Part shown: piece by piece, positions 1-64,000 of the stretch
Numbering within the stretch: position 1 is the first letter of the stretch
Layout: each line of letters opens with the position of its first letter
Source: Paracyclopina nana
Lineage: Eukaryota; Arthropoda; Copepoda; Cyclopoida; Cyclopettidae
Direction: 5' to 3'
Assembly (NCBI GenBank): GCA_019096065.1
Contig: JAGUCH010000001.1
Location: 4,774,001-4,838,000 of the forward strand
DNA: 64,000 bases
Position numbers and translations under genes: made by a program
Notes under the pieces: model-generated
Told to the model about the DNA's origin: nothing
Database searches by the model: none
What the model saw: the letters and a program-made list of their open reading frames with translations, nothing else

Positions 1-43
1 CACCTCAGCCGGTCTAGATCGGTCAGTCATTCCTGGAACGCCC

Positions 44-3000
44 ATGCCCGCGGGCTCACGGACGAATGCTGAGCCGTTAGACTCCGGAGCCATGCTCCCC
101 CCTGGGAGGTCGTTGTATCGGACCCCACCAGGGCAATCTGGCTTTCTTGTGCCACCCTACCCACCGCCAAGCGGTGGAGCAGCCGGATTTTCGAATAATC
201 CCCCACATTCGACTCCTGCTACCATTGGGATGCATGCTGCAACGAATCAGCCACCACCGGACGGCCCACCGGACGCTACCGGCGGCGATTCGACCCTGAG
301 ACCAAACGTTGGAGGAACGGCCATGCCGTCTTCTCAGGAGGAAGATGCTCGCTCTACGTCCTCTGTTGGAATTCGATCTCGCTCCCACAGCCTCGCTGAA
401 GGCACCAAGAGGCGAGCTACTGGAGCCAAGAAGAAGGGCACTGCTACTTCTGGCGGAGGAGAATATCAACCCAAAGGCACAAAAACCAGGCCCAACTCCG
501 CCAAAAGGACCCCAAGACAACTTGAGGACATGAGGACAGCCGAAGTTGATGCTATGAAGCACACTGAGTCACTGCAGCAATTGTTTGACCTCACCAAACC
601 ATTCATCAAGCGTCATCGGGCTGCTTTCCTGGAAAAAACCGAGCAAGTCTCAAAAGCTCAGGCAAATGAGGTGAAACAACATCTTAAGTATTATCTCAAA
701 GAGTTCGATAGGCTGCAAGGACTTTATGACTCTGCTGTCGCTGGAGCACAGCTTCAGGCTTCTAGGGAGCTGAAGGCGGAATTTGGGAAGTGCTACAGCC
801 AGTGCCAGGCACTGCTCTACGCTGCTGACGAGTTTCTTCGCGTGCTCGCATCTGGACAAAGGCCGCGAGGTCAGCCGCATGGCGGAGCAGCCTCTGGACA
901 AAATCCTCCGGTCTCCAAGTCTCGGTCAACTGAACTATTGCCATCTGACTCCGACGCAAGCGCCATGGGCGAGTTGGCTCGTGTCGAGGTCAACGAGGCC
1001 ACTGGAGGTTGCCGAGTGGCCATGCCAACTGGTGATATCTATGATTTGACAGCTGAAGAAGTCGCTCAGCAAGGAACGGCAGACTGGCTCAACCGACAAC
1101 TGCAGGTGAGGGCCGGAACCTTGATCCCACCTGTCTCAGCTGCCGCGGCTCCCGCAAATCTCAATGTTGACGGCATTTCGCCACGCGAAGCGCCCATCGG
1201 GGTAATTGGCACGTCAACTGCAAACGTCAATGTCGGCACAAATGCAGCTGTCAATGCAGCAGCCACAAACTCACCCATCACTGCCAATACTGCGAATCTC
1301 ATCACCCTTGGGGTGAACTATGGATCGGCTGTCACCTTTTTGAGAAGCACTCTCACCGAAGTACTCGAAGATCTCGAAGAAGGGCCCACTGGAACGGCCT
1401 GGACCCAGATGCAGCACCTGTTATCCACAGCCGAGAGTCAGTTTAGCAAGGCAAGAGATGATCTCCTTGCTGGTGGAGGTGAAGTGTCTGAAAGAGATCG
1501 ACAACTGCAGACCAGAACCGAGAGAGCTTTGGAGGACATTAATGTGGGAATTCGACGAAGCTACGAAGATGGCACTCTGATTCCTCCTCCAGGTTACGTC
1601 TCCAGCACCTCGGTGAGTAATACTCTACCCCATCAGGCCATGCCTGTCACCACCTCTGTGCCCCCGCCAAATTTGAACGAGCCCCCACCGTTCTTGGGCC
1701 AACCTCTAGGGCAAAAAAGGGGACAAGTGGTCAACAATGTTTATCAGCGCAATGCGCATCAGCCCCCTCCTCTTCAATCCCACTCCACGGCCCCGCCCCC
1801 ACAGCGGGACTACACTCGTGACCTGCCATGGATGCAATCAAGTGGAGGCTCAGGACCAGGCCAAGTCCAAGGAGAGCAAAGAAGAGTGGGTAGCGGCACT
1901 CAAGTGACCCATGCGCATGGCGCACCCATCTTATCCGGATCGACCGCAAGTGGAGGACTGCACCGGCCTCAAGACTTGCCACCATCACTAGATTCTTGGC
2001 GTCGAGTCAATCCTGGAGCAAGCTTTCAGTATCCCGGAATCTCACGCCCAGTTGGCAATCAAGTGGTCCATCCTCAGGTTCACGGTCAAGGACCTGCCAT
2101 GCAGGGATCCTCAACAAATCCGGGCTGGAACCAAAATTATCCAACCCCATTTGTGCCTCCTCCACGGGCCCCAGGCTGGAATCATCAACAACCCTCTGGT
2201 GGTAATCCTAACCATGGATTCGTGCCACAAGTTCGTCATTCAGGACCTTCTTACATTCCACCCGCGGCTCCGCAACCGCAGCCACCACATGATGTTCCTC
2301 AGCTGGCCAATGTGCCCGGGTTTGGCACCTATATGGCTCCGCACCTTTACCAGAACTTGGTCGTCAACCACCCTAGCCTCGCAGCTCGCTTTGGAGCCAA
2401 GCTACCTGCTGTCAACCTCGCTAAGTTCACAGGTGAAGACATTTCCACATTTGTGACTTTTAGGGATCAGTTTAGAGCCTTGGTTCATGAGAACCCCGCC
2501 AGTTCCTGGCCTGAAAAGTTCAACAGGCTCATGGATCTCACCCGAGGAGGCCCAGCAGGAGACTTCGTGGCTAGCCAGCCTCAAACCGAAGAAAGTTACC
2601 TGATGTGCCTTGAAGTTCTTCAAAATGATTACGGATGCCCTAAGCTACAGATGGATTGTCTCATCCAGAAGATGACCAACATGACTCCATTGGATTATCT
2701 GAGCTCCACCAGTGTCATGGCAGCCAAGCTGCTGGTCGCCAACATCTACCGCCATGTCAGAAGTCATTGGGGTCACCCAAGTCTGAATGTGCCCATGGAT
2801 TTGCATGACTCCTACATATTCAGGACCCTGCCAATGACACTCGCCACGCGAGATGACATCGACCGCTATCTGAGTTCTAGAGGAGATGGCGCACTTACCT
2901 ATATGACGAGTGAATTGTTCGACCAGTGGTGCAACCGGAGACTCAGCATCCTCAGGTCTCACTCCATTGCCAACCCTGCCATCCAGCCTGCCAGACCTCG

Positions 3001-6000
3001 CGCCAAAGCTGCTGTGAATCAGTTCGAGACTTATTCTCCATATCCACAGCATCTCCAGACCGAACCTGTGCACCATTTCCAAGTGTCCTGCCATGCAGAC
3101 GACAATGAGGATCTTCCACCCAAAGACGAAGAAACTGAGGAGGAGGTTATAATTCCGCAATGCGGAGGTGAGTCATTTGTTGTTCTTACCGTTACCAAAA
3201 CCGATCAAAAGTATTTTACGAAATGTCCGGAATGCGGTTCTGCTGAACATCGATTTTATAATTGTCCGAGTATTCTGGCTATGACTCCGCGTGGCCAAGC
3301 CGTGAAGTGTTTCAAGTTCAAAGCCTGTCTGCGATGCATGGCTGGAATGCACACCACCAAGGAGTGCATTCGAAACTGGAAATGCGATAAGTGTCAGTCA
3401 GAAAGTCACCACACCCGGTTGCATGGAGCTTGGGATCACAAGGACAAACCTGATGCCAATGAACCTTCCACGCCCTCGCCACCTCCACGGGGGGACTCTG
3501 GTGGCAATGCCACGGCGAGTCTGGAAAAAGCTGTCTCTTCATTGACCCAGGTCATACAGCAATCCGGACTAGCTGCCCGGACCAGCAATGCTGGAGACCA
3601 AACCATCGATCCCCTGAAGGAAGAACTCGGAGCTCCCAAGAACAATGGAGCTAACTTCATGCATTTCACCTCTCTGCCCCTGAATCGACCCAATGATGAA
3701 CAGAGCCAGTTCCTTTCTGATGACGATGAAGATGATGTGGCCAACACTGATTCCCCTCCTGGTAGCATTGCTGACAGTGAAACTTTCCGCGAAGAAGTAG
3801 CAGGACCACTTACTCGTCAACACGATCTGAGTCTGCTGGCTAGTGACCCTGCCATCCTCGAGGCCAGACTGTCCACCAGAGGCTGCTCGCCAGTTCCTGG
3901 GACGTCGCTAGCAGTCGAGCCTCCCTCCACCATGAGAGTCACATCCGATGGTCGATCAGTGGTGCAAGCGCATGGCGCATCACCCAAACATGAAGGACGG
4001 AGAGATCTACTCAGTTTCTGTGTGGTGCCCATTTTGGTCGCCAATCCTAAGCGGCCTGACACCTACATCAAAGTGAATGCCTTCCTGGATACTGGTGCTC
4101 AGCTCTCCATGATCTCAGCTTCACTTTCGAAAAAGTTGGACCTGGACGGAGTTTCCGATGATCAAGTCCTGAAAATGATCGCCACCACCGTCAACGTCAT
4201 CAGCGATGCTGTGACTCTACGCGTCAAACCCCTGACGGGGGGACCACATCAGGATCTCTCACTCCACACTATTCATGATCTACCATCTTCTGTATCGGTG
4301 CCTCCGCTTGAACGACTGAAAAAGAAATTTGAGTATTTGAAGCACCTGAATCTCCCAACCTATGCGTCACCACCCTGCCCAGACCTGCTCATTGGTATCG
4401 ATTATTACAATCTCATTTTGCCGGATAAGATTGTCCACAAAAAAGAGGGCGAGCCATACGTCTACGATTGTCCTCTCGGTCGTGTCGTGACGTATTACAC
4501 CCCTGAGCAAGTCAAGATGGCCTCCCATTATGGGGTAATGATGGGAACCGTGGGATTGCCTCGTTCTGATCAGGAACATCCGGATGAACCACCCTCGCAG
4601 CCACCGCAATGCGGCAACTGCTTTGGACGAGATATCCCTCCTCCTTCTGAGTTGCTGAAAGCACTCTGGGAGGCTGATTTTCCCACCAACAAACTCTCAC
4701 CTAGAGCCATGCTCAGCATCAATGACAAGCGAGCTCTTGACATCCTCACTCAAACCATCAGCCAACTTGACAACAAGGATTATCAGATGAGTCCAATGTG
4801 GGCAGAATACGAACCCAACTTCACTTGTAACCGCCTTGCGGTTCTTCGATCCACCGCCGCTGTGGAGCGGAGGCTTCGATTATTTGATCTGCCAACTTAT
4901 GAGAAGGCCACTCAAGAGCTCAAAGATTGGCTTGAGTTGGGCTTCATTCGCGAATTGGACCCCGAGATCGACGACATCAATGACTGCTATTACTTGGACT
5001 GGCTGCTGGTCGAGCGACGCGACAAGCCTTCAATGCCAGTTCGGGTGGTCTTCGATGGCTCAAGGAAACACAATGGGAAGAGTCTCAATGATGCCCTCTT
5101 ACCTGGACCGAAGCTACAGAAAGACGTTTTTGACATCCTTGTTGGAGCTCGTGAAAAACCCATCATCATCGTCACTGATATCAGTAAGATGTTTTTGCGA
5201 TTTAAGCTCGACCCCGCTTCCCGAAAATTTCATCGCTTTGTTTGGAACGGCGTGCATTACGAAGCTAATTCTGTGGTCTTCGGCACGACCAGCGCACCTT
5301 GCATGGCAAGTTTTGCGGTGAAGCACCACATCTCAAAATATCAGGAATCACATCCCTTGGGATTCAAGGTCCTTGACACTGCGCTCTATGTTGACGACGT
5401 TTTTGCCTCGGTGGAGAACATTGCCGAAGGAAAAGAAACTGTCAGGCAAATCATGGAACTTGGGGAGTTGGGAAATATGCCATTTCGAAAATGGGGCAGC
5501 AATGCTGCTCCAGTTCTCGAAGACGTCAATGAGGACTTGAGATTGCCTGGTTTCGCGGTCTCCTCTGAAAATGCTGATACGACGAAAGCGCTCGGCATGT
5601 ACATCGATTGCGAAGGCGATCAAATCGTGTATCAGCCACCAAACACTGAGTTCATGCGCAATGCGCCAGTGACACTTCGTCTTATGTGCCAGTTCGTGCC
5701 AAGGCTCTTTGACCCTCTGGGATTAATGGCACCTCTCATCATCAGAGGCAGACTTCTCATTCAACGCGTCAATGTTCTTCGCACCCTATATAGCATCGAC
5801 TGGGACACAGCCCTGGAAATGCTGGACTCAAGAGAAATCGACCTCATTCTACAAGACTGGCATCAATATGTCAAGGAAGTCGATCAAGTCGAACTTGTTC
5901 GCATTCCTCGCGCCATGCGCTCTCGACCGGCTGCACACATCTCGCTGCACATTTTCTCCGATGCGAGCGAGGTCGCAAAAGGAGCCTGTGCATATGTTCG

Positions 6001-8347
6001 TGTCTTGTACGAAGATGGAGTGTATGATTGCACTCTGCTTGCCTCTCGAATGAAGGTAGCTTCCATCTCTTCCACCCGATCGATGCCCGAAATGGAATTG
6101 GAAGGTTGCGTTATTGGAGCTGAACTCTGCGAAGATCTGGTCAATGTACTAGGTCGACTGGATGAGGTGCATTTGTGGACTGATTCACAGTGCACTCTCA
6201 CATGGATCAGTAAACCATCCACTCTATGGAAAAAGTGGGTTGGACGCCGTGTCACTGCTATTGTGGAGAAAACAATCAACCACCGATGGCATCACGTTCC
6301 AGGGAAGATGAATCCTGCGGATTTAGTTTCACGTGGACTCAGCATTGCTGAGTTGGCAGATTCAGACCTATGGATCCATGGACCCAGGTTTCTGAGGGGA
6401 CCGGAAAACAAGTTCCCCAAATGGGTCCCCAATGTCACCGATGACGAACGAGCTGCCTTGGAAAGATACGAGCGAACTGGAGAAGGGGGAAGAAAAGCCA
6501 GGAAAGTCAAGCTTAAAGAACTTCTCGTGGCTCAATTCACAAGAATGGGAGGTTATCAAGTCCCTGAACATCTGCGTGCTTCCGCCGAGACTCGAGCAAA
6601 ATGGCATTACATGAGGTACACGACCTGCCACGTTGACTTGCCTAAGCTAAATTCATGGGAGCGAGCTGTGCGAGCTCTGTGCTATGCACGGAGATGGGCC
6701 CTGATGATTCGATATTGCTCTGACGCTGTCACCCAAGACGACATCACCCCCGAAGAATATGCCTTCGCAGAAAATAGCATTGCTATTTGGCTGCAACAAA
6801 AAGAATATGCTCGTGAGCTTGATTATTTCTTTGTCCACAACATGTGGCCCAGGGGAAGTCGATTGGCAAAGATCGATCCAGTGCTATACTCGCAAGGCGA
6901 GCTACGCACAAAAGGACGCCTGGATTCCACTCCAGTTCAGTGGATCGGACGCCGTCAGCTCATAATTCCAGGTGAAGGTCGGAGGCTGGTTCTCGAGGAT
7001 TTTCATCGAAAATTGGGGCATGGCCTCGGCAGGCTTAGGTATTTGAGCGAGGCTCAACTTAAGTTTTGCATTCCCGGTGGTAAGCGCATTATGACTGATA
7101 TATTAAATAGCTGCGCGATGTGTGCCAGGCACAAACTCGTGGCATTGCCACCCCACATGGGACAGCTTCCACCCCACGCAGTTCCTCTGACTGAATTTTT
7201 GCCTTTTCGCTACACATCATTCGATATGTGCGGCCCCTTCATCACCAACTTCAACCGCAGCGAGTACAAGATGTATGTGATCATTTTTATTTGCATGCAC
7301 TCGAAAGCAATTCATTGCGAAGAGGTCTATGATATGACCTCTGCCTCCTTGATGAGGGCTCTGGAGATGTTTGTCGCAAGAAGAGGCTGTCCACACACCC
7401 TGAGGAGCGACAATGGAAGCAATTTCATTGGTGTCCGAGAAGACATTCGAGTCAACCCACAGTACAAGGAGATGCTCGAAAAACTACAAGTGGTCAACTG
7501 GGATGAGTTGCGACAGTTTGCCGGCAAAATTGGCGTTGTCAATTGGACGCTTTCACCGCCTTTCTCCCCGAACTTCAATGGTTTATCGGAGGCCGCTGTC
7601 AAGATATTCAAGAAAGCCTTGTATCGCCAGTTTGGGGGGACCACTGTCACCAACCTGGAGGACTTCAGATATTGTGTCATCAAGTCCGAGGGCTTTATTA
7701 ACGGAAGGCCAATTGGAGAGCTTGAGGGACATTTCCTCACTCCCAATCATTTTCTGACCCGTGGACCTCCAGGCGATGTTGTACCCGTGATAGATCCAGA
7801 AGCTCTTACTTCCCTTGAAAAAAGGTATCACCTTATTGAATCTGCATTGCAGGCACTTTGGGAATATTGGTCTCGAGAGCTAGTTGAACACATCCGAAAA
7901 ATGCCAATTTGGCAACATCATCGCAAGACTCTGTCGCATGGCGACGTGGTAGCCGTGCTGGAGAGGCCTCAGTTCCATCGCAGGTACTGCTGGCCACTTG
8001 GCATCATTCACAAGGCCATTCGTGACCAAGATGGCGAGTGCCGAAGAGCAATCGTAAAAATGGTCCCCACTGGAGAAAATGAGCCCGTGTATTATGAAAA
8101 ATCTACTCGTTATCTCATCCCGCTGAATGTGTTCAAGGACTCGGATGAATTCATGGTCTACAATAAGGCCGGAGAAGATGACGAGCAACCAAACCTCGAA
8201 CACCTGCGTCTTCAACATGACCTGGAAGATTCAAGGCCAGAGCTCGGACGGTATTATCAAAACCTTACAATGTTCTCAAGAAAAGGCGAAGAAGACTGCC
8301 CATTGCCAATTACCTCCAATCGCACCGTGAGGAAAGGGCAACTGTAA
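44..8347 (+). CDS. BEL/Pao Gag-Pol polyprotein
   Basis: Polyprotein of 2,767 residues from the first ATG; the frame is open to base 2, so the true start may lie outside. Order: Pro/Gln-rich N-terminus with a charged, coiled-coil-like stretch (about 165-270); DUF1759-type Gag region (about 765-900); three zinc knuckles (1,061-1,127), two CX2CX4HX4C and one CX2CX4HX4H; aspartic protease with DTGA at 1,349; reverse transcriptase with YVDD at 1,782-1,785; Pao A17 linker; RNase H with FSDAS near 1,973 and TDSQ near 2,047; integrase HHCC zinc region (about 2,320-2,360); integrase core with D2394, D2456 and E2516; DUF5641-type C-terminus (about 2,620-2,710). It makes particles, cDNA and integrates it. 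All catalytic residues I looked for are present, so it is probably intact. Family assignment is firm; exact domain borders are by eye. Confidence 0.95.
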   Translation: MPAGSRTNAEPLDSGAMLPPGRSLYRTPPGQSGFLVPPYPPPSGGAAGFSNNPPHSTPATIGMHAATNQPPPDGPPDATGGDSTLRPNVGGTAMPSSQEEDARSTSSVGIRSRSHSLAEGTKRRATGAKKKGTATSGGGEYQPKGTKTRPNSAKRTPRQLEDMRTAEVDAMKHTESLQQLFDLTKPFIKRHRAAFLEKTEQVSKAQANEVKQHLKYYLKEFDRLQGLYDSAVAGAQLQASRELKAEFGKCYSQCQALLYAADEFLRVLASGQRPRGQPHGGAASGQNPPVSKSRSTELLPSDSDASAMGELARVEVNEATGGCRVAMPTGDIYDLTAEEVAQQGTADWLNRQLQVRAGTLIPPVSAAAAPANLNVDGISPREAPIGVIGTSTANVNVGTNAAVNAAATNSPITANTANLITLGVNYGSAVTFLRSTLTEVLEDLEEGPTGTAWTQMQHLLSTAESQFSKARDDLLAGGGEVSERDRQLQTRTERALEDINVGIRRSYEDGTLIPPPGYVSSTSVSNTLPHQAMPVTTSVPPPNLNEPPPFLGQPLGQKRGQVVNNVYQRNAHQPPPLQSHSTAPPPQRDYTRDLPWMQSSGGSGPGQVQGEQRRVGSGTQVTHAHGAPILSGSTASGGLHRPQDLPPSLDSWRRVNPGASFQYPGISRPVGNQVVHPQVHGQGPAMQGSSTNPGWNQNYPTPFVPPPRAPGWNHQQPSGGNPNHGFVPQVRHSGPSYIPPAAPQPQPPHDVPQLANVPGFGTYMAPHLYQNLVVNHPSLAARFGAKLPAVNLAKFTGEDISTFVTFRDQFRALVHENPASSWPEKFNRLMDLTRGGPAGDFVASQPQTEESYLMCLEVLQNDYGCPKLQMDCLIQKMTNMTPLDYLSSTSVMAAKLLVANIYRHVRSHWGHPSLNVPMDLHDSYIFRTLPMTLATRDDIDRYLSSRGDGALTYMTSELFDQWCNRRLSILRSHSIANPAIQPARPRAKAAVNQFETYSPYPQHLQTEPVHHFQVSCHADDNEDLPPKDEETEEEVIIPQCGGESFVVLTVTKTDQKYFTKCPECGSAEHRFYNCPSILAMTPRGQAVKCFKFKACLRCMAGMHTTKECIRNWKCDKCQSESHHTRLHGAWDHKDKPDANEPSTPSPPPRGDSGGNATASLEKAVSSLTQVIQQSGLAARTSNAGDQTIDPLKEELGAPKNNGANFMHFTSLPLNRPNDEQSQFLSDDDEDDVANTDSPPGSIADSETFREEVAGPLTRQHDLSLLASDPAILEARLSTRGCSPVPGTSLAVEPPSTMRVTSDGRSVVQAHGASPKHEGRRDLLSFCVVPILVANPKRPDTYIKVNAFLDTGAQLSMISASLSKKLDLDGVSDDQVLKMIATTVNVISDAVTLRVKPLTGGPHQDLSLHTIHDLPSSVSVPPLERLKKKFEYLKHLNLPTYASPPCPDLLIGIDYYNLILPDKIVHKKEGEPYVYDCPLGRVVTYYTPEQVKMASHYGVMMGTVGLPRSDQEHPDEPPSQPPQCGNCFGRDIPPPSELLKALWEADFPTNKLSPRAMLSINDKRALDILTQTISQLDNKDYQMSPMWAEYEPNFTCNRLAVLRSTAAVERRLRLFDLPTYEKATQELKDWLELGFIRELDPEIDDINDCYYLDWLLVERRDKPSMPVRVVFDGSRKHNGKSLNDALLPGPKLQKDVFDILVGAREKPIIIVTDISKMFLRFKLDPASRKFHRFVWNGVHYEANSVVFGTTSAPCMASFAVKHHISKYQESHPLGFKVLDTALYVDDVFASVENIAEGKETVRQIMELGELGNMPFRKWGSNAAPVLEDVNEDLRLPGFAVSSENADTTKALGMYIDCEGDQIVYQPPNTEFMRNAPVTLRLMCQFVPRLFDPLGLMAPLIIRGRLLIQRVNVLRTLYSIDWDTALEMLDSREIDLILQDWHQYVKEVDQVELVRIPRAMRSRPAAHISLHIFSDASEVAKGACAYVRVLYEDGVYDCTLLASRMKVASISSTRSMPEMELEGCVIGAELCEDLVNVLGRLDEVHLWTDSQCTLTWISKPSTLWKKWVGRRVTAIVEKTINHRWHHVPGKMNPADLVSRGLSIAELADSDLWIHGPRFLRGPENKFPKWVPNVTDDERAALERYERTGEGGRKARKVKLKELLVAQFTRMGGYQVPEHLRASAETRAKWHYMRYTTCHVDLPKLNSWERAVRALCYARRWALMIRYCSDAVTQDDITPEEYAFAENSIAIWLQQKEYARELDYFFVHNMWPRGSRLAKIDPVLYSQGELRTKGRLDSTPVQWIGRRQLIIPGEGRRLVLEDFHRKLGHGLGRLRYLSEAQLKFCIPGGKRIMTDILNSCAMCARHKLVALPPHMGQLPPHAVPLTEFLPFRYTSFDMCGPFITNFNRSEYKMYVIIFICMHSKAIHCEEVYDMTSASLMRALEMFVARRGCPHTLRSDNGSNFIGVREDIRVNPQYKEMLEKLQVVNWDELRQFAGKIGVVNWTLSPPFSPNFNGLSEAAVKIFKKALYRQFGGTTVTNLEDFRYCVIKSEGFINGRPIGELEGHFLTPNHFLTRGPPGDVVPVIDPEALTSLEKRYHLIESALQALWEYWSRELVEHIRKMPIWQHHRKTLSHGDVVAVLERPQFHRRYCWPLGIIHKAIRDQDGECRRAIVKMVPTGENEPVYYEKSTRYLIPLNVFKDSDEFMVYNKAGEDDEQPNLEHLRLQHDLEDSRPELGRYYQNLTMFSRKGEEDCPLPITSNRTVRKGQL

Positions 8348-8658
8348 CCATAAAGGTAGTGCCCCCCTTTTCTTTTCTACGCCATGCGTACTTTTTCAGC
8401 GCAACGCGCTATAAAATTCTAGTCATATCAAAATTTTCCGTCCTTACAAAAAATTATGCCCGCGCATTGCGCCCAAAAAGTTCTTATGATCTTGTCACTT
8501 ACGGAGGTTGCGTGATTTTAGACGAGAAATTGCGCAATGCGCTGCGGCTGACGCGCTTCGTAGCACGCTCGGCTCAACTAGTTTTCAGCTGATTTCCGTT
8601 TCCATTTCTCAACACATTTCGTCGGTAAAAACGTTTTTCTCGTCGAACTTAGTGCATC
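8348..8658 (+). other. Spacer between the two retrotransposon ORFs
   Basis: About 310 bases with no convincing ORF. It holds four of the element's palindromes in a short space: TACGC-CAT-GCGTA (8,378-8,390), AGCGC-AAC-GCGCT (8,398-8,410), GCGC-ATT-GCGC (8,462-8,472) and GCGC-AAT-GCGC (8,532-8,542). It could carry a subgenomic promoter, splice acceptor or translation re-initiation signal for the second ORF, but none is recognisable. Confidence 0.6.
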
Positions 8659-11600
8659 ATGAGTGAATTAGTTCAAAATATTCTTGACGAAACCGTGCAG
8701 GAGGCTTCGGAAATTGCCGAGCCTCCAATCCAACCAGTGCCCCCACCAAATGAGGAGCCGGAGGTCGCCCCCGGGCCTCAACCCAAAATAGATTTGTCTG
8801 ACTACGATGAGCTCATGGATATGGCCACCACCTCGACTAGCAGCCATGCTGCAACAGGTAATAATGAGTCTAGCCATGCTACTCACGCTGCCGCTGAAAA
8901 CCACGGGTCTACGGAAGAAGAAATGGAGGTGGAGGATGATCGCTCCTCCCAAGGTGCGTTTCGATCTCCGCCTGGTCAAATAGGAGGACCTCCAAGCCAA
9001 GCCCCCAGCGAGGCTCCCAGTGAATCCGGAGTCAGCCTGCTGGGATCGGTGGATGGAGACGAGGCCATCATCATTCACGTCAATGAATATGAGCATCTCC
9101 TGGCCGAGTCGCCACGACCTGGAGAAAAGCAAGACGTAGCCATGCTCGATCTTTCCACTGTGAAGAAGATGGGCTCCGCATCTGATCGAGTTCAACCTAT
9201 GGAGGTCGCCACGACATCTTCGCCCGAGGTCATGCCACCACCACCTCCTCGGCCTCGCACCCGAATCACGGGACCCGACGGCGGCGATGGAGCAAGAGGT
9301 GAGGCCAGCGGCCGCGACCGTCATAGGACCTCCAAACATGGCCGACACTCTTCAGCACCAACATCACGAAATTCAACCTATCTGAAAATAAAACGCCCAG
9401 GCTCTCGTAGCTCTAGCTCCTCCACCACGTCGAGGTCGAGCTCACGAGCCTCGGTTCAATCTCGACTGGGGAGAGCTCGGTCATCTCCATCACTGATGCG
9501 ACTTCCAGGGCTTAAGGAAGACCCGTTTGACCACGTTTTCAAAAGCAGCACTTATATGAATCATTCTCATGCGTCGGAAGAAGACTCTAACAACCTCTCA
9601 TCTCTGTTTTCAGGACTCAACTTGCCATGCAAGTATGTGGAGCGCCGAGCAATGCTTGCCTCTCACATACGAGTCCTCCTTGATGCTCTTCAAGTCTCTG
9701 AGGTCGTCTTCGAGGACGAGGCCGTGGACATGAAGGGGGATCTGCTGCTTCGCAAATACTGCGATCCAAATGTCGCGTTTCTAGGCCACTCCCTCACGTA
9801 TGGTCCACACTCACCGGATGAAGATCCACGCGATGAGGCCACCAGGGCCGCAGCCGCTGCCCGTGCTGCCCGACAGGACCACACCCGCATTGCGGCCCTC
9901 TCTCAACAAAGGCCGCCCCTGTATGTCATGGGAGTTTGCCACAGCTACGCCATGGACACCTACGACTCCTACGAACTGGACTGCCTCTTCTCCAACCCGA
10001 GGGTGACGCCATTGAAGAGAAGCCCACTCGAGGGCGCTGACCTCGAGGCTGCAAAGAGGGCCTGGACCGCCCGCAAGAACTTTGCGAAGATCTTGGTGCT
10101 TGGCACTTTCGGTGAGGCTCCACCCACTGAAGATCAATGCCTTCAGCAGGTCCTGGCGCTGGGGCCCTCTGCCGCCCCTCATGCTGTGCCGGAATGGCTG
10201 CAGAGATATTGGTGGCACTTCAACTGCAACCCAGCCATCGCCAACCTCGCCGACCCTTTCGACAAACCCAGCCAACTGGCCACCGCATTGCGGGACTCGG
10301 GGCTCATGACGCCCGCCGTCAGGCCTCCACCACCCTCGGCCTCAGCCTACGAGGCCCCACCTTGCCCTCGAGTCAGAGCATTGCTCGAAGACCGCGAGGA
10401 CACTTCTTGCAGCCTTCTTGAGTGCGTCCTTCGCCGCTTTGAAGAGGGCCCACTGGATGCCATCGTCAGGGGCAAGGACGGGGAGCTGTGCTACTCCACA
10501 TACTTCTTGGAGGAGCTGGAGAAGCACGTCAAGATGCAGGAAGGGCCGTTGGACTGTCGACTCAACACTGGCAAGAGGAATGTGGTCGTGCTGGAAAACG
10601 ACGAGCAATGGTTGGCCATCAAGGCCAAGCTCCTCAGGCTTGGCTACTTCAGGGAAGCGAAGTACTTCAACCTTGTCTCCAGTCATCTCTACAGCTGGAC
10701 CGTGAAGGCGTTGGAGAAGGCAAAGATGGCGCTCAATGGGAAGCCAACAGAGGGCTGTTTTACAGTCCTGGCGGTTGGCAGCCTCAGCACCTTGCTCATA
10801 ATCCAGAGCAATTATGGAGGAGAAGGTGGAAATGGCGTGTTCAAGGGAGCAAAGATTCCCAAGGAAGTCGTCGAACTCCTCGAATCACCCGCCATGCGGG
10901 TGGCTGGATTCAACATCGACCAAGAAAAGAGGTACACCAACCTCGGCATCGACATCAGGGCCCGCTGCGACGTCAACACCATCAGCCTGCTCCTTTTTCC
11001 TCAGGCAGGAGTCAGGGCCGCGGAGATGAAGTCAAATGTGACTTATGTGGCTGAAAGGCTCAACACCGAAGGAGTTCCCGTGCAGAAGAGTGCCAAGCGT
11101 GTGAGCGACAAGCACGTCAACCCCCAAGGCCACCAAATCAGGTTCGAATACCAACGGGAAGAGGATGATCTCAGTCTTCCAACCAAGTCGTGGACAGCCA
11201 AACAACAGATGTATGTGTGGATGAACCACGCCCTCACCTTTGGGTCAATTCTTACCCTTGTGGGGCGTGGCCTAAAGCGTCATGGGTTTGGACCAAAATG
11301 TGACGCATTGCGTCACATTCATCTGGTCTTGGACAGGATTCGCAACCTCAAGACGTCGGGCCAGCTCAAGAAGACCGACGAGCACCTGAGGCCTTTCAAC
11401 AAGGTGGAGCCAAGTACCACCACCTCGCATGGCGAGGATGGTGTGTACGCTGAGTGGATGTGGCTGCTGGAAAGTGAATCTCCAGCCATCAACAGTGTCA
11501 GTGCCACCAGGAACTATTTTCGGAAGGGCAAGCCTTATGCGATTGACCTGCACCTTGTGTCGAAGGATTTGGCCTTGGCGTTCATGTCGATAGTGAGGAA

Positions 11601-12075
11601 AGCCCCAGGGAAGCTCATGTGGAGCGACGTCCTTGACGTGATCTTCAAGGGTGGGCGCATTGCGCCGCATTTTTGCCGCCGATGTGGGTCCTTCGACCAT
11701 TTGAAGGACGCGTGTGACGCAGGACCAGTGTTCTGCATCAACCCGCAATGCGGATCGCCTCATCGCCACACCGTGTTTGTCTGCGACAACCTGACTGAGA
11801 GGTGCACCTACTGCCAAGAGCTGGGTCACCACTCCTCGCAGCACAAGCCCTCGCTCTCTGGTGGCAAGCCCTACCTCCAGATCCTGGAAGAGTCTGCCCT
11901 GTGCAGCATCCTCCACCTGGAGCTGTTCCGCCTCCACGAAGGTCTCGGCCTCCACCTCGCCCGACAAGAAGATCGCCTGGCTCTCGTCCCCTATAACAAG
12001 GTCATCCAAGAGAAGTCCTCCACCCGTTATGTCTTGGAGGACCGATGTGTGGCCTTTACGACCTCATGGCCTTGA
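8659..12075 (+). CDS. Second retrotransposon ORF with exonuclease-like fold and zinc knuckles
   Basis: Protein of 1,138 residues in the position where some BEL or gypsy elements carry env. No signal peptide or membrane segment is visible, so it is not an envelope. Residues 1-300 are low complexity: acidic/Pro-rich, then Ser/Arg-rich. Residues about 641-870 resemble a DnaQ-like 3'-5' exonuclease: a start like NVVVLENDEQWLAIKAKLL, a strand plus LLIIQ at about 702-715, an exo-II-like GFNIDQEKRYTNLGI (about 750) and an exo-III-like KSWTAKQQMYVWMNHA (about 844-858). The acidic catalytic residues appear replaced, so activity is doubtful. Residues 1,004-1,067 hold CX2CX4HX4C, a longer Cys/His group and CX2CX4HX4H, paralleling the Gag knuckles of the first ORF. 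The start is the first ATG after a long stop-rich spacer. The exonuclease relation is an inference; nucleic-acid binding through the knuckles is more secure. Confidence 0.75.
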   Translation: MSELVQNILDETVQEASEIAEPPIQPVPPPNEEPEVAPGPQPKIDLSDYDELMDMATTSTSSHAATGNNESSHATHAAAENHGSTEEEMEVEDDRSSQGAFRSPPGQIGGPPSQAPSEAPSESGVSLLGSVDGDEAIIIHVNEYEHLLAESPRPGEKQDVAMLDLSTVKKMGSASDRVQPMEVATTSSPEVMPPPPPRPRTRITGPDGGDGARGEASGRDRHRTSKHGRHSSAPTSRNSTYLKIKRPGSRSSSSSTTSRSSSRASVQSRLGRARSSPSLMRLPGLKEDPFDHVFKSSTYMNHSHASEEDSNNLSSLFSGLNLPCKYVERRAMLASHIRVLLDALQVSEVVFEDEAVDMKGDLLLRKYCDPNVAFLGHSLTYGPHSPDEDPRDEATRAAAAARAARQDHTRIAALSQQRPPLYVMGVCHSYAMDTYDSYELDCLFSNPRVTPLKRSPLEGADLEAAKRAWTARKNFAKILVLGTFGEAPPTEDQCLQQVLALGPSAAPHAVPEWLQRYWWHFNCNPAIANLADPFDKPSQLATALRDSGLMTPAVRPPPPSASAYEAPPCPRVRALLEDREDTSCSLLECVLRRFEEGPLDAIVRGKDGELCYSTYFLEELEKHVKMQEGPLDCRLNTGKRNVVVLENDEQWLAIKAKLLRLGYFREAKYFNLVSSHLYSWTVKALEKAKMALNGKPTEGCFTVLAVGSLSTLLIIQSNYGGEGGNGVFKGAKIPKEVVELLESPAMRVAGFNIDQEKRYTNLGIDIRARCDVNTISLLLFPQAGVRAAEMKSNVTYVAERLNTEGVPVQKSAKRVSDKHVNPQGHQIRFEYQREEDDLSLPTKSWTAKQQMYVWMNHALTFGSILTLVGRGLKRHGFGPKCDALRHIHLVLDRIRNLKTSGQLKKTDEHLRPFNKVEPSTTTSHGEDGVYAEWMWLLESESPAINSVSATRNYFRKGKPYAIDLHLVSKDLALAFMSIVRKAPGKLMWSDVLDVIFKGGRIAPHFCRRCGSFDHLKDACDAGPVFCINPQCGSPHRHTVFVCDNLTERCTYCQELGHHSSQHKPSLSGGKPYLQILEESALCSILHLELFRLHEGLGLHLARQEDRLALVPYNKVIQEKSSTRYVLEDRCVAFTTSWP

Positions 12076-12106
12076 GGCCATTTCGTGTTCGGCCTCCACG
12101 GTCTCC

Positions 12107-12115
12107 AAGGGGGGA
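12107..12115 (+). promoter_or_regulatory. Polypurine tract of the first element
   Basis: AAGGGGGGA, preceded by CTCC and followed by CAGC and then the LTR start TGTTGTG at 12,120. This is the expected plus-strand priming site next to a 3' LTR. The same nine bases recur at 14,180-14,188. Confidence 0.75.
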
Positions 12116-12119
12116 CAGC

Positions 12120-12870
12120 TGTTGTGTTCCGCCTGGCAGCGCTGCGCATTGCGCACGCGCGCGCACCCACAAAAAAGGACGCCAAGTCTGCTGTTTTCCG
12201 CCATTGTAAGAATTGTCAGTTACTGCAAAAACCCCAACAAGAATAGAACCTAATTTGAATCTCTGCCATATTTACTTGTCTCTGCTATTTTATTCCATAT
12301 TGTGTGCTTTATCTCTCTTTTATTTCAGTGTACTACTTATTTTTGATGTTATTAAGTCCTTGAGAAGCTTGCTTTTTGAGGATTGAGGCTATTTATTTGG
12401 TCTCTCATATATTGTCATTTTGTGCTTGGATTTTGTGGCAAGTCATACTTGTCCTTGGATTTGCTTGAGCATTGCTCAGACATCCATATGTTGCTTGTCT
12501 TCTGGTTTGGATCATCCTCTGGATTTTGATCACCATTGGGCTTTGTCTTTTTCCCTGATTTTGAGGTTTACTTAGCATTGCTAAGATCCATCGCATCGCG
12601 ATCCCCACCAACATTTTTGAGGGCAACTTTCCAGGAGATTGCGGGCCACGACAGGCAAGTCATACTTGTCCTTGGATTTGCTTGAGCATTGCTCAGACAT
12701 CCATATGTTGCTTGTCTTCTGGTTTGGATCATCCTCTGGATTTTGATCACCATTGGGCTTTGTCTTTTTCCCTGATTTTGAGGTTTACTTAGCATTGCTA
12801 AGATCCATCGCATCGCGATCCCCACCAACATTTTTGAGGGCAACTTTCCAGGAGATTGCGGGCCACGACA
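12120..12870 (+). repeat. LTR (TGTTGTG...CACGACA) with duplicated 3' part
   Basis: It begins after the polypurine tract with TGTTGTG and ends in CCACGACA three bases before a primer binding site, so both borders look like LTR borders. The last 217 bases are present twice in tandem: a simple LTR would be 12,120-12,653 (534 bp), and with the duplication it is 751 bp. Its terminal bases are near-inverted (TGTTGTG against CACGACA). I cannot compare it with the other LTR of the same element because that lies outside the window. Confidence 0.65.
12437..12870 (+). repeat. Perfect 217-bp tandem duplication
   Basis: Copy one is 12,437-12,653 and copy two 12,654-12,870; I see no difference between them. 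Each contains three of the element's palindromes: TGAGC-ATT-GCTCA, CTTAGC-ATT-GCTAAG and ATCGC-ATC-GCGAT. Lack of divergence means a recent duplication or ongoing homogenisation. Small open frames on the minus strand here are by-products of the repeat. Confidence 0.95.
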
Positions 12871-12873
12871 ACT

Positions 12874-12891
12874 TGGCGCCCAACGTGGGGC
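12874..12891 (+). promoter_or_regulatory. Retroviral-type primer binding site, tRNA-Lys type
   Basis: The 18 bases from TGGCGCCC to GTGGGGC are complementary to the 3' end of lysine tRNAs ending in ...CCCACGTTGGGCGCCA, the primer class used by foamy viruses among others. It sits three bases after the end of the preceding LTR, exactly where a minus-strand primer site belongs. Hence 12,120-12,870 also acts, or once acted, as a 5' LTR for the DNA to its right. Confidence 0.75.
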
Positions 12892-12989
12892 TCTGAACCC
12901 ACCCCCTGGAACCCTATTGTTGGACCCCTCTCGTGCTCAAAAATGAGAATTCAAGATGGAGGACCTCAGGCCGGTTTTCAGCCTTTGTC

Positions 12990-13640
12990 CCCAACCTGCC
13001 ACATCTGGCAGTTGTCTCCTGCACCCGGAAGCATCTGCCGCACCCGGCAGCGTCTGCTACTCCTGGTAGCCTCTGCTGCACCCGGCAGCGTCTGCTGTAC
13101 CCAGCAGGGTCAGCTGCACCCGGCAGCGACGCCTCCCGCACCTGCCAGCGATGTCTCCCGCACCCTGCAGCGACGTCTTCCGCACCTGGCGGCGATGTCT
13201 TCCGCACCCTGCAGTGATGTCTCCCGCACCTGGCGGCGACTCCCGCACCTGGCAACTGACTCCCGCATCTCGGAGCGTCTCTCGCTCCCGGCAGCAACGT
13301 CTCCCGCACCTGGCAGCGACAACTCCCGCGCCTGGGGGCAACTCCCGCACCTGAGGGCAACTTTGGCACCTGGCAGCGACGTCTCACGCACCTGGCAGTG
13401 ACGTCTCACGCACCCGGCAGCAATGTCTCGGGCACCCGGTAGCGATGTCTTCTGCACCTGGCAGCGACGTCTCGGGCACCCGGCAGTGATGTCTTACGCA
13501 CCAGGCGGCGATGTCTCCTGCAGCCTGCAGTGATGTCTCCCGCACCTGGCGGTGACTCCCGCACCCGGCAACTGACTCCCGCATCTCGGAGCGTCTCCTG
13601 CACTGCTAGCGATGTCTCCCGCACCTCGCAGCATATCGTG
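12990..13640 (+). repeat. 22-bp degenerate minisatellite
   Basis: Many copies of a unit close to CGCACCTGGCAGCGACGTCTCC, with variants in CCTG/CCCG, GGCAG/GGCGG and GACG/GATG and some units shortened to 19 bp or extended. It begins as looser CACCCGGCAGCGTCTGC-like units and becomes more regular after about 13,130. Open frames on both strands are a consequence of the repeat and I do not call them genes. Confidence 0.9.
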
Positions 13641-13680
13641 CACCATGCTGCGTTTGCCGCTCACTGCAGCAGTTTGCCTG

Positions 13681-13780
13681 CCTTCCAGCGGCCATGCCTG
13701 CCTTCCAGTGGCCTTACCTGCCTTCCAGCGGCCTTGCTTGCCTTCCAGCGGCCTTGCCTGCCTTCCAGTGACCTTGCCTG
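13681..13780 (+). repeat. 20-bp minisatellite, five units
   Basis: Five head-to-tail copies of a unit close to CCTTCCAGCGGCCTTGCCTG, with one to three changes each. It directly follows the 22-bp array but has a different unit. Confidence 0.9.
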
Positions 13781-14179
13781 CTTGCCTACTTGCTGTCTGG
13801 GCTGCCTCCTAGAGGCCAGCTGCATTCACTACCTACCTCTACAGTGGTCTTGTCTGCTTCTCGCTGGCCTTAGGGTGCCTCCCTTTAAATTTTGATGTAG
13901 CTTTGCTAGATCTGGCTTGTCAGTCATTCAGAGTGTGACCTTGTTTCGAACATGCACCTAGAAGTATGGAACCTCTTATGTCAGCTCTAGCTCTGCCTGG
14001 TGACCTGGGAGGCGATCTTGCCTGAGACTGCACCACAAGACCACAACCCATTGACCTGAACTCCAACATTGTCCTTACCAATTGCCTTCCAATGGGGGGA
14101 CATGCATGCTATTTGTGTTGGAGGCCAATTCGGGCCTTCACATTGGCATGGCCTTTGTTACGGCCTCTCATTGTCCTCC

Positions 14180-14188
14180 AAGGGGGGA
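14180..14188 (+). promoter_or_regulatory. Polypurine tract of the second element
   Basis: AAGGGGGGA in the same CTCC...CT context as the tract at 12,107-12,115, three bases before an LTR beginning TGTTATGG. Confidence 0.75.
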
Positions 14189-14191
14189 CTC

Positions 14192-14425
14192 TGTTATGGT
14201 CTGGTCGACCCTAGCACAGTATATAAGTTTGGTCTACCCTAGTCTCTCAATGCTGAAACTTCAGCTCAGCTCAGCCACATCACCCGATTTCTAGTCAGTG
14301 TACCCTGAGATTTACAATGAATTAAACACGTGTTTCTTTACCCACGAGTAGTGGACCCATTTTCATATACATTAACCTTGTCATTTTACCGTAATTTCAC
14401 CATGTTGGCTACGCTGGCCATAACA
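14192..14425 (+). repeat. 234-bp LTR with TGTTATGG/CCATAACA ends
   Basis: It starts TGTTATGG after a polypurine tract and ends CCATAACA, a perfect 8-bp inverted terminal repeat of the TG...CA type. It contains a TATA-like GTATATAAG near 14,217 and an AATTAAA polyadenylation-like signal near 14,320. No second copy exists in the window, and it is unrelated in sequence to the LTR at 12,120. Confidence 0.7.
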
Positions 14426-15150
14426 CTGCCAGATGTTGTTTTAACTTGATGGAAAATTTCTCTCGCAGATCGAGATCGTAGAGAGACAAATGGCCTCAGG
14501 CAATTATGCCATTCTATAAAAAGATGCTAAAAAACAAAACTTTTTTCTCTTCATGGGATGCAGTTTAGCATAGCAAGTTTCCTCTGCTTTCTGAAATTGT
14601 ATCCATGCATCGAAACTAGGTAGCATAACTAAGTGCCGTTAAAAGAATGATAAGTTTGTTAAGGGAATGAGGATCTCAGCTGCTAAAAAGCCCTTAAGCT
14701 GAAAAGTAGGATGCACAATCTAAGGAAAATCGGCCAAGATTTCCGTTTACCTGTGCGCGCGTTAGCGGACGTGCCTCTCATTAGTTGGCTTGAGGTAAAA
14801 TTTCCGTCAATGGATTGCAACTTGTTTGTGCATTGCGTCAATTCCACTCGTGCGTCCCATGCGTACAAGCATGGACACTATTAAGACTTCTTTTTACGGT
14901 CTTTCGCAATAATAATGTGGCAAATTCTGAATTTTCCAACAAATAGTGCTCTTTTCACGCAAGGCAGCAGTTATCAAGTGAATAGGAACCCCAAAAGTGA
15001 TTCTTACGGCAAAGTGAAAAAGTGGTTTAACCCATTCTCCCTATTGAAGAGAAGAATGTAGTGATGATTGAATCGTTTTTTGCTAAAGATAAGAAGAAGC
15101 ATGATTGAATCATAGCTGTGATAGAATCACTGTGCCATTTTTTTGCAAAG
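14426..15150 (+). other. AT-rich intergenic DNA upstream of the long CPAP1 gene
   Basis: Base composition falls sharply at the LTR end. No coding exon is seen. By position it should hold the promoter of the gene starting at 15,151, but I find no clear TATA or initiator. Confidence 0.5.
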
Positions 15151-18100
15151 ATGAAACCATTCCACATCAATAGCTGTATTGGTAAGTACCATTTTCGATC
15201 TCACTCACGTGAAGTAGGTGTAAAAAAAAGAGGGTCCTATAAGGTAAACCAAGATGTGTGCCTTTGCATCATCACTAGGCATTTTTCAAGTTATTGAAGG
15301 AATGTTCCTGAAAGTAGATTCAATGTTCATCTAAAAAGCACATTCATGAATAAATAATGTATTAGGGTATGAAAAATTAGCAAAACTAATTATAGGGGTG
15401 GCTAAGAGCACAATCACTTTGAGGAGTACCAGCATTGTTATGGCCGAATTCGGATGTCTTTGCTTGTCAAAAAAAAAACAATTTTCCTTTACATGTTAAG
15501 CTTTCTTTATATCGAGTGGCTAATTGTACTAGTATGTATTTTGCGCTTCATTTAGGTGTGTTTTTTAGGCGTTTGGGGCCGAGCTTCCACTTATAAACAT
15601 TGTCAAATGCTGATGGATCATAGCTTAGCATAGAAAGTTGCTAGATCGCACTTCATCTTTGTTTTCAAGTGAAACAAAACATTTTTGATTTGATGAGGGA
15701 GATGCGGTGTCATCTGTTTGAGCACCAACAAAAGATCTATGCTAATTGGCTGAAGCTACAAGTTTCTCGCTTCTTTTAGCATGCTTCTGATGATGTTGAT
15801 TACAAAGCAAAGAAAGTGGCATATTTTGTGAGAAATTGAGCCTTTATGCTCTGGGTATTTGTGCAAAAGACGGATTTCTCGCTGCTACGAGCCCGCACAT
15901 TTTGATGGAAGTTGATGTAGTCTCGCCCAATGCAATAAAAGGCTGAACTTTGTGTGGTGATTCATTCGAAGTACGTACACTGGATGTTTTTCTTCTAGGT
16001 CTCTTTTACTGTCTACTATGCACCTCCATTGTTGTTGATGGGCAAGAGGCAAGTTTAGCAAGGCAGCTAGCAGGAGAAGCATTAATATCAGTTGTCAGGG
16101 CTCCCGACTTAACAATCACAACTTCTCCTACATGGAATTTCGTCACTCCTCATCCTCAACACGTCTTAATAAAGGTGAGCTTGACAATATTGCCATCAAC
16201 TCAGTGCAGCAAATCTTTATAGAAAGCCTCGTGGTCTCAGCCCCTGGACAGTGAGGCAGAATCTGAATGGAGACCACAACAACCTGCACCAGCCTTGATT
16301 GACAATAGGGATAATATTGCTGCAGCGATCTCAAGCCATGATGATGGCAACTACTCAGAGCAAAGGTATGTACGTATACCATAAATGAATAATAAATGCA
16401 TTTCCACGCCGCGGCGGACTACATTCCGTTTGCAATGTTGCTTTTGTTTAAATGTGCCAGGAGTATTTAAAAACTTTTGCCTACTTTGCTTTGGCTCGAA
16501 ATGTAATTTCATACTGCCTTTAAAATAGTAGAGCACGCAAGCTAGCAGAACCAATTCAGCACTGCTACTTGAATTAATAGCTCCACTATTGTTTAGGAGC
16601 AAACTTATGCAGTCGCTATTTACAATGTTGCTCATGAAAGGCTTGCAGAGATTTAAAATGGAGCCCAAGCCTTTCTCCCACCAAAGTTGTTGCACTGGAT
16701 CCAATTTTGTTTCTTCTTGTGTAATTTCAGAGTGGAACATGATATTAGTGACAACAACAACAAGGGAAGAGACAATGTGCATCATTACTCTCATGTGAAG
16801 GACATTTCCCAACTTAATGACACATCATTTAGCTTGGACGACCCAGTACTTCACACAGGAGCACAACAAGAAAGCAATGAAGGCAGTCATGAAGATAGCA
16901 CAGAGTCCGATTCCCATGTTGCAGGTACACAATGAGTCTTTGTAAATGATAACATCATAACATGTTGGGTTTTGTAAGTCTTCATGAATGCCATGTTGAG
17001 TTCAATTTCGACGTAGATTAGAGCCAAGTTCAGCGTACAATGAATGGATGACGTCAAGAAAAGTTGGAGGCATAGAATTAGGCTCATTAAAATTAGAAGG
17101 ATTCTTCTGCATATCAAGCAAATCAGCGGTAAATGCCTACAATTCTTAAAGCTTTCTTTTCTCTTAAATGCTTTCAGAATCAAAAATGTCCCTAGTAGCT
17201 GTGATGCCTCCAGAAAACTTTCTTGCTGAAATGTATTCAGAAGAAAGAAATAATAACGACAAGAAGCTGCTGAGAAAAGTTGCTCAACTATTGGACACCA
17301 AGAGCTATGGAGAAGAAGAAGACCAGAGAGAGGTATGTTTTACGACAAAGTCTTATGAATGTTGGCCCCTTTGTGAGCTTTTTCTTGTTGATCTGTCAGG
17401 CCAGAGTCGAAAAGAAAAATGGGCCAGCAAAGCTCTACAAATATCCCAGCATGTTTTTTCAGCAGAAAGACTCGGTTAAAAACCTGTTGGGTTCTGGTTG
17501 TTTTCCCACCATAACACCTCCACTATATTGCTTTATAAAGCTCGACATGACATGTTACAGGCTTTTTCTGGTGTTCCAGCAATTTGGGAAAGTTTGATAT
17601 TTGCAGGCTGGTAAGAGCAATTTCACACCAATACAATTCTCCTATTCCAAAACTTTTAAATTGCTCTGTTTTCATTCAATTTTAATATTAAATCAATTCA
17701 TACCTTTTTGCGAAGTAGGGTAGATTTTAAAATACTGCTTTCATATTTTCACTCAGAATGTTTAATTTGCTCCACTCGCACTCGGCACACTCGAATCATA
17801 ACAAACTGCGGCGCACTCGGTCAAAAGCTTACAAAAAAGCCAAAATCACTCAGATTCCGCCACTTTAAAAATAAACTTTACATTTGATTTGTTCAAAAAG
17901 GTATCCATTTTGTCAACGAGTTCTATCACTAAAACTACATTTTTTTATGTTTGCAAATATATAAGTGATATTTCCTTGCGGTAACGATCACAATTTTTTT
18001 TATGTAGGTCAAATCGATCTGGTAGCGCTGTTAGGATTACAGTTGATCTGTCGACACTCGACGAGCGACAGCTGACAGCTGACAGCTGACTTCACCGAGT

Positions 18101-21100
18101 AGAGACAACTGTTTCGAGAGTTCTTGTGACTAGTGGGTTAAAAATTGGTTCCATTCCTCTAACGAATTTTTTGCCTAACTTGGTTCTCTTTTTGGGATGG
18201 ATTTGACTCGCTGTGGAGTTGCAATGGCCATCTTAGCATTCAAAGGCCAAAGCGAAGTCGACCTGGATCCATTTCTTTTCTCATCTATTCTATATGAAAA
18301 GATGTCATTAATCATGCCTCAAAATGGTCAGCCTCCAGGCACTCAGGTTTTGGGGCCTTGTGTTTTTCAAAAAGTAATGACCTAATTTCGCTTGCAGGAG
18401 AATCAATATCCCCAAAGGATGTCGCAGGATCAATTGGTCTCCCTGATTCGAGCTGATAGGAAATCTGACTCCGGAGGACCAAGCTTCAGCTCACTCCTTG
18501 ATGGCACTCTCGGCCACCAGCGCCGCCAATTTCGCAAGAGGAAATCTTCAACCTTTCGGGGCGGCCTCAATACCATTCCTGGGTCGCCTGGGACGGATTT
18601 TCCGGTCTATAATTCAATTCCGAATACGCGATTCAATTGCCTGAATGGAAATGTCGGGACTTTGACAAGACCAGCAGGCTTTTATGCGGATGTGGAGACT
18701 CAATGTCAAGTAAGGTCCTCATAAAAATATGTATATGAAGGAGCTCAAGCTGTGCTCCTACTCCATACATGTATGCATTACATGCCCTCTTGAAAATTGT
18801 CACCCATTTTTTGCCCCTAACTTTACAGAGGTAAAACAAGGAGGAAAAGAGGCAACGCCATCATCAGATGCTGCATGTTACTTTGTTGCATTTGCTTGCA
18901 TGTATTAATGAAAAAGCTTTCTGGCCTACTATTAATACTTAAGTATGTTCCAGACAGCTGGAAACAAAGGCTCATTTGCATTTATTCATAAGCACGGATG
19001 ATGTTTAAACTTTTTGGGCTCTTTCATCAAGAATACGTCTCTACATTGCTTTTAAATTAGCATATAGCGAGTCTCGTTTCTAATCGAGCTGGCAATTTTG
19101 CCCATGAAAAGGCCACTCTTATAAAGAAATATGGTGCATCGAAATAGATTTTGCGAACTTTTGAAAAGAGCTGGCTGGCATGATATGTATCATTGACGGA
19201 CGGCGTATTTGAAAGGCTGGCTTTTATATGCAAATTAGTGAAAGTCGCTGAATATTAATACACTTCTGTGTCAAGGCCAATCACACTGTGCATGTTATGA
19301 TGAGTCAATTTTAAGGAGCTTTTTTTGAGCTCTTGCAAAATATGCGGGACATTTTTTGATATTTTACGTTACCAAGCAAATTTCATGAAGAGAGCGGCGC
19401 CACAAATCTTTACTTTTTTTGCAAGAACGCTGAGGACGGCTTGTGATATAAATTTTGCTAAGATATTCTTTGTTGTGCTTTGTACGGTCAGCAAGCTTCG
19501 TCGTATTATGGCAGATCCCATTTCATAAATAGAAAGCTTTTCTGTAATTATGGATCTTGACTTGCGTGATGCAATGTCAATTTTCGTTGATAGTATTTTA
19601 CTAGAAATCCACCACAGTGTGCATCTCCACAGAAAGTTGCGGTTCATTAATCATTAGCATCATCAGCCTCACAGAATATTTCTTTTTGTATTCTTAGACT
19701 TTTCACTACTGCAGAAAACTATATTTTTCTCGTTTACTTGAATAGGTGTATCATTATTGTCACTTTGATGGACGACAAGACAGTTTCCTTTGTCCAAGAG
19801 GAACCATGTTCAATCAGGAGGTCTTTGTTTGTGATTGGTGGTACAATGTCAACTGCGAGGCATCGGAATCCCTTTACAGATTGAATGATAATCTATACCA
19901 GCAGGTTCGTGAAAGCTATTTTCTCATCTTCTCGCACAAAGTTTCCGCTAAGTAATAAGTTATGGCACCACTTTTTTGCTGCTCAAAGATAGATGGAAAC
20001 ATCTCTCCCTCTTCCACACTATTAAAAATAGATTTATCTCCCTGAAAGCTAAAGAGGCGACGGTAAATTCTGGCGCAAGTTAACAAGCAAACCAGCTCAC
20101 AGGTAGAAGAGAGTATGATATTTTCGTAATAAAGTGGCGACAAAATATGTGACAAGCCTCGACTTGTGTGTTAGCGGCTTGAAAGACTAATTTTGTCTGA
20201 TGCTGAAAGTTATATTCAATTTTAAGGGAAGGAAAAAGAAAATGGCCTAAAAATGCTAATATAACGCTCCCCTCTTATTCAACTAGAAGTATTTTTTGAA
20301 GAAAAGTTGCTCCATTGGCATACCAGCGCAAAAGGAGCAGTAAATACTCCAGAGTTAAAATATGGTGTTGCACAACGTCAAAAATACAATTTCATTTTAA
20401 AGTGCTTACTTTCATTAGCAACGACGAGCCCTCACTGGTCTTCTCATATTTTTTCGGCTGCTTTCTTTCAACACCAAATGGAGAAGACTTCTCTGGGTCA
20501 TCTAGTTGATAGCCTTCGATGAAAAGAACGAGCAAGCTCGATAAAATTCTAGCAATACCACTAGTCTGGTGCATTTCTTTTTGTTATCTTTTCGGCCTTT
20601 TCAGGACAATAGAGGCTTTGGAGGCGTGCTGCCTAGAGGCCATGGTAATGACGGACTCTTACATGACCTCAAGAGGCTTTTGGACGAGGCCCGAAATTTT
20701 GACTTGGAGTCTGACTTTAATGATGAGATCAAACCCAGCACTTCACCCAACTTTTTCAAAGCAACATCACCACCTTCCAGCATCATAGCCAAGAGAAAAA
20801 GTCTGCCTCGCCAGAACTTGCAGCAAAAGCCTCAAAGGCTCGGGAAAAGGCCACCTAGAGTCCTCCAAGCTACCACAATTTCAACGCCAACTCCCACTCC
20901 CACTCCTGCTAGGCCCAGAAGAAAACCCAGGCCCCTTAGGTATACTATCTAAGAATTTTGCATTGTGTCACAACAAAAACAGTTTTTCCGAGCTTTGTAT
21001 TTGAGGTATCTAAGAAAGTGTTAGGATCAGGATTGCTTCTCCGAAATTGAGCTCAGCTGCGTTGCGTAGCAAGTCCATTGCACAAGGTTTTTTGCTGATC

Positions 21101-24100
21101 TGCTGTAGGTTGTCGCGATGGTTTTTCGATATTTCCTACTAGTTGGGCAAAGTTGTGTTGCCATAGGTATTTGTTTTCAAACATATGTAGTATACATGCT
21201 TTCTCTAATGCAGCTGGTGGCGAGTGCTATATAGTTTCTGTGATAATGCTAAGTTATTTAATAATGGACTAATGCACATTAGCTTGAAGTACTGCGGCGA
21301 GCACCTTGATTGCAGCGAGAAAAGTCCTACATGATTTAATTTTATGCGCTTGTGTTGATGTTGTGTGTTATAAGAGATGCTGACAATACTGCTACGCACA
21401 CTAAGTCAATTTGTCATCATCCATCACTCGGATTCCGTACTTGTAGAGAGCACCCATCTATACTGGAGAATGACTGTATGCTTCATTGCCAAATAAAACT
21501 CAGGCTTTCTTGCTCCTCTGTTGCTGTCGTGAATTTTTTTTCCTCCAAGCAACAGCTTTTTTGGGGACGGTCAGGTCGTGGACTCGTTGTTAAAAAGTTG
21601 TGTTTTCGACGATAGCCCAATTAGTAGACAAGCTGTTATAGTAGTGTGCGTTATAGGAGCAGATGGAGTCATCGACTTTCTCTGGAAGTTAACAAGGTCA
21701 CTCTGAGAGGAGCACTTGATGCATCTCTCAGGCAAAATAGTATCGTGCTTGCTTTTATTCACAAGAATGAATCATTTCATGGCTTAGCTTTTTTAATGCT
21801 TTTTATACAATTTGTCTTTATGAGCCATGCTAAATTGCAAGCTGCTGAGGCGAAAGACATAAACCATTTTCATGGGCCTAACTACAGCGTTTACTTATAC
21901 TACCCGTTGCGTTCTTTAGAATACATATGATGAATGATGGTACCTAAAATTCCTCTGTTTCTTTATTGCAGGCAAACAGCGCCGGGGCTCGCAATCACTA
22001 CGAGCAGTCCATTTAGGTCCAACACTCTGCAGGCTGCCCCAACTATGAAGGGGTCTTTTTATGACCCCAAGAACGATTTGATAGTGTCTTACAAATCAAA
22101 GCCAAATGGGGGAGTGTCTGTGTTCTACACCGCTCCCAAGTCCAATAATAGGGATTTTATCAATAGGTAGTTGCTCATTACCTAATGGAAGAAGGAGTGC
22201 ATCTGTAATTTTCTTTTTTGTACTTAAGGATAAAAGATCTCATCCAAAGGGAACAAGCCAAGTTGGCGCAAAACATCCAATTAAGAGAAGAAGAAGTAGC
22301 AACCACCACTCCAACTCCTTCTGCTCACTCTATAGATTATGACTACAAGGATGACTACTACTACTATGATGATGACGACGACGAAAAGAGAGGCCCAGTT
22401 CACAAAATTATGCGGGGAGAAGCTGTCTCAGACCTCAATGTAAACACTGTCGACGAAGACTATGACCAGCAGTTCAATTACTACTCAGATGACGGCGAAG
22501 ATCCTGAGCACATGAAATTTCTCGAAGAACAGCCGCCCTCGTTTCAAACTTTTGCGTCGGCACCCATCGTCGACAAACCAGTCAAACACGTGTTCTCAGA
22601 AGACTACTATTACTACGACGGAGAAGAGCCCAAGGTTACCACTGCCGCACCTGCACAGCAGTCTCCGTTTCGCGACTACGATTATGAATACTACAGCGAT
22701 GATGGTGGAAAGCCGAATAACCAGTTGAGCAGAAGAGCTCTGAACAAAGCTTTGAAGTCTTTGCTCACGCCAGCTGAAGAAGGTAAGCCAGCTAGAAGTA
22801 GAACTAACATATTAGCTGTAGATACTGACACTACCACTCCACCTCAATTCAAATCGAGTACCTTTTCCAAATCTTTTCTGCCTCTCTCACCGTCGACGCT
22901 ATTGTATTCGTTGCTGCCTCCGCCCCGAAAGTTTGTTGCCAGCCATCGCTTCCTTGAAGAGGAGGAAGAAGGAAGACAAAAGGGCGAGCACAAAGCCCTA
23001 AGAATGGGAAGAATGCCTCAAGAAGAAGCAGAGAGGGTCAGGCCCTGGTGGTCAAACCCTGCAATCTTGGGAGGCAAAGCTCGCATGAAGCAACAACTAC
23101 TCCCGTTCTCACCTGAAGAGAATATAGAGAAGAGGAACGACTACGAAGATAGTGAAGGAGATGTCCACCCACTTGAAATTCCTGTCACAGTTGCTCCCTG
23201 GGAATTTCTCCTTCAGGCAAGCCAAGGCCCGAGCAGCAGTACAGCCGACAAAAATAGAAGACTACTGCAGCAGCGGGCCTCATTTGGGATCAATGGCCCA
23301 GAAGTCATGATTGGAGCAGGGCCAAATTCCTCTGGACAAGTGGATGATTTGGTCATCAGAAGCACGTTGTCATCACTTTTGCTGCAGAATGAGAATTATG
23401 AACTTCGCGAGGCGTTTGCACCAAAGAGGCCGAAGAAAAGGAGGAAAAGGCCGTGGCTTAATGACCCGAGTGGGGTTTTGAGTGAGCACTTTGCGAAACC
23501 GCCACATTTGCTGGAGAGTCAAGTGTCTAAAAGGCTGGGAAAGGCCAGTGAGCCAGCTGTAAAGAAAGCAAGTCTCCTCCTCCCTAGGAGCCAAAAAAGA
23601 AGAAGGCGAAGGAAAAACAGAAGAAACTCGGTGCAGGGCGACGGGCCCCCCCAAAAGCAGCGCCTCAGATTTGGCATGAAAGAAGCCACAACGACTACCA
23701 CTGACAAGATAAAGAGCTTAATTAGGAATGTCTTTGAAGACCTTGATGAAATGGACACTCTAGCCGAGCCCAAAGAAACCTCGACAGCCGGCAATTTCGC
23801 GGAGGAGATGGTAGAAAGACCAGAAAGGATAACTATAGGATTTAATTTAACTCCCGACGCAGCAGATGTAGCAACTACGATACAGCCTCCCTTACACAAA
23901 CTGGAGAACACTGGGGCAACTTGGGCCCATCAGCAGCTAAGTAACACCGAGGCAGCGCGGGTGCGTCAGCAGCATAGTACAGTCAGGTCATGGCACCAAA
24001 AATTGCACCTAGCAAAACTGGCTGCTTGGATGAATGCCAAAGCGAAGATGGAGGCGGCCCACTTAGCTAAAAGTATAGTTGCTTTGGAGAGGAGGAATGC

Positions 24101-25817
24101 GGATGATTATGATACATTGCCGCAGGGTGAAGAAGCCAAACCAGATCATGATAGAGCAGCAACGCAAGAGCCGCCTACTACAACTACTACAGCAACTCCA
24201 ACGACTCCAGAGGAAGATAGCATAATGCCTTTAGATGACATCCTCCTTGACTTGGGAACGATTGCCATGAAGAAGGGGAACGAAGAGGGAATGCCTATAC
24301 ACTCATTTGAATTTTTTCCCAATAGCAATAAGACGATGATGTCAGCCAACGAAAGCCTCCCCTCGATAGACGATATTGATGTCCTTCCTGATGGAGATGG
24401 CTTCATCAATGGTGATTTTTACGATGACGATTTTCCGCTTGTTGATGACGCTGTGATAACTTACCAAGAAAACGAGAACGAATGGTTTTACGAGGAGGAG
24501 GAGGACGACGACGACAACCACGCATCCAAAGGCGGTCCACCGGGAATCATCATCCATGATGGCAGCAACAGGCATGCTGCTGACCACGTTAACTTTCACC
24601 AGGACGATTACTATTTCGGGGACACCCACAGGCCGCCGCCGTTGCCATTGTTGAAGCACCCAGGCGAACACAAGTTTCTCTTGCATGACAACTTCAAACA
24701 AGAGGAGGCTGAATGCTTTGTACCCTCGTGTTCCCACAAAGTCCGTCCTCAAGATGACTACTACAACAACAACATTGAGGAGCATCGTCATTACGCGCCA
24801 CCAGCTGAGGCCTGGAAGCCTCGCCCAACTCCGAGAATAAAGACTGTCTATCCCAACCTGATTCCCAGGCCAAAGCCGCCGCATCTTCTGCCAAGGCCTA
24901 CTGCGTACATAGCCTCATCAACGACTCCGGTTCCCCACGCCGTTGATGGTGGCTATTATCCAGAAAAGCACTTTTATCCTCCCCCTCGCCTCGAATCGGT
25001 TGACTTGGACCTGCTGATTGAGAAGCAGAGGCACGAAGAAAGCCCCCATCTGACTGGATCCCATCCTCTCGACGTAGCTCACCATGGCAGCATTGGCATT
25101 ATTGTTGACAAGTCCGTGGTCGTCTCAACACCCCCGCCAACGCCAATCACGCTGACCACCCTAATTGCCAGAGAGTCGCCGATCACGTACTCGAACTCGC
25201 AGCAGGCAATAACGTCCACGCTTCCCAGCGAATTTGCTACTACTACTCCGAGGAGCACTAAAAGCCCAATTGTTGTACACTCAAGCACGACCACCACCAC
25301 GGCTCCGCTGGTTGTTCTGCTGCACAAGAAAAACCAGATCTCCGATGCCATAAAGCCTAATGAAGATGAAGGCTACAAGACGACTGCTGCCACACCAATG
25401 CACATTGCTACCACTTACGTACCACCAAGCGTTTCACCTGACGTTATTATACATCCAGCAAGTAACTCGGCAGCAGCTGAAGAGGAGGCTCTTGGGGGCT
25501 CGTTTTCCTCAAGCTTCCTCTCTCGATTTCCCCGAATCTCGTCAAGCGAGGGGATTGCTGTAAATCAAAGCCCATCTGCAAGCCAATTCAACGTCGTGAC
25601 TGCACTTCCTGGAAAGAGCGTATCTGCGAAAGCAGCATCCAATAATTATGCTAGTAGTACCAACTATGAGCCGGGCTCGAAGGTGGTCAGCGAAAATGCA
25701 CCCGACAGCAGGGATGGCTTCCAACTAAGCCTATTAGTGCCTTGCCTGGATCCAGCAAGTGGCCAGAAGAAAAACTGCTTGCTAGTCAGGAAAGGAAACG
25801 GTTCTTCCCAGAAATGA
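15151..25817 (+). CDS. Long secreted cuticle protein with one CPAP1 chitin-binding domain
   Basis: Model, all junctions in phase: 15151-15181, 15999-16174, 16223-16365, 16731-16924, 17178-17332, 17400-17490, 17561-17610, 18398-18709, 19746-19904, 20605-20939, 21972-22166, 22229-25817; 1,809 residues. Exons one and two join into a signal peptide (MKPFHINSCIGLFYCLLC...). The exon pair 18,398/19,746 encodes the core: PGTDFPVY lead-in, GFYADVETQCQ, and six cysteines spaced C-x21-C-x5-C-x10-C-x12-C-x7-C, the CPAP1 form of chitin-binding type 2, so it should bind cuticular chitin outside the cell. The 3.6-kb last exon is disordered, rich in Asp/Tyr runs, Thr/Pro and basic stretches. The CPAP1 part from 18,398 on is firm. 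Joining the seven upstream exons rests on the missing signal peptide, matching phase and a GTAAGA donor at 17,611; exons six and seven are the weakest, and 15,151-17,610 could be a separate secreted gene. An AATAAA lies near 25,922. Confidence 0.75.
17611..18397 (+). other. Intron or intergenic stretch before the CPAP1 core exon
   Basis: It contains three CAGCTG E-boxes in 7-bp steps (18,069-18,088) inside a CAG/CTG-rich patch, and repeated CACTCG words around 17,770-17,822. If the upstream exons are a separate gene, this is the promoter of the CPAP1 gene. Confidence 0.5.
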
Positions 25818-27614
25818 ATGGATTATTGCTAATCTGCTCATGCCACACGGAACAAGTACAAAAGAAGCATTCACGCCTTATAAGAAACCACAATTGTTCA
25901 AGCTGTCTTCGCCGACTTGCTAATAAAGTAGAGGAGGGCCTTTTATCAATTTCCATCTCATGCATTGCTAATGAGACGACTTTAAGGGATGGCGCGTAAG
26001 ACACTCGCTATTTATCTAGATCAGCAGAGCTAATGAGTGTTTATCACTTACAACGGCAATCCTGTAATTTATGTCTGCACCACGCTAGTTTTTCTCCTCG
26101 GAACCTGTACAGTTGTTGGCACAAAAGATCTCGAGCTAGACAAAAAGAAAAGGTATTGGAATCCCATTTCTAGTGGAGGAAGAGGCCACCATGCAAGGTG
26201 GGAGGAGGAGTGGCCTAAAAAGACTATTTTACAGCAAAAAAATGATGGTAGTAGTTGGATGTATTATGTGTACTACAGTAGTTTATACTATATGCGTAGT
26301 AGTGCTCTTCTGCCACAAAATATGGGACCTGAATACATGGAAGATGAAGTTTGCTGCAGTACCTCAAATAATAATAACCACGCGTCTCCTTGAGTAGGTT
26401 TGGCCGAGACGCGTTTCTATTTTTAGAGATCGCAGCCTTGTCTGAGTGCAAGAGGCAAGGGAAAACATCCCACTTTTACAAAAAGTAATTACCTCGGTGG
26501 GGGGCCCTTTAGCTGTGAAGATGGGCGCGCTAGTTAATGGCGTATAAAATTACTTTTCCATCAACCTCTCACATTGACCTAGTATCTCACTATCTAGCTG
26601 TACCCTCATTTTGAATGAAAAGATAAAACCATCTTTTTGAGTTCACTTCCTTGCCTAGGGCTAGCTATAAGAGCTGCTAATCTCATGCCATATTTTAACA
26701 GAGCTCCTGCGGGATCAAGTTTTTCTGTACTTTCTTTGCTATGCATGATCACTTATGGTTTTTTCAAGTGCAGCTACTTATTACCCAACCTGAGAACTGA
26801 ATCCGGTTTTTACCTTTTCATTGGAAAATAATGGAGCAATGTGTATCTTGAGCTTTCTTTTTTAAGAGAGCAGGAAAAAGAGGTCCCAATTTATTGCAAA
26901 ACGTAATGTCTTCGCATGATGGTGCATGAACTGCTGCCAAATTTTTCATATATTGGATACTAGCTGCAGCTATGACTTTTCTCGAGCCCTCAAGATAAGA
27001 GCAGCCTGAAGTTCTATGCCATTTCCTTTCATATTGTAGCTGCTAAATTATGCTACTATCTTCTTCGCCTTCTTTGACTAGAGCATGAAGTAGCCAACCT
27101 TTTTCAAGTGGAAAATGCCCTTCTTTTGATCTGTGGCGTGCAACTTCTAAAATGTCCATTTTTTGCATGATGAGATTGACTAAAGGGGCTCTTTTTAGTA
27201 TTTCCGTCCAGCTTTTACCACATGAAGCAGGACTTGATTTAGCAACAAAAGAGTAGGTTAACATTAAAGACTTTAAGAGGGCAAAAGAACAATGTGCAGT
27301 AGGCTGGTGCACTGTGAAAACTTCCTTTGCAGATGACACTTTTTGTATTGGTGCCAGTTTTTCAGGACCGAGAGTCGAGAAGTTCCTTGCCAAACTTCTA
27401 CCCGTAATTGACCATAAAAAGAATACTAATCGAAGTATTTTCTAATTTAAATGAAGCACTGGTTTTTTTTATCTTGAAATCAAATAAAGGGCAATTAAAA
27501 GGCGTGGAAGCTTTTTGATTCACTCCTGATTGAATAGTGCTATTCAAATGAGAACATGCATGATGCATCAACGGCCGATGTCCTTGCAGTTATTCCCGAA
27601 CTAATGCTTTGGCT
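25818..27614 (+). other. Intergenic region after the long CPAP1 gene
   Basis: It holds the AATAAA near 25,922 that probably ends the CPAP1 transcript. Two moderately long open frames (26,037-26,393 plus, 27,043-27,393 minus) lack an initiating ATG and good splice context. Nothing else is recognised. Confidence 0.5.
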
Positions 27615-29335
27615 ATGATGTGGTATAACAGTTATACTTGGCTGGTATTTATCATTCTGCTACTGCAGCCGCAGTCATACCCATATAATACAAGGTTCAT
27701 GCCTTAGTGATTCCATTGTCCCTCGGCCAAAAATGCAGTTTCTTTGCTGCTCTAGTTTCAAACGTCACCTTCATAATGTGGTATTTTCCTTTTTAGGCCA
27801 TCCTCTCAGCCATTTTGAGCACGCAGATGTGACTGAAAAATTGGAAACAGTCAGACCTACAGTGGAAGTGAAAACATACAGCTCTTTGGGTAACTTATAA
27901 AATACTTTGTTATAAAGCCAAATATTGTCCAAACGCCCATTATTATCGATTTTGCTATTCCTAATTTATCTAGCCAATCGAGACGTAGTTGATCTAAACC
28001 TCGTTCAATTCTACCCAGGTTATAGGCTAGACTTACTAAGATTATCTTTTCTTGCGTTCGTTCTCGAAAATTGGAGCATATTCTTTTTCAATGTAATAAG
28101 AAGTGGCCAGATATAGAATTTTGTACTCACTTCTTCTTGAATAAGGGAGGCGTTATTGAAGGGCCTCATAATGCCAAGATTAATTTCACGCCTGACAATC
28201 AGCTTCAGTATGTTTTAATTTCGAGGCTCTCTCGAGTCATTCCGAATCCTTTTAGGGATGCTTAGTGCATCATCACAAAATCTGTTTAAACCCCAAAAGC
28301 TTTCAAGTCTAGTTCAATTTCTTTCAAGCGAAAAATGTCAAGGACAGTTTATATTTAGGCGAAGCCCAAAGGCTCCAAGCAGAAGTTGAATCTGAGCTGA
28401 GGCCAGAATTGCCAGCCAAAGTGGAAGAAGAGAAGTTGGACTTTTTCACCCTGTTGGCCACAATGAGTCCTCAGATGCTACAAACGCACAAAGAAAAACA
28501 AGGTGCGTGAACAGACCCGCTAATTGGTCAATTTTTCTCTAAATGCACGCACGAACAATTGTATCAGCTTTGGGCTCTCAACTGATTTCGTGTCTGGCTG
28601 CTATGAAAATAAGCATCAAAGTCAAAGCGTATTTGCAGGGACTCCAACTTCCTCAATTTGGACAGGATTTGGTCAACAACAGAGATTACAGCAACATCAA
28701 CAACAGAGGATACACAATAGAGCCTTAAATGTGGCTCCTGTTCCCAGTTTCCACCAGACAGAAGAAGACGAAGAGATTTTTGAGTTTAGCGATGCTGAAA
28801 ATGCGCAACACCGAATAGAACAAATTACGCAACCAGTCTTGTTTCCATCTGGTGAGCCATCAGAGATTCATGCCGCAATTTTCCATAATTTGCCTTGTTT
28901 TTTCCATACGTAGGTCAACGGTCTTCAGTTTTGACTGACAACAACAGGCATCAGCGTTTTCTGTATTCAACGAGCAATAGCATTAGGCCTGGTGCTCCTA
29001 ATGCAATATTGGCTCCTTCTTCAGATGTGATTGTGGGCAAACCAATGCCCCATCTCACCCAGCAATCATCAGGTGTCTCGGAAGAGGCCAGAGGCCATCA
29101 TCAAGAAATCAGGATTATTGGATCGAATTGCTTTTACCTCTCCGATAATATGGGTATTGAATTAATAGGACCAGCTCATGTTTGTCAGGCCTTGAGCAAT
29201 CCCACGACCCCAGTAAAAATTACTACCACAAAGACCCCGCTTCTAGCAAAAGCCGACGAAGGCTCTTCTTCCACTTCGGTATGGGCCACTTTGAAGGCAT
29301 TGCCAATATTGGGAAAGCTACTCGAAGAAGGATAA
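27615..29335 (+). CDS. Secreted protein of unknown family, five exons
   Basis: Exons 27615-27694, 27810-27889, 28359-28502, 28639-28851, 28914-29335 give 312 residues; every junction has GT-AG ends and matching phase. The first exon encodes a clear signal peptide (MMWYNSYTWLVFIILLLQP). The mature part has Gln-rich and acidic stretches (QQQRLQQHQQQR; EEDEEIFEFSD), a Thr/Pro-rich part and a hydrophobic tail; cysteines are few. No domain is recognised. The three last introns are phase 1, as is usual in extracellular proteins. The first junction uses the second AG (27,808-27,809) of the acceptor region because the first would lead to a stop. AATAAA at 29,464-29,469 fits the 3' end. It follows the long cuticle gene on the same strand; a role in the extracellular matrix is a guess from context only. 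Confidence 0.65.
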
Positions 29336-32055
29336 TCCCTGATGAGATATGCCGATCTTCTAGCGCGCGAGCGATAAACAATGGAAGTTGGCTCTGCCAA
29401 CTTTTCCTATTTTCCTCAATTAATGCTTTTATGTGATGCCGCATGTGTCACGCCGTGATGTGCAATAAAACAAATATTCTTAACAAGCTTTTCGCATAGC
29501 TATTAATTTTCATTATTTTGCTGCTACTCCATATGATTCTGTGAGTCGTCTTTGCGTCTTGACACTGAAACTATTTGAGCGCCAGGCTAGTGCTTTGTGC
29601 CATGTTCATGTGTATGTACATCCCAAATTAATTAGAAACATGCACTGACAACACCAAAATAATGAGAAGATGTATGACACGCACAAGTTGAGCTTTTAAC
29701 TAATGCAAAAAATCCTATCGACTTGGAGCCTGGTTGAAAGTAAAGAACCCAAATTCGGAGCCCATAAGCTTTTGCAAGTTATGATCTCAATTAGAAACTT
29801 TTCCAACTTTTTATTATGTTTCATTTAACTGAAACCTCAACATTTTTTTGAGAAAGCTCATAATGGTGAGCTAAACTTGAAGTATTTAGGTGATGAGCAC
29901 CAGATTCACTTTTCCTCTCTATGCTCACATTTTCCATGCCTTTCTTTTTACATGAACATGGCCTTAATGCTTAAGGCTTCAAAATGACATTCTTGAGATG
30001 TTTTGTGATTTTTAAAATCTCCGGATTTCTGCTCTTTGTTGGCAATTTAAAGTGCAAGCTGTTAGCTTTAGAGATGAATCGCTCTTTCGAGGAAATGAAT
30101 GTACTATGAATAAAACATCAACGAAACATCTGGTGTAGCTGGATATATACAGCTTTGTTCTCGCCTGGGATTCAAGGTAAATCTGATGGCACTGTGACAG
30201 TTGGTCGATCTCCAACACGTATGCGACTTCTGAGGTAGAATAGGTAGTCGAAAATCTAAGGAAAAGCACAGTGTGGCGAGGCTCCTTACTTTGCTTTCCA
30301 TTTTGTTACGGATACGAGCCATCAACAAATGGGCTTTCGCAAGTTTGAAACTTTTCTACCTCATGCCAAAAGCTTCACTCAAATATAACCAATATAATTA
30401 TTGCTCAGCTGTATCGAACAAAATAAAGAATATCAAATGGGAAGTGGTATATTGCACACCTCAAATGTAATTGGTGAGCTCCTTCGTGCGATTATGCAAT
30501 GGTGGTCAGCTTTGCGCCATCCCATCTTTATGTAAATTTGAGGAATCCGAGCTCTTAAGAGCAAACATACATCATACATTGTACAAGAACTCTTTTTAAT
30601 CTACTCCGGTTATGCATAAGATCTCCAAGGAGATCAGGAAGTGCAGAGCCTCTTCTCACTCTCCTTTTCCGAGATTGGACTGATTGCAGTTTAGAGTATA
30701 TTCACGTGTGATAAGCAGCGTAGAGTCCTAGCATCATCTGTCAATTTTTTCGGTCATTTTCATGAGTGCATATAGTACACTTGAGCTTAATGCTTGCCGA
30801 CATTTTGGGGCTATCCTTGCTTTTAGATGCATTACACGCTTTTCAATCATGCCACGAATGACAAGCAGTTGAGAGTGGCAAAGCTAAGCATCTAATTTAT
30901 TGCCCTTATTCACATGATGGTGTAGTCATATTCATTTACTAACTCAAGTGCTGGGCGTCAATTTTATTTCATGCAAAGCAGTTGATAGCAGAAAACACAC
31001 TTACGTACTGATTACAACGAGGCAGCTTTTATCAGCAACTCATTAACATAAGGCTAATGAACAATTGTTTCTGCATGGCATGCGATTAATTAGGCATATA
31101 TCTTCATCACATAGTGGTATATAGCAATGTTCTTCACATAGAAGTAAAAATGTGTCGATTCCACATGCAGCACAATTAGAGTATTTTTCTTGATATATTT
31201 CTAGCATCTGCTGTCAGGCTGTCCATGCTCTTCACTTCAATGCATGCATTAGCAGAGCCTTCCCTTCTTTTGAATTCATAGAGTTGTCTCCTTTTTGCTC
31301 CCTGTTTCACTCCTAGTTTCTGACAGCCTGCAACAAAAAATAATGCATATTTTAAAGCCTTCCTATTTCGGAGATTTGCTCTACACGGAGTATATCACAT
31401 TGCAAGATGCGCGTACATCTGAGATGCTAGTGAGTACATCAAGATTCAGCACATAGAAGGATTTCCAACTCATACCACTATGTACAGTAAAGCATAATGC
31501 TACACAAGGTCGCACTTGGATTGATGGCTAAGCCCAAAACTTCCAAGATTTCCAGCCTCAATTACAGTATTTTGAGCCAAATACTTTTCCTTTCATCTAC
31601 CCACATATATATTTTACTACAATGTGTCCCAAATGAATGAATGATTAGAATGCCTACTCATAAGTGATCCTGATGTATATTTGCACAAAAATGACGAGGC
31701 CCCAAACCTCGCTCGGATAACTTTTCGTATTCAGCAGTTAAGCCATCTATTATCCTCTCAAGACACTTTTTCTTTTCAATTATTCTGCCACAACATCCGC
31801 TCCCAAGTCTCTCCAGGGTCGCATTAAAATAAAAAGTTGGAAATTGAGGCAAAACTGCGAGTTCAATGCACAAAGAAACCAAGAGATCAATCATTTGTTG
31901 GCGTTTTCTCGTGAGCCGGCTTTGGGGCGCATAATCCTCAATTGAGGGGACTTTCGTTGTTGAATGTGCATATTTTAAGGGCCCGAATGCTTGCAAAAGC
32001 CTCAAATTTTAATTAGGATACTTCATGCATTTCTTTAAAAAGTGCATTTCTTCAT
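29336..32055. other. AT-rich intergenic DNA
   Basis: Apart from the polyadenylation signal at 29,464 and one unexplained minus-strand frame (31,658-32,005), I see no genes, repeats or RNA genes in these 2.7 kb. Confidence 0.5.
31658..32005 (-). CDS. Open frame of uncertain status
   Basis: About 115 codons without a stop and with plausible composition, including a basic Arg/Lys-Gln stretch and a Cys-Cys-containing segment. It starts directly after a stop without an ATG, so it would need an upstream exon; an acceptor-like TTTTGCAAG lies at its start. No family is recognised. It may be a gene fragment or chance. Confidence 0.2.
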   Translation of the reverse strand: MRLLQAFGPLKYAHSTTKVPSIEDYAPQSRLTRKRQQMIDLLVSLCIELAVLPQFPTFYFNATLERLGSGCCGRIIEKKKCLERIIDGLTAEYEKLSERGLGPRHFCANIHQDHL

Positions 32056-33691
32056 ATGGGTGCCAGCCTGAAGGATGTGGAGGCCTTGCCGCCCCCAAAT
32101 GATGAAGTATATTTCTTTTCCAACTAGCTAAACTTTGCAAACTCCTCATAGAAAAAGCGAGTCACTTCTGGCTGCAGCTTTTTGGTAAAGTACAAACAAG
32201 CCATTCTGCCAAATTGAGACAAATTGAAGCCAATGCTTAATCCTACTATTTACAATTTGGGAAAGTCGTTTCCCACGGGCAGTAACTATGCAAATATTAC
32301 TTTTTGGCACAAAATACAATTACTCAGGCCGATGCTTCCCAAGAGAGCCTTGTGGTAAGTCCCTTTATGTGTCTTTTAAGGGAGTCTCACGAGATTTGCT
32401 GAAAATTAGGATACATTTTTGGGCAGCCAAGCCGTCAACTCATAGCAGCATTCAATAAGCCTCATGTGTGAATTAGGTAAAAATGGCAAGAAATCCATTC
32501 AGCAGGATAAAAAGACTCCAAGGCCACATGGGAGTCACTCGGCTGCATCGCTCCTATTATTGCCATCAAGTACCTTTAGGGACCCTAACTTCAAGGAAAG
32601 ATTGCATTTGCAGTTCAACTTTGTTGGACAACTTTCACAAACGCTGCTCAAAGCTCAAGAAAATTTCAAACTCTACAGCCAGAGAAAAAGTGAAGAAAGA
32701 GTCATCATGATGCTACTGCTTACAAAAACATGACTGAGTTTCTGTGCTAAAAGGGCGTTCTCATATCGCAGTTTGGTCTAACCAAAACTGACTTTAGTTA
32801 AACCACGCTGATTCTGGTTAAACTAAACGCTACAAGAATGCTGACTTTTGTCCGGACAAAAGTCAGTTTGGTCTAACCAGTATCAGTTTTGGTTTAACTA
32901 AAATGCGATATGAGAACGCCCCAAAGACAGGACAAAATCTGCGCTATCGCAATATCGAATTCCGCCGAGGCAGACGAACAAATTTGGCCAAAAATGAGCT
33001 AAGCTGAGGTGCCATTATGCTAAGTAAACAAAAGTTTAGTAACTAGAAAAAACTTGGGGCACGGAGAGTTGGACAGGTTCCTTAAAAAATCACTTTTCAC
33101 CTCTCCAAGATAGATTTGCTCGTTAAAAACTTTTTTCAGACCAGGGCCAGGGATAGCAGCACAATGATCAAATCAGCGTTGAAACTTTTGCAAGGACAGG
33201 TTAGGAGGCTAGGCTCCCGATATAGCTTGTGCAGCAAAATGCTACGTATAGCACTGTTGCTATAACACTGCAAGGCAACTCATGTCAAATGGAAACGGCA
33301 ATTTCCATGATGAGATGGCATCTAGAGGCTCTTGAAAGAATTGGCGATGAGAATTGTGCATCAGAGGCATCAAGTTCCAAAAAGCAGGTTCATAAACAAC
33401 ATGAAAGCTCGAGAAGAGCAGCATGATAAATCAATAAAAGCAGCAACAACATGGCTCGAAATTATTCCGGCAATGTTAGCTATAGCAGCCGATTTTCCCA
33501 CACTGATGCAACCAAGCTCTGGATATGGTGTTATGCACGTATGTAGGTTTTACAATACATCTCCCCATCAGCAGCTGAAGAAAATACAGGCTGAGCATCT
33601 GGGAGTACAGATAAGCACCAGTGAAAGCAATATTTTTCGACTATATTGTAGGCCTTCAGAAAAATCTTATTTTAAGGTTGGCTGCATTTGA
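32056..33691 (+). CDS. Hypothetical gene, seven exons including a 27-nt exon
   Basis: Candidate exons 32056-32106, 32328-32354, 32503-32700, 33140-33199, 33235-33387, 33422-33538, 33590-33691 are all phase 0 and would give 235 residues beginning MGASLKDVEALPPPNDE, where Gly2 could be myristoylated. The middle is helical in character (FVGQLSQTLLKAQENFKLY...). Donors after exons one, two and six (GTATAT, GTAAGT, GTATGT) are good. The donor after exon three (GTCATC) is weak, and the intron between exons five and six would be only 34 nt, so that joint may instead be a frameshift. A MITE lies in the third intron. No family is recognised; the repeated phase-0 agreement is the main evidence. Confidence 0.4.
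32753..32921. mobile_element. 169-bp MITE
   Basis: Perfect 18-bp terminal inverted repeats (GGGCGTTCTCATATCGCA and its complement) bound a 169-bp non-coding unit rich in short internal inverted words such as GGTTTAACTAAA and GGTCTAACC. It is flanked by A-rich bases (AAAA left, CAAA right), so a short target duplication is possible but cannot be fixed. It probably derives from a DNA transposon mobilised in trans. Confidence 0.85.
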
Positions 33692-34536
33692 CTTTGGTTC
33701 GCAAAGGCTTGATTGCCATAATCTGAAAAATCGAAACCTTATGGCAATTTTTGCCTTACATCGAATTTGCACAAATCAGCTAAAAAATACTTTAATTTGA
33801 AGCTTGGTAGCAACAAAATTGGATAATTATATCAACAATGCCAAGCTTCAAGCATCTCAGGCCCAACTTTTAATCAAAACTTTCGGCTGCAAAATCTTCT
33901 TACAGAGATGATCACCACGTACCATCGCAGACCGGGTTAAGAAATGCTGCACTTTTCAAGTTTTCAAGCCAATGCAATTTTCAGATCAACAGAAGCCAAG
34001 TGCTTGAAACGTAAACTTCTTTTCTTCTCATCTTGTGTCAGTGGTAAAATTCCCCTCCAAACTTTGCCGAGAACATTTATGTAAACTCAGAAGCCACTAG
34101 TGCACAACAACAAAAGCGCTAGCTTCTCAAGGGAATAAGGCTGAATTCGTTCCCACTTTCTCATCTGAGATATTGCGACAGCTGTTGAAGGTGAGTGGAG
34201 AACGCAAACGGTAGCTAATTGAGATGCACACAAGCATCCCCATGAGGTCTGGATTTTGTTTTAACCCTCTTCTCTATTAATGTTCTCATGCCGCAGAATC
34301 ATGTTATTTTTCTAGAGTGGAAGTAAAAAACTGTACCAGACAGGAAGAGGAAGGCCAAAGTTAGGCTTCTAGTACTACTTTCTTTCAAAAAGTTTGTAAA
34401 ATATATGTGATGTTCTCGGCATTCAGAGAGGGAAGTGGAATTTTCCAGTAGGCTTCCCATGTTTTTGCCTGTTGAGCGTTCGCGAGTGCGATTCGTGGGG
34501 ATAAATCATATTCACCTGTTTGCAAGATCCTTTGAC
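33692..34536. other. Intergenic region between convergent genes
   Basis: No exon recognised. It lies between the hypothetical plus-strand gene and the 3' end of the minus-strand GPCR gene. Confidence 0.4.
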
Positions 34537-37500
34537 TTACATGTACGATCGATTGGCATGTGGTGGGAAGTCGGGCATGTGGCCTCTGGCGTTGATGATG
34601 GCATTTGGCGGGGCCACCTCGAGGCTGCGGGTGGAGGATCTCAGCTGCCTGGAGCTGGACCTGAAGTTGCAGCACAGCAAGTCCAGCGTTGCCTTCCGAA
34701 GGCCCTTGTGGAGGACCAAGAAGAGGGTGGGATTAACAAACGCGTGCACAAAGGCCACGTGGAGCGTGACCTCGTGCGAGGCTGATGGGTTTTCTGTCTT
34801 GTAGTCCGTGTCGGAGAAGAGGGTGACAAAGAAAAGGGGGCCCCAAAAGATGAGGTAGGCGACGGTTATCACAATGAACATTTTAACGCGCGCGATGCCT
34901 TCGCGCTCGAGCTTAGCTAAGTAGGATTTGATGCGCGCGCTCTCCGAAGGGCAGCTGTGGCCGTTGGGCATGCCGGTCACGGCGCGTTCCGGACTCTGTA
35001 CGCTGATCATGGTGGTGACGAGCGTGGCCACGCGCACAGCTTCGATGTTGGAACGGGAAAGGTCTTTGTACAGCTTGTACAAGTGGTACATGGTGAGAAG
35101 CACGCACAGCACGTTGATAAAGATCCACAACACATTAAGCACGTAATGCCGAAAGGGGCCTTGAATTAATGGGCATGACGGCTTGTTCAGATACGATTCA
35201 CTGTTGGCGGCGAGTGCACCGCTCAGAAATGTTGGTCCAAGGTTGATTGTGATGCTAGCAAACCTGGAACATATTTAGAAATTGGTTTACCACCACCACC
35301 ATGGAAATTAATTATGAGGGATTAGCCTCAGCATCATTTGGAGAGCTCAGGTGCATTACGACGCGAGCAACATCATCAGCATTGACAACAACATATGCTC
35401 TCTTCTCTAAAAATTTGGCCTTTTCGGCCTTTTCCTCTCTGCAAATGTCATCATGGCTGACTTTATTGGGCTGTTGTCCCAACTGCGGAATTGTTTGGCC
35501 TCTGTTGGTCTTTATTAGTTAGGCCTGCTTTCTATAAACAAGTAAACTACTGTCAGACCACCGAGAGTTGCAAAAAAAACCTCTGCGATGCTTTTTCTTC
35601 CTGCTTTCCAAGGTTAGTCTACAATCAATAAGATGAGTACGTAGGACAAAAAACTCAAGAGTATTTGCTTTCCTCTGAGCGGCAAATCGGGTGAACGAAT
35701 AGACTTCAAAGAATTTAGCAACGTATGCGCTTTGATGAACCACCAAAGAAAGGGTAACTTTAATTAAATGCTGCTAAATGAGACCAAATTCAGCCAATTG
35801 TAGAATCCACTTGGTCAGCTTATCGGAAAATGCTCCTTCAGCACAGTTCTCCGTGCAAAAAAAAGTGGAAATCAATCACAGCGACAACAATCTCCATCGT
35901 CTTCGCCGTCTGCAGCGAACTGCTAGCTCCAGTGTTGCAAAAGAGGAGCTTAATGCTTTTAATTGATTTTATTTGGGGGCCGGCGGACGATCCATATTTT
36001 CCACCTTTCCTATGGCATGGATGAAAAGATTTGACAACCAAAAAACGTCTGGATGACACAAATCGTTTCATATATCCTGCCTGCTTGCATGCCTGACTGA
36101 ACCCGTCTATTGAAATCCATAGAAGCCTGTGGAACATATTGGGCTGGCAAATAGGAGATTTTCAAAGGTGATTGGCTCCTCTCCGATCTTTGACTTCCCA
36201 GTAATTAACTAACAAACCGAGTGACCTTTCATTGCCCACAATTTGGTATACACGCCCGATTTGCCGCTTTCTTCTACAGGCTTTTTAAGTCGCGAAAAGC
36301 ATTACATAAATTCCAAGTTGAACAACGATTTCGTTCGTGCAACGAGCAGTCATGGCCACCTTAAGCTGTATAAGACCTTGGAAATGCATTTAAAAATCTG
36401 TGGATACTCTTCAATTCGGGGAAGAGTGTGTTTTGGTATTCTCCACAAAAGCCAAAGGAGACTTTCTCGGCTTTGATCCCCGCAAGGAAATGCATGAGAC
36501 ATAACGCGTCGAAAGAAATTCTATCAAGAAAACTAATTTTCTCACTACTAATTGAATGTCATCCTACTCTGGAGATAGGGGTCGCATTTCCAGTGGGCGA
36601 CTTTGCTTTTTAGCCAGGCAAGCAGCGACTATCTTATGCACAATACTTCTACCATCACAGTGCCATTTTTCAATGCACATTTGACAGGTTGATAATCATT
36701 CATCCCCGAGAAATATCAGGCGACCTCAAATGAGCATATGGTCTCCCATATAAGAATTGTTATCTAGAATGTCAGGAAACTGTATGATAATCAGTTCGTT
36801 ATTTTGCGCAAAAAAGGAAAAAATAGGAGGCGTTCGGAATGAAGCATTTGCTTGAATTTGCATGCATCAAGATTTACACGCGAGTTGGAATACGTAGGCA
36901 GAAAATGTTGCCATTTCTATAATGTCGGTTGCCAAACCTGGATCAATTTATCTTACTCCCTCGCAAAAAAAGTGGAAATTCCGCGCAGAGAGAAGAAAAA
37001 CTCGAAAAGGGAACCCCTTTCCCTGGCCCTAATTTCCTAACAGAAGATATTTGAGCATGCACTACTCACCAAATCATAAACATGCCGAAAATGACACACT
37101 GTGGACTATCCATGAGCATTGGCAGGGCATCTTCACCATCATCGTCGTCTGGCAAGACAGGGGCGTCGTTGAGCACCGTAGTTAGCAGGTTAACAGTCGA
37201 GACTGTAACGAGCAGTAGGAATGCTGTTTCTACTAGTGAGCATTTGTTAACCGGTTTGCAGTGTAGAATTGAAGTCCCCAACGGCATCAAGATGGCAGCA
37301 CGAGCGCAGTCCACAATAGCCTGGTGAAATAGCAAACCTTGACTCCACCTGCGAGCAAAATGAATTCTGCTTTGACTCAAGATGACTGTTCACAAGAAAT
37401 TAGTGGGGAATTGAAAATGGCAGATTGAGGAAAGCTCAACCAACAGTTACAAATGTAGAGGAACATCACAAAATAACACTCAGGGAATCTGCTAATGGAA

Positions 37501-39359
37501 AAACGGTGTCTTGTTGGGTTAAAGCGCTTTGAGGTTTATGAAAGCATCTATTTTAACAAAGAAAGCCTGTATATACAGAGTGCCAAATGTGGAGATAATG
37601 TAATTGCTGCAAAGAGCTTTAGGGAGCTGAAAAATCTTCACCATTTAGCAAAAAAACCAAAAATGCGCCTCCGGTGCATAAGCTATGACAACATCCAATC
37701 GAGTTAATTAGCAATGCTTTGGGTCAAGTTTTGAACACATATATATGTATTTATACGGACAGAATACGACAAACACATGCAGATAAGGACAGGGCATGCT
37801 CGGACGCTGGACACACTTGGGACGTAGCAACATTGAGTTATGAGATTGATTTAGCAATGGAAGTGAGATTATTTTATGGCAGCACACCGGTAGGGGCATA
37901 TCGGCCGAAGGAGTCATTCCTTACCTCCTGAGACTTTTTCTGGACAAAATGAGGAACATGATCAGGATATTAGCACCAATGCCAAATCCTGCAACTAGGA
38001 AAATAATTCCAGCTGCCTGTTCAGCATTTTCTCTACATTCTATTGTTGTCCCATTTGTAGCATTTCTCTCTTGTTCTCCGACAAAAATGCCAGCACCGGG
38101 AATGCCTCGAGAAATGGTGTTACCACGGCTTGACGACATTTTGTTTTTGTTTAGATTTTTGCCTTTTTAGAGCTCTGTTTTTAAGACCTGAATGGTGGAA
38201 AAAGGAGAAAAAAATCTAACTCTCGTTATTCAGAGATCGGTTTTGGGGATAGCTTCACTGAGCAGTAGGGGGTAGAAAAGAAGAAGTAGAGTAAAAGTTG
38301 CCAGGTCGTCGTAGCCCTAATATTCAACTACTACAAGTCTCCAAGGAGAGTTTCCAAAAATTGAGGCTACAAAGAAGTAGGTTGAAAGGACGCCATTTCG
38401 TTTTAGCTGTTTTAACCATATGTAGTTTGTTAAAGAAAAGGCACTACCGAGTGGCGAATGAGAAGCAAGCACCATTGTTCTATACAATAGTTTCATTTTC
38501 TCATTCACCCTACAGCAGTGACAGTGCATTTCAGTGTTGGGGATTCATAAAAAATGGATGCATTTTGTCAACTATAATTTTCTATACTGTCTATTTGGTC
38601 GGGAGAGCGATGAAAAAGAAACAACACCAACAAAAAAGAGAGAAGATTCTCAACGACGCGACATCTTCCACACAATTCGAGGATTTTCTATAAGGGTCAC
38701 ATTATTATTGACCGTGTAGGCTCGGGCCAAAAAACCCGATGAAAAATCTATAGAGCAGCAATCACAATTCGAGAGAATTGGCCCACTTCTGGAAAATGCA
38801 TCTGCTGCCTCCTGCATTTCCTATATTTAGGTGGAAAAGCTACATTGAAATTTCAAAATTGCATCGTCATGAATTTTGCATCCATACGTACAGCAGCATG
38901 GTATGTATTGAGCATTTTGTGTACCAGCATCGAGTAAAAGTGCTATCAAAGTTTTCGGCGGCGTGCTACATTGAGATCGAGCAAGATGTGTAGTTTAGCT
39001 GTATTCTGATCATAACGAGCAACGCTCTTACTTCATATAGGAAGTAAAGCAAGTCGTTTGTGTGTAGTTAAAGCGGTAACGCTGTGAAACTAACATTAAT
39101 GATAACGAGTGCTCAAAATCAGGCCTGAAAGTGAAAGCTGCCTGATTTGGCCTATATATACTGACCTTCGCAGCGGTCTTCTGAGCAAGATGACAGCCAT
39201 CAGTGCCAGATTGGCACCAATTCCCAACGCTCCCAAGGAGATGAGTACTGTGGCTGCAGTTTGATCAGACGGGTGACAAACAAATGTAGGTCCAGCCGGT
39301 CTCGTATCGTTTTCTCCATTCACGCCTAGCTTCCGACCTGGCCCGACGACCACAGCCAT
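34537..39359 (-). CDS. Orphan class-A-like GPCR with two alternative first exons
   Basis: Seven-helix receptor. Common exons are 37070-37348 (TM2-TM4 start) and 34537-35263 (TM4-TM7 and tail). The first exon is either 37925-38139 (protein 406 residues) or 39166-39359 (399 residues). Each first exon has its own ATG, a short N-terminus and a complete TM1, and ends in the same phase (AG|GT). Visible landmarks: Cys at the start of TM3 and another in the loop before TM5; TM3 end reads LND instead of DRY; an acidic PDDDDGED stretch follows; TM6 FWGP in place of CWxP; TM7 NPTLF in place of NPxxY; then CC, a possible palmitoylation site. These fit the rhodopsin class with degenerate motifs; the ligand is unknown. 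The stop TAA overlaps a perfect donor (AT|GTAAGT), so another C-terminus could exist. Confidence 0.8.
37925..38139 (-). CDS. GPCR alternative first exon, proximal
   Basis: It encodes 71 residues with two N-glycosylation sequons (NAT, NGT), one cysteine before TM1 and the TM1 GIIFLVAGFGIGANILIMFL. It ends AGG-AG with donor GTAAGG. It is interchangeable in phase with the distal exon at 39,166-39,359. Confidence 0.75.
39166..39359 (-). CDS. GPCR alternative first exon, distal
   Basis: It encodes 64 residues with one sequon (NDT), one cysteine before TM1 and the TM1 TVLISLGALGIGANLALMAV. It ends CGA-AG with donor GTCAGT. The shared GIGAN core and the LRR end show that the two exons are duplicates of each other. 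Confidence 0.75.
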
Positions 39360-42099
39360 TTTCGAAAAATCTAGAAGGAAAACATGAGGAATTCAAGCTT
39401 TTAGACCTTAAAGTAGACGATGCAGCTCTTTTTCCATTATTTCATCTATGGCAAAGTAACAAATTACGAATAAGACACGTTCTCGCCTCGAGGTCACGAG
39501 AAAAAAAAGATTGATGATCAACTTCACTTTCATATTTTCCCCCAACGTAGGCAAAACCTCAAAAACTCCAGGCCTTTAAATACACAGCAGGATGAAAAGA
39601 AGAGTGGTATAAAAAAGCCCTTTTACGTCTGTAAAAATGAGAGGCGGGTGAGCCGTTTTTCAACGGAATCGAGCCTTTGTTTCTAGCAAATACTCAGGGC
39701 GAGTAGCGCGTGGCCTCGTTTGGCCTTCTAAAGGCTCAAATGCATTCCGACAAATTCTTATCTCAGTTGCATCATCTGTAGCATTTCGCCATCAGAAGAG
39801 CCGGCTTTCGCTTTATGCTACTCTGCAAGGAGTGACTCAAGCAGAAACATATCAATTTCCGCATAGAAGAATGAAGGAGAATTGATGATCAACATTTTCG
39901 TCCCTAGGCAATCACTTACTGCACTAATTAACAATCCCAACTCTATGCTGAGTGTTTCTTTTCCATTTCCCACGAGACGGTGAGAAAAAGCCATATATTC
40001 ATATTGCTGCTGCTTGATTTATTTGTCCAAGCAAGTCTCTCTCATTACGGGTAAATGCGAAACCCCTCAATCTGCCCGCTAGGCCTTTTCTCTATTCAGA
40101 ACTAAGCGGGAAGGCATCCGAAGGGAAAAGCAAGCAGCAACCTTGTTGAATAGCAAATCTGCTGCGATTTAATAATGTATAGTGAAGCTAGCTGCAATGT
40201 GGCCGCAAGAATCCCTTGGGTATGAAGTCTAATGCAGCCTAGGGCTCTCGTGGCCAAAAAGATAATTTAGAATACCAATACTCCTTCAAGAGCAATAAAC
40301 AAATCTTGTACAATGTCTGCCAAAGTTACTAGGCCTCCATACTCTTTTTCGGGCTACAGTGACCCACATTTTGCACATTTCTCTGCACTTCAGCAAAGAT
40401 CCTCCTCTATTGAAGATGGTAGAGGCAGAGCTGAGCTTTCAAATCCTACAACTTTTTGGTGCTACTAGAATTGGCCACTAAGTGGCTATTGATGAATAAA
40501 CCCACCGAGATTTGGGCCCCATTTTTCGATACGGTTGGTCATCTCAAAATTGGCCAGAATTGACACGGACAAAATCCGGAGGCCTCATCAGGCAATCGAT
40601 AAAAAAAGGCGAGTAGACAAAAAGTCTGGAAAGTGTGTATCTCTGTTGATGAGCTTGTTTGAGCTGGCTATATCTCATAGCTTACAGCCTTCTTCCATAG
40701 CTCTTTATATGGACTATTTTCGAGCACTTCTCTTCGATATTGGGTTTTCCCTTAGCTAGCCAACGTTATCATTTATATAAGTCCTCACTTGCTTGTTCGA
40801 TGCGCCGAGTACCTCCGTTATTTTTACCTCTCTACGACTAATACGTGCATTTCATAGCTTCCCATGAAGCCAACAGCGATACGATTTTCGGGAGAAATAT
40901 CAATCTGCTAGAGATAATAATAGGAGCTAATGTGCATAAGGGAATGGAGTTAAGATAAGAAAGAAGAAAGCTCTTTGCTATCGATTCATGTCCTAGCAGT
41001 AAGGGTTTTTTAGAAGAAGGTACATGTATTCAGGTCTTATGCATAGTCTTTCATGTGGTGAGTATTTTCGAGGGCATGCATAGATAAAAACACTTGTGGA
41101 GAGGCACATGAACTTTTCCTTTTAAATGAGAGCTGCGGCGTTGGAATTGCATTGTGGTCAGACACTAAGAAAACGCAACTTTTCCCTATGCAATAACTTA
41201 CGAAAATAGATACTGAGAAGAACACTTTTAGAAGAAAGTTTGCCAAGTGACCAACTCTTGAATTGTGGCCAGCTGCGATACACTACTTTGGACACACAAG
41301 TGGGAGGCAAAATCATCGATAAAATATGTGCTAGAACAACACTGTTCACATTTAGCTAACAAGTCATGTTGCCCGATGCTTTATTATGCTTTAGCCATGT
41401 TGACAAAAGGCTTGATTTTGGCTTGCGGGCGTATTTTATTTTTATTAGAATCTCCGCACGCAAAAAAATTCGTGAAAACGTACGCGGTCAACTCACCTGT
41501 GTCTTTCATATATTATTCAGTCAATCGTATTTTCGATAGCTGTACCACTTTTCCAGATGCCAAGAGGAGCTGAGGAAGCCTCGCTTCAAGTTCTCAAAGC
41601 CCGAGTTGGTTTTTTACATTTTTCAAACAAATATTTCGTGATTGAGTTGACATCGCGTGGTTTCATTTATAAGCCAAAACTTAACGGTTTTGGTCAAAAC
41701 AGTCGAAATTAGGGCCGCGCCAATTTGAGTTTTATATCGCAATTCAAATGTAAGATTCTTATTCTAATCCAATGAGGCGGTCAAATTTTCCTGTCATTTC
41801 GCTACAATAACTCTGACGATAACGCAAAACGGTTAGATGCAATTTTGAAAAATATGAACGCTTTATTGCTCAAGCTCATGTCTCAATCTGGTAGCAACGT
41901 TCGTCAGCTGAATGCTGAATCTAAAAATAAAAATAAAAAACAAAACGACAAAAGCGTGTTCCAACTTGTTACAGATCACAATGGAGCCTCGGAGCCAATT
42001 TATGAAGACAAGAGCTCCAAAAAACGGGTATTATTCGGATCTTGAAATGAAAAATGCAAATATTATTTTCAGTTTCATTGCAGCTTTTTTCTGAGAATA
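39360..42099. other. Intergenic region between divergent genes
   Basis: It should contain the distal GPCR promoter on the minus strand and the upstream part of the gene at 42,100 on the plus strand. Open frames here (for example 41,265-41,573) lack ATG or splice support. No repeats recognised. Confidence 0.45.
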
Positions 42100-43382
42100 A
42101 TGCGCACATCTCCGGATCGTGGTGCAGTTATGCCATCTTATCCTAATTTATCTGGGGGCGAAATGAATCGGCCTTGGAGTACCAGGGATTACGAGGAGCA
42201 AATTATGGAAGAGCGGCTCCTGCTTGGCCAAGGCGTCAGCGGCTTAGCCGAATTACCAGCACAGCTGAGGTGAGTTAGGACGATAATAGAAAACTATCCT
42301 TCTTCCTCCTTCTTTTGTTGCGTTCTTGAGTCTTTTCATTTCTTGGCAATAATGTGCCTTAAGCCAACCTCGTTATGAGCGAACTTCCTGGAGGTTTAAA
42401 CGAGCCTCACCCGAACTGTGTGGCTTTCCAAAACGTCACCCGTGAAATTAAAGGGCGCAGTGGGTGAAATGAGTTACCTAACATCCTGTTACTTTGCTCT
42501 GTCGCTGGCCTTCACATCTGTCTGTATTCTTCTTGTAATGATGATCAAGGCGAAAACTTAGCTGTAAAACTATTGTTGGCGGCAACTAGCTCGTGATGAA
42601 AGCCTTTTTCCGAGCCCAATATTTTTTGTGCCAACTTTTTATCCTCCTCAGGAATTTCCTAGCCTATAATATCAAAGCCGAGCCTGTAGTGAACCGTCAA
42701 CAAGTGGAGTTTCAGAAAGTTGCTGTCTGCTATTCTCATGCAAAAAAAAGAAGCTTATGGTTTCCTTCTGGCCTCGAGCATTTTCTCATTCTAGATGGAT
42801 GAAGAAGGCTGCTAATTTTGGCCTCTGTTGCCACAAAGTTTTAAAGTGCTGAACTACATCTAATGCACTTTCATTGTTTCTCTACTTGGCTAGGGGCATT
42901 TTTGAGCCGCTCACAAACTGTCATATTATTAACTTGGGTGCTTCAGAGTGGAGTGCATTTTTAGCAGTAGCTTGATATGCATTAAATTGTTGCAGGTATG
43001 TCTGTAGCTGACAAACTTCTTACCGATTCGACTTTTAATCCTCTCGTCCTCTCCTCATAATAGAAGTAGTGTTGCAAAGCCTTTATTTTGCCTTAAAGGC
43101 TGGCCTTTTGGCAAAACTATTACTGCCTCGGTAGATCCTCTGTCTCTCTCTTTTCTTCTCTTTCAAGCTTGTGTCATAATAATCTTGCTTTTACTTTTTA
43201 GGCTTCTATTCAGTGTTAGTGTGTTGGCATCTGGAGAACAACTGACTCGTTTCTTCTCGAAAAAGCACAACACGGAAACTGCGGCTTCGAAGGACATGCT
43301 TTCACCATGTGGACATGGACCGAGCCATCTTTTGCCGCTCACCACCCAGCAGCCTCTCTCCATCCTTCGCGTCTCAAGGTAA
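42100..43382 (+). CDS. Small gene of unknown function, two supported exons
   Basis: Exon one (42,100-42,269) has an ATG 17 bases after a good acceptor (TTTCATTGCAG), so an upstream non-coding exon is likely; it ends in the strong donor GTGAGT. Exon two (43,202-43,378) starts after TTTTTAG in matching phase and ends AAG|GTAAGT, a strong donor. If that donor is not used, the frame stops at TAA 43,380-43,382 and the protein has 116 residues; otherwise more exons follow, and an AATAAA at 44,124-44,129 marks a plausible end. No signal peptide, membrane segment or domain is recognised. Confidence 0.5.
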
Positions 43383-44506
43383 GTGAAAATTTGGTTATTC
43401 CTTGGTCTTTTGGTCAAATGGATACTTGGCTTATGATGGTGCATTTACAAAAATGTCAGACTTATTTGACAATGGTTCAACGTCAAATAATTGCTACTTC
43501 TTAGTAGTCTCCCAAGATAAGCTGCTGATATGTTACAGTTTTCTTAAACTATTTTCGATCTTAGATAAATTAGCTTTTTAAATGTGATGGCTTTAAAGAA
43601 TTCTTTTTTGTATAAAGGGGCAAATTTGAGTTGGTCTGTTTTTCGGCCAACCCGTTGCATGGACCTAGTTATGAGCCTTGAGCCATCAGAGAGCGTCTGA
43701 ACGGATAGTTGTGGAAAAAGTTAACGCATACTCAGTGCGAGGTCAGCTTCATGTGGCAAATAAACACACAGTTGTTGCTTCTTTTGAGCCTAAAATATCT
43801 GGCTTTTAAGTCATCCAATAGCAATCAAGTTGTTCAAACATGGGATGATTACAAGGACAAACGACAGCCAAAACAAATCGTACAAAAACCTTCCTTTCTT
43901 GCTGGTTTATTTTTGTGCATAGTTATTCATATTTTCTCCGCGCCTGTCGAATTGGGAATGATTTCTTTCTGAAAATATGTCCAATCTCAATTCAACTGCT
44001 AAAGAGCAATCACACTTGGTGCTTGAAACAATAGTCCTGTAGTATTCAGACTTGGGTTTTAAAGCACGCGTGTTTACTTCTTTTTCGACGGTAGTTGTAG
44101 CTTAGATTGTTTTGTAATACGTCAATAAAGTGCACTAGTTGAGCATCAGCTCATACTCGCATACCCAAGGTCCTTGAAGTGTTTGTGAGCAAACATTGGA
44201 CCCTCTTGAGCCTCAACATCTCTTGAAAACCGTCGATGAGACCTGGACAAACATTTGAGCGATTGCTTTCATTTTCCCTTGAAGGTCATCCTTCACTTGA
44301 TCTCAAGGCCTAAATAAATCAATTTCACCTCTTGAGTATGCAATCCTGTCCACTCTAGATTTCGATGAGAGGCCATGATTGAAGCTAGAAATGAATTAGG
44401 AAAATAGAAATATTTTATTTAACGATTGGATGTAGGCTCAACAACAAACAACTGCGCGTAGCAAACGCAACTTAGAAATGCCCTTTCAATGTAGCACACA
44501 ATTTCC
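43383..44506. other. Region between convergent gene ends
   Basis: It has AATAAA (44,124-44,129, plus) for the gene at 42,100. A further exon of that gene may lie after an acceptor near 44,039, but this is weak. Confidence 0.4.
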
Positions 44507-44970
44507 TTAAGCGTAATCAAGTTTTCCAAATTCCACCAAATTGTAGAATGCCTCAGCCTGGTCACAAGGTAGCGAATCTTGAGGGTAATTGCAAACCAAA
44601 AGCTGCTGGTCGAACATGGTTCCGTTTCCACAAATGAAAGACCATTGTGCTGTTTCAGTTACGGAGCCGAAGTCATCGTACACCGGCCAGCAGATGTGAA
44701 AGACCTTAAAGTAAAAGGGGCCGTTGTTGGTCTCTCATGCGCGCTGCTAAATTGTACTACAGCTTATAATCGTACCTGGCAATTGTTGGCTACATCCGCA
44801 TAATATCCATATTCGCGACCTTGACACGAGAAAGTAGTTTTTAATGGGGCGTCAAGAAATGTTTCAGCGTCGGCTGCAAACAAGTACGATTGATCGGTAG
44901 GGCTTCTTTGAGCCACTATGTAAGCGACTGACATGGCGAAAATCACTGCGATTTGCTGCTGAAGACCCAT
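44507..44970 (-). CDS. Compact secreted CPAP1 chitin-binding protein
   Basis: Exons 44776-44970 and 44507-44704 give 130 residues. A signal peptide (MGLQQQIAVIFAMSVAYIVA, cut near QRSP) precedes one CPAP1-type chitin-binding domain: GYYADVANNCQ, then VFHIC, with six cysteines spaced C-x14-C-x5-C-x19-C-x12-C-x8-C. There is almost nothing beyond the domain, so it is a minimal extracellular chitin binder, probably of cuticle or another chitin-bearing lining. The single intron (phase 0) falls between CQ and V, the same place as in the long CPAP1 gene at 18,709/19,746, which supports common descent. The start is the first ATG after a good TATA and initiator. Confidence 0.9.
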
Positions 44971-44977
44971 CTTGAAA

Positions 44978-45016
44978 CACTGATGTCGAAAAGGAAGGAT
45001 TGCGCTGCCTTTTATA
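44978..45016 (-). promoter_or_regulatory. TATA box and initiator of the compact CPAP1 gene
   Basis: On the minus strand, TATAAAAGG (45,016-45,008) is followed by TCAGTG (44,983-44,978), the arthropod initiator form; the likely start A is at 44,981, about 35 bases from the first T of the TATA and 11 bases before the ATG. Spacing is slightly long but acceptable. Confidence 0.6.
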
Positions 45017-47151
45017 GAATCGACGACCTGAACGTTGCTGCCGCTTTCGGAAACAATGTTCGCGTGTCGCATCTTCTCGGTTGAGGATGTTTAAGGCTAT
45101 TTTCAGTGGGAACTGATTTTGCTGCAGCGCAATGTTGGCACTAAGCTTAATGCCTCCTAAGAACCAACTCCTCATGCTTGGGTTAGTTGAGTTAATCGAA
45201 TTAATGCCAATTTTAATTACTGTTTGGTAACCCTTTTCTTGCAAGTAGAACTTTACGTGAAACGCCTATCGTACAAGGGTATGGATCTCATGTCAAATTT
45301 TTTTGAATTGTTTAATCCTAGTATCAGCTTAGTTGTATTTTTAGCGCCTAAGGAAATTGCCTGAACTTCCCACATTCTACAAATTCGATGCTCAAAGCGT
45401 TTAGTTAAGAAGGTGCAATAAACGCCCTATTGACGGTGGAAGATGTTCCTTACTGTGGCACCGTGGGACTTTTCTCGCTGATTCGGTTAGGGCCTTCCAT
45501 GAATAAAAATTATCGTAGTTTGAGCTAATATGACTAGTTGAAGTACAACCATTTTTGGGTGATGCTCATATACGCTTATCAGTATTCGTTTCATGACTCA
45601 AAATTAGGCAAAGGATGCGGATCAATTCTTATTACCCCTGTGTGATGTGGCTTGCGCGCTGCCCTTTGAATTTTGACATTCCCAACCTGAGGTAACTATG
45701 CTCACTCGGGGTCACGTGCATTAAGCCACCAAATGGAACTTGGCATATAATTGGCACAACGATGACAAGACAAGACAATTAGGCTTTTTTGGCAAATCGT
45801 AGTCAGGTTAATTTCTTGAGTAGACTTAAGAAATGTGCTGAACAATTGTTAGGTTATTATTAGCCACGAAAGACAATTTAATCAATTAGATGCCGATATT
45901 TTATCGCATTGTCTGCCATTTGACTGAAGTCAGTTTACAAGTGATACTTTAAAGTGAACCAAAGTTTTGAATTGGTCTCTGGACTCGTGCGCTTTTCCGT
46001 TTCCGGCTAATTTATTTATCTCAATTGCAGTCAAAATAGATTTGAATTGAAGCGTTTGGATTTTTAGTGTGTCATTTGCCGCTGAAAGTTCGAATTTTGC
46101 TCGATATTTAGACAAATATGCTCAAAATACTTAATTGTAGATTTATTCAGATTCTTTTGTTGGCTTAGACGCTGAAAAAATAAAAATTTTGCAACTTGAG
46201 ATCAATGAAAAAGTCCAAGCAAGCAATTTGCACCCTCAAAATACCCAGTCGCCACCTAGCAGATTGGGTTGTCGTTGCCCTATTGGCAGTGATACCAAGC
46301 GCAGCTGAAATCGACAGTCGAGAAATATATGATTTGTGGAAGAGTTCACTTCCTTGGGTTCATTTTAAAAGGGCTTAGGATGTCCTGGGGGGTGATGCAC
46401 ACATTTTTTTCCTGGTCTCTGGTTTGTTATTTTTCGCTAAAAGAATCCGCCAATGCTGTGGGTTATTTCTAAGGAATTTTTATTGCCCATCTTTATAAAG
46501 GTCAGGATGTGCAAATTGCTCGAAAGACGGCTCGAATTTGCGTGAAGGCATCTCAAAACTGACCGTTTCCTTCCCTTGATGCTTGTATCGCAAAAATAAT
46601 GGGTTTGATGAAGATGGTCAAGTGGGCGGACGACAGCTACGGCGCCAAAAGTAAATGGTTGTGGGGAAAATTTACATTATCGAGCATCCTTGAATGGATG
46701 GTATTTTTTTTTTGCAAAGTTTGGGCAACAACATTTTGCTATCCTTTAAGGAAGCGAGATAATGTCTCATAAAGCAGACGGTTTCGTTGTTGCTCATTTT
46801 CGTAATATTCTGCACCACCATAATGAAAAAAGCGCGTGGATGTGAGTGTGTACACGCATTCGGTCTCGTAATTTTTATGCTAACGCTTTTCCAGATTGTT
46901 GTTGCTTAGCCTTGAGAAATTGTGCTTTTTGCCAAGGCTTTTATATCTGTAATGCCTTGGCATGCAGATGAAAGAGATTGTCGATGTTTAGATAAGTGTC
47001 AATAACTGGCTTAAGAACGGCCTGCATAGTGCAAGTTGCGTGATTTTCTAAGTCATGTTCCGTTGATTAGTGGTGCTTTTGAATTGTATTTACGTATTTA
47101 TCAATGGCTGAAATAAACATATTTATAAGAAAATATCATTGTATAAGTGAT
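44984..47151. other. AT-rich intergenic DNA
   Basis: No supported gene apart from the promoter just described. A 57-codon frame at 46,205-46,378 is listed separately as a weak candidate. Confidence 0.45.
46205..46378 (+). CDS. Weak small ORF with signal-peptide-like stretch
   Basis: ATG-initiated frame of 57 codons with a basic start, a hydrophobic run WVVVALLAVIPSAA and a short polar tail. It could be a small secreted peptide or chance; there is no supporting splice or promoter signal. Confidence 0.15.
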   Translation: MKKSKQAICTLKIPSRHLADWVVVALLAVIPSAAEIDSREIYDLWKSSLPWVHFKRA

Positions 47152-50100
47152 TTACAATTGGCAAGTGATCCCTCTATAACACAATGGATCCGCGTCGGCA
47201 TTATACTTGGAAATGTCAATGTATTTGTCGGCTGGTGGACTTCCAGTGTTCAAGTCAATTATAGAGATGTTGTCTTGCCCATCCACCATGACATGATTCA
47301 TGGCATTGATGGTTTCTATGACATAAGTAATGTCTCCTGTGTACCTCATTCCAATAGATTGTTTCTTAACGGTGGTCATCTCTGGAACTGTGTATACTAC
47401 AAATTTGGGTCCTGTCAAGACTGCTGAAAAGCCTGTTCCTGAGCAAGTTGCTGTCAGAGTGTAAGCCTTGCCAGGTAAATCGATGCTTAGGTCAGCAAAG
47501 CTGGATGTGAATGCTGAAAACAAGCATGAAATTGTTCATTGCTCAATATACTTTTTATCTCTGTCTTACTTGGAGAATTTAGAGCTTTTGTTGTTGCTCC
47601 TCCTAACGTTCCTGAAGCCTCGCCTCCCAACGTCAGTTCGCATGAAATGTCAGTGGGGATGGTAGTGCCTACAGTGACCATCTGGTCGAGTGCTGCATCC
47701 CAAAGCAGGACACTTGCCGGGAACTTTTCAGCCATGGCTAGAACATCCGGATAGGTTTCAAACTTTATATCCAATGGCCTGGGGCCCACATTGACTCCTC
47801 CGACTCGATATGGTGTCAATGTTGAGGCAGGATTGCCTTCTGAGTTGTATACCGTAAAATTCAGAACGTGATCTCCTGATTTTGTCAGTCCAAATGTAAA
47901 TGTGCAGATGCCATCAGAATCGAACTCGCATTCAGAAGCGGTACCACTGAAGCGTATGTCACCTCCAGTTGGTCCTTCAACAATTTCTACTCCCACTGTC
48001 CATGGTGCAATTGTACTGGGGAAGGTAACTGTGGCCCCATCGATGTCAGTCAAGAAAAAGTCAAATGACATGAGCTCCATTTCCAACATTGATGTTGTCA
48101 TTCTCAAGAGTCCTTGCCCTGCAAGGCGTATATTTTTTGGAACGCTCACTGCTGTTTGCGTTACAGATGCCTGTAGTGCCAGTGATGCGTTTTTTTGGGA
48201 GACATCGGCAAAAGTGGGCCCACTTGTAGCTTGAGTTTGAGTCTCATCAATTGGTGTTGGCTGCACAGGAGGTGGCAAGGGCTCCTCAACTGTTGATGTG
48301 GTTGTTACACTGATGCCCAGACTCGGATCACTTGCCAGTCCTGACATCACCTTACTGATGACCTTACTAGCCGAGCTGAGAACATCGGCGTAGCTGTTCG
48401 TGGCTTGAGTTCCGTTATCATTTGGATCGATTGTCGTTGACATCGGAGGTCCAACCTCAATAGTCATTTCGAAATTAGTTGCTGTTCCTGTAGCTCTCTT
48501 CCTTCTAGAGTTTTCTCTGACAATATTTGCAATCCTAATACGGCTATAGAGAGAAAAGTTGCGTTATTTTAGACCTTATCTGCATTTATAGTGACATTTG
48601 TCTTACCTGGGATCAATGCCTAGTAGGTTGGCAATGTTTGACACGGGGTTTACATCGAAAAAGTCTGCATTACTGACTGTTCCGCCGAATTTGAAAACCA
48701 CAACCGGTTGCATTTTGACATCAACAATTCCATTGTTGCTGCCACTGATTGCTACATACAGATGCCCTGTTCTGGGATCGTAAAAGTTCTCGCCATGAGT
48801 GGCTGTTGAAGGATCCGGAATGTATGAATCAGCTGGAGGAGCAAGGTCGTATCTGCCAGCGTTCGTTATTCCATTGTTGGCCTCAACAAAGATGCCGTTA
48901 ACAAAAACGTCATATCTCTGTCGCTTCGGGTACCAGAATTTGACCACGACCACTTCTTCATCTGTCGAGTGGAGCAAGTGGTACCGAATGTACTGAGGTG
49001 GAGTTGATGTCATCATCACCTCAAAAGTATGGCCAATTGCAGCCATCAAGTGGAAGGTTGATAGCCTCTCTTGGCACGTATAACCAAAGCACCATCCATG
49101 ATCTTGTGGTCCGTTTACCAAATCGATGAATTTGTTATCCGAAACCACTGCGATTGGGCTCAGTCTGCGAATTTCATTGTCAACATCCATGGATTCAAGA
49201 ACAAGCAGTCGGTGCTTGAGTCCAGTACAATAGATAGCGTTGTTCCATCCCATCTGCTTAGTACACTAAAGTAAAAAGAGAGGTGAAGTAAAATCCTGGG
49301 TGAATTCGTAATTTTGTATACTCACTGTGTTATCTTGAATCACTCCAATATTTGGTGCAACTTGTGAAAATGGGAGCTTGGATCCGGTAACAGAAGTTAC
49401 CAATGGCTTAGGCACTCTGTAATATCCAGTACCATAACTTTGATCTCCATCCCATTGATAGGAAGCGTCTGGTATAATAGTCGATTCCACTCCTGTTCCG
49501 GTGATTGTTCCGTCCAAATCGATCAAAAGTGTCTTTTTCAACGCGTCACAAGGCATGTCCACGCAATCTGAAGGGTTTACTTCTTTCAAAGAAGGGAAAT
49601 CATACCAAACTTTAAAGTTGTCTGCAACATCAATAAATTTTGTGCCATTGGCGATGATTGGCATGACCATGTCTGCATAATCTGGATGGGTTCGAATAGC
49701 AAAGTTGTTTTTGCCGCATTTTGCACCATAGTTAGCAAACGTCAAGTTGGTGATGTACATTGTGCCCCTGATCGTGTTATAGTTCATAGGGAAATGCCAA
49801 GGCTTTCCAAAGCCTACTCCACCTGAGCCAAAGATAGGAAAAAGTATGCCAACATTACGAACGCTACCACCATGATTCCAGTTTTGTGGCATCTCGTTTG
49901 CTGTAATGGGTGGCGGTGACGAGCAATCGAAATTGGCCGTAGTTCCAACAAACAGAGAGTTTTCAATTTTAAAGTACCCTTCTTTCCATGCATGACTTTT
50001 TGATGGTGGAGAAAATCCGAATGGAAGAACACCATTCGTGGTATCTAACACTATTGATCCACTGACTTCGACGTCGTCCATGGTGTGCAAGTAAAATCCA

Positions 50101-53100
50101 TAGTCGTAGACTTTCCATATCAAGAAGTTATTGAAAGCTCCACACTTTGATCCATAATTGTGAGATCTTATAGCTTTAACTCTGACGCCATGCATTGTGC
50201 CGTGAACTTCATTTCCTGTCCAGGGCGCTGCAGAATCAGCCCAGTCTCCAGTTGGGTCGCAGGGCTCGCCTTCTGTTTCGATACCACCTCTCTCGCATCC
50301 GGCTGCGACGTTGCCAATGAATTCTAGGAGCTTGGCTTCGTTTATGTCAAAGCATGAGTTGAACTCAAAGTTGTGCGGCTGTTTGAGGTGGATGCCCTCA
50401 AAAATGACGTATGCCACCAGATTGTTATGCCACGTGTTATTCTTTCCCTCATCAACCATGCCCTTGCCAAAGGCTCTATAAGCAACATTTTCCTAAGGGT
50501 CGAAGAGTGTAAGTATCTCGTTTATGTAGCCAGTACTTAAAGGTAGCTTACCTCTAATACTAGTTGCTCAGTGCCAAACACTCCTAGGGCAGCATTGTAG
50601 TTGTAGTTGAAGGAACATTTTTTCACATGGGACATGCTTCCGGATTCTCCAGTATTCAGGAAAGCTAGAGCGTATCTAGGATCATAGTTCTCAACAAATC
50701 CTCGTTGGCCACAGTTGACAAACTCGACATTGTCTAATCTTGCTTCTCCAGTATAGACAACTCCATCTCTTACGAATGTTCCTACTATGACCCTACATCC
50801 GAATTCATCCAATATTTGATCGGGATAGGGAGCTCCGACAATTTTAATGCGGCGGGACAACAATCCCACCTCTGCAGCCATGGTAATTACCTTTCCATCA
50901 ATTGTATACGTGTTCGAGGAGTGATCATGCTTTAGAGACTCGACAGTTGTAATTGCGAGGCCATTTTGAGATATGGCTGCTATAGTTAGTCTTTCAGCTT
51001 CGCTTGCTACGAAACTTGAAGTTGAAACAATTATCTTTGCCCCAACTTTCCAGTCTACTGCTTCCTTGAGAGTGATAGTTTTCGACCCTTTGACTGCTGT
51101 TGCTCCTAATTTTGTCCAAGCTTTGGTTGTCTCTTTTGAAGAAAGCTTGAGTCTGCCAAAAACTCCAATTGCCTTTGCACCCATTATGGGGCCTTCAGGA
51201 AGAGGGAAGTCATTGCTGAGAGGATCACCCAAAAGATTAATTGTGATTGAGTGCTTGAAGTCGTGATCTGAACCATCAGTGTTGCTTCCTGCAATGAGCT
51301 GTCCTCCATGGAGGAAAATGTGAGTGCAGTTTATGACATGGTCCATAGTGTCTGACAGCTCAAGTGTGGCAAAATCATAGATTGTTATGACTCCTAGCTC
51401 TGGTAATGGCTCATCAACGATCAGGTATACTTGGCCTGGTAGGTCCAAATTTTGGCCAGTTGTGGGTCTGCGTAAAAATCATTATTCATTTTAAAAGCCC
51501 TAAAAAAGGCTAGCCTTACTTGAGGATGCCTAGTGTTGTCCATGTATTAGAATCTGACCATAGGAAAACAACGTCAGGCCTCCCTATGGGGAAATCTGGT
51601 GGAGGGGGAGGCAAGCAGTCGAGAAATAAGCACCTGAAAATGTCTAGATTCGATCTTCTCTCATCTGGTTGCGGGCTTGAAATTGAGAAGCTCGTGAGGC
51701 CCAATCCTCTCTTCCTTCTTACAGCTGCAGATAAAAGAATCATTGGTAATTAAACGGAATATTTCTTCCTTTTTTTGACTGCTCACTTGTTTTTCCGGAA
51801 AGGACGTATGTCAGAGTTAATGTGTCGTTGTCAAAATTGAATTCGCCATTCAATGACGTTTCATCTGGGATGGTAGTCAAAGATTCATATAGGAAAACAG
51901 GTTGGCTGTTAGGAACCACTCCTATCATGTCAGGCTTTTGATTAAATGTGTGCTGTATCAACATGTAGTTTCCAGGATTCTCAAGGTTCCACGCAGATAA
52001 CTCATATGACATATTTGTCATGTCAGTATGGTTGTTCCATTCAAGATGGATGATCGTGCCCAAAGGGAACAGTCCGTTCCAGCCGGCTTTGTGAGTAATA
52101 TCTTTCTTTCGCCATTCAAGGTGTTCTGATCCATATTCAGTTGTCACAATCACGTCGTTGTACAACAGAGATGCAGGAAGTGGCTTGTTAAATGAAACCC
52201 TTCCAAAGGATACAGCGGGGTCGCATATTGCACCAGTTATGTTGTTACCAGAAAAGTCAGTTCCAGAATCGGCTGCACATTCTGGCGGGTAAATATCTGC
52301 CTTTGGAATGACTGTGGCGCCAGGAGTTCCTGTCAAGGATCCGTCTACATCATTGAAGGATCCAGAGTGCAACCATCTCCAAACAACCTTATTTGGACTG
52401 TTGACAAATGTCAATCCTTCCGTTTGTACAGGAAAGGAAGCTGTCAACGCGGTACATTGAGAGCATGTTCCAAGCGAATAGCAGGTTGGCCGGTCAAAAT
52501 TGAAAAACTTTGTCCCGTTCACATTTGAGTTCCAAAGCTTGGGTCCAATGATGCCCTCATGGGTGCAGTAGTTCGGGTCCTCGTCATCCATGCTAATATC
52601 AGAATGCCCAACTACCATGCCACCAAACACTCCTGGCCCATTTGGACCGTAGCCTCCGTCCACCTCGACAAACTCCATGCCTGCTTTTTCATTGTCCAAC
52701 ATGATGAAGTCATGGAATTGGACAGGTCCACTGAAGACAACCTCAGCTCCCCTTTCACATCTCCATGCCTTGAGCCGTTCGAACTTTGCTGGTACATCGT
52801 TCTCTCCATCGCAGTAGCCCTTTTCTTTGGTACCATCCTTAGGAAAGTATCCGGCCATTGAAAAGATCCAAAGTCCATACCAACCAAAAGTGTGTGCGCT
52901 GTTGTCTCTAAAAATGTCTGCAACAGAGCTAGCTTGTTATGGGTTAGTCTTCATGAAAAAAAATCGATTACCCAAAGGTACATTATTGGAGCAATAAGAT
53001 GTTGTTTCCGAGGGCCCATCTGGATTCCTTTGAATTCTATACCAGAATCCAAAGTGTGTGCCGCCTGCTGCTGCATTTTCGTAGATTTGATTGTTGGGAT

Positions 53101-56100
53101 TCACCACCCAAAAGGCTGCAGGAGTGACATCAGGGTTGAGCAAGCTAGACGATTGTTTCGTGTAGACTGCCAAATTTCTCCGTACAACATTTCCTTCCTC
53201 TATACCATCTTCAATGAAAAAGCTGAGACCTTTGATATCAAAGGTAACAATTTTTTCGGCTAGAACTCCAGTAATGCCATGGATGGTCATAGCTCGATTA
53301 AAAGAGTTGTGGATGCCGCAACCTCTTGCGTAAGACCCGGTGACATTACCAAGCAAGTGAAAGTGAATTGGGTATCTTCCCACCCTGAAAGCCTGTCCAA
53401 CCCAAAAAAACTCTACATAGCTGAGATGAATATTTGCTTCAAACATGTTTGGATTCTTGGCATTGAATAGTGTAACAGCTCCAAACTCGTCACTACCCAA
53501 CTCCTCTCCGAATTTTCCATTGAAGCAACTTTGAGTTGCAAACTGATTAGAATCAAAAGATTTCTTGCAAGCAGGAATCACTTCCAAAAACTCTTCGTGA
53601 ATGGACCCCAAAATTTTGACGTTCCTAATGCAACGAACATACTCTTAGCTCATGAAGTGTTCCAATTAAAGGTGAAAAATACCTCGTGAGTCTTCCAATT
53701 TCGGCTCTGGTTTCAACTGTCTCCCCATCAAAGTCTTGTGCTATAGAAATATGTTTGTAAGTCAAAGGTTGGTCTAGCTCTAAGGATTTTCCATCTGGAA
53801 GCACCGCTTTAATTTTCCTCTTCTCATTTTGCTCCATACTGTGCCGATGGCTCGTTGAAGGAATAACAATTTCATCACCAACCTGCCAATCGGATACGTT
53901 AAGCACGGTTCTCACTATGGTTGCACCTGCTTCAGCTGTTTCTGACAAATGAGTCCAAGTGTTAACCACAGGGCTGCCATGTAAATCAAGGGTACCCTTT
54001 CTCACTCCCAGAACTTTGCAACCATAAATGGGCAGTTCAATGCATCGAGTATGGCCATGAAGCATTATTGATGCCTCATTCAAGTAAGGCTCATCTTCAG
54101 TGCCGATTTCCAAGACGCCATCATTGAGAATCAGAATGTACTCAGAGTTTAGCTGCAGGCCATCAGCGTCTCTGTCAAACGTCAACTTTCCTCCGTTTAT
54201 CAGCAAAAAGGTGAGCTTTGGTGTTGTCACATCAAGAACAATTTCCTGTCCAGCCTCAATAACTATAAACTCTCCTTCTAACGGAACTCCTAATCCGCCC
54301 CAAGTCCATATACTTGACCATCTGTCAATGTATTTGAAGGTAACAGATCCGTCATTGGGCAGAGCAGCTTTCCCTTTACCTGGGACAGTTACATCAACAG
54401 GATACGTTCCAGAACCGGTATGAGCTTCCGTATCGCATTGGATTTCTGTTGTAGACTCGCTAACGATAACACAGGCCGAGCCATCTATTGCCACTTCATT
54501 CCCAGAGGCTTCAAACCCAGTTCCTGTAATGGTTATGCGAGTTCCACCCCCAGACCCCCCTGAATTGGGCATCACAGTTGTTACGGAAGGAGTGAGTGCT
54601 GCTTGATATGTGAACTTGGTTGTTGAAGTTATTGTTGCTTCACCCAACGTTAAGACAACGTCGCACGCGTTTGATGCATCGGTTGTGTTGTCTGCAGGTG
54701 TAATGCACGTGATCAAGGTGCCTGTGGTTTCAACCATAATGCATGGGGAGTCGCACACTGTAACTGTTGCATTGGCAGCAAAGCCTACACCAGTAATTGA
54801 TAAAGTAGATCCGCCACCCTTTGATCCCTCTATGGGGCTAACTGCAGTGATATCAAGATTCACTTCAAATGTGACTCCTGTGGTGTCAGCATAGCCATAC
54901 CCTCCAACTAAAACTACAACCTCATAGGTCACGCCACCAGGAATTTCTGGCAGTACAACATCAATGGAATTTTCTGCCTGAATTGTCGCGTTGATCATGT
55001 AAGGCCCCAACCAAACTGATGCGTACATTCCCAAGGGAATTGTTCCACCCAGAACAAAAGTGTCGCCAGGGTTTCCAGAAGAAGGTGTGGAAGTAGTGAC
55101 CACAGGTGTCGATGCTAAATTGTAATCATATGATGATGCAGGGAAGGTAACCCCACCGGACGTTACAGACAAGGTGGCAGCCAATGCTTCATCACCATTA
55201 TTTGATCCGGTGATACAAGAGATTGCTGTGAAACTTGCTTTAGTAACCATACAGTCTACTCCACCAATATTCACTGATGTGGCATCCATATTGTGGAAAC
55301 CAGATCCAACTATCTCGATCTCTTGTCCTCCAAATGTCGAACCAGATGATGGAGTTACTGAAGTTATTTCTCCACTGCTAGTAATCTGCGAAGCGTTTGC
55401 ATTGCTTTGGGCAGATCCGACATTTTCAATGATTACTTCCAGATTGTATGTGCCAGCTGGAACATTTGCAAAGGTGATCTCTATGGACGTGTTGGTTGCA
55501 CTTGTGATAGTGCCTGGTATGCTGGTCGAATCTGTGGCTTCCATTTGCCTAAATACTCTGTGAGAATTGATTTTTTCCAAGTGCCTGGAAATCGATTGCT
55601 CTAGAGTGCTTCTTTTGTGCCTGTTAAAAAATGCCTGGCGTTGAGCTCTTTGATTTTCATTCTCTTCAGCTTCCATTGGATCTTCCATGAAGTCGTCTTC
55701 AAAAACTATGGCAACACCCGGATGGACTTTGCGTAAGGTTCGGTCTTGCCTTGTGAAGCTCTTAAGGCTGGATTTTGCTCCACTAGACCCAGCTGATTTC
55801 CATTGAATCTCAGGTCGTATTTCCAATTGTTTGTCAAAAAACTTGCTCATTGAAAGCTGTCTTAAAGGCGTATGCTCAACTTGTCGAACAGTCAAGTGGT
55901 CATGTAGATCTATGCTCCTCTTCCTTCTGGCAACTGTTGGAGGCACCAAGCTTGCACTAATAGATGAAATAGCGTTACCAAAACCATCTCCACTTATGGT
56001 GATAGTTCCTGAGCCAGCGGCCAGGGTTGACGATGAGTCAATGCTGGCAATTGTAGGTGTAAGGCTTTGTTTGAACATATACTTAAACGTGTCCTCTAGG

Positions 56101-59100
56101 CCATCCTTTTGAGCTGGTGGATATTGCTTAAGGCCAATTCTCACAAACACTGAAGCTTCCACTTCAATTTCAAGGTACTCCTCAAACCCTTTAGGAATTT
56201 TGCAATCAATTTCAGTATCGGTTTTGCTGATAATTGTGCATTCTCTTGGGACCTGATCTGGACCAACAAAAACCACAACTGCGGCACCATCAGGAGAAAT
56301 GAAGCCTGATCCAGATACAGTTAATATTCCTCCTCCCAGAATGGAGCCTTCTAATGGAGCTATATCTGAAACGAATGACACAGGACTGTACTCCGCTTTG
56401 TGGACTCCTAGAATTGCAGCGTTTCCATAGTTGAGCCTAATGACTGAGATATCGTGAGTTGTTTCAGCCTCAAGCCCGGAGGCCTCACAAATTATTGAGG
56501 TGTCGTTTGACGAGGTGATGACGCACGGATTATTGCCAATACTAATAAGCTTTTGACAATCTGCATCTGCACCAAAATTTTGCCCAATGATTTCAAAAAC
56601 TGGGGAGCTTTTTCCTTGCAAAGCACCTCGGTTGGTAGATACGGTTACCTCGGAGCCTCCGCTCAACTTCACATCGTCTACGACCGGTGTTGATCCTTGC
56701 GAAAACTTGAAAAAGAATGCTTCTGTGCTCGTTGAGCCCATTTCGTCAGAGTTCGCTCCTTCTAAGCAATTATCGTCGGGGGTGAAACCGTTTGGAGCTG
56801 GAGGTACTGCATGTGCAGCAGTCAAATTTTGATGGAAGCCAATTACTATTGAAACATTTTCGGCTGTCTCTGGCAAAGCTACTGTTACTGAGCCTGTCAA
56901 GAATGCTGTCGAGTCCTCCCCAACTACAGAGTCTGATGCATAAAAGGAAGTGCCTATGCCCCTGAATGCTCTTGCATAGTATCCATCCAGGCTCTTGGGT
57001 CCAGAGTGGAATCCCATTTGATTGTACGTTAGCTGGCCTGAAAAAAAAGCTTTATTAGCAACAAAAATCCATTCCAGCTTTTTGAATGGCATTCTCACCT
57101 AATTTATCAACTTCAAATATATTAATTCCTGAATCCAAAGATGCTGATCCTAGCGACCACTGCCATTGAATAGTATCCCCAGGTAAAATTGTCACATGTT
57201 GAGGCTTCCATTTGTATCCAAGCCCGAAAATGGGATGGCTGCCTGTATTCTTTACAATGACTGTTTTTTGTTTTTTCTCTGTGCGACATTTGATCATAGT
57301 GTCCGAGCATTCCAAAATAGTACAAGAATACATTTCACCCATTCTGATGCTCAAGGCTTGGCAATTATCATTTGTGAATCCTTCACCAACGATTTTGACA
57401 ATTGTTCCTCCTAGCACTGACCCAACGTTAGGGCTGATGTCGGTGACTTTAAATGCGTACTCAACTGGTTGGACTCCTGAAACATCAGCAAATCCATTTC
57501 CCGGAATAGCAATGATTGGTGGGCACATTGAGTTGCCATTTGGAGGTAATATGCACGTGATTTGGGTGTTGCTCCATGACTGAACAGGACAGTCTTTGCT
57601 GCAAAGGCGTACAGAGCCTTTTTGTGATCCAAAAGCATTTCCTTGGATGGTTAGCAAGACATTCCCAAGCGGCGAAGGACTCTTTACGGGATCTAAAGAC
57701 GATACAGTGGGTGTATTTTGTGCGTCATAGACAATTCCGTCATATGTTTCCTCAACGGTTCCAACTATGACTTTCACAGGATACGTTCCAGCTTGTGCTG
57801 GAGGTGTGACACAAACTATCTGTACTCCTGTAGCAGAAATCTGCTCGCAAATCTGATCGTTAATCGTGACTGTTGACATATCAGGAGAAAATCCACTTCC
57901 TTGGACTGTAATCTCAGTCCCACCTCCAATTGAGCTGGTACTAGGAGAGACTGATGTAATTTGCATTGGTATGACTATCGGTAATGGGCTATCTTGGGAT
58001 GCTTTTCCTTTTGAACGGACGAAAACCTCAACAGCATACTCCCCAGCGACTGGATTGACCAGCATGCAGTCTATCTGAGTGGTAGTTGTTTGCTGGACTT
58101 GACATTGAGTAAGCTTGTTCAGTAAAACTGAAATGTCATCACTATCTGTGAATCCACTGCCCACAATATTTAAAGAATATGTGCCAGGTGTGGACTCAGG
58201 TGTGAGGCTGATGCTCGTCACAGAGGGGTTCAGCCCAGCATCATAGTTGTAGGAGCAATCGGTTTGCGTGCACCAAGCTGGGTAGTCATTGACCATCAGG
58301 GATACTTGTAATGATGTCTCGGGCGTTCGGAAGAAGTCTGGGCCCATTTTTGAGATGAGCAGGGACCCATTTCTGTTGTGATAAACGCCAAATTGAAGGA
58401 CTGTCCCATCGCTGATAATGTTTTCAGAGCTGACAGATAGTAATGGTTGGTCACCTCCTTCGCAGTCATAGACAAACCGAAAGTTTTGTGCCCAGCAACG
58501 ACCCCAATAATTAATCGTGCAGCCATAGCCCCATCCAGCATCAACAATTGGGTATAAATCCCATTGCTGCGTGTAGATTGGGATGTTGACTGTGCTTCCA
58601 TTGAAGGTAATGCTGTAATTTCCTTGCATGGCTAATGACATCTGTTGCTGCCTTGAGATTGTGATCGTCTTTCCTGGGGGCCAATCAGCGCAGTAAAAGG
58701 TTGCGTTTGAATTTGTCTCGTCTGAGAGGTAATTGTTGATGGCGACTGGGTCGGTAGAATTGGTCTCCACTAAAGTGCAAAGTGTTCCTGGGGTGGCTGA
58801 CGCAATTCCAAACAGGGGAAACCTTGCTTTTGGGCAGGAGTATTGTTGATAAGTCAGCTTGTATTCTTTGTCGGTGCCTGTTGATACATCTTCCACTTGC
58901 ATCTTTTCAGTTATGAATTCTCCATCATCCGGAAGCATAGGCGATGCAGTTCGAGTGATCATCACTTCTTCCTTCACAAATCTCAGCTCATCGACTAGAG
59001 CAACTTTGGAAATGTCGTAGCTATAAGGGATGTGTAAATAGTTCAAGTAGATGGGCTTGTCATAGTCCATTGATCCTGGATGATTTTCTTCGAAGAAGGT

Positions 59101-61373
59101 TTTTGTATAGTTCAGTATATCCAGGCATTGGTAGCTCCACTCATTTGAGCTAAATACTGTTGGATTGAGCCAATAGCCTCTATTATCCTTCGTTTTCTTG
59201 TTGTAGTAGTTAATTAAAACGTCCAATCTTCCAAGGAATGCTGTTCCTTTAAGGGCAAAGCAAACGAATTTATAGTCATTCAGCAGAACATTGACTCCAC
59301 CAATGAGCCTGTAGGCCCAAGATACAACTCCCGACCCACAAAAGGCATCTTGGTCTTCAACATGCGACCCTTGTTGATACTTCAGCATAGCTGTCGACTC
59401 TGCCCCTTGAACATAGGCGCTAATGACATCCGGATTTTCTGGGTAGTATTGGCACCGTGGATTGAGGGCTTCCCTAAACTTTTTTGGCCACTCAGTTACT
59501 GGGTTGTAGGCACTGAATGGAACTAGAGGGTTTTTGCCTCCAAGCGTCAGGAAAAATTGATTGGTGAGGCCGCTAGAAATTTTGATGGTCTGGATTTCGT
59601 CTCTCTTTTGATCGTTCAAGTAAATGGTCTGCATCTCAGAGATGGACATGTATGTATCCGATGAAGATACGGGTGACTTTGGCGATGAAAGTGACAATCT
59701 GAGCATATTGTTTGTAGTGGTTGCTATTTTGTGATGGTGGATAACGGCAAGGAAATACATTTGACCCTCCTTGAGCTCTGTTGGCAAAGATGAGCATCCA
59801 CTTGCTGGTGTTGAGCAGTTGATGACATTACTGGCACTCTCAGGGTCTGAGCTATTGCTCAAGAAAAGAGCTGCATTATCAGATGCAGCTACTGTGAATA
59901 CAAATCGACCTGTATATGGAGCAACTAAGAACCCATACATCCTGGCAGTGAATCCGCTTGTTTCTCCATCGACTGGCTCTTCTATCTCTGCGTATTGCTC
60001 TAGAACTGTTGAAAAGTCTGGAGGTGTACCCTCAAGTACCTTCCATGTAGCAGAGGGGTCAACCACTGGGGCGTTCTTCCAAAGCTCGTACCTCAGTCCG
60101 GCATTGCCAGGCGTTAAGGTGCCAGATGATTCTGCACTTGCAGGTGGGGTCAAGCACGTGATCGATTCTGATGTGATGGAAGAAATTTCACATTCGTCGT
60201 TGCCAATCTTGACTTGAGTCATTCCAGGATTAGAATCAAATCCCGATCCAGTCACAACCAATGACTGTCCCCCAGTTGCAGCTCCTGATTGGTAGTTAAC
60301 CGCTTCGATTTCTGGCAGAGTATGAAATTGATACAATTGCCCCAAGGAGTCTACGTACGCTACGTTTGAACTCGTTTGAGAATTTCCATATCCGCCAGAA
60401 ACGTATAGCTCGACCTCATGGGGACCAATGTATGTGCCACTCAATCGACAAGTTATGTTTCCCTCTTCAAGCTTGTTGCCCAATGCGTCTTCGTCCAACT
60501 TAACCCCATACAATTCTCCGACGCTGTTTGCCTGCAAAAAATTGCTCATCACCAATTTGCTTCAGCCTACAGCTTTTTGCTTACCATATTGCATTCCTTC
60601 GGACCTACGAATACGCTCACGATCTCAACTCCTTCATTATCCACTCCCAAAGAGTCGTCTTGAGCACCAGAGTTGCCGTAGTAGTCCGTATAAAGAGTTC
60701 CCCGAAAGGTTACTAGCTCTTTTACGCGAACGTAAGTTTTGCTCAAGACTTGATTGATGCTGGGCGTTTTGTATGAGGCGTACTCGATGCTCCTCACTGA
60801 GTTCACTTTCAGTGAGTCCACATACATCGTCATTGAGTAATAAGAGCTTCCCTTCAAGGTTCCTCTCGCTGGAAGTTCACATGTCACTTTTGTCTTGCTG
60901 GAAGCCTGTGGGTTTTGTAATGCCCAGGTTCTCTCGACTGGCGTGGCACATTCCACAGTCTCGTATTCGTTCGAAAAGTAGATCTGGTTGAAAAAAAACC
61001 TCACTATTCTTAGTTGTAAGTTTTAAGCTTTCCTTGTAAAAAATAAGTTCGAATTTGATCGTACATGATTTCAAAAAATAACTTAACACTTCTTGTAGTA
61101 CTTAATATCTTTTCCCTAAGATGCTTCCAATTTTTTCACGCAATTTGAGCGCAGCAAAGTTACCTTATTTCCAAGAGAGGGATCAAACTGGTTGAAGTTA
61201 TCAGCGGCAAAGTTGGCTCCGTAAATCTGTATTACTCCGCCCCCATTTCCAATTTTGGTTGGGGTGACATAGCTCACATAGGCGTTAGGATGAAGCTGAT
61301 CTTCGCCATGGGTCAATTTGAGCAAGCCAATGAGCAGTAGCAGTTTTGATAAAATGTCATGCTTGTTGATCAT
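47152..61373 (-). CDS. PKHD1L1: Fibrocystin-L-like giant extracellular protein
   Basis: Twelve exons: 61140-61373, 60585-60983, 57099-60531, 53683-57037, 52972-53624, 51787-52917, 51520-51724, 50552-51467, 49326-50492, 48607-49265, 47570-48543, 47152-47513. All junctions are GT-AG and in phase; 4,495 residues. Signal peptide 1-23 (MINKHDILSKLLLLIGLLKL...). IPT/TIG domains from residue about 29; PA14 at about 355-505; many more IPT domains to about 2,250; first G8 at about 2,260-2,400 (WTWGGLGVP); parallel beta-helix region; second G8 at about 3,070-3,280; then the region shared with CEMIP/TMEM2 (ESMD, NGPQDHGWCFGYTC). Order and size match vertebrate fibrocystin-L, a large surface-coat protein. 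Differences: no C-terminal transmembrane segment is visible, suggesting secretion, and one IPT domain carries an insertion flanked by furin-type sites RRKR-S and RHKR-S; another, RRKR-A, lies early in the eleventh exon. Confidence 0.93.
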
Positions 61374-62289
61374 CCTTTTAGGACTAGATCACAAGCTAGA
61401 ATGAGGCTCTACTAGAGCCTTTGCCTCATTTATGAAGGTCAGAATCACAACATGTGTTTCTAGAACTAATATCAACCTTTTTAAAGCACGTTATGGACCG
61501 AATGGGACACGCTAACTCCTCTCTCTATGATGATACCTAGCAGGTGGCGTCATATTATTTGAGGGCTAAAAGAGGGCTTTTTTGAAGAAACTGAAGCCCC
61601 TCAAAACTTGTCGATGCGTTTGACGAGGAATCATAAGAAAGTTTACACCTAAAGTGAATCGAGTGGAATTAACCTGTTCATTGCGCTCAAAAAAAGGCTA
61701 ATGCACAGTGGACAAAAAAGCCGTTTTCGCGCTCACAGGAAATTCTGTCAAATCGCCAAATTCTCATTTCAAGACCAATTTTCAGCTTCTTATTTGAATG
61801 ACTTCTAGATTATCAAAAGTGTCCAAATTAGTAGATATTGACAAATTAAGATGAAAGTTTGCCTTAAAAATCATTTTTTCTTGGATTAAGTCCATTTTTG
61901 GAAAAGTTGTAGAAGAGCCATTTTTGGCTATTTTCAGGCAGCTATAACTTTTGTTTGGAACCCAATGTAATCAAGATATTGTGACAAAAAATAACCAAGA
62001 CACCATTTTAGGATAATCAATTGAAATTAGGCGCGGAAATTCGCTGAATGAGGAGCTATGATAGCCTGTTTTTAGCTTACAGGTGCTACGTCAATTTCGC
62101 AACTTTTTCGAGATGAGCCTGAAAGCGGCATTTTTAATCACTGTGTAATGGGATTATGAATTTGAGTGTTATTTAGAACTCCTTCTGGATTAATTCATAT
62201 CAAACAACTGGCTTAGTACGTTTATAACACAGCATCTTCTCAACTGAGCAAATCCCATTGCAGAAAAAAGGAGATTAAAATACCTTGTT
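61374..62289. other. Upstream region of the fibrocystin-L gene
   Basis: No exons recognised. It should contain the minus-strand promoter, but no clear TATA or initiator is seen. Otherwise AT-rich and featureless. Confidence 0.45.
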
Positions 62290-62360
62290 CCCATATGGGG
62301 ATCGAACCCTGAACATCATGATTAGGAGTCCAGCGCTCTTTTTACTGAGCTACCAATACA
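62290..62360 (-). repeat. tRNA-like sequence (pol III A and B boxes)
   Basis: On the minus strand, TGGTAGCTCAGTAAAAAGAGC resembles a D-arm/A box with extra As, CTCCTAA resembles a tRNA-Arg(CCT) anticodon loop and GGGTTCGATCC is a perfect B box. The acceptor ends do not pair and the anticodon stem is damaged, so I read it as a tRNA-derived SINE head or pseudogene, not a working tRNA. Confidence 0.55.
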
Positions 62361-62823
62361 GTTAGAAATATTGTTGATAGAATTCCTTTTTATTCTTCTT
62401 CTAAGCTGAGCTAAGCTTAGTAGAAGAGTAGAGTCTCTATCAGAGATCCGCTCACTCGTGATTGGCACGAGATACAAAAAATAATGAGTGTTATCCGACA
62501 GCCTAGAGGTGTATAATCCTATTACTATTAGCTGGCCCCCAACATTTCAAGCATTGGCTAAAATTGAATTTAGGAAAGTTTTTAGGCTTGATTTTTGCAA
62601 TATATGCCTTAAATTTTGCGATTCGCTTTATTCCAGAAAGCGAGCGTGAGCTCATCAAAGCTGACCCAACGGTCTAGCCGTCAACATGCGCCTGTTGCCA
62701 TTGCGTCTTGCCACTATGCCGCGCCGGCCCGTTCGGCCATGTTGTTGCAGCGCTTGCTAGTCGCCAGCTTACTGCTACTGCAGTAGCTATTTGACCCAGC
62801 TCCTACGCAACTTTTTCACAATT

Positions 62824-62892
62824 GAATTAATGGCTCAGTGGTAGAGCATCGGCGTGCTAGCTGGGTGCCCTGGGTTCGATTCTTGCTGCCTC
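62824..62892 (+). repeat. tRNA-like sequence, left arm of fold-back
   Basis: TGGCTCAGTGGTAGAGC is a good A box/D-arm and GGGTTCGATTC a good B box, about 30 bases apart. Acceptor halves do not pair. It points toward the centre of the fold-back element. Confidence 0.6.
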
Positions 62893-63237
62893 CTTCCTTT
62901 TTTTCGTTGATTCAAATAAAATAGGTGGCGCAAGGATCTAGTGAGGTGTAATGATCATTATCCACTTGTAGATGCATAATGTTCATTATCCTCCTCTAGA
63001 TCAAACAACAATGAAAAATCATGGAAATTATACGGTCGCAGCTTATGTACTGCTTACTATTAGCTGAGACGGCTGAGCAGTACATAAGCTCCGACCTTAT
63101 AATTTCCATGATGCTCTTTGATTCGCAGGATGATAATGAACATTATTCATCTACAAGTGGATAATGATCATTATATCTCAATTCTCAATTGATCTGTGCG
63201 CCATCTATTTCATATCCATATAAAAGAAAAAGCAGTG

Positions 63238-63309
63238 GAGGGCTGCAAGAATCGAACCCAGGGCAACCGATTAGGGCGCCGACGCTCTACCACTGAGCTA
63301 TCAGTGTAA
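63238..63309 (-). repeat. tRNA-like sequence, right arm of fold-back
   Basis: Mirror partner of the left one: TAGCTCAGTGGTAGAGC and GGGTTCGATTC on the minus strand, with a CCCTAAT anticodon-loop-like part. No cloverleaf can close fully. Pol III promoters here would transcribe toward the palindrome centre. Confidence 0.6.
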
Positions 63310-64000
63310 CCATAAAAAGATTTGTTTTTTGTCGTTACTTGTTCTTGATAGAGCTAGATGGGTCAAGCGAGGAAAGGGGAACCAATGTTTTCGGACGTCA
63401 GTTCAGCTGTAGTGACGTCAGGACGCGCGAGCGTAGTTGACCCGTGCCTTTTTGGTGTTACAAGACATGTACTTTAATATCAGGCCAAAAGTAGCCAAAT
63501 TCATCAAACAATACTGCCACTTTTATTGTGCAAATCAATTCCGGAAGCACTTTTAAATGTGGCTTTGGCTTACCCGAAAGCCAGCCTTAAAGCCAGCCTT
63601 AAATTTCACTAAAAATTGGAATTTCAGACAATGTAAGGCTCAAAATATGGTCAAATCATAATAATGTGTATCCATCTAATGCCTCAAAACAAGTGGAGCA
63701 TGCTTAAATCCTACCTTGCCAAATATAATCATGAGAAAAATTTGCTTAATACTGACGTACGTCCCAACTTAGGCAGCAGAAAGACGTCCAATAACTTACA
63801 AAATTAGTCGCTACTCGCTAGGCTAGATATGGGGTCTGTTTACTGTTTCCTAGCGCAGCAAAAACATGACCGTACGGGCCGGCGCGGCATGGTGGCAAGA
63901 CGCAACGGCGCAACAGGCGCATGTTGCAGGCTAGACTGCTGGGTCAGCTTCGATGAGCTCACGCTCGCTGTGTGCAGCGGCCACCAGCGCGGCCGGTGCA

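Follow-up and report, generated by a model that had tools for sequence, protein, structure and literature searches.

Short words spaced through a genome, genes included, are familiar from HIP1 and the DNA uptake sequences, whose words are fixed. In ssRNA viruses and HBV, dispersed RNA packaging signals take the form of genome-wide stem-loops with a shared loop motif and varying stems, as set out by Twarock, Stockley and others (PMC6281560, PMC7612645). For Arabidopsis, a report on VANC proteins and VANDAL motifs (PMC5735166) describes element proteins that counter silencing and coevolve with short lineage-specific motifs; that of VANC21 is a nine-base duplex word of fixed sequence, arrayed in tandem and for the most part non-coding. 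The ORF3 of bdelloid LTR retrotransposons is described as DEDDy exonuclease-like, with the invariant residues kept and DEDD changed to DEED, and Maelstrom and EXD1 are noted there as inactive RNA-binding DEDD relatives (PMC5408684).

The BEL/Pao element considered here lies at the start of a 64,000-nucleotide stretch of the genome of the copepod Paracyclopina nana (the window). Like the dispersed packaging signals, its stem-loops are numerous, share a loop motif and differ in their stems, and pairing is kept by compensatory change; unlike them, its hairpins belong to an LTR retrotransposon, their strict triloop is visible by eye and differs between sister lineages, the BEL lineages with AWT, GWC and CSG loops are strand-symmetric, and the counterpart of coat-protein binding is putative. 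Its putative recognition motif, as in VANC/VANDAL, changes from lineage to lineage within the element family, but it is not a fixed motif: the arms vary, and 40 of 48 cores lie in ORFs. Its sites are short, spaced and also genic like HIP1 and the DNA uptake sequences, except that the centre alone is fixed and the arms vary while staying paired. Bdelloid ORF3 is matched by an extra DEDD-exonuclease-related ORF, which differs in its BEL/Pao host element, in that all 11 sequences seem to lack the acidic residues of motif I, in its three zinc knuckles and in the accompanying hairpin tags. Among the papers listed by the literature searches, judged by title and opening lines of the abstract and with subscription journals thinly represented, nothing comparable was found.

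The window element and its hairpins

Judging from its predicted protein domains, the window element is a BEL/Pao LTR retrotransposon with Gag, aspartic protease, RT, Peptidase_A17, integrase and DUF5641 in a single ORF. This ORF1 (2..8347, plus strand, open to the window's left) was assigned as Gag-Pol from Pfam matches, of which Peptidase_A17 (E 5e-32), DUF5641 and DUF1758 scored above the curated cut-off, RVT_1 at it, rve, Integrase_H2C2 and DUF1759 somewhat below it, and Asp_protease_2 also below it, and a pattern match places three zinc knuckles at residues 1075, 1109 and 1128 of its in-window part. ORF2 (8659..12075, plus strand, 1138 aa) was recognised by translation, fold and knuckle pattern. 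The initial annotation had taken ~12121-12870 for the LTR; the region (12121..12870, plus strand) is indeed an LTR of the family's own type, like sequence standing at both ends of two other copies, but it is internal here, and the repeats bounding this copy are of 235 bp, at 14191-14425 and just left of the window. These 235-bp repeats are identical at window 14191-14425 and L041:1411-1645, and a PBS-like sequence at L041:1649 (judged by eye) adjoins the LTR. Positions 12437-12653 and 12654-12870 (plus strand) form a 217-bp tandem duplication with duplicated hairpins. At least ~100 BEL copies are co-resident in the genome, and 106 matches to ORF2 were found in it, some being fragments of one copy; no close relatives were confirmed in viral contigs. 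The host genome, of 92 Mb, carries a G8/CEMIP gene in addition to its BEL elements.

The four heptamers GCAATGC, GCATTGC, GCCATGC and GCATGGC occur 48 times in window 1-12900 (10, 16, 14 and 8, respectively), or 46 times once two copies from the tandem duplication are set aside, and 43 of the 48 (90%) are extended by at least two further Watson-Crick pairs, the remaining five having none or one. The claim of about 45 variable-arm palindromes on a fixed core, with over 40 heptamers counted, was thus well founded and all 25 of the coordinates listed for it are correct; the share said to have two further pairs, "more than 90%", was a shade high. Inside the ORFs, 40 cores were observed where 500 codon-preserving shuffles gave a mean of 8.7 and a maximum of 16, and 35 paired ORF cores (at least two further pairs) where the shuffles gave 0.91 and at most 4. 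The original chance expectation of about three was therefore too low for bare cores, since the amino-acid sequence itself favours some of them, while the excess of paired cores far above chance stood up to the shuffles, which rule out a coding or composition artefact. As first proposed, coding is no explanation: the sites occupy all three frames in both ORFs (9/11/7 in ORF1, 6/4/3 in ORF2) and also the non-coding parts, with three in the 311 bp of the inter-ORF spacer and five in the 795 bp of 12076-12870. Over the ORFs, spacer and LTR-like region together there is about one hairpin every 280 nt. The cores had been called sporadic in host DNA, and the remaining 51.1 kb of the window have 12, none with two further pairs. 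Three Ty3/gypsy-type pieces (RT_RNaseH_2 match) were likewise without hairpin excess; a host-wide or retroelement-wide property was rejected on the window remainder, two host stretches and these three pieces.

The 43 cores with at least two further Watson-Crick pairs make up the catalogue, all on the plus strand. Loop CAT is found at 86..98, 317..329, 1017..1027, 1634..1646, 2093..2105, 3088..3098, 8840..8852, 8871..8881, 9620..9634 and 10886..10902 (17 nt), and in the inter-ORF spacer at 8378..8390; loop ATG at 875..885, 1912..1924, 3968..3978 (kept in L004 and L005), 5298..5310, 7933..7945 and 11423..11437; and loop AAT at 1747..1757, 3154..3166, 3501..3513, 3582..3594, 4604..4614, 5656..5666 and 11743..11753, and in the spacer at 8532..8542. 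Loop ATT occurs at 6337..6353 (17 nt), 7139..7151, 7842..7852, 9885..9895, 10283..10293, 10376..10386, 11654..11666 and 11297..11319, the last being the longest hairpin at 23 nt, its central 17 nt also present in the copy at C1:5.38 Mb; it occurs too in the spacer at 8462..8472 and in the LTR-like region at 12143..12155, 12466..12478 and 12571..12585, the latter two duplicated at 12683..12695 and 12788..12802. The four remaining hairpins are those at 4704..4714 (loop CAT), where the loop at homologous sites is AAT and the arms have paired anew, at 5910..5920 (loop CAT), where clade B has AAT, at 5496..5508 (loop AAT), with compensatory arm change at homologous sites, and at 6772..6788 (loop ATT, 17 nt), with compensatory arm change in clade B.

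Changing stems and lineage-specific loops

The alignment of other copies bore out the proposal that the arms change while staying complementary. Compensatory stem change was seen at six homologous sites, and the central loop base switches at three. In 17 of 69 comparisons, which come from three homologous sites, the second flank pair had changed on both sides and still paired; compensatory change was not seen in pair 1 at the sites shared by clades A and B, where it was unchanged in 67 of 69 comparisons. Arm changes with pairing kept were also found at columns 596, 1157 and 2261 of the alignment of L055-L059, and at homologous sites of L055-57 the loop centre flips from G to C.

Other BEL lineages of the same genome, most of those sampled, have the same architecture, i.e., a stem of at least 4 bp and a fixed triloop, with a different triloop: by lineage, the sets are AWT/CAT, AWT, CAN, CWG, GWC/GNY, CSG or CAA. 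Stems are mostly of 4-5 bp, with 6-10 bp at many CSG sites and 12 at one CAN site. A dominant loop was absent in five of the sampled elements, as judged on the RT region only with stems of 4 and 5 bp; L029 and L032, in which the RT region has no dominant loop, nevertheless have same-strand ORF2 matches some 6.4 kb further downstream (C2:11674565 and C2:10656483). In ORF2 regions from further elements, a loop belonging to the lineage's set ranked first or tied for first in seven of seven. Total hairpins did not exceed those of shuffles in L024 (18 vs 17.9), L056 (16 vs 16.1), L059 (18 vs 16.4) and L062 (20 vs 16.5), where the loop alone is special and the counts are small. CWG is not a single clade in the tree of 33 elements, in which, according to a warning of the tool, long branches meet. 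The window's core is one of several lineage-specific cores, which was not visible from the window alone.

Statistical evidence shows that selection acts on the hairpins, that each lineage keeps to its own loop set while other lineages have other sets, that stems change with pairing kept, and that sites turn over. The selection for pairing originally suggested is supported by the shuffles, the compensatory changes, the lineage-wide change of core and, within its limits, an RNA-folding context test. A mutational or compositional by-product, with hairpins that arise by chance and are perfected by template switching, or that result from coding bias, is very improbable; it can point to the number of bare cores, higher than chance would suggest, that the codon-preserving shuffles gave (8.7) and to nothing else, and it is opposed by sites in all frames and in non-coding parts, by a loop that each lineage keeps constant and that shuffles seldom produce, and by a central base that changes as a whole from one related element to another. 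Mutational perfection in particular is disfavoured by the specificity of the loop and by this joint change of its centre.

Roquin binds YRN triloops in CDE hairpins, which resemble the CAN loops, and free-stem hairpins are a usual ligand of shape-reading proteins. The BEL hairpins might then be ligands of host RNA-binding proteins, serving localisation, export or evasion of decay, with a host factor that differs by lineage, and the clade D loops CAG, CAT and CAA do match YRN, as do CAN and CAA loops generally. This we consider improbable: the AWT, GWC and CSG loops do not match YRN, so that the hairpins as a whole are not of the Roquin type; several loops in one host would require equally many host readers; and neither the window's host part nor the three Ty3/gypsy-type pieces have an excess.

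Single-stranded nucleic acid or duplex DNA

The initial annotation had offered RNA hairpins with a three-base loop or dyad sites in DNA. Strand tallies, made without L004, L006, L007, L009-L011, L013, L017, L020, L022, L023, L026-L028, L031, L042 and L043 (near-copies, damaged or redundant), showed CAN and CAA cores to be nearly sense-only (69:8 and 14:0, together 83:8), CWG cores to lean to the sense strand (11:5 and 12:5), and AWT, GWC and CSG cores to be strand-symmetric (AAT 22:ATT 30 in clade A and 42:52 in B; GAC 15:GTC 14; CGG 9:CCG 9), CAT 21:ATG 11 being the least even reverse-complement pair in clades A, B, GWC and CSG. Sense-strand recognition thus has the bias of CAN and CAA on its side, and the symmetry of AWT, GWC and CSG counts against RNA recognition, which does not predict it. 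Strand-symmetric cores beside nearly sense-only relatives are a puzzle in their own right.

This symmetry is one ground for an unlikely reading at the level of DNA, in which an element protein would bind odd palindromes in supercoiled or transiently unpaired DNA, e.g., for anti-silencing like VANC. The loop centre varies within the class W or within S, in the manner of a base pair, down to the G-to-C flip in L055-57, and loop positions 1 and 3 are complementary in AWT, CWG, GWC and CSG. VANC proteins and their motifs do coevolve; those motifs, however, are fixed-sequence tandem arrays, mainly non-coding (PMC5735166), unlike the predominantly genic cores here. Duplex reading, moreover, needs no arms that are free but complementary, the sense strand is favoured in CAN and CAA, and CAT, CAA and GGT loops are non-complementary at positions 1 and 3.

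Stem mismatches agree with the DNA reading in that G-U was no better than A-C overall: among single mismatches it was not commoner (33 vs 28, against 301 vs 320 in other-loop hairpins). The ratio is uneven by lineage, at 8:3 in A, 6:0 in the CAA lineage, 3:0 in L018 and 16:25 in the other six together. In clade D, pair 3 had an apparent excess of G-U (11 vs 2), which was discarded as a sign of RNA because this pair is not Watson-Crick-enriched there and the copies are related. The folding-context effect speaks against DNA sites. The test moves the whole palindrome and covers the lineages other than CAA; its controls are on average less stable hairpins, and related sites are counted as independent. 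The antisense strand shows the effect as well (0.527 vs 0.438), with no strand difference overall (p 0.29; B alone 0.0056); it was absent in the GNY set (0.318 vs 0.300) and not significant on the sense strand in CSG and CWG. An earlier version moving 11 nt only, in which the CAA lineage showed no effect, was confounded by longer arms and has been replaced. The evidence as a whole leans to single-strand hairpins over DNA-level sites, and the strand-symmetric lineages are compatible with either.

Hairpins in single strands could also serve contacts between RNAs, the triloops kissing (AAU/AUU, CAU/AUG, CGG/CCG, GAC/GUC) or the palindromes pairing between genomic RNAs so as to compact or dimerise them. 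In clades A, B, GWC and CSG each loop is accompanied by its reverse complement at a comparable count, and the loop centre switches as a class, both as this would have it; yet partner loops are few or none in the CAN (69:8) and CAA (14:0) lineages, a three-base kiss is weak and dimerisation needs no fixed loop, and we hold such contacts to be doubtful.

A putative reader and a possible labelling of own RNA

Our preferred reading, to which we give about an even chance, is that the dispersed single-strand hairpins are read by a protein of the element itself, probably for self-recognition, e.g., in packaging. The hairpins would fold while the nucleic acid is single-stranded, the likeliest form being genomic RNA (or first-strand cDNA), and the protein would read the triloop and require a paired stem of any sequence, the many copies providing avidity as well as self-recognition. 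Counting against this reading are the ORF2 matches in L029 and L032, the strand symmetry of several lineages, the lack of a G-U preference, the weak points of the folding-context test, the ordinary hairpin totals of L024, L056, L059 and L062, and the unchanged pair 1. The reader could be the zinc knuckles of Gag, in ORF1, or the protein encoded by ORF2.

The latter is a candidate hairpin reader with a predicted DEDD exonuclease-like fold (modelled on a fragment, residues ~302-600) and, by pattern, three zinc knuckles at its C-terminus. The motif I D-x-E was found in none of 11 aligned sequences, which have SSH, TSH, SCH, TCH, AAA, SLA, SVH or SIH at a position placed by eye from model strand 360-366; the fold thus apparently lacks the motif I acidic residues. 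Searching PDB sequences with the ORF2 alignment gave weak zinc-knuckle matches only (best 7c42_A, E 0.0049), and Pfam weak zf-CCHC only (E 0.025 at best). The ORF at 22218-25817, considered as a relative of ORF2, gave no significant match.

Self-recognition would amount to selective packaging or protection of own-lineage RNA among the at least ~100 co-resident BEL copies, and recognition of a lineage's own RNA would imply that loop and reader diverge together. Carried further, and somewhat more tentatively, this suggests a "loop code", by which each co-resident BEL lineage would mark its nucleic acid as its own through some forty hairpins of free stem and per-lineage triloop, rewritten element-wide as the reader changes. 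The triloop would be defined by a central base of class W or S and an outer pair A-T, C-G or G-C, or be CAN; some lineages might have it read as duplex and others as single strand. If true, the loop code would be a type of self/non-self recognition that none of the papers listed by the searches describes in retrotransposons. How a retroelement protein chooses its own RNA among some hundred co-resident relatives is, to our knowledge, poorly understood, and here there is a candidate cis signal that is visible by eye, present about forty times in one copy and provided with natural loop variants along the tree, so that the specificity and coevolution of a packaging-like recognition become directly testable.

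Hairpins of the window copy

The initial annotation had described some 45 palindromes with variable arms around the four cores GC-AAT-GC, GC-ATT-GC, GC-CAT-GC and GC-ATG-GC in the BEL element, and 48 such cores were counted in positions 1-12900 of the window, 43 of them with at least two further Watson-Crick pairs in the flanking arms; the 25 palindromes for which it gave coordinates all lie where it placed them. The codon-preserving shuffles it had called for gave counts far below those observed, with 40 cores in the two ORFs against a mean of 8.7 and a maximum of 16 in 500 shuffles, and 35 paired cores against a mean of 0.91 and a maximum of 4. The hairpins are under selection. As had also been claimed, cores are sporadic farther to the right, where the remaining 51.1 kb of the window holds 12, none of them paired.

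The 110 triloop stems of four pairs in positions 1-12560 include 55 that are GC-closed, and their commonest loops are CAT (14), ATT (13), AAT (10) and ATG (7). In a tally of 100 sites of clade A, the lineage of the window copy, taken from this copy and that of L005, pairs 1, 2, 3 and 4 outside the core were Watson-Crick in 96, 89, 55 and 32 per 100 sites. Since pairing by pair 4 has fallen close to the level of pairs 5-8 (21-37), the unit under selection is a stem of 4-5 bp with a three-base loop.

Loops and stems across BEL lineages

Among further pieces of the genome, mostly other BEL copies, cores are kept in the 4.2-kb reverse transcriptase (RT) region of L004 (15 cores, 95% nucleotide identity), L005 (13, 70%) and L006-L014 (12-17 each, 56-64%), and only 0-8 are found in L015-L032 (47-56%). 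Paired GC-NNN-GC sites in clade A have the loops ATT (34), AAT (21), CAT (20) and ATG (13), and those in clade B (L008, L011-L014 and further pieces) ATT (64) and AAT (45), with CAT and ATG together at 3; at homologous sites the stem is retained and the loop reads CAT in clade A and AAT in clade B. Change keeps pairing: at alignment columns 1809, 2611 and 4051 both arms differ between the two clades. When six elements of A and B were all compared two by two at the sites they share (69 comparisons), pair 2 had both bases replaced and was still paired in 17, all from these three columns; in 1 both bases were replaced and one element had lost the pair, in 7 only one base differed, and 44 showed no change. 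For pair 1, no change was seen in 67 of the 69. Many sites are not common to related copies (L008 has 12 and L012 15, of which 3 are shared), and therefore the sites turn over.

Loops are specific to lineages. A scan of the RT region for all triloops on stems of at least four pairs, against codon-preserving shuffles, was won by CAG/CAT/CAA in L015-L017, L019, L023, L025 and L030, by CAG/CTG in L018, by CAA in L021 and L024, and by GAC/GTC in L050 and L051; CGG (4) leads CCG (2) in L055, and L029, L032, L052, L053 and L054 had no dominant loop. Further pieces of the same clades carry GAC/GTC (L060, L062) and GGC/GTC/GAC (L061), CAG is found in L058 (8) and L059 (4), and CGG and CCG, at weak counts of two each, in L056 and L057. 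The hairpin total in L024, L056, L059 and L062 is not above shuffles, and the loop alone stands out. The L061/L067 lineage uses GGT besides GGC, GCC, GAC and GTC (GGT at 4 distinct sites, ACC at 1), as though the sense strand tolerated a G-U pair spanning the loop.

Sites with CGG or CCG loops (CSG) often have stems of 6-10 bp, and L055-L057 and L066 contain perfect odd palindromes around these loops whose arms reach 8-10 pairs. When L055-L059 were aligned, sites at columns 596, 1157 and 2261 were present in 4, 5 and 4 of the five elements. L055-L057 have a central G or C there and L058-L059 a central A, with differing arms and pairing kept; sites at 11 other columns occur in one to three of the elements. 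Exceptionally, a CAG site at column 3993 is common to L057, L058 and L059.

The lineage loops were replicated in the ORF2 regions of seven of these elements, which were examined only once the RT region had assigned a loop set to each. In all seven, the highest count, alone or in a tie, belonged to a loop of the assigned set, each such loop being expected at 0.1-0.4 in first-order shuffles: CAG 11 and CAT 6 (L063), CAG 5, equalled by an unexpected AAG (L064), GAC 6 and GTC 4 (L065), CCG 3 and CGG 2 (L066), GCC 6 and GGC 6, equalled by an unexpected GGT, with GTC outside the top six (L067), CAG 4 and CTG 3 (L068) and CAA 6 (L069). L063 also has a 12-pair hairpin around CAT, far above the usual stem length in its lineage. 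On the RT tree of 33 elements, the loop types require 10 changes, against 23.3 with shuffled labels. No excess of hairpins was found in three Ty3/gypsy-type pieces (13, 6 and 11 against 17.0, 14.4 and 13.8 expected) or in two host stretches (42 against 40.2 and 66 against 58.0).

Structure of the element and its surroundings

ORF1 (2-8347, open at the left window end) is a BEL Gag-Pol frame. The 1138-aa ORF2 (8659-12075) had no Pfam match at E 0.001; it has a DEDD exonuclease-like fold, with motif I of these exonucleases apparently absent, and three zinc knuckles. A 417-aa ORF2 query had at least 106 matches in the host genome (92 Mb, 10 contigs), some being fragments of one copy, and an RT query at least 101. 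An LTR of the family's own type lies internally (12121-12870), with a PBS-like word at 12874 and leader-like repeats after it, and a perfect 217-bp tandem duplication within this LTR-like region (12437-12870) doubles two hairpins. Tandem repeats rich in CACC-GGCAGCG-like units occupy ~12990-13650, 3' of the PBS-like word. Identical 235-bp repeats (14191-14425 and L041:1411-1645) flank the window copy, with a 4-bp target duplication, CTGC, seen by eye at these bounding repeats. The window copy is apparently a chimeric element, inserted recently.

A fold-back repeat seen by eye at ~1200-1350 of L041, directly left of the element's 5' LTR, is possibly a small DNA transposon. Within the window, a 1199-aa ORF at 22218-25817 encodes a protein of low complexity, with runs of acidic residues, runs rich in Tyr/Asp and no Pfam match, and a series of long open frames on the minus strand (47487-60555), with G8 and CEMIP beta-helix domains at 50537-51448 and 52937-53611, is probably a host gene.

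Strand, proposed reader and known parallels

Clade D has CAG/CAT/CAA 69 times and their reverse complements 8 times, and the CAA clade 14 and 0 times. The computed pairing probability of site hairpins was higher in their own flanks (0.580) than in transplanted ones (0.471; n = 380, p 5.5e-8, related sites being taken as independent), and hairpins with other loops, controls that are less stable on average, showed no such difference (0.359 and 0.348, n = 508). Because of this sense excess and the higher pairing probability in own flanks, it is more likely that the hairpins act as single-strand structures. The flank effect appeared on the antisense strand too (0.527 against 0.438), with no overall difference between the strands (p 0.29), and was absent from the GNY set. 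Two results speak against a purely RNA view: cores in the AWT, GWC and CSG lineages are strand-symmetric, and G-U mismatches show no overall preference over A-C (33 against 28 at sites; 301 against 320 at other loops).

That motifs of an element can coevolve with its protein is described for the VANC system (PMC5735166), where the motifs, unlike the BEL hairpins, are fixed, tandem and mainly non-coding. For RNA viruses, the idea of dispersed stem-loops sharing a loop motif is already known; no triloop code that switches between lineages of LTR retrotransposons appeared among the papers listed in the literature searches, and such a code has a fair chance of being new in kind. We propose that a protein of the element would recognize the triloop whatever the sequence of the paired stem, and that the many sites may confer avidity and lineage specificity in the manner of dispersed packaging signals (PMC6281560).
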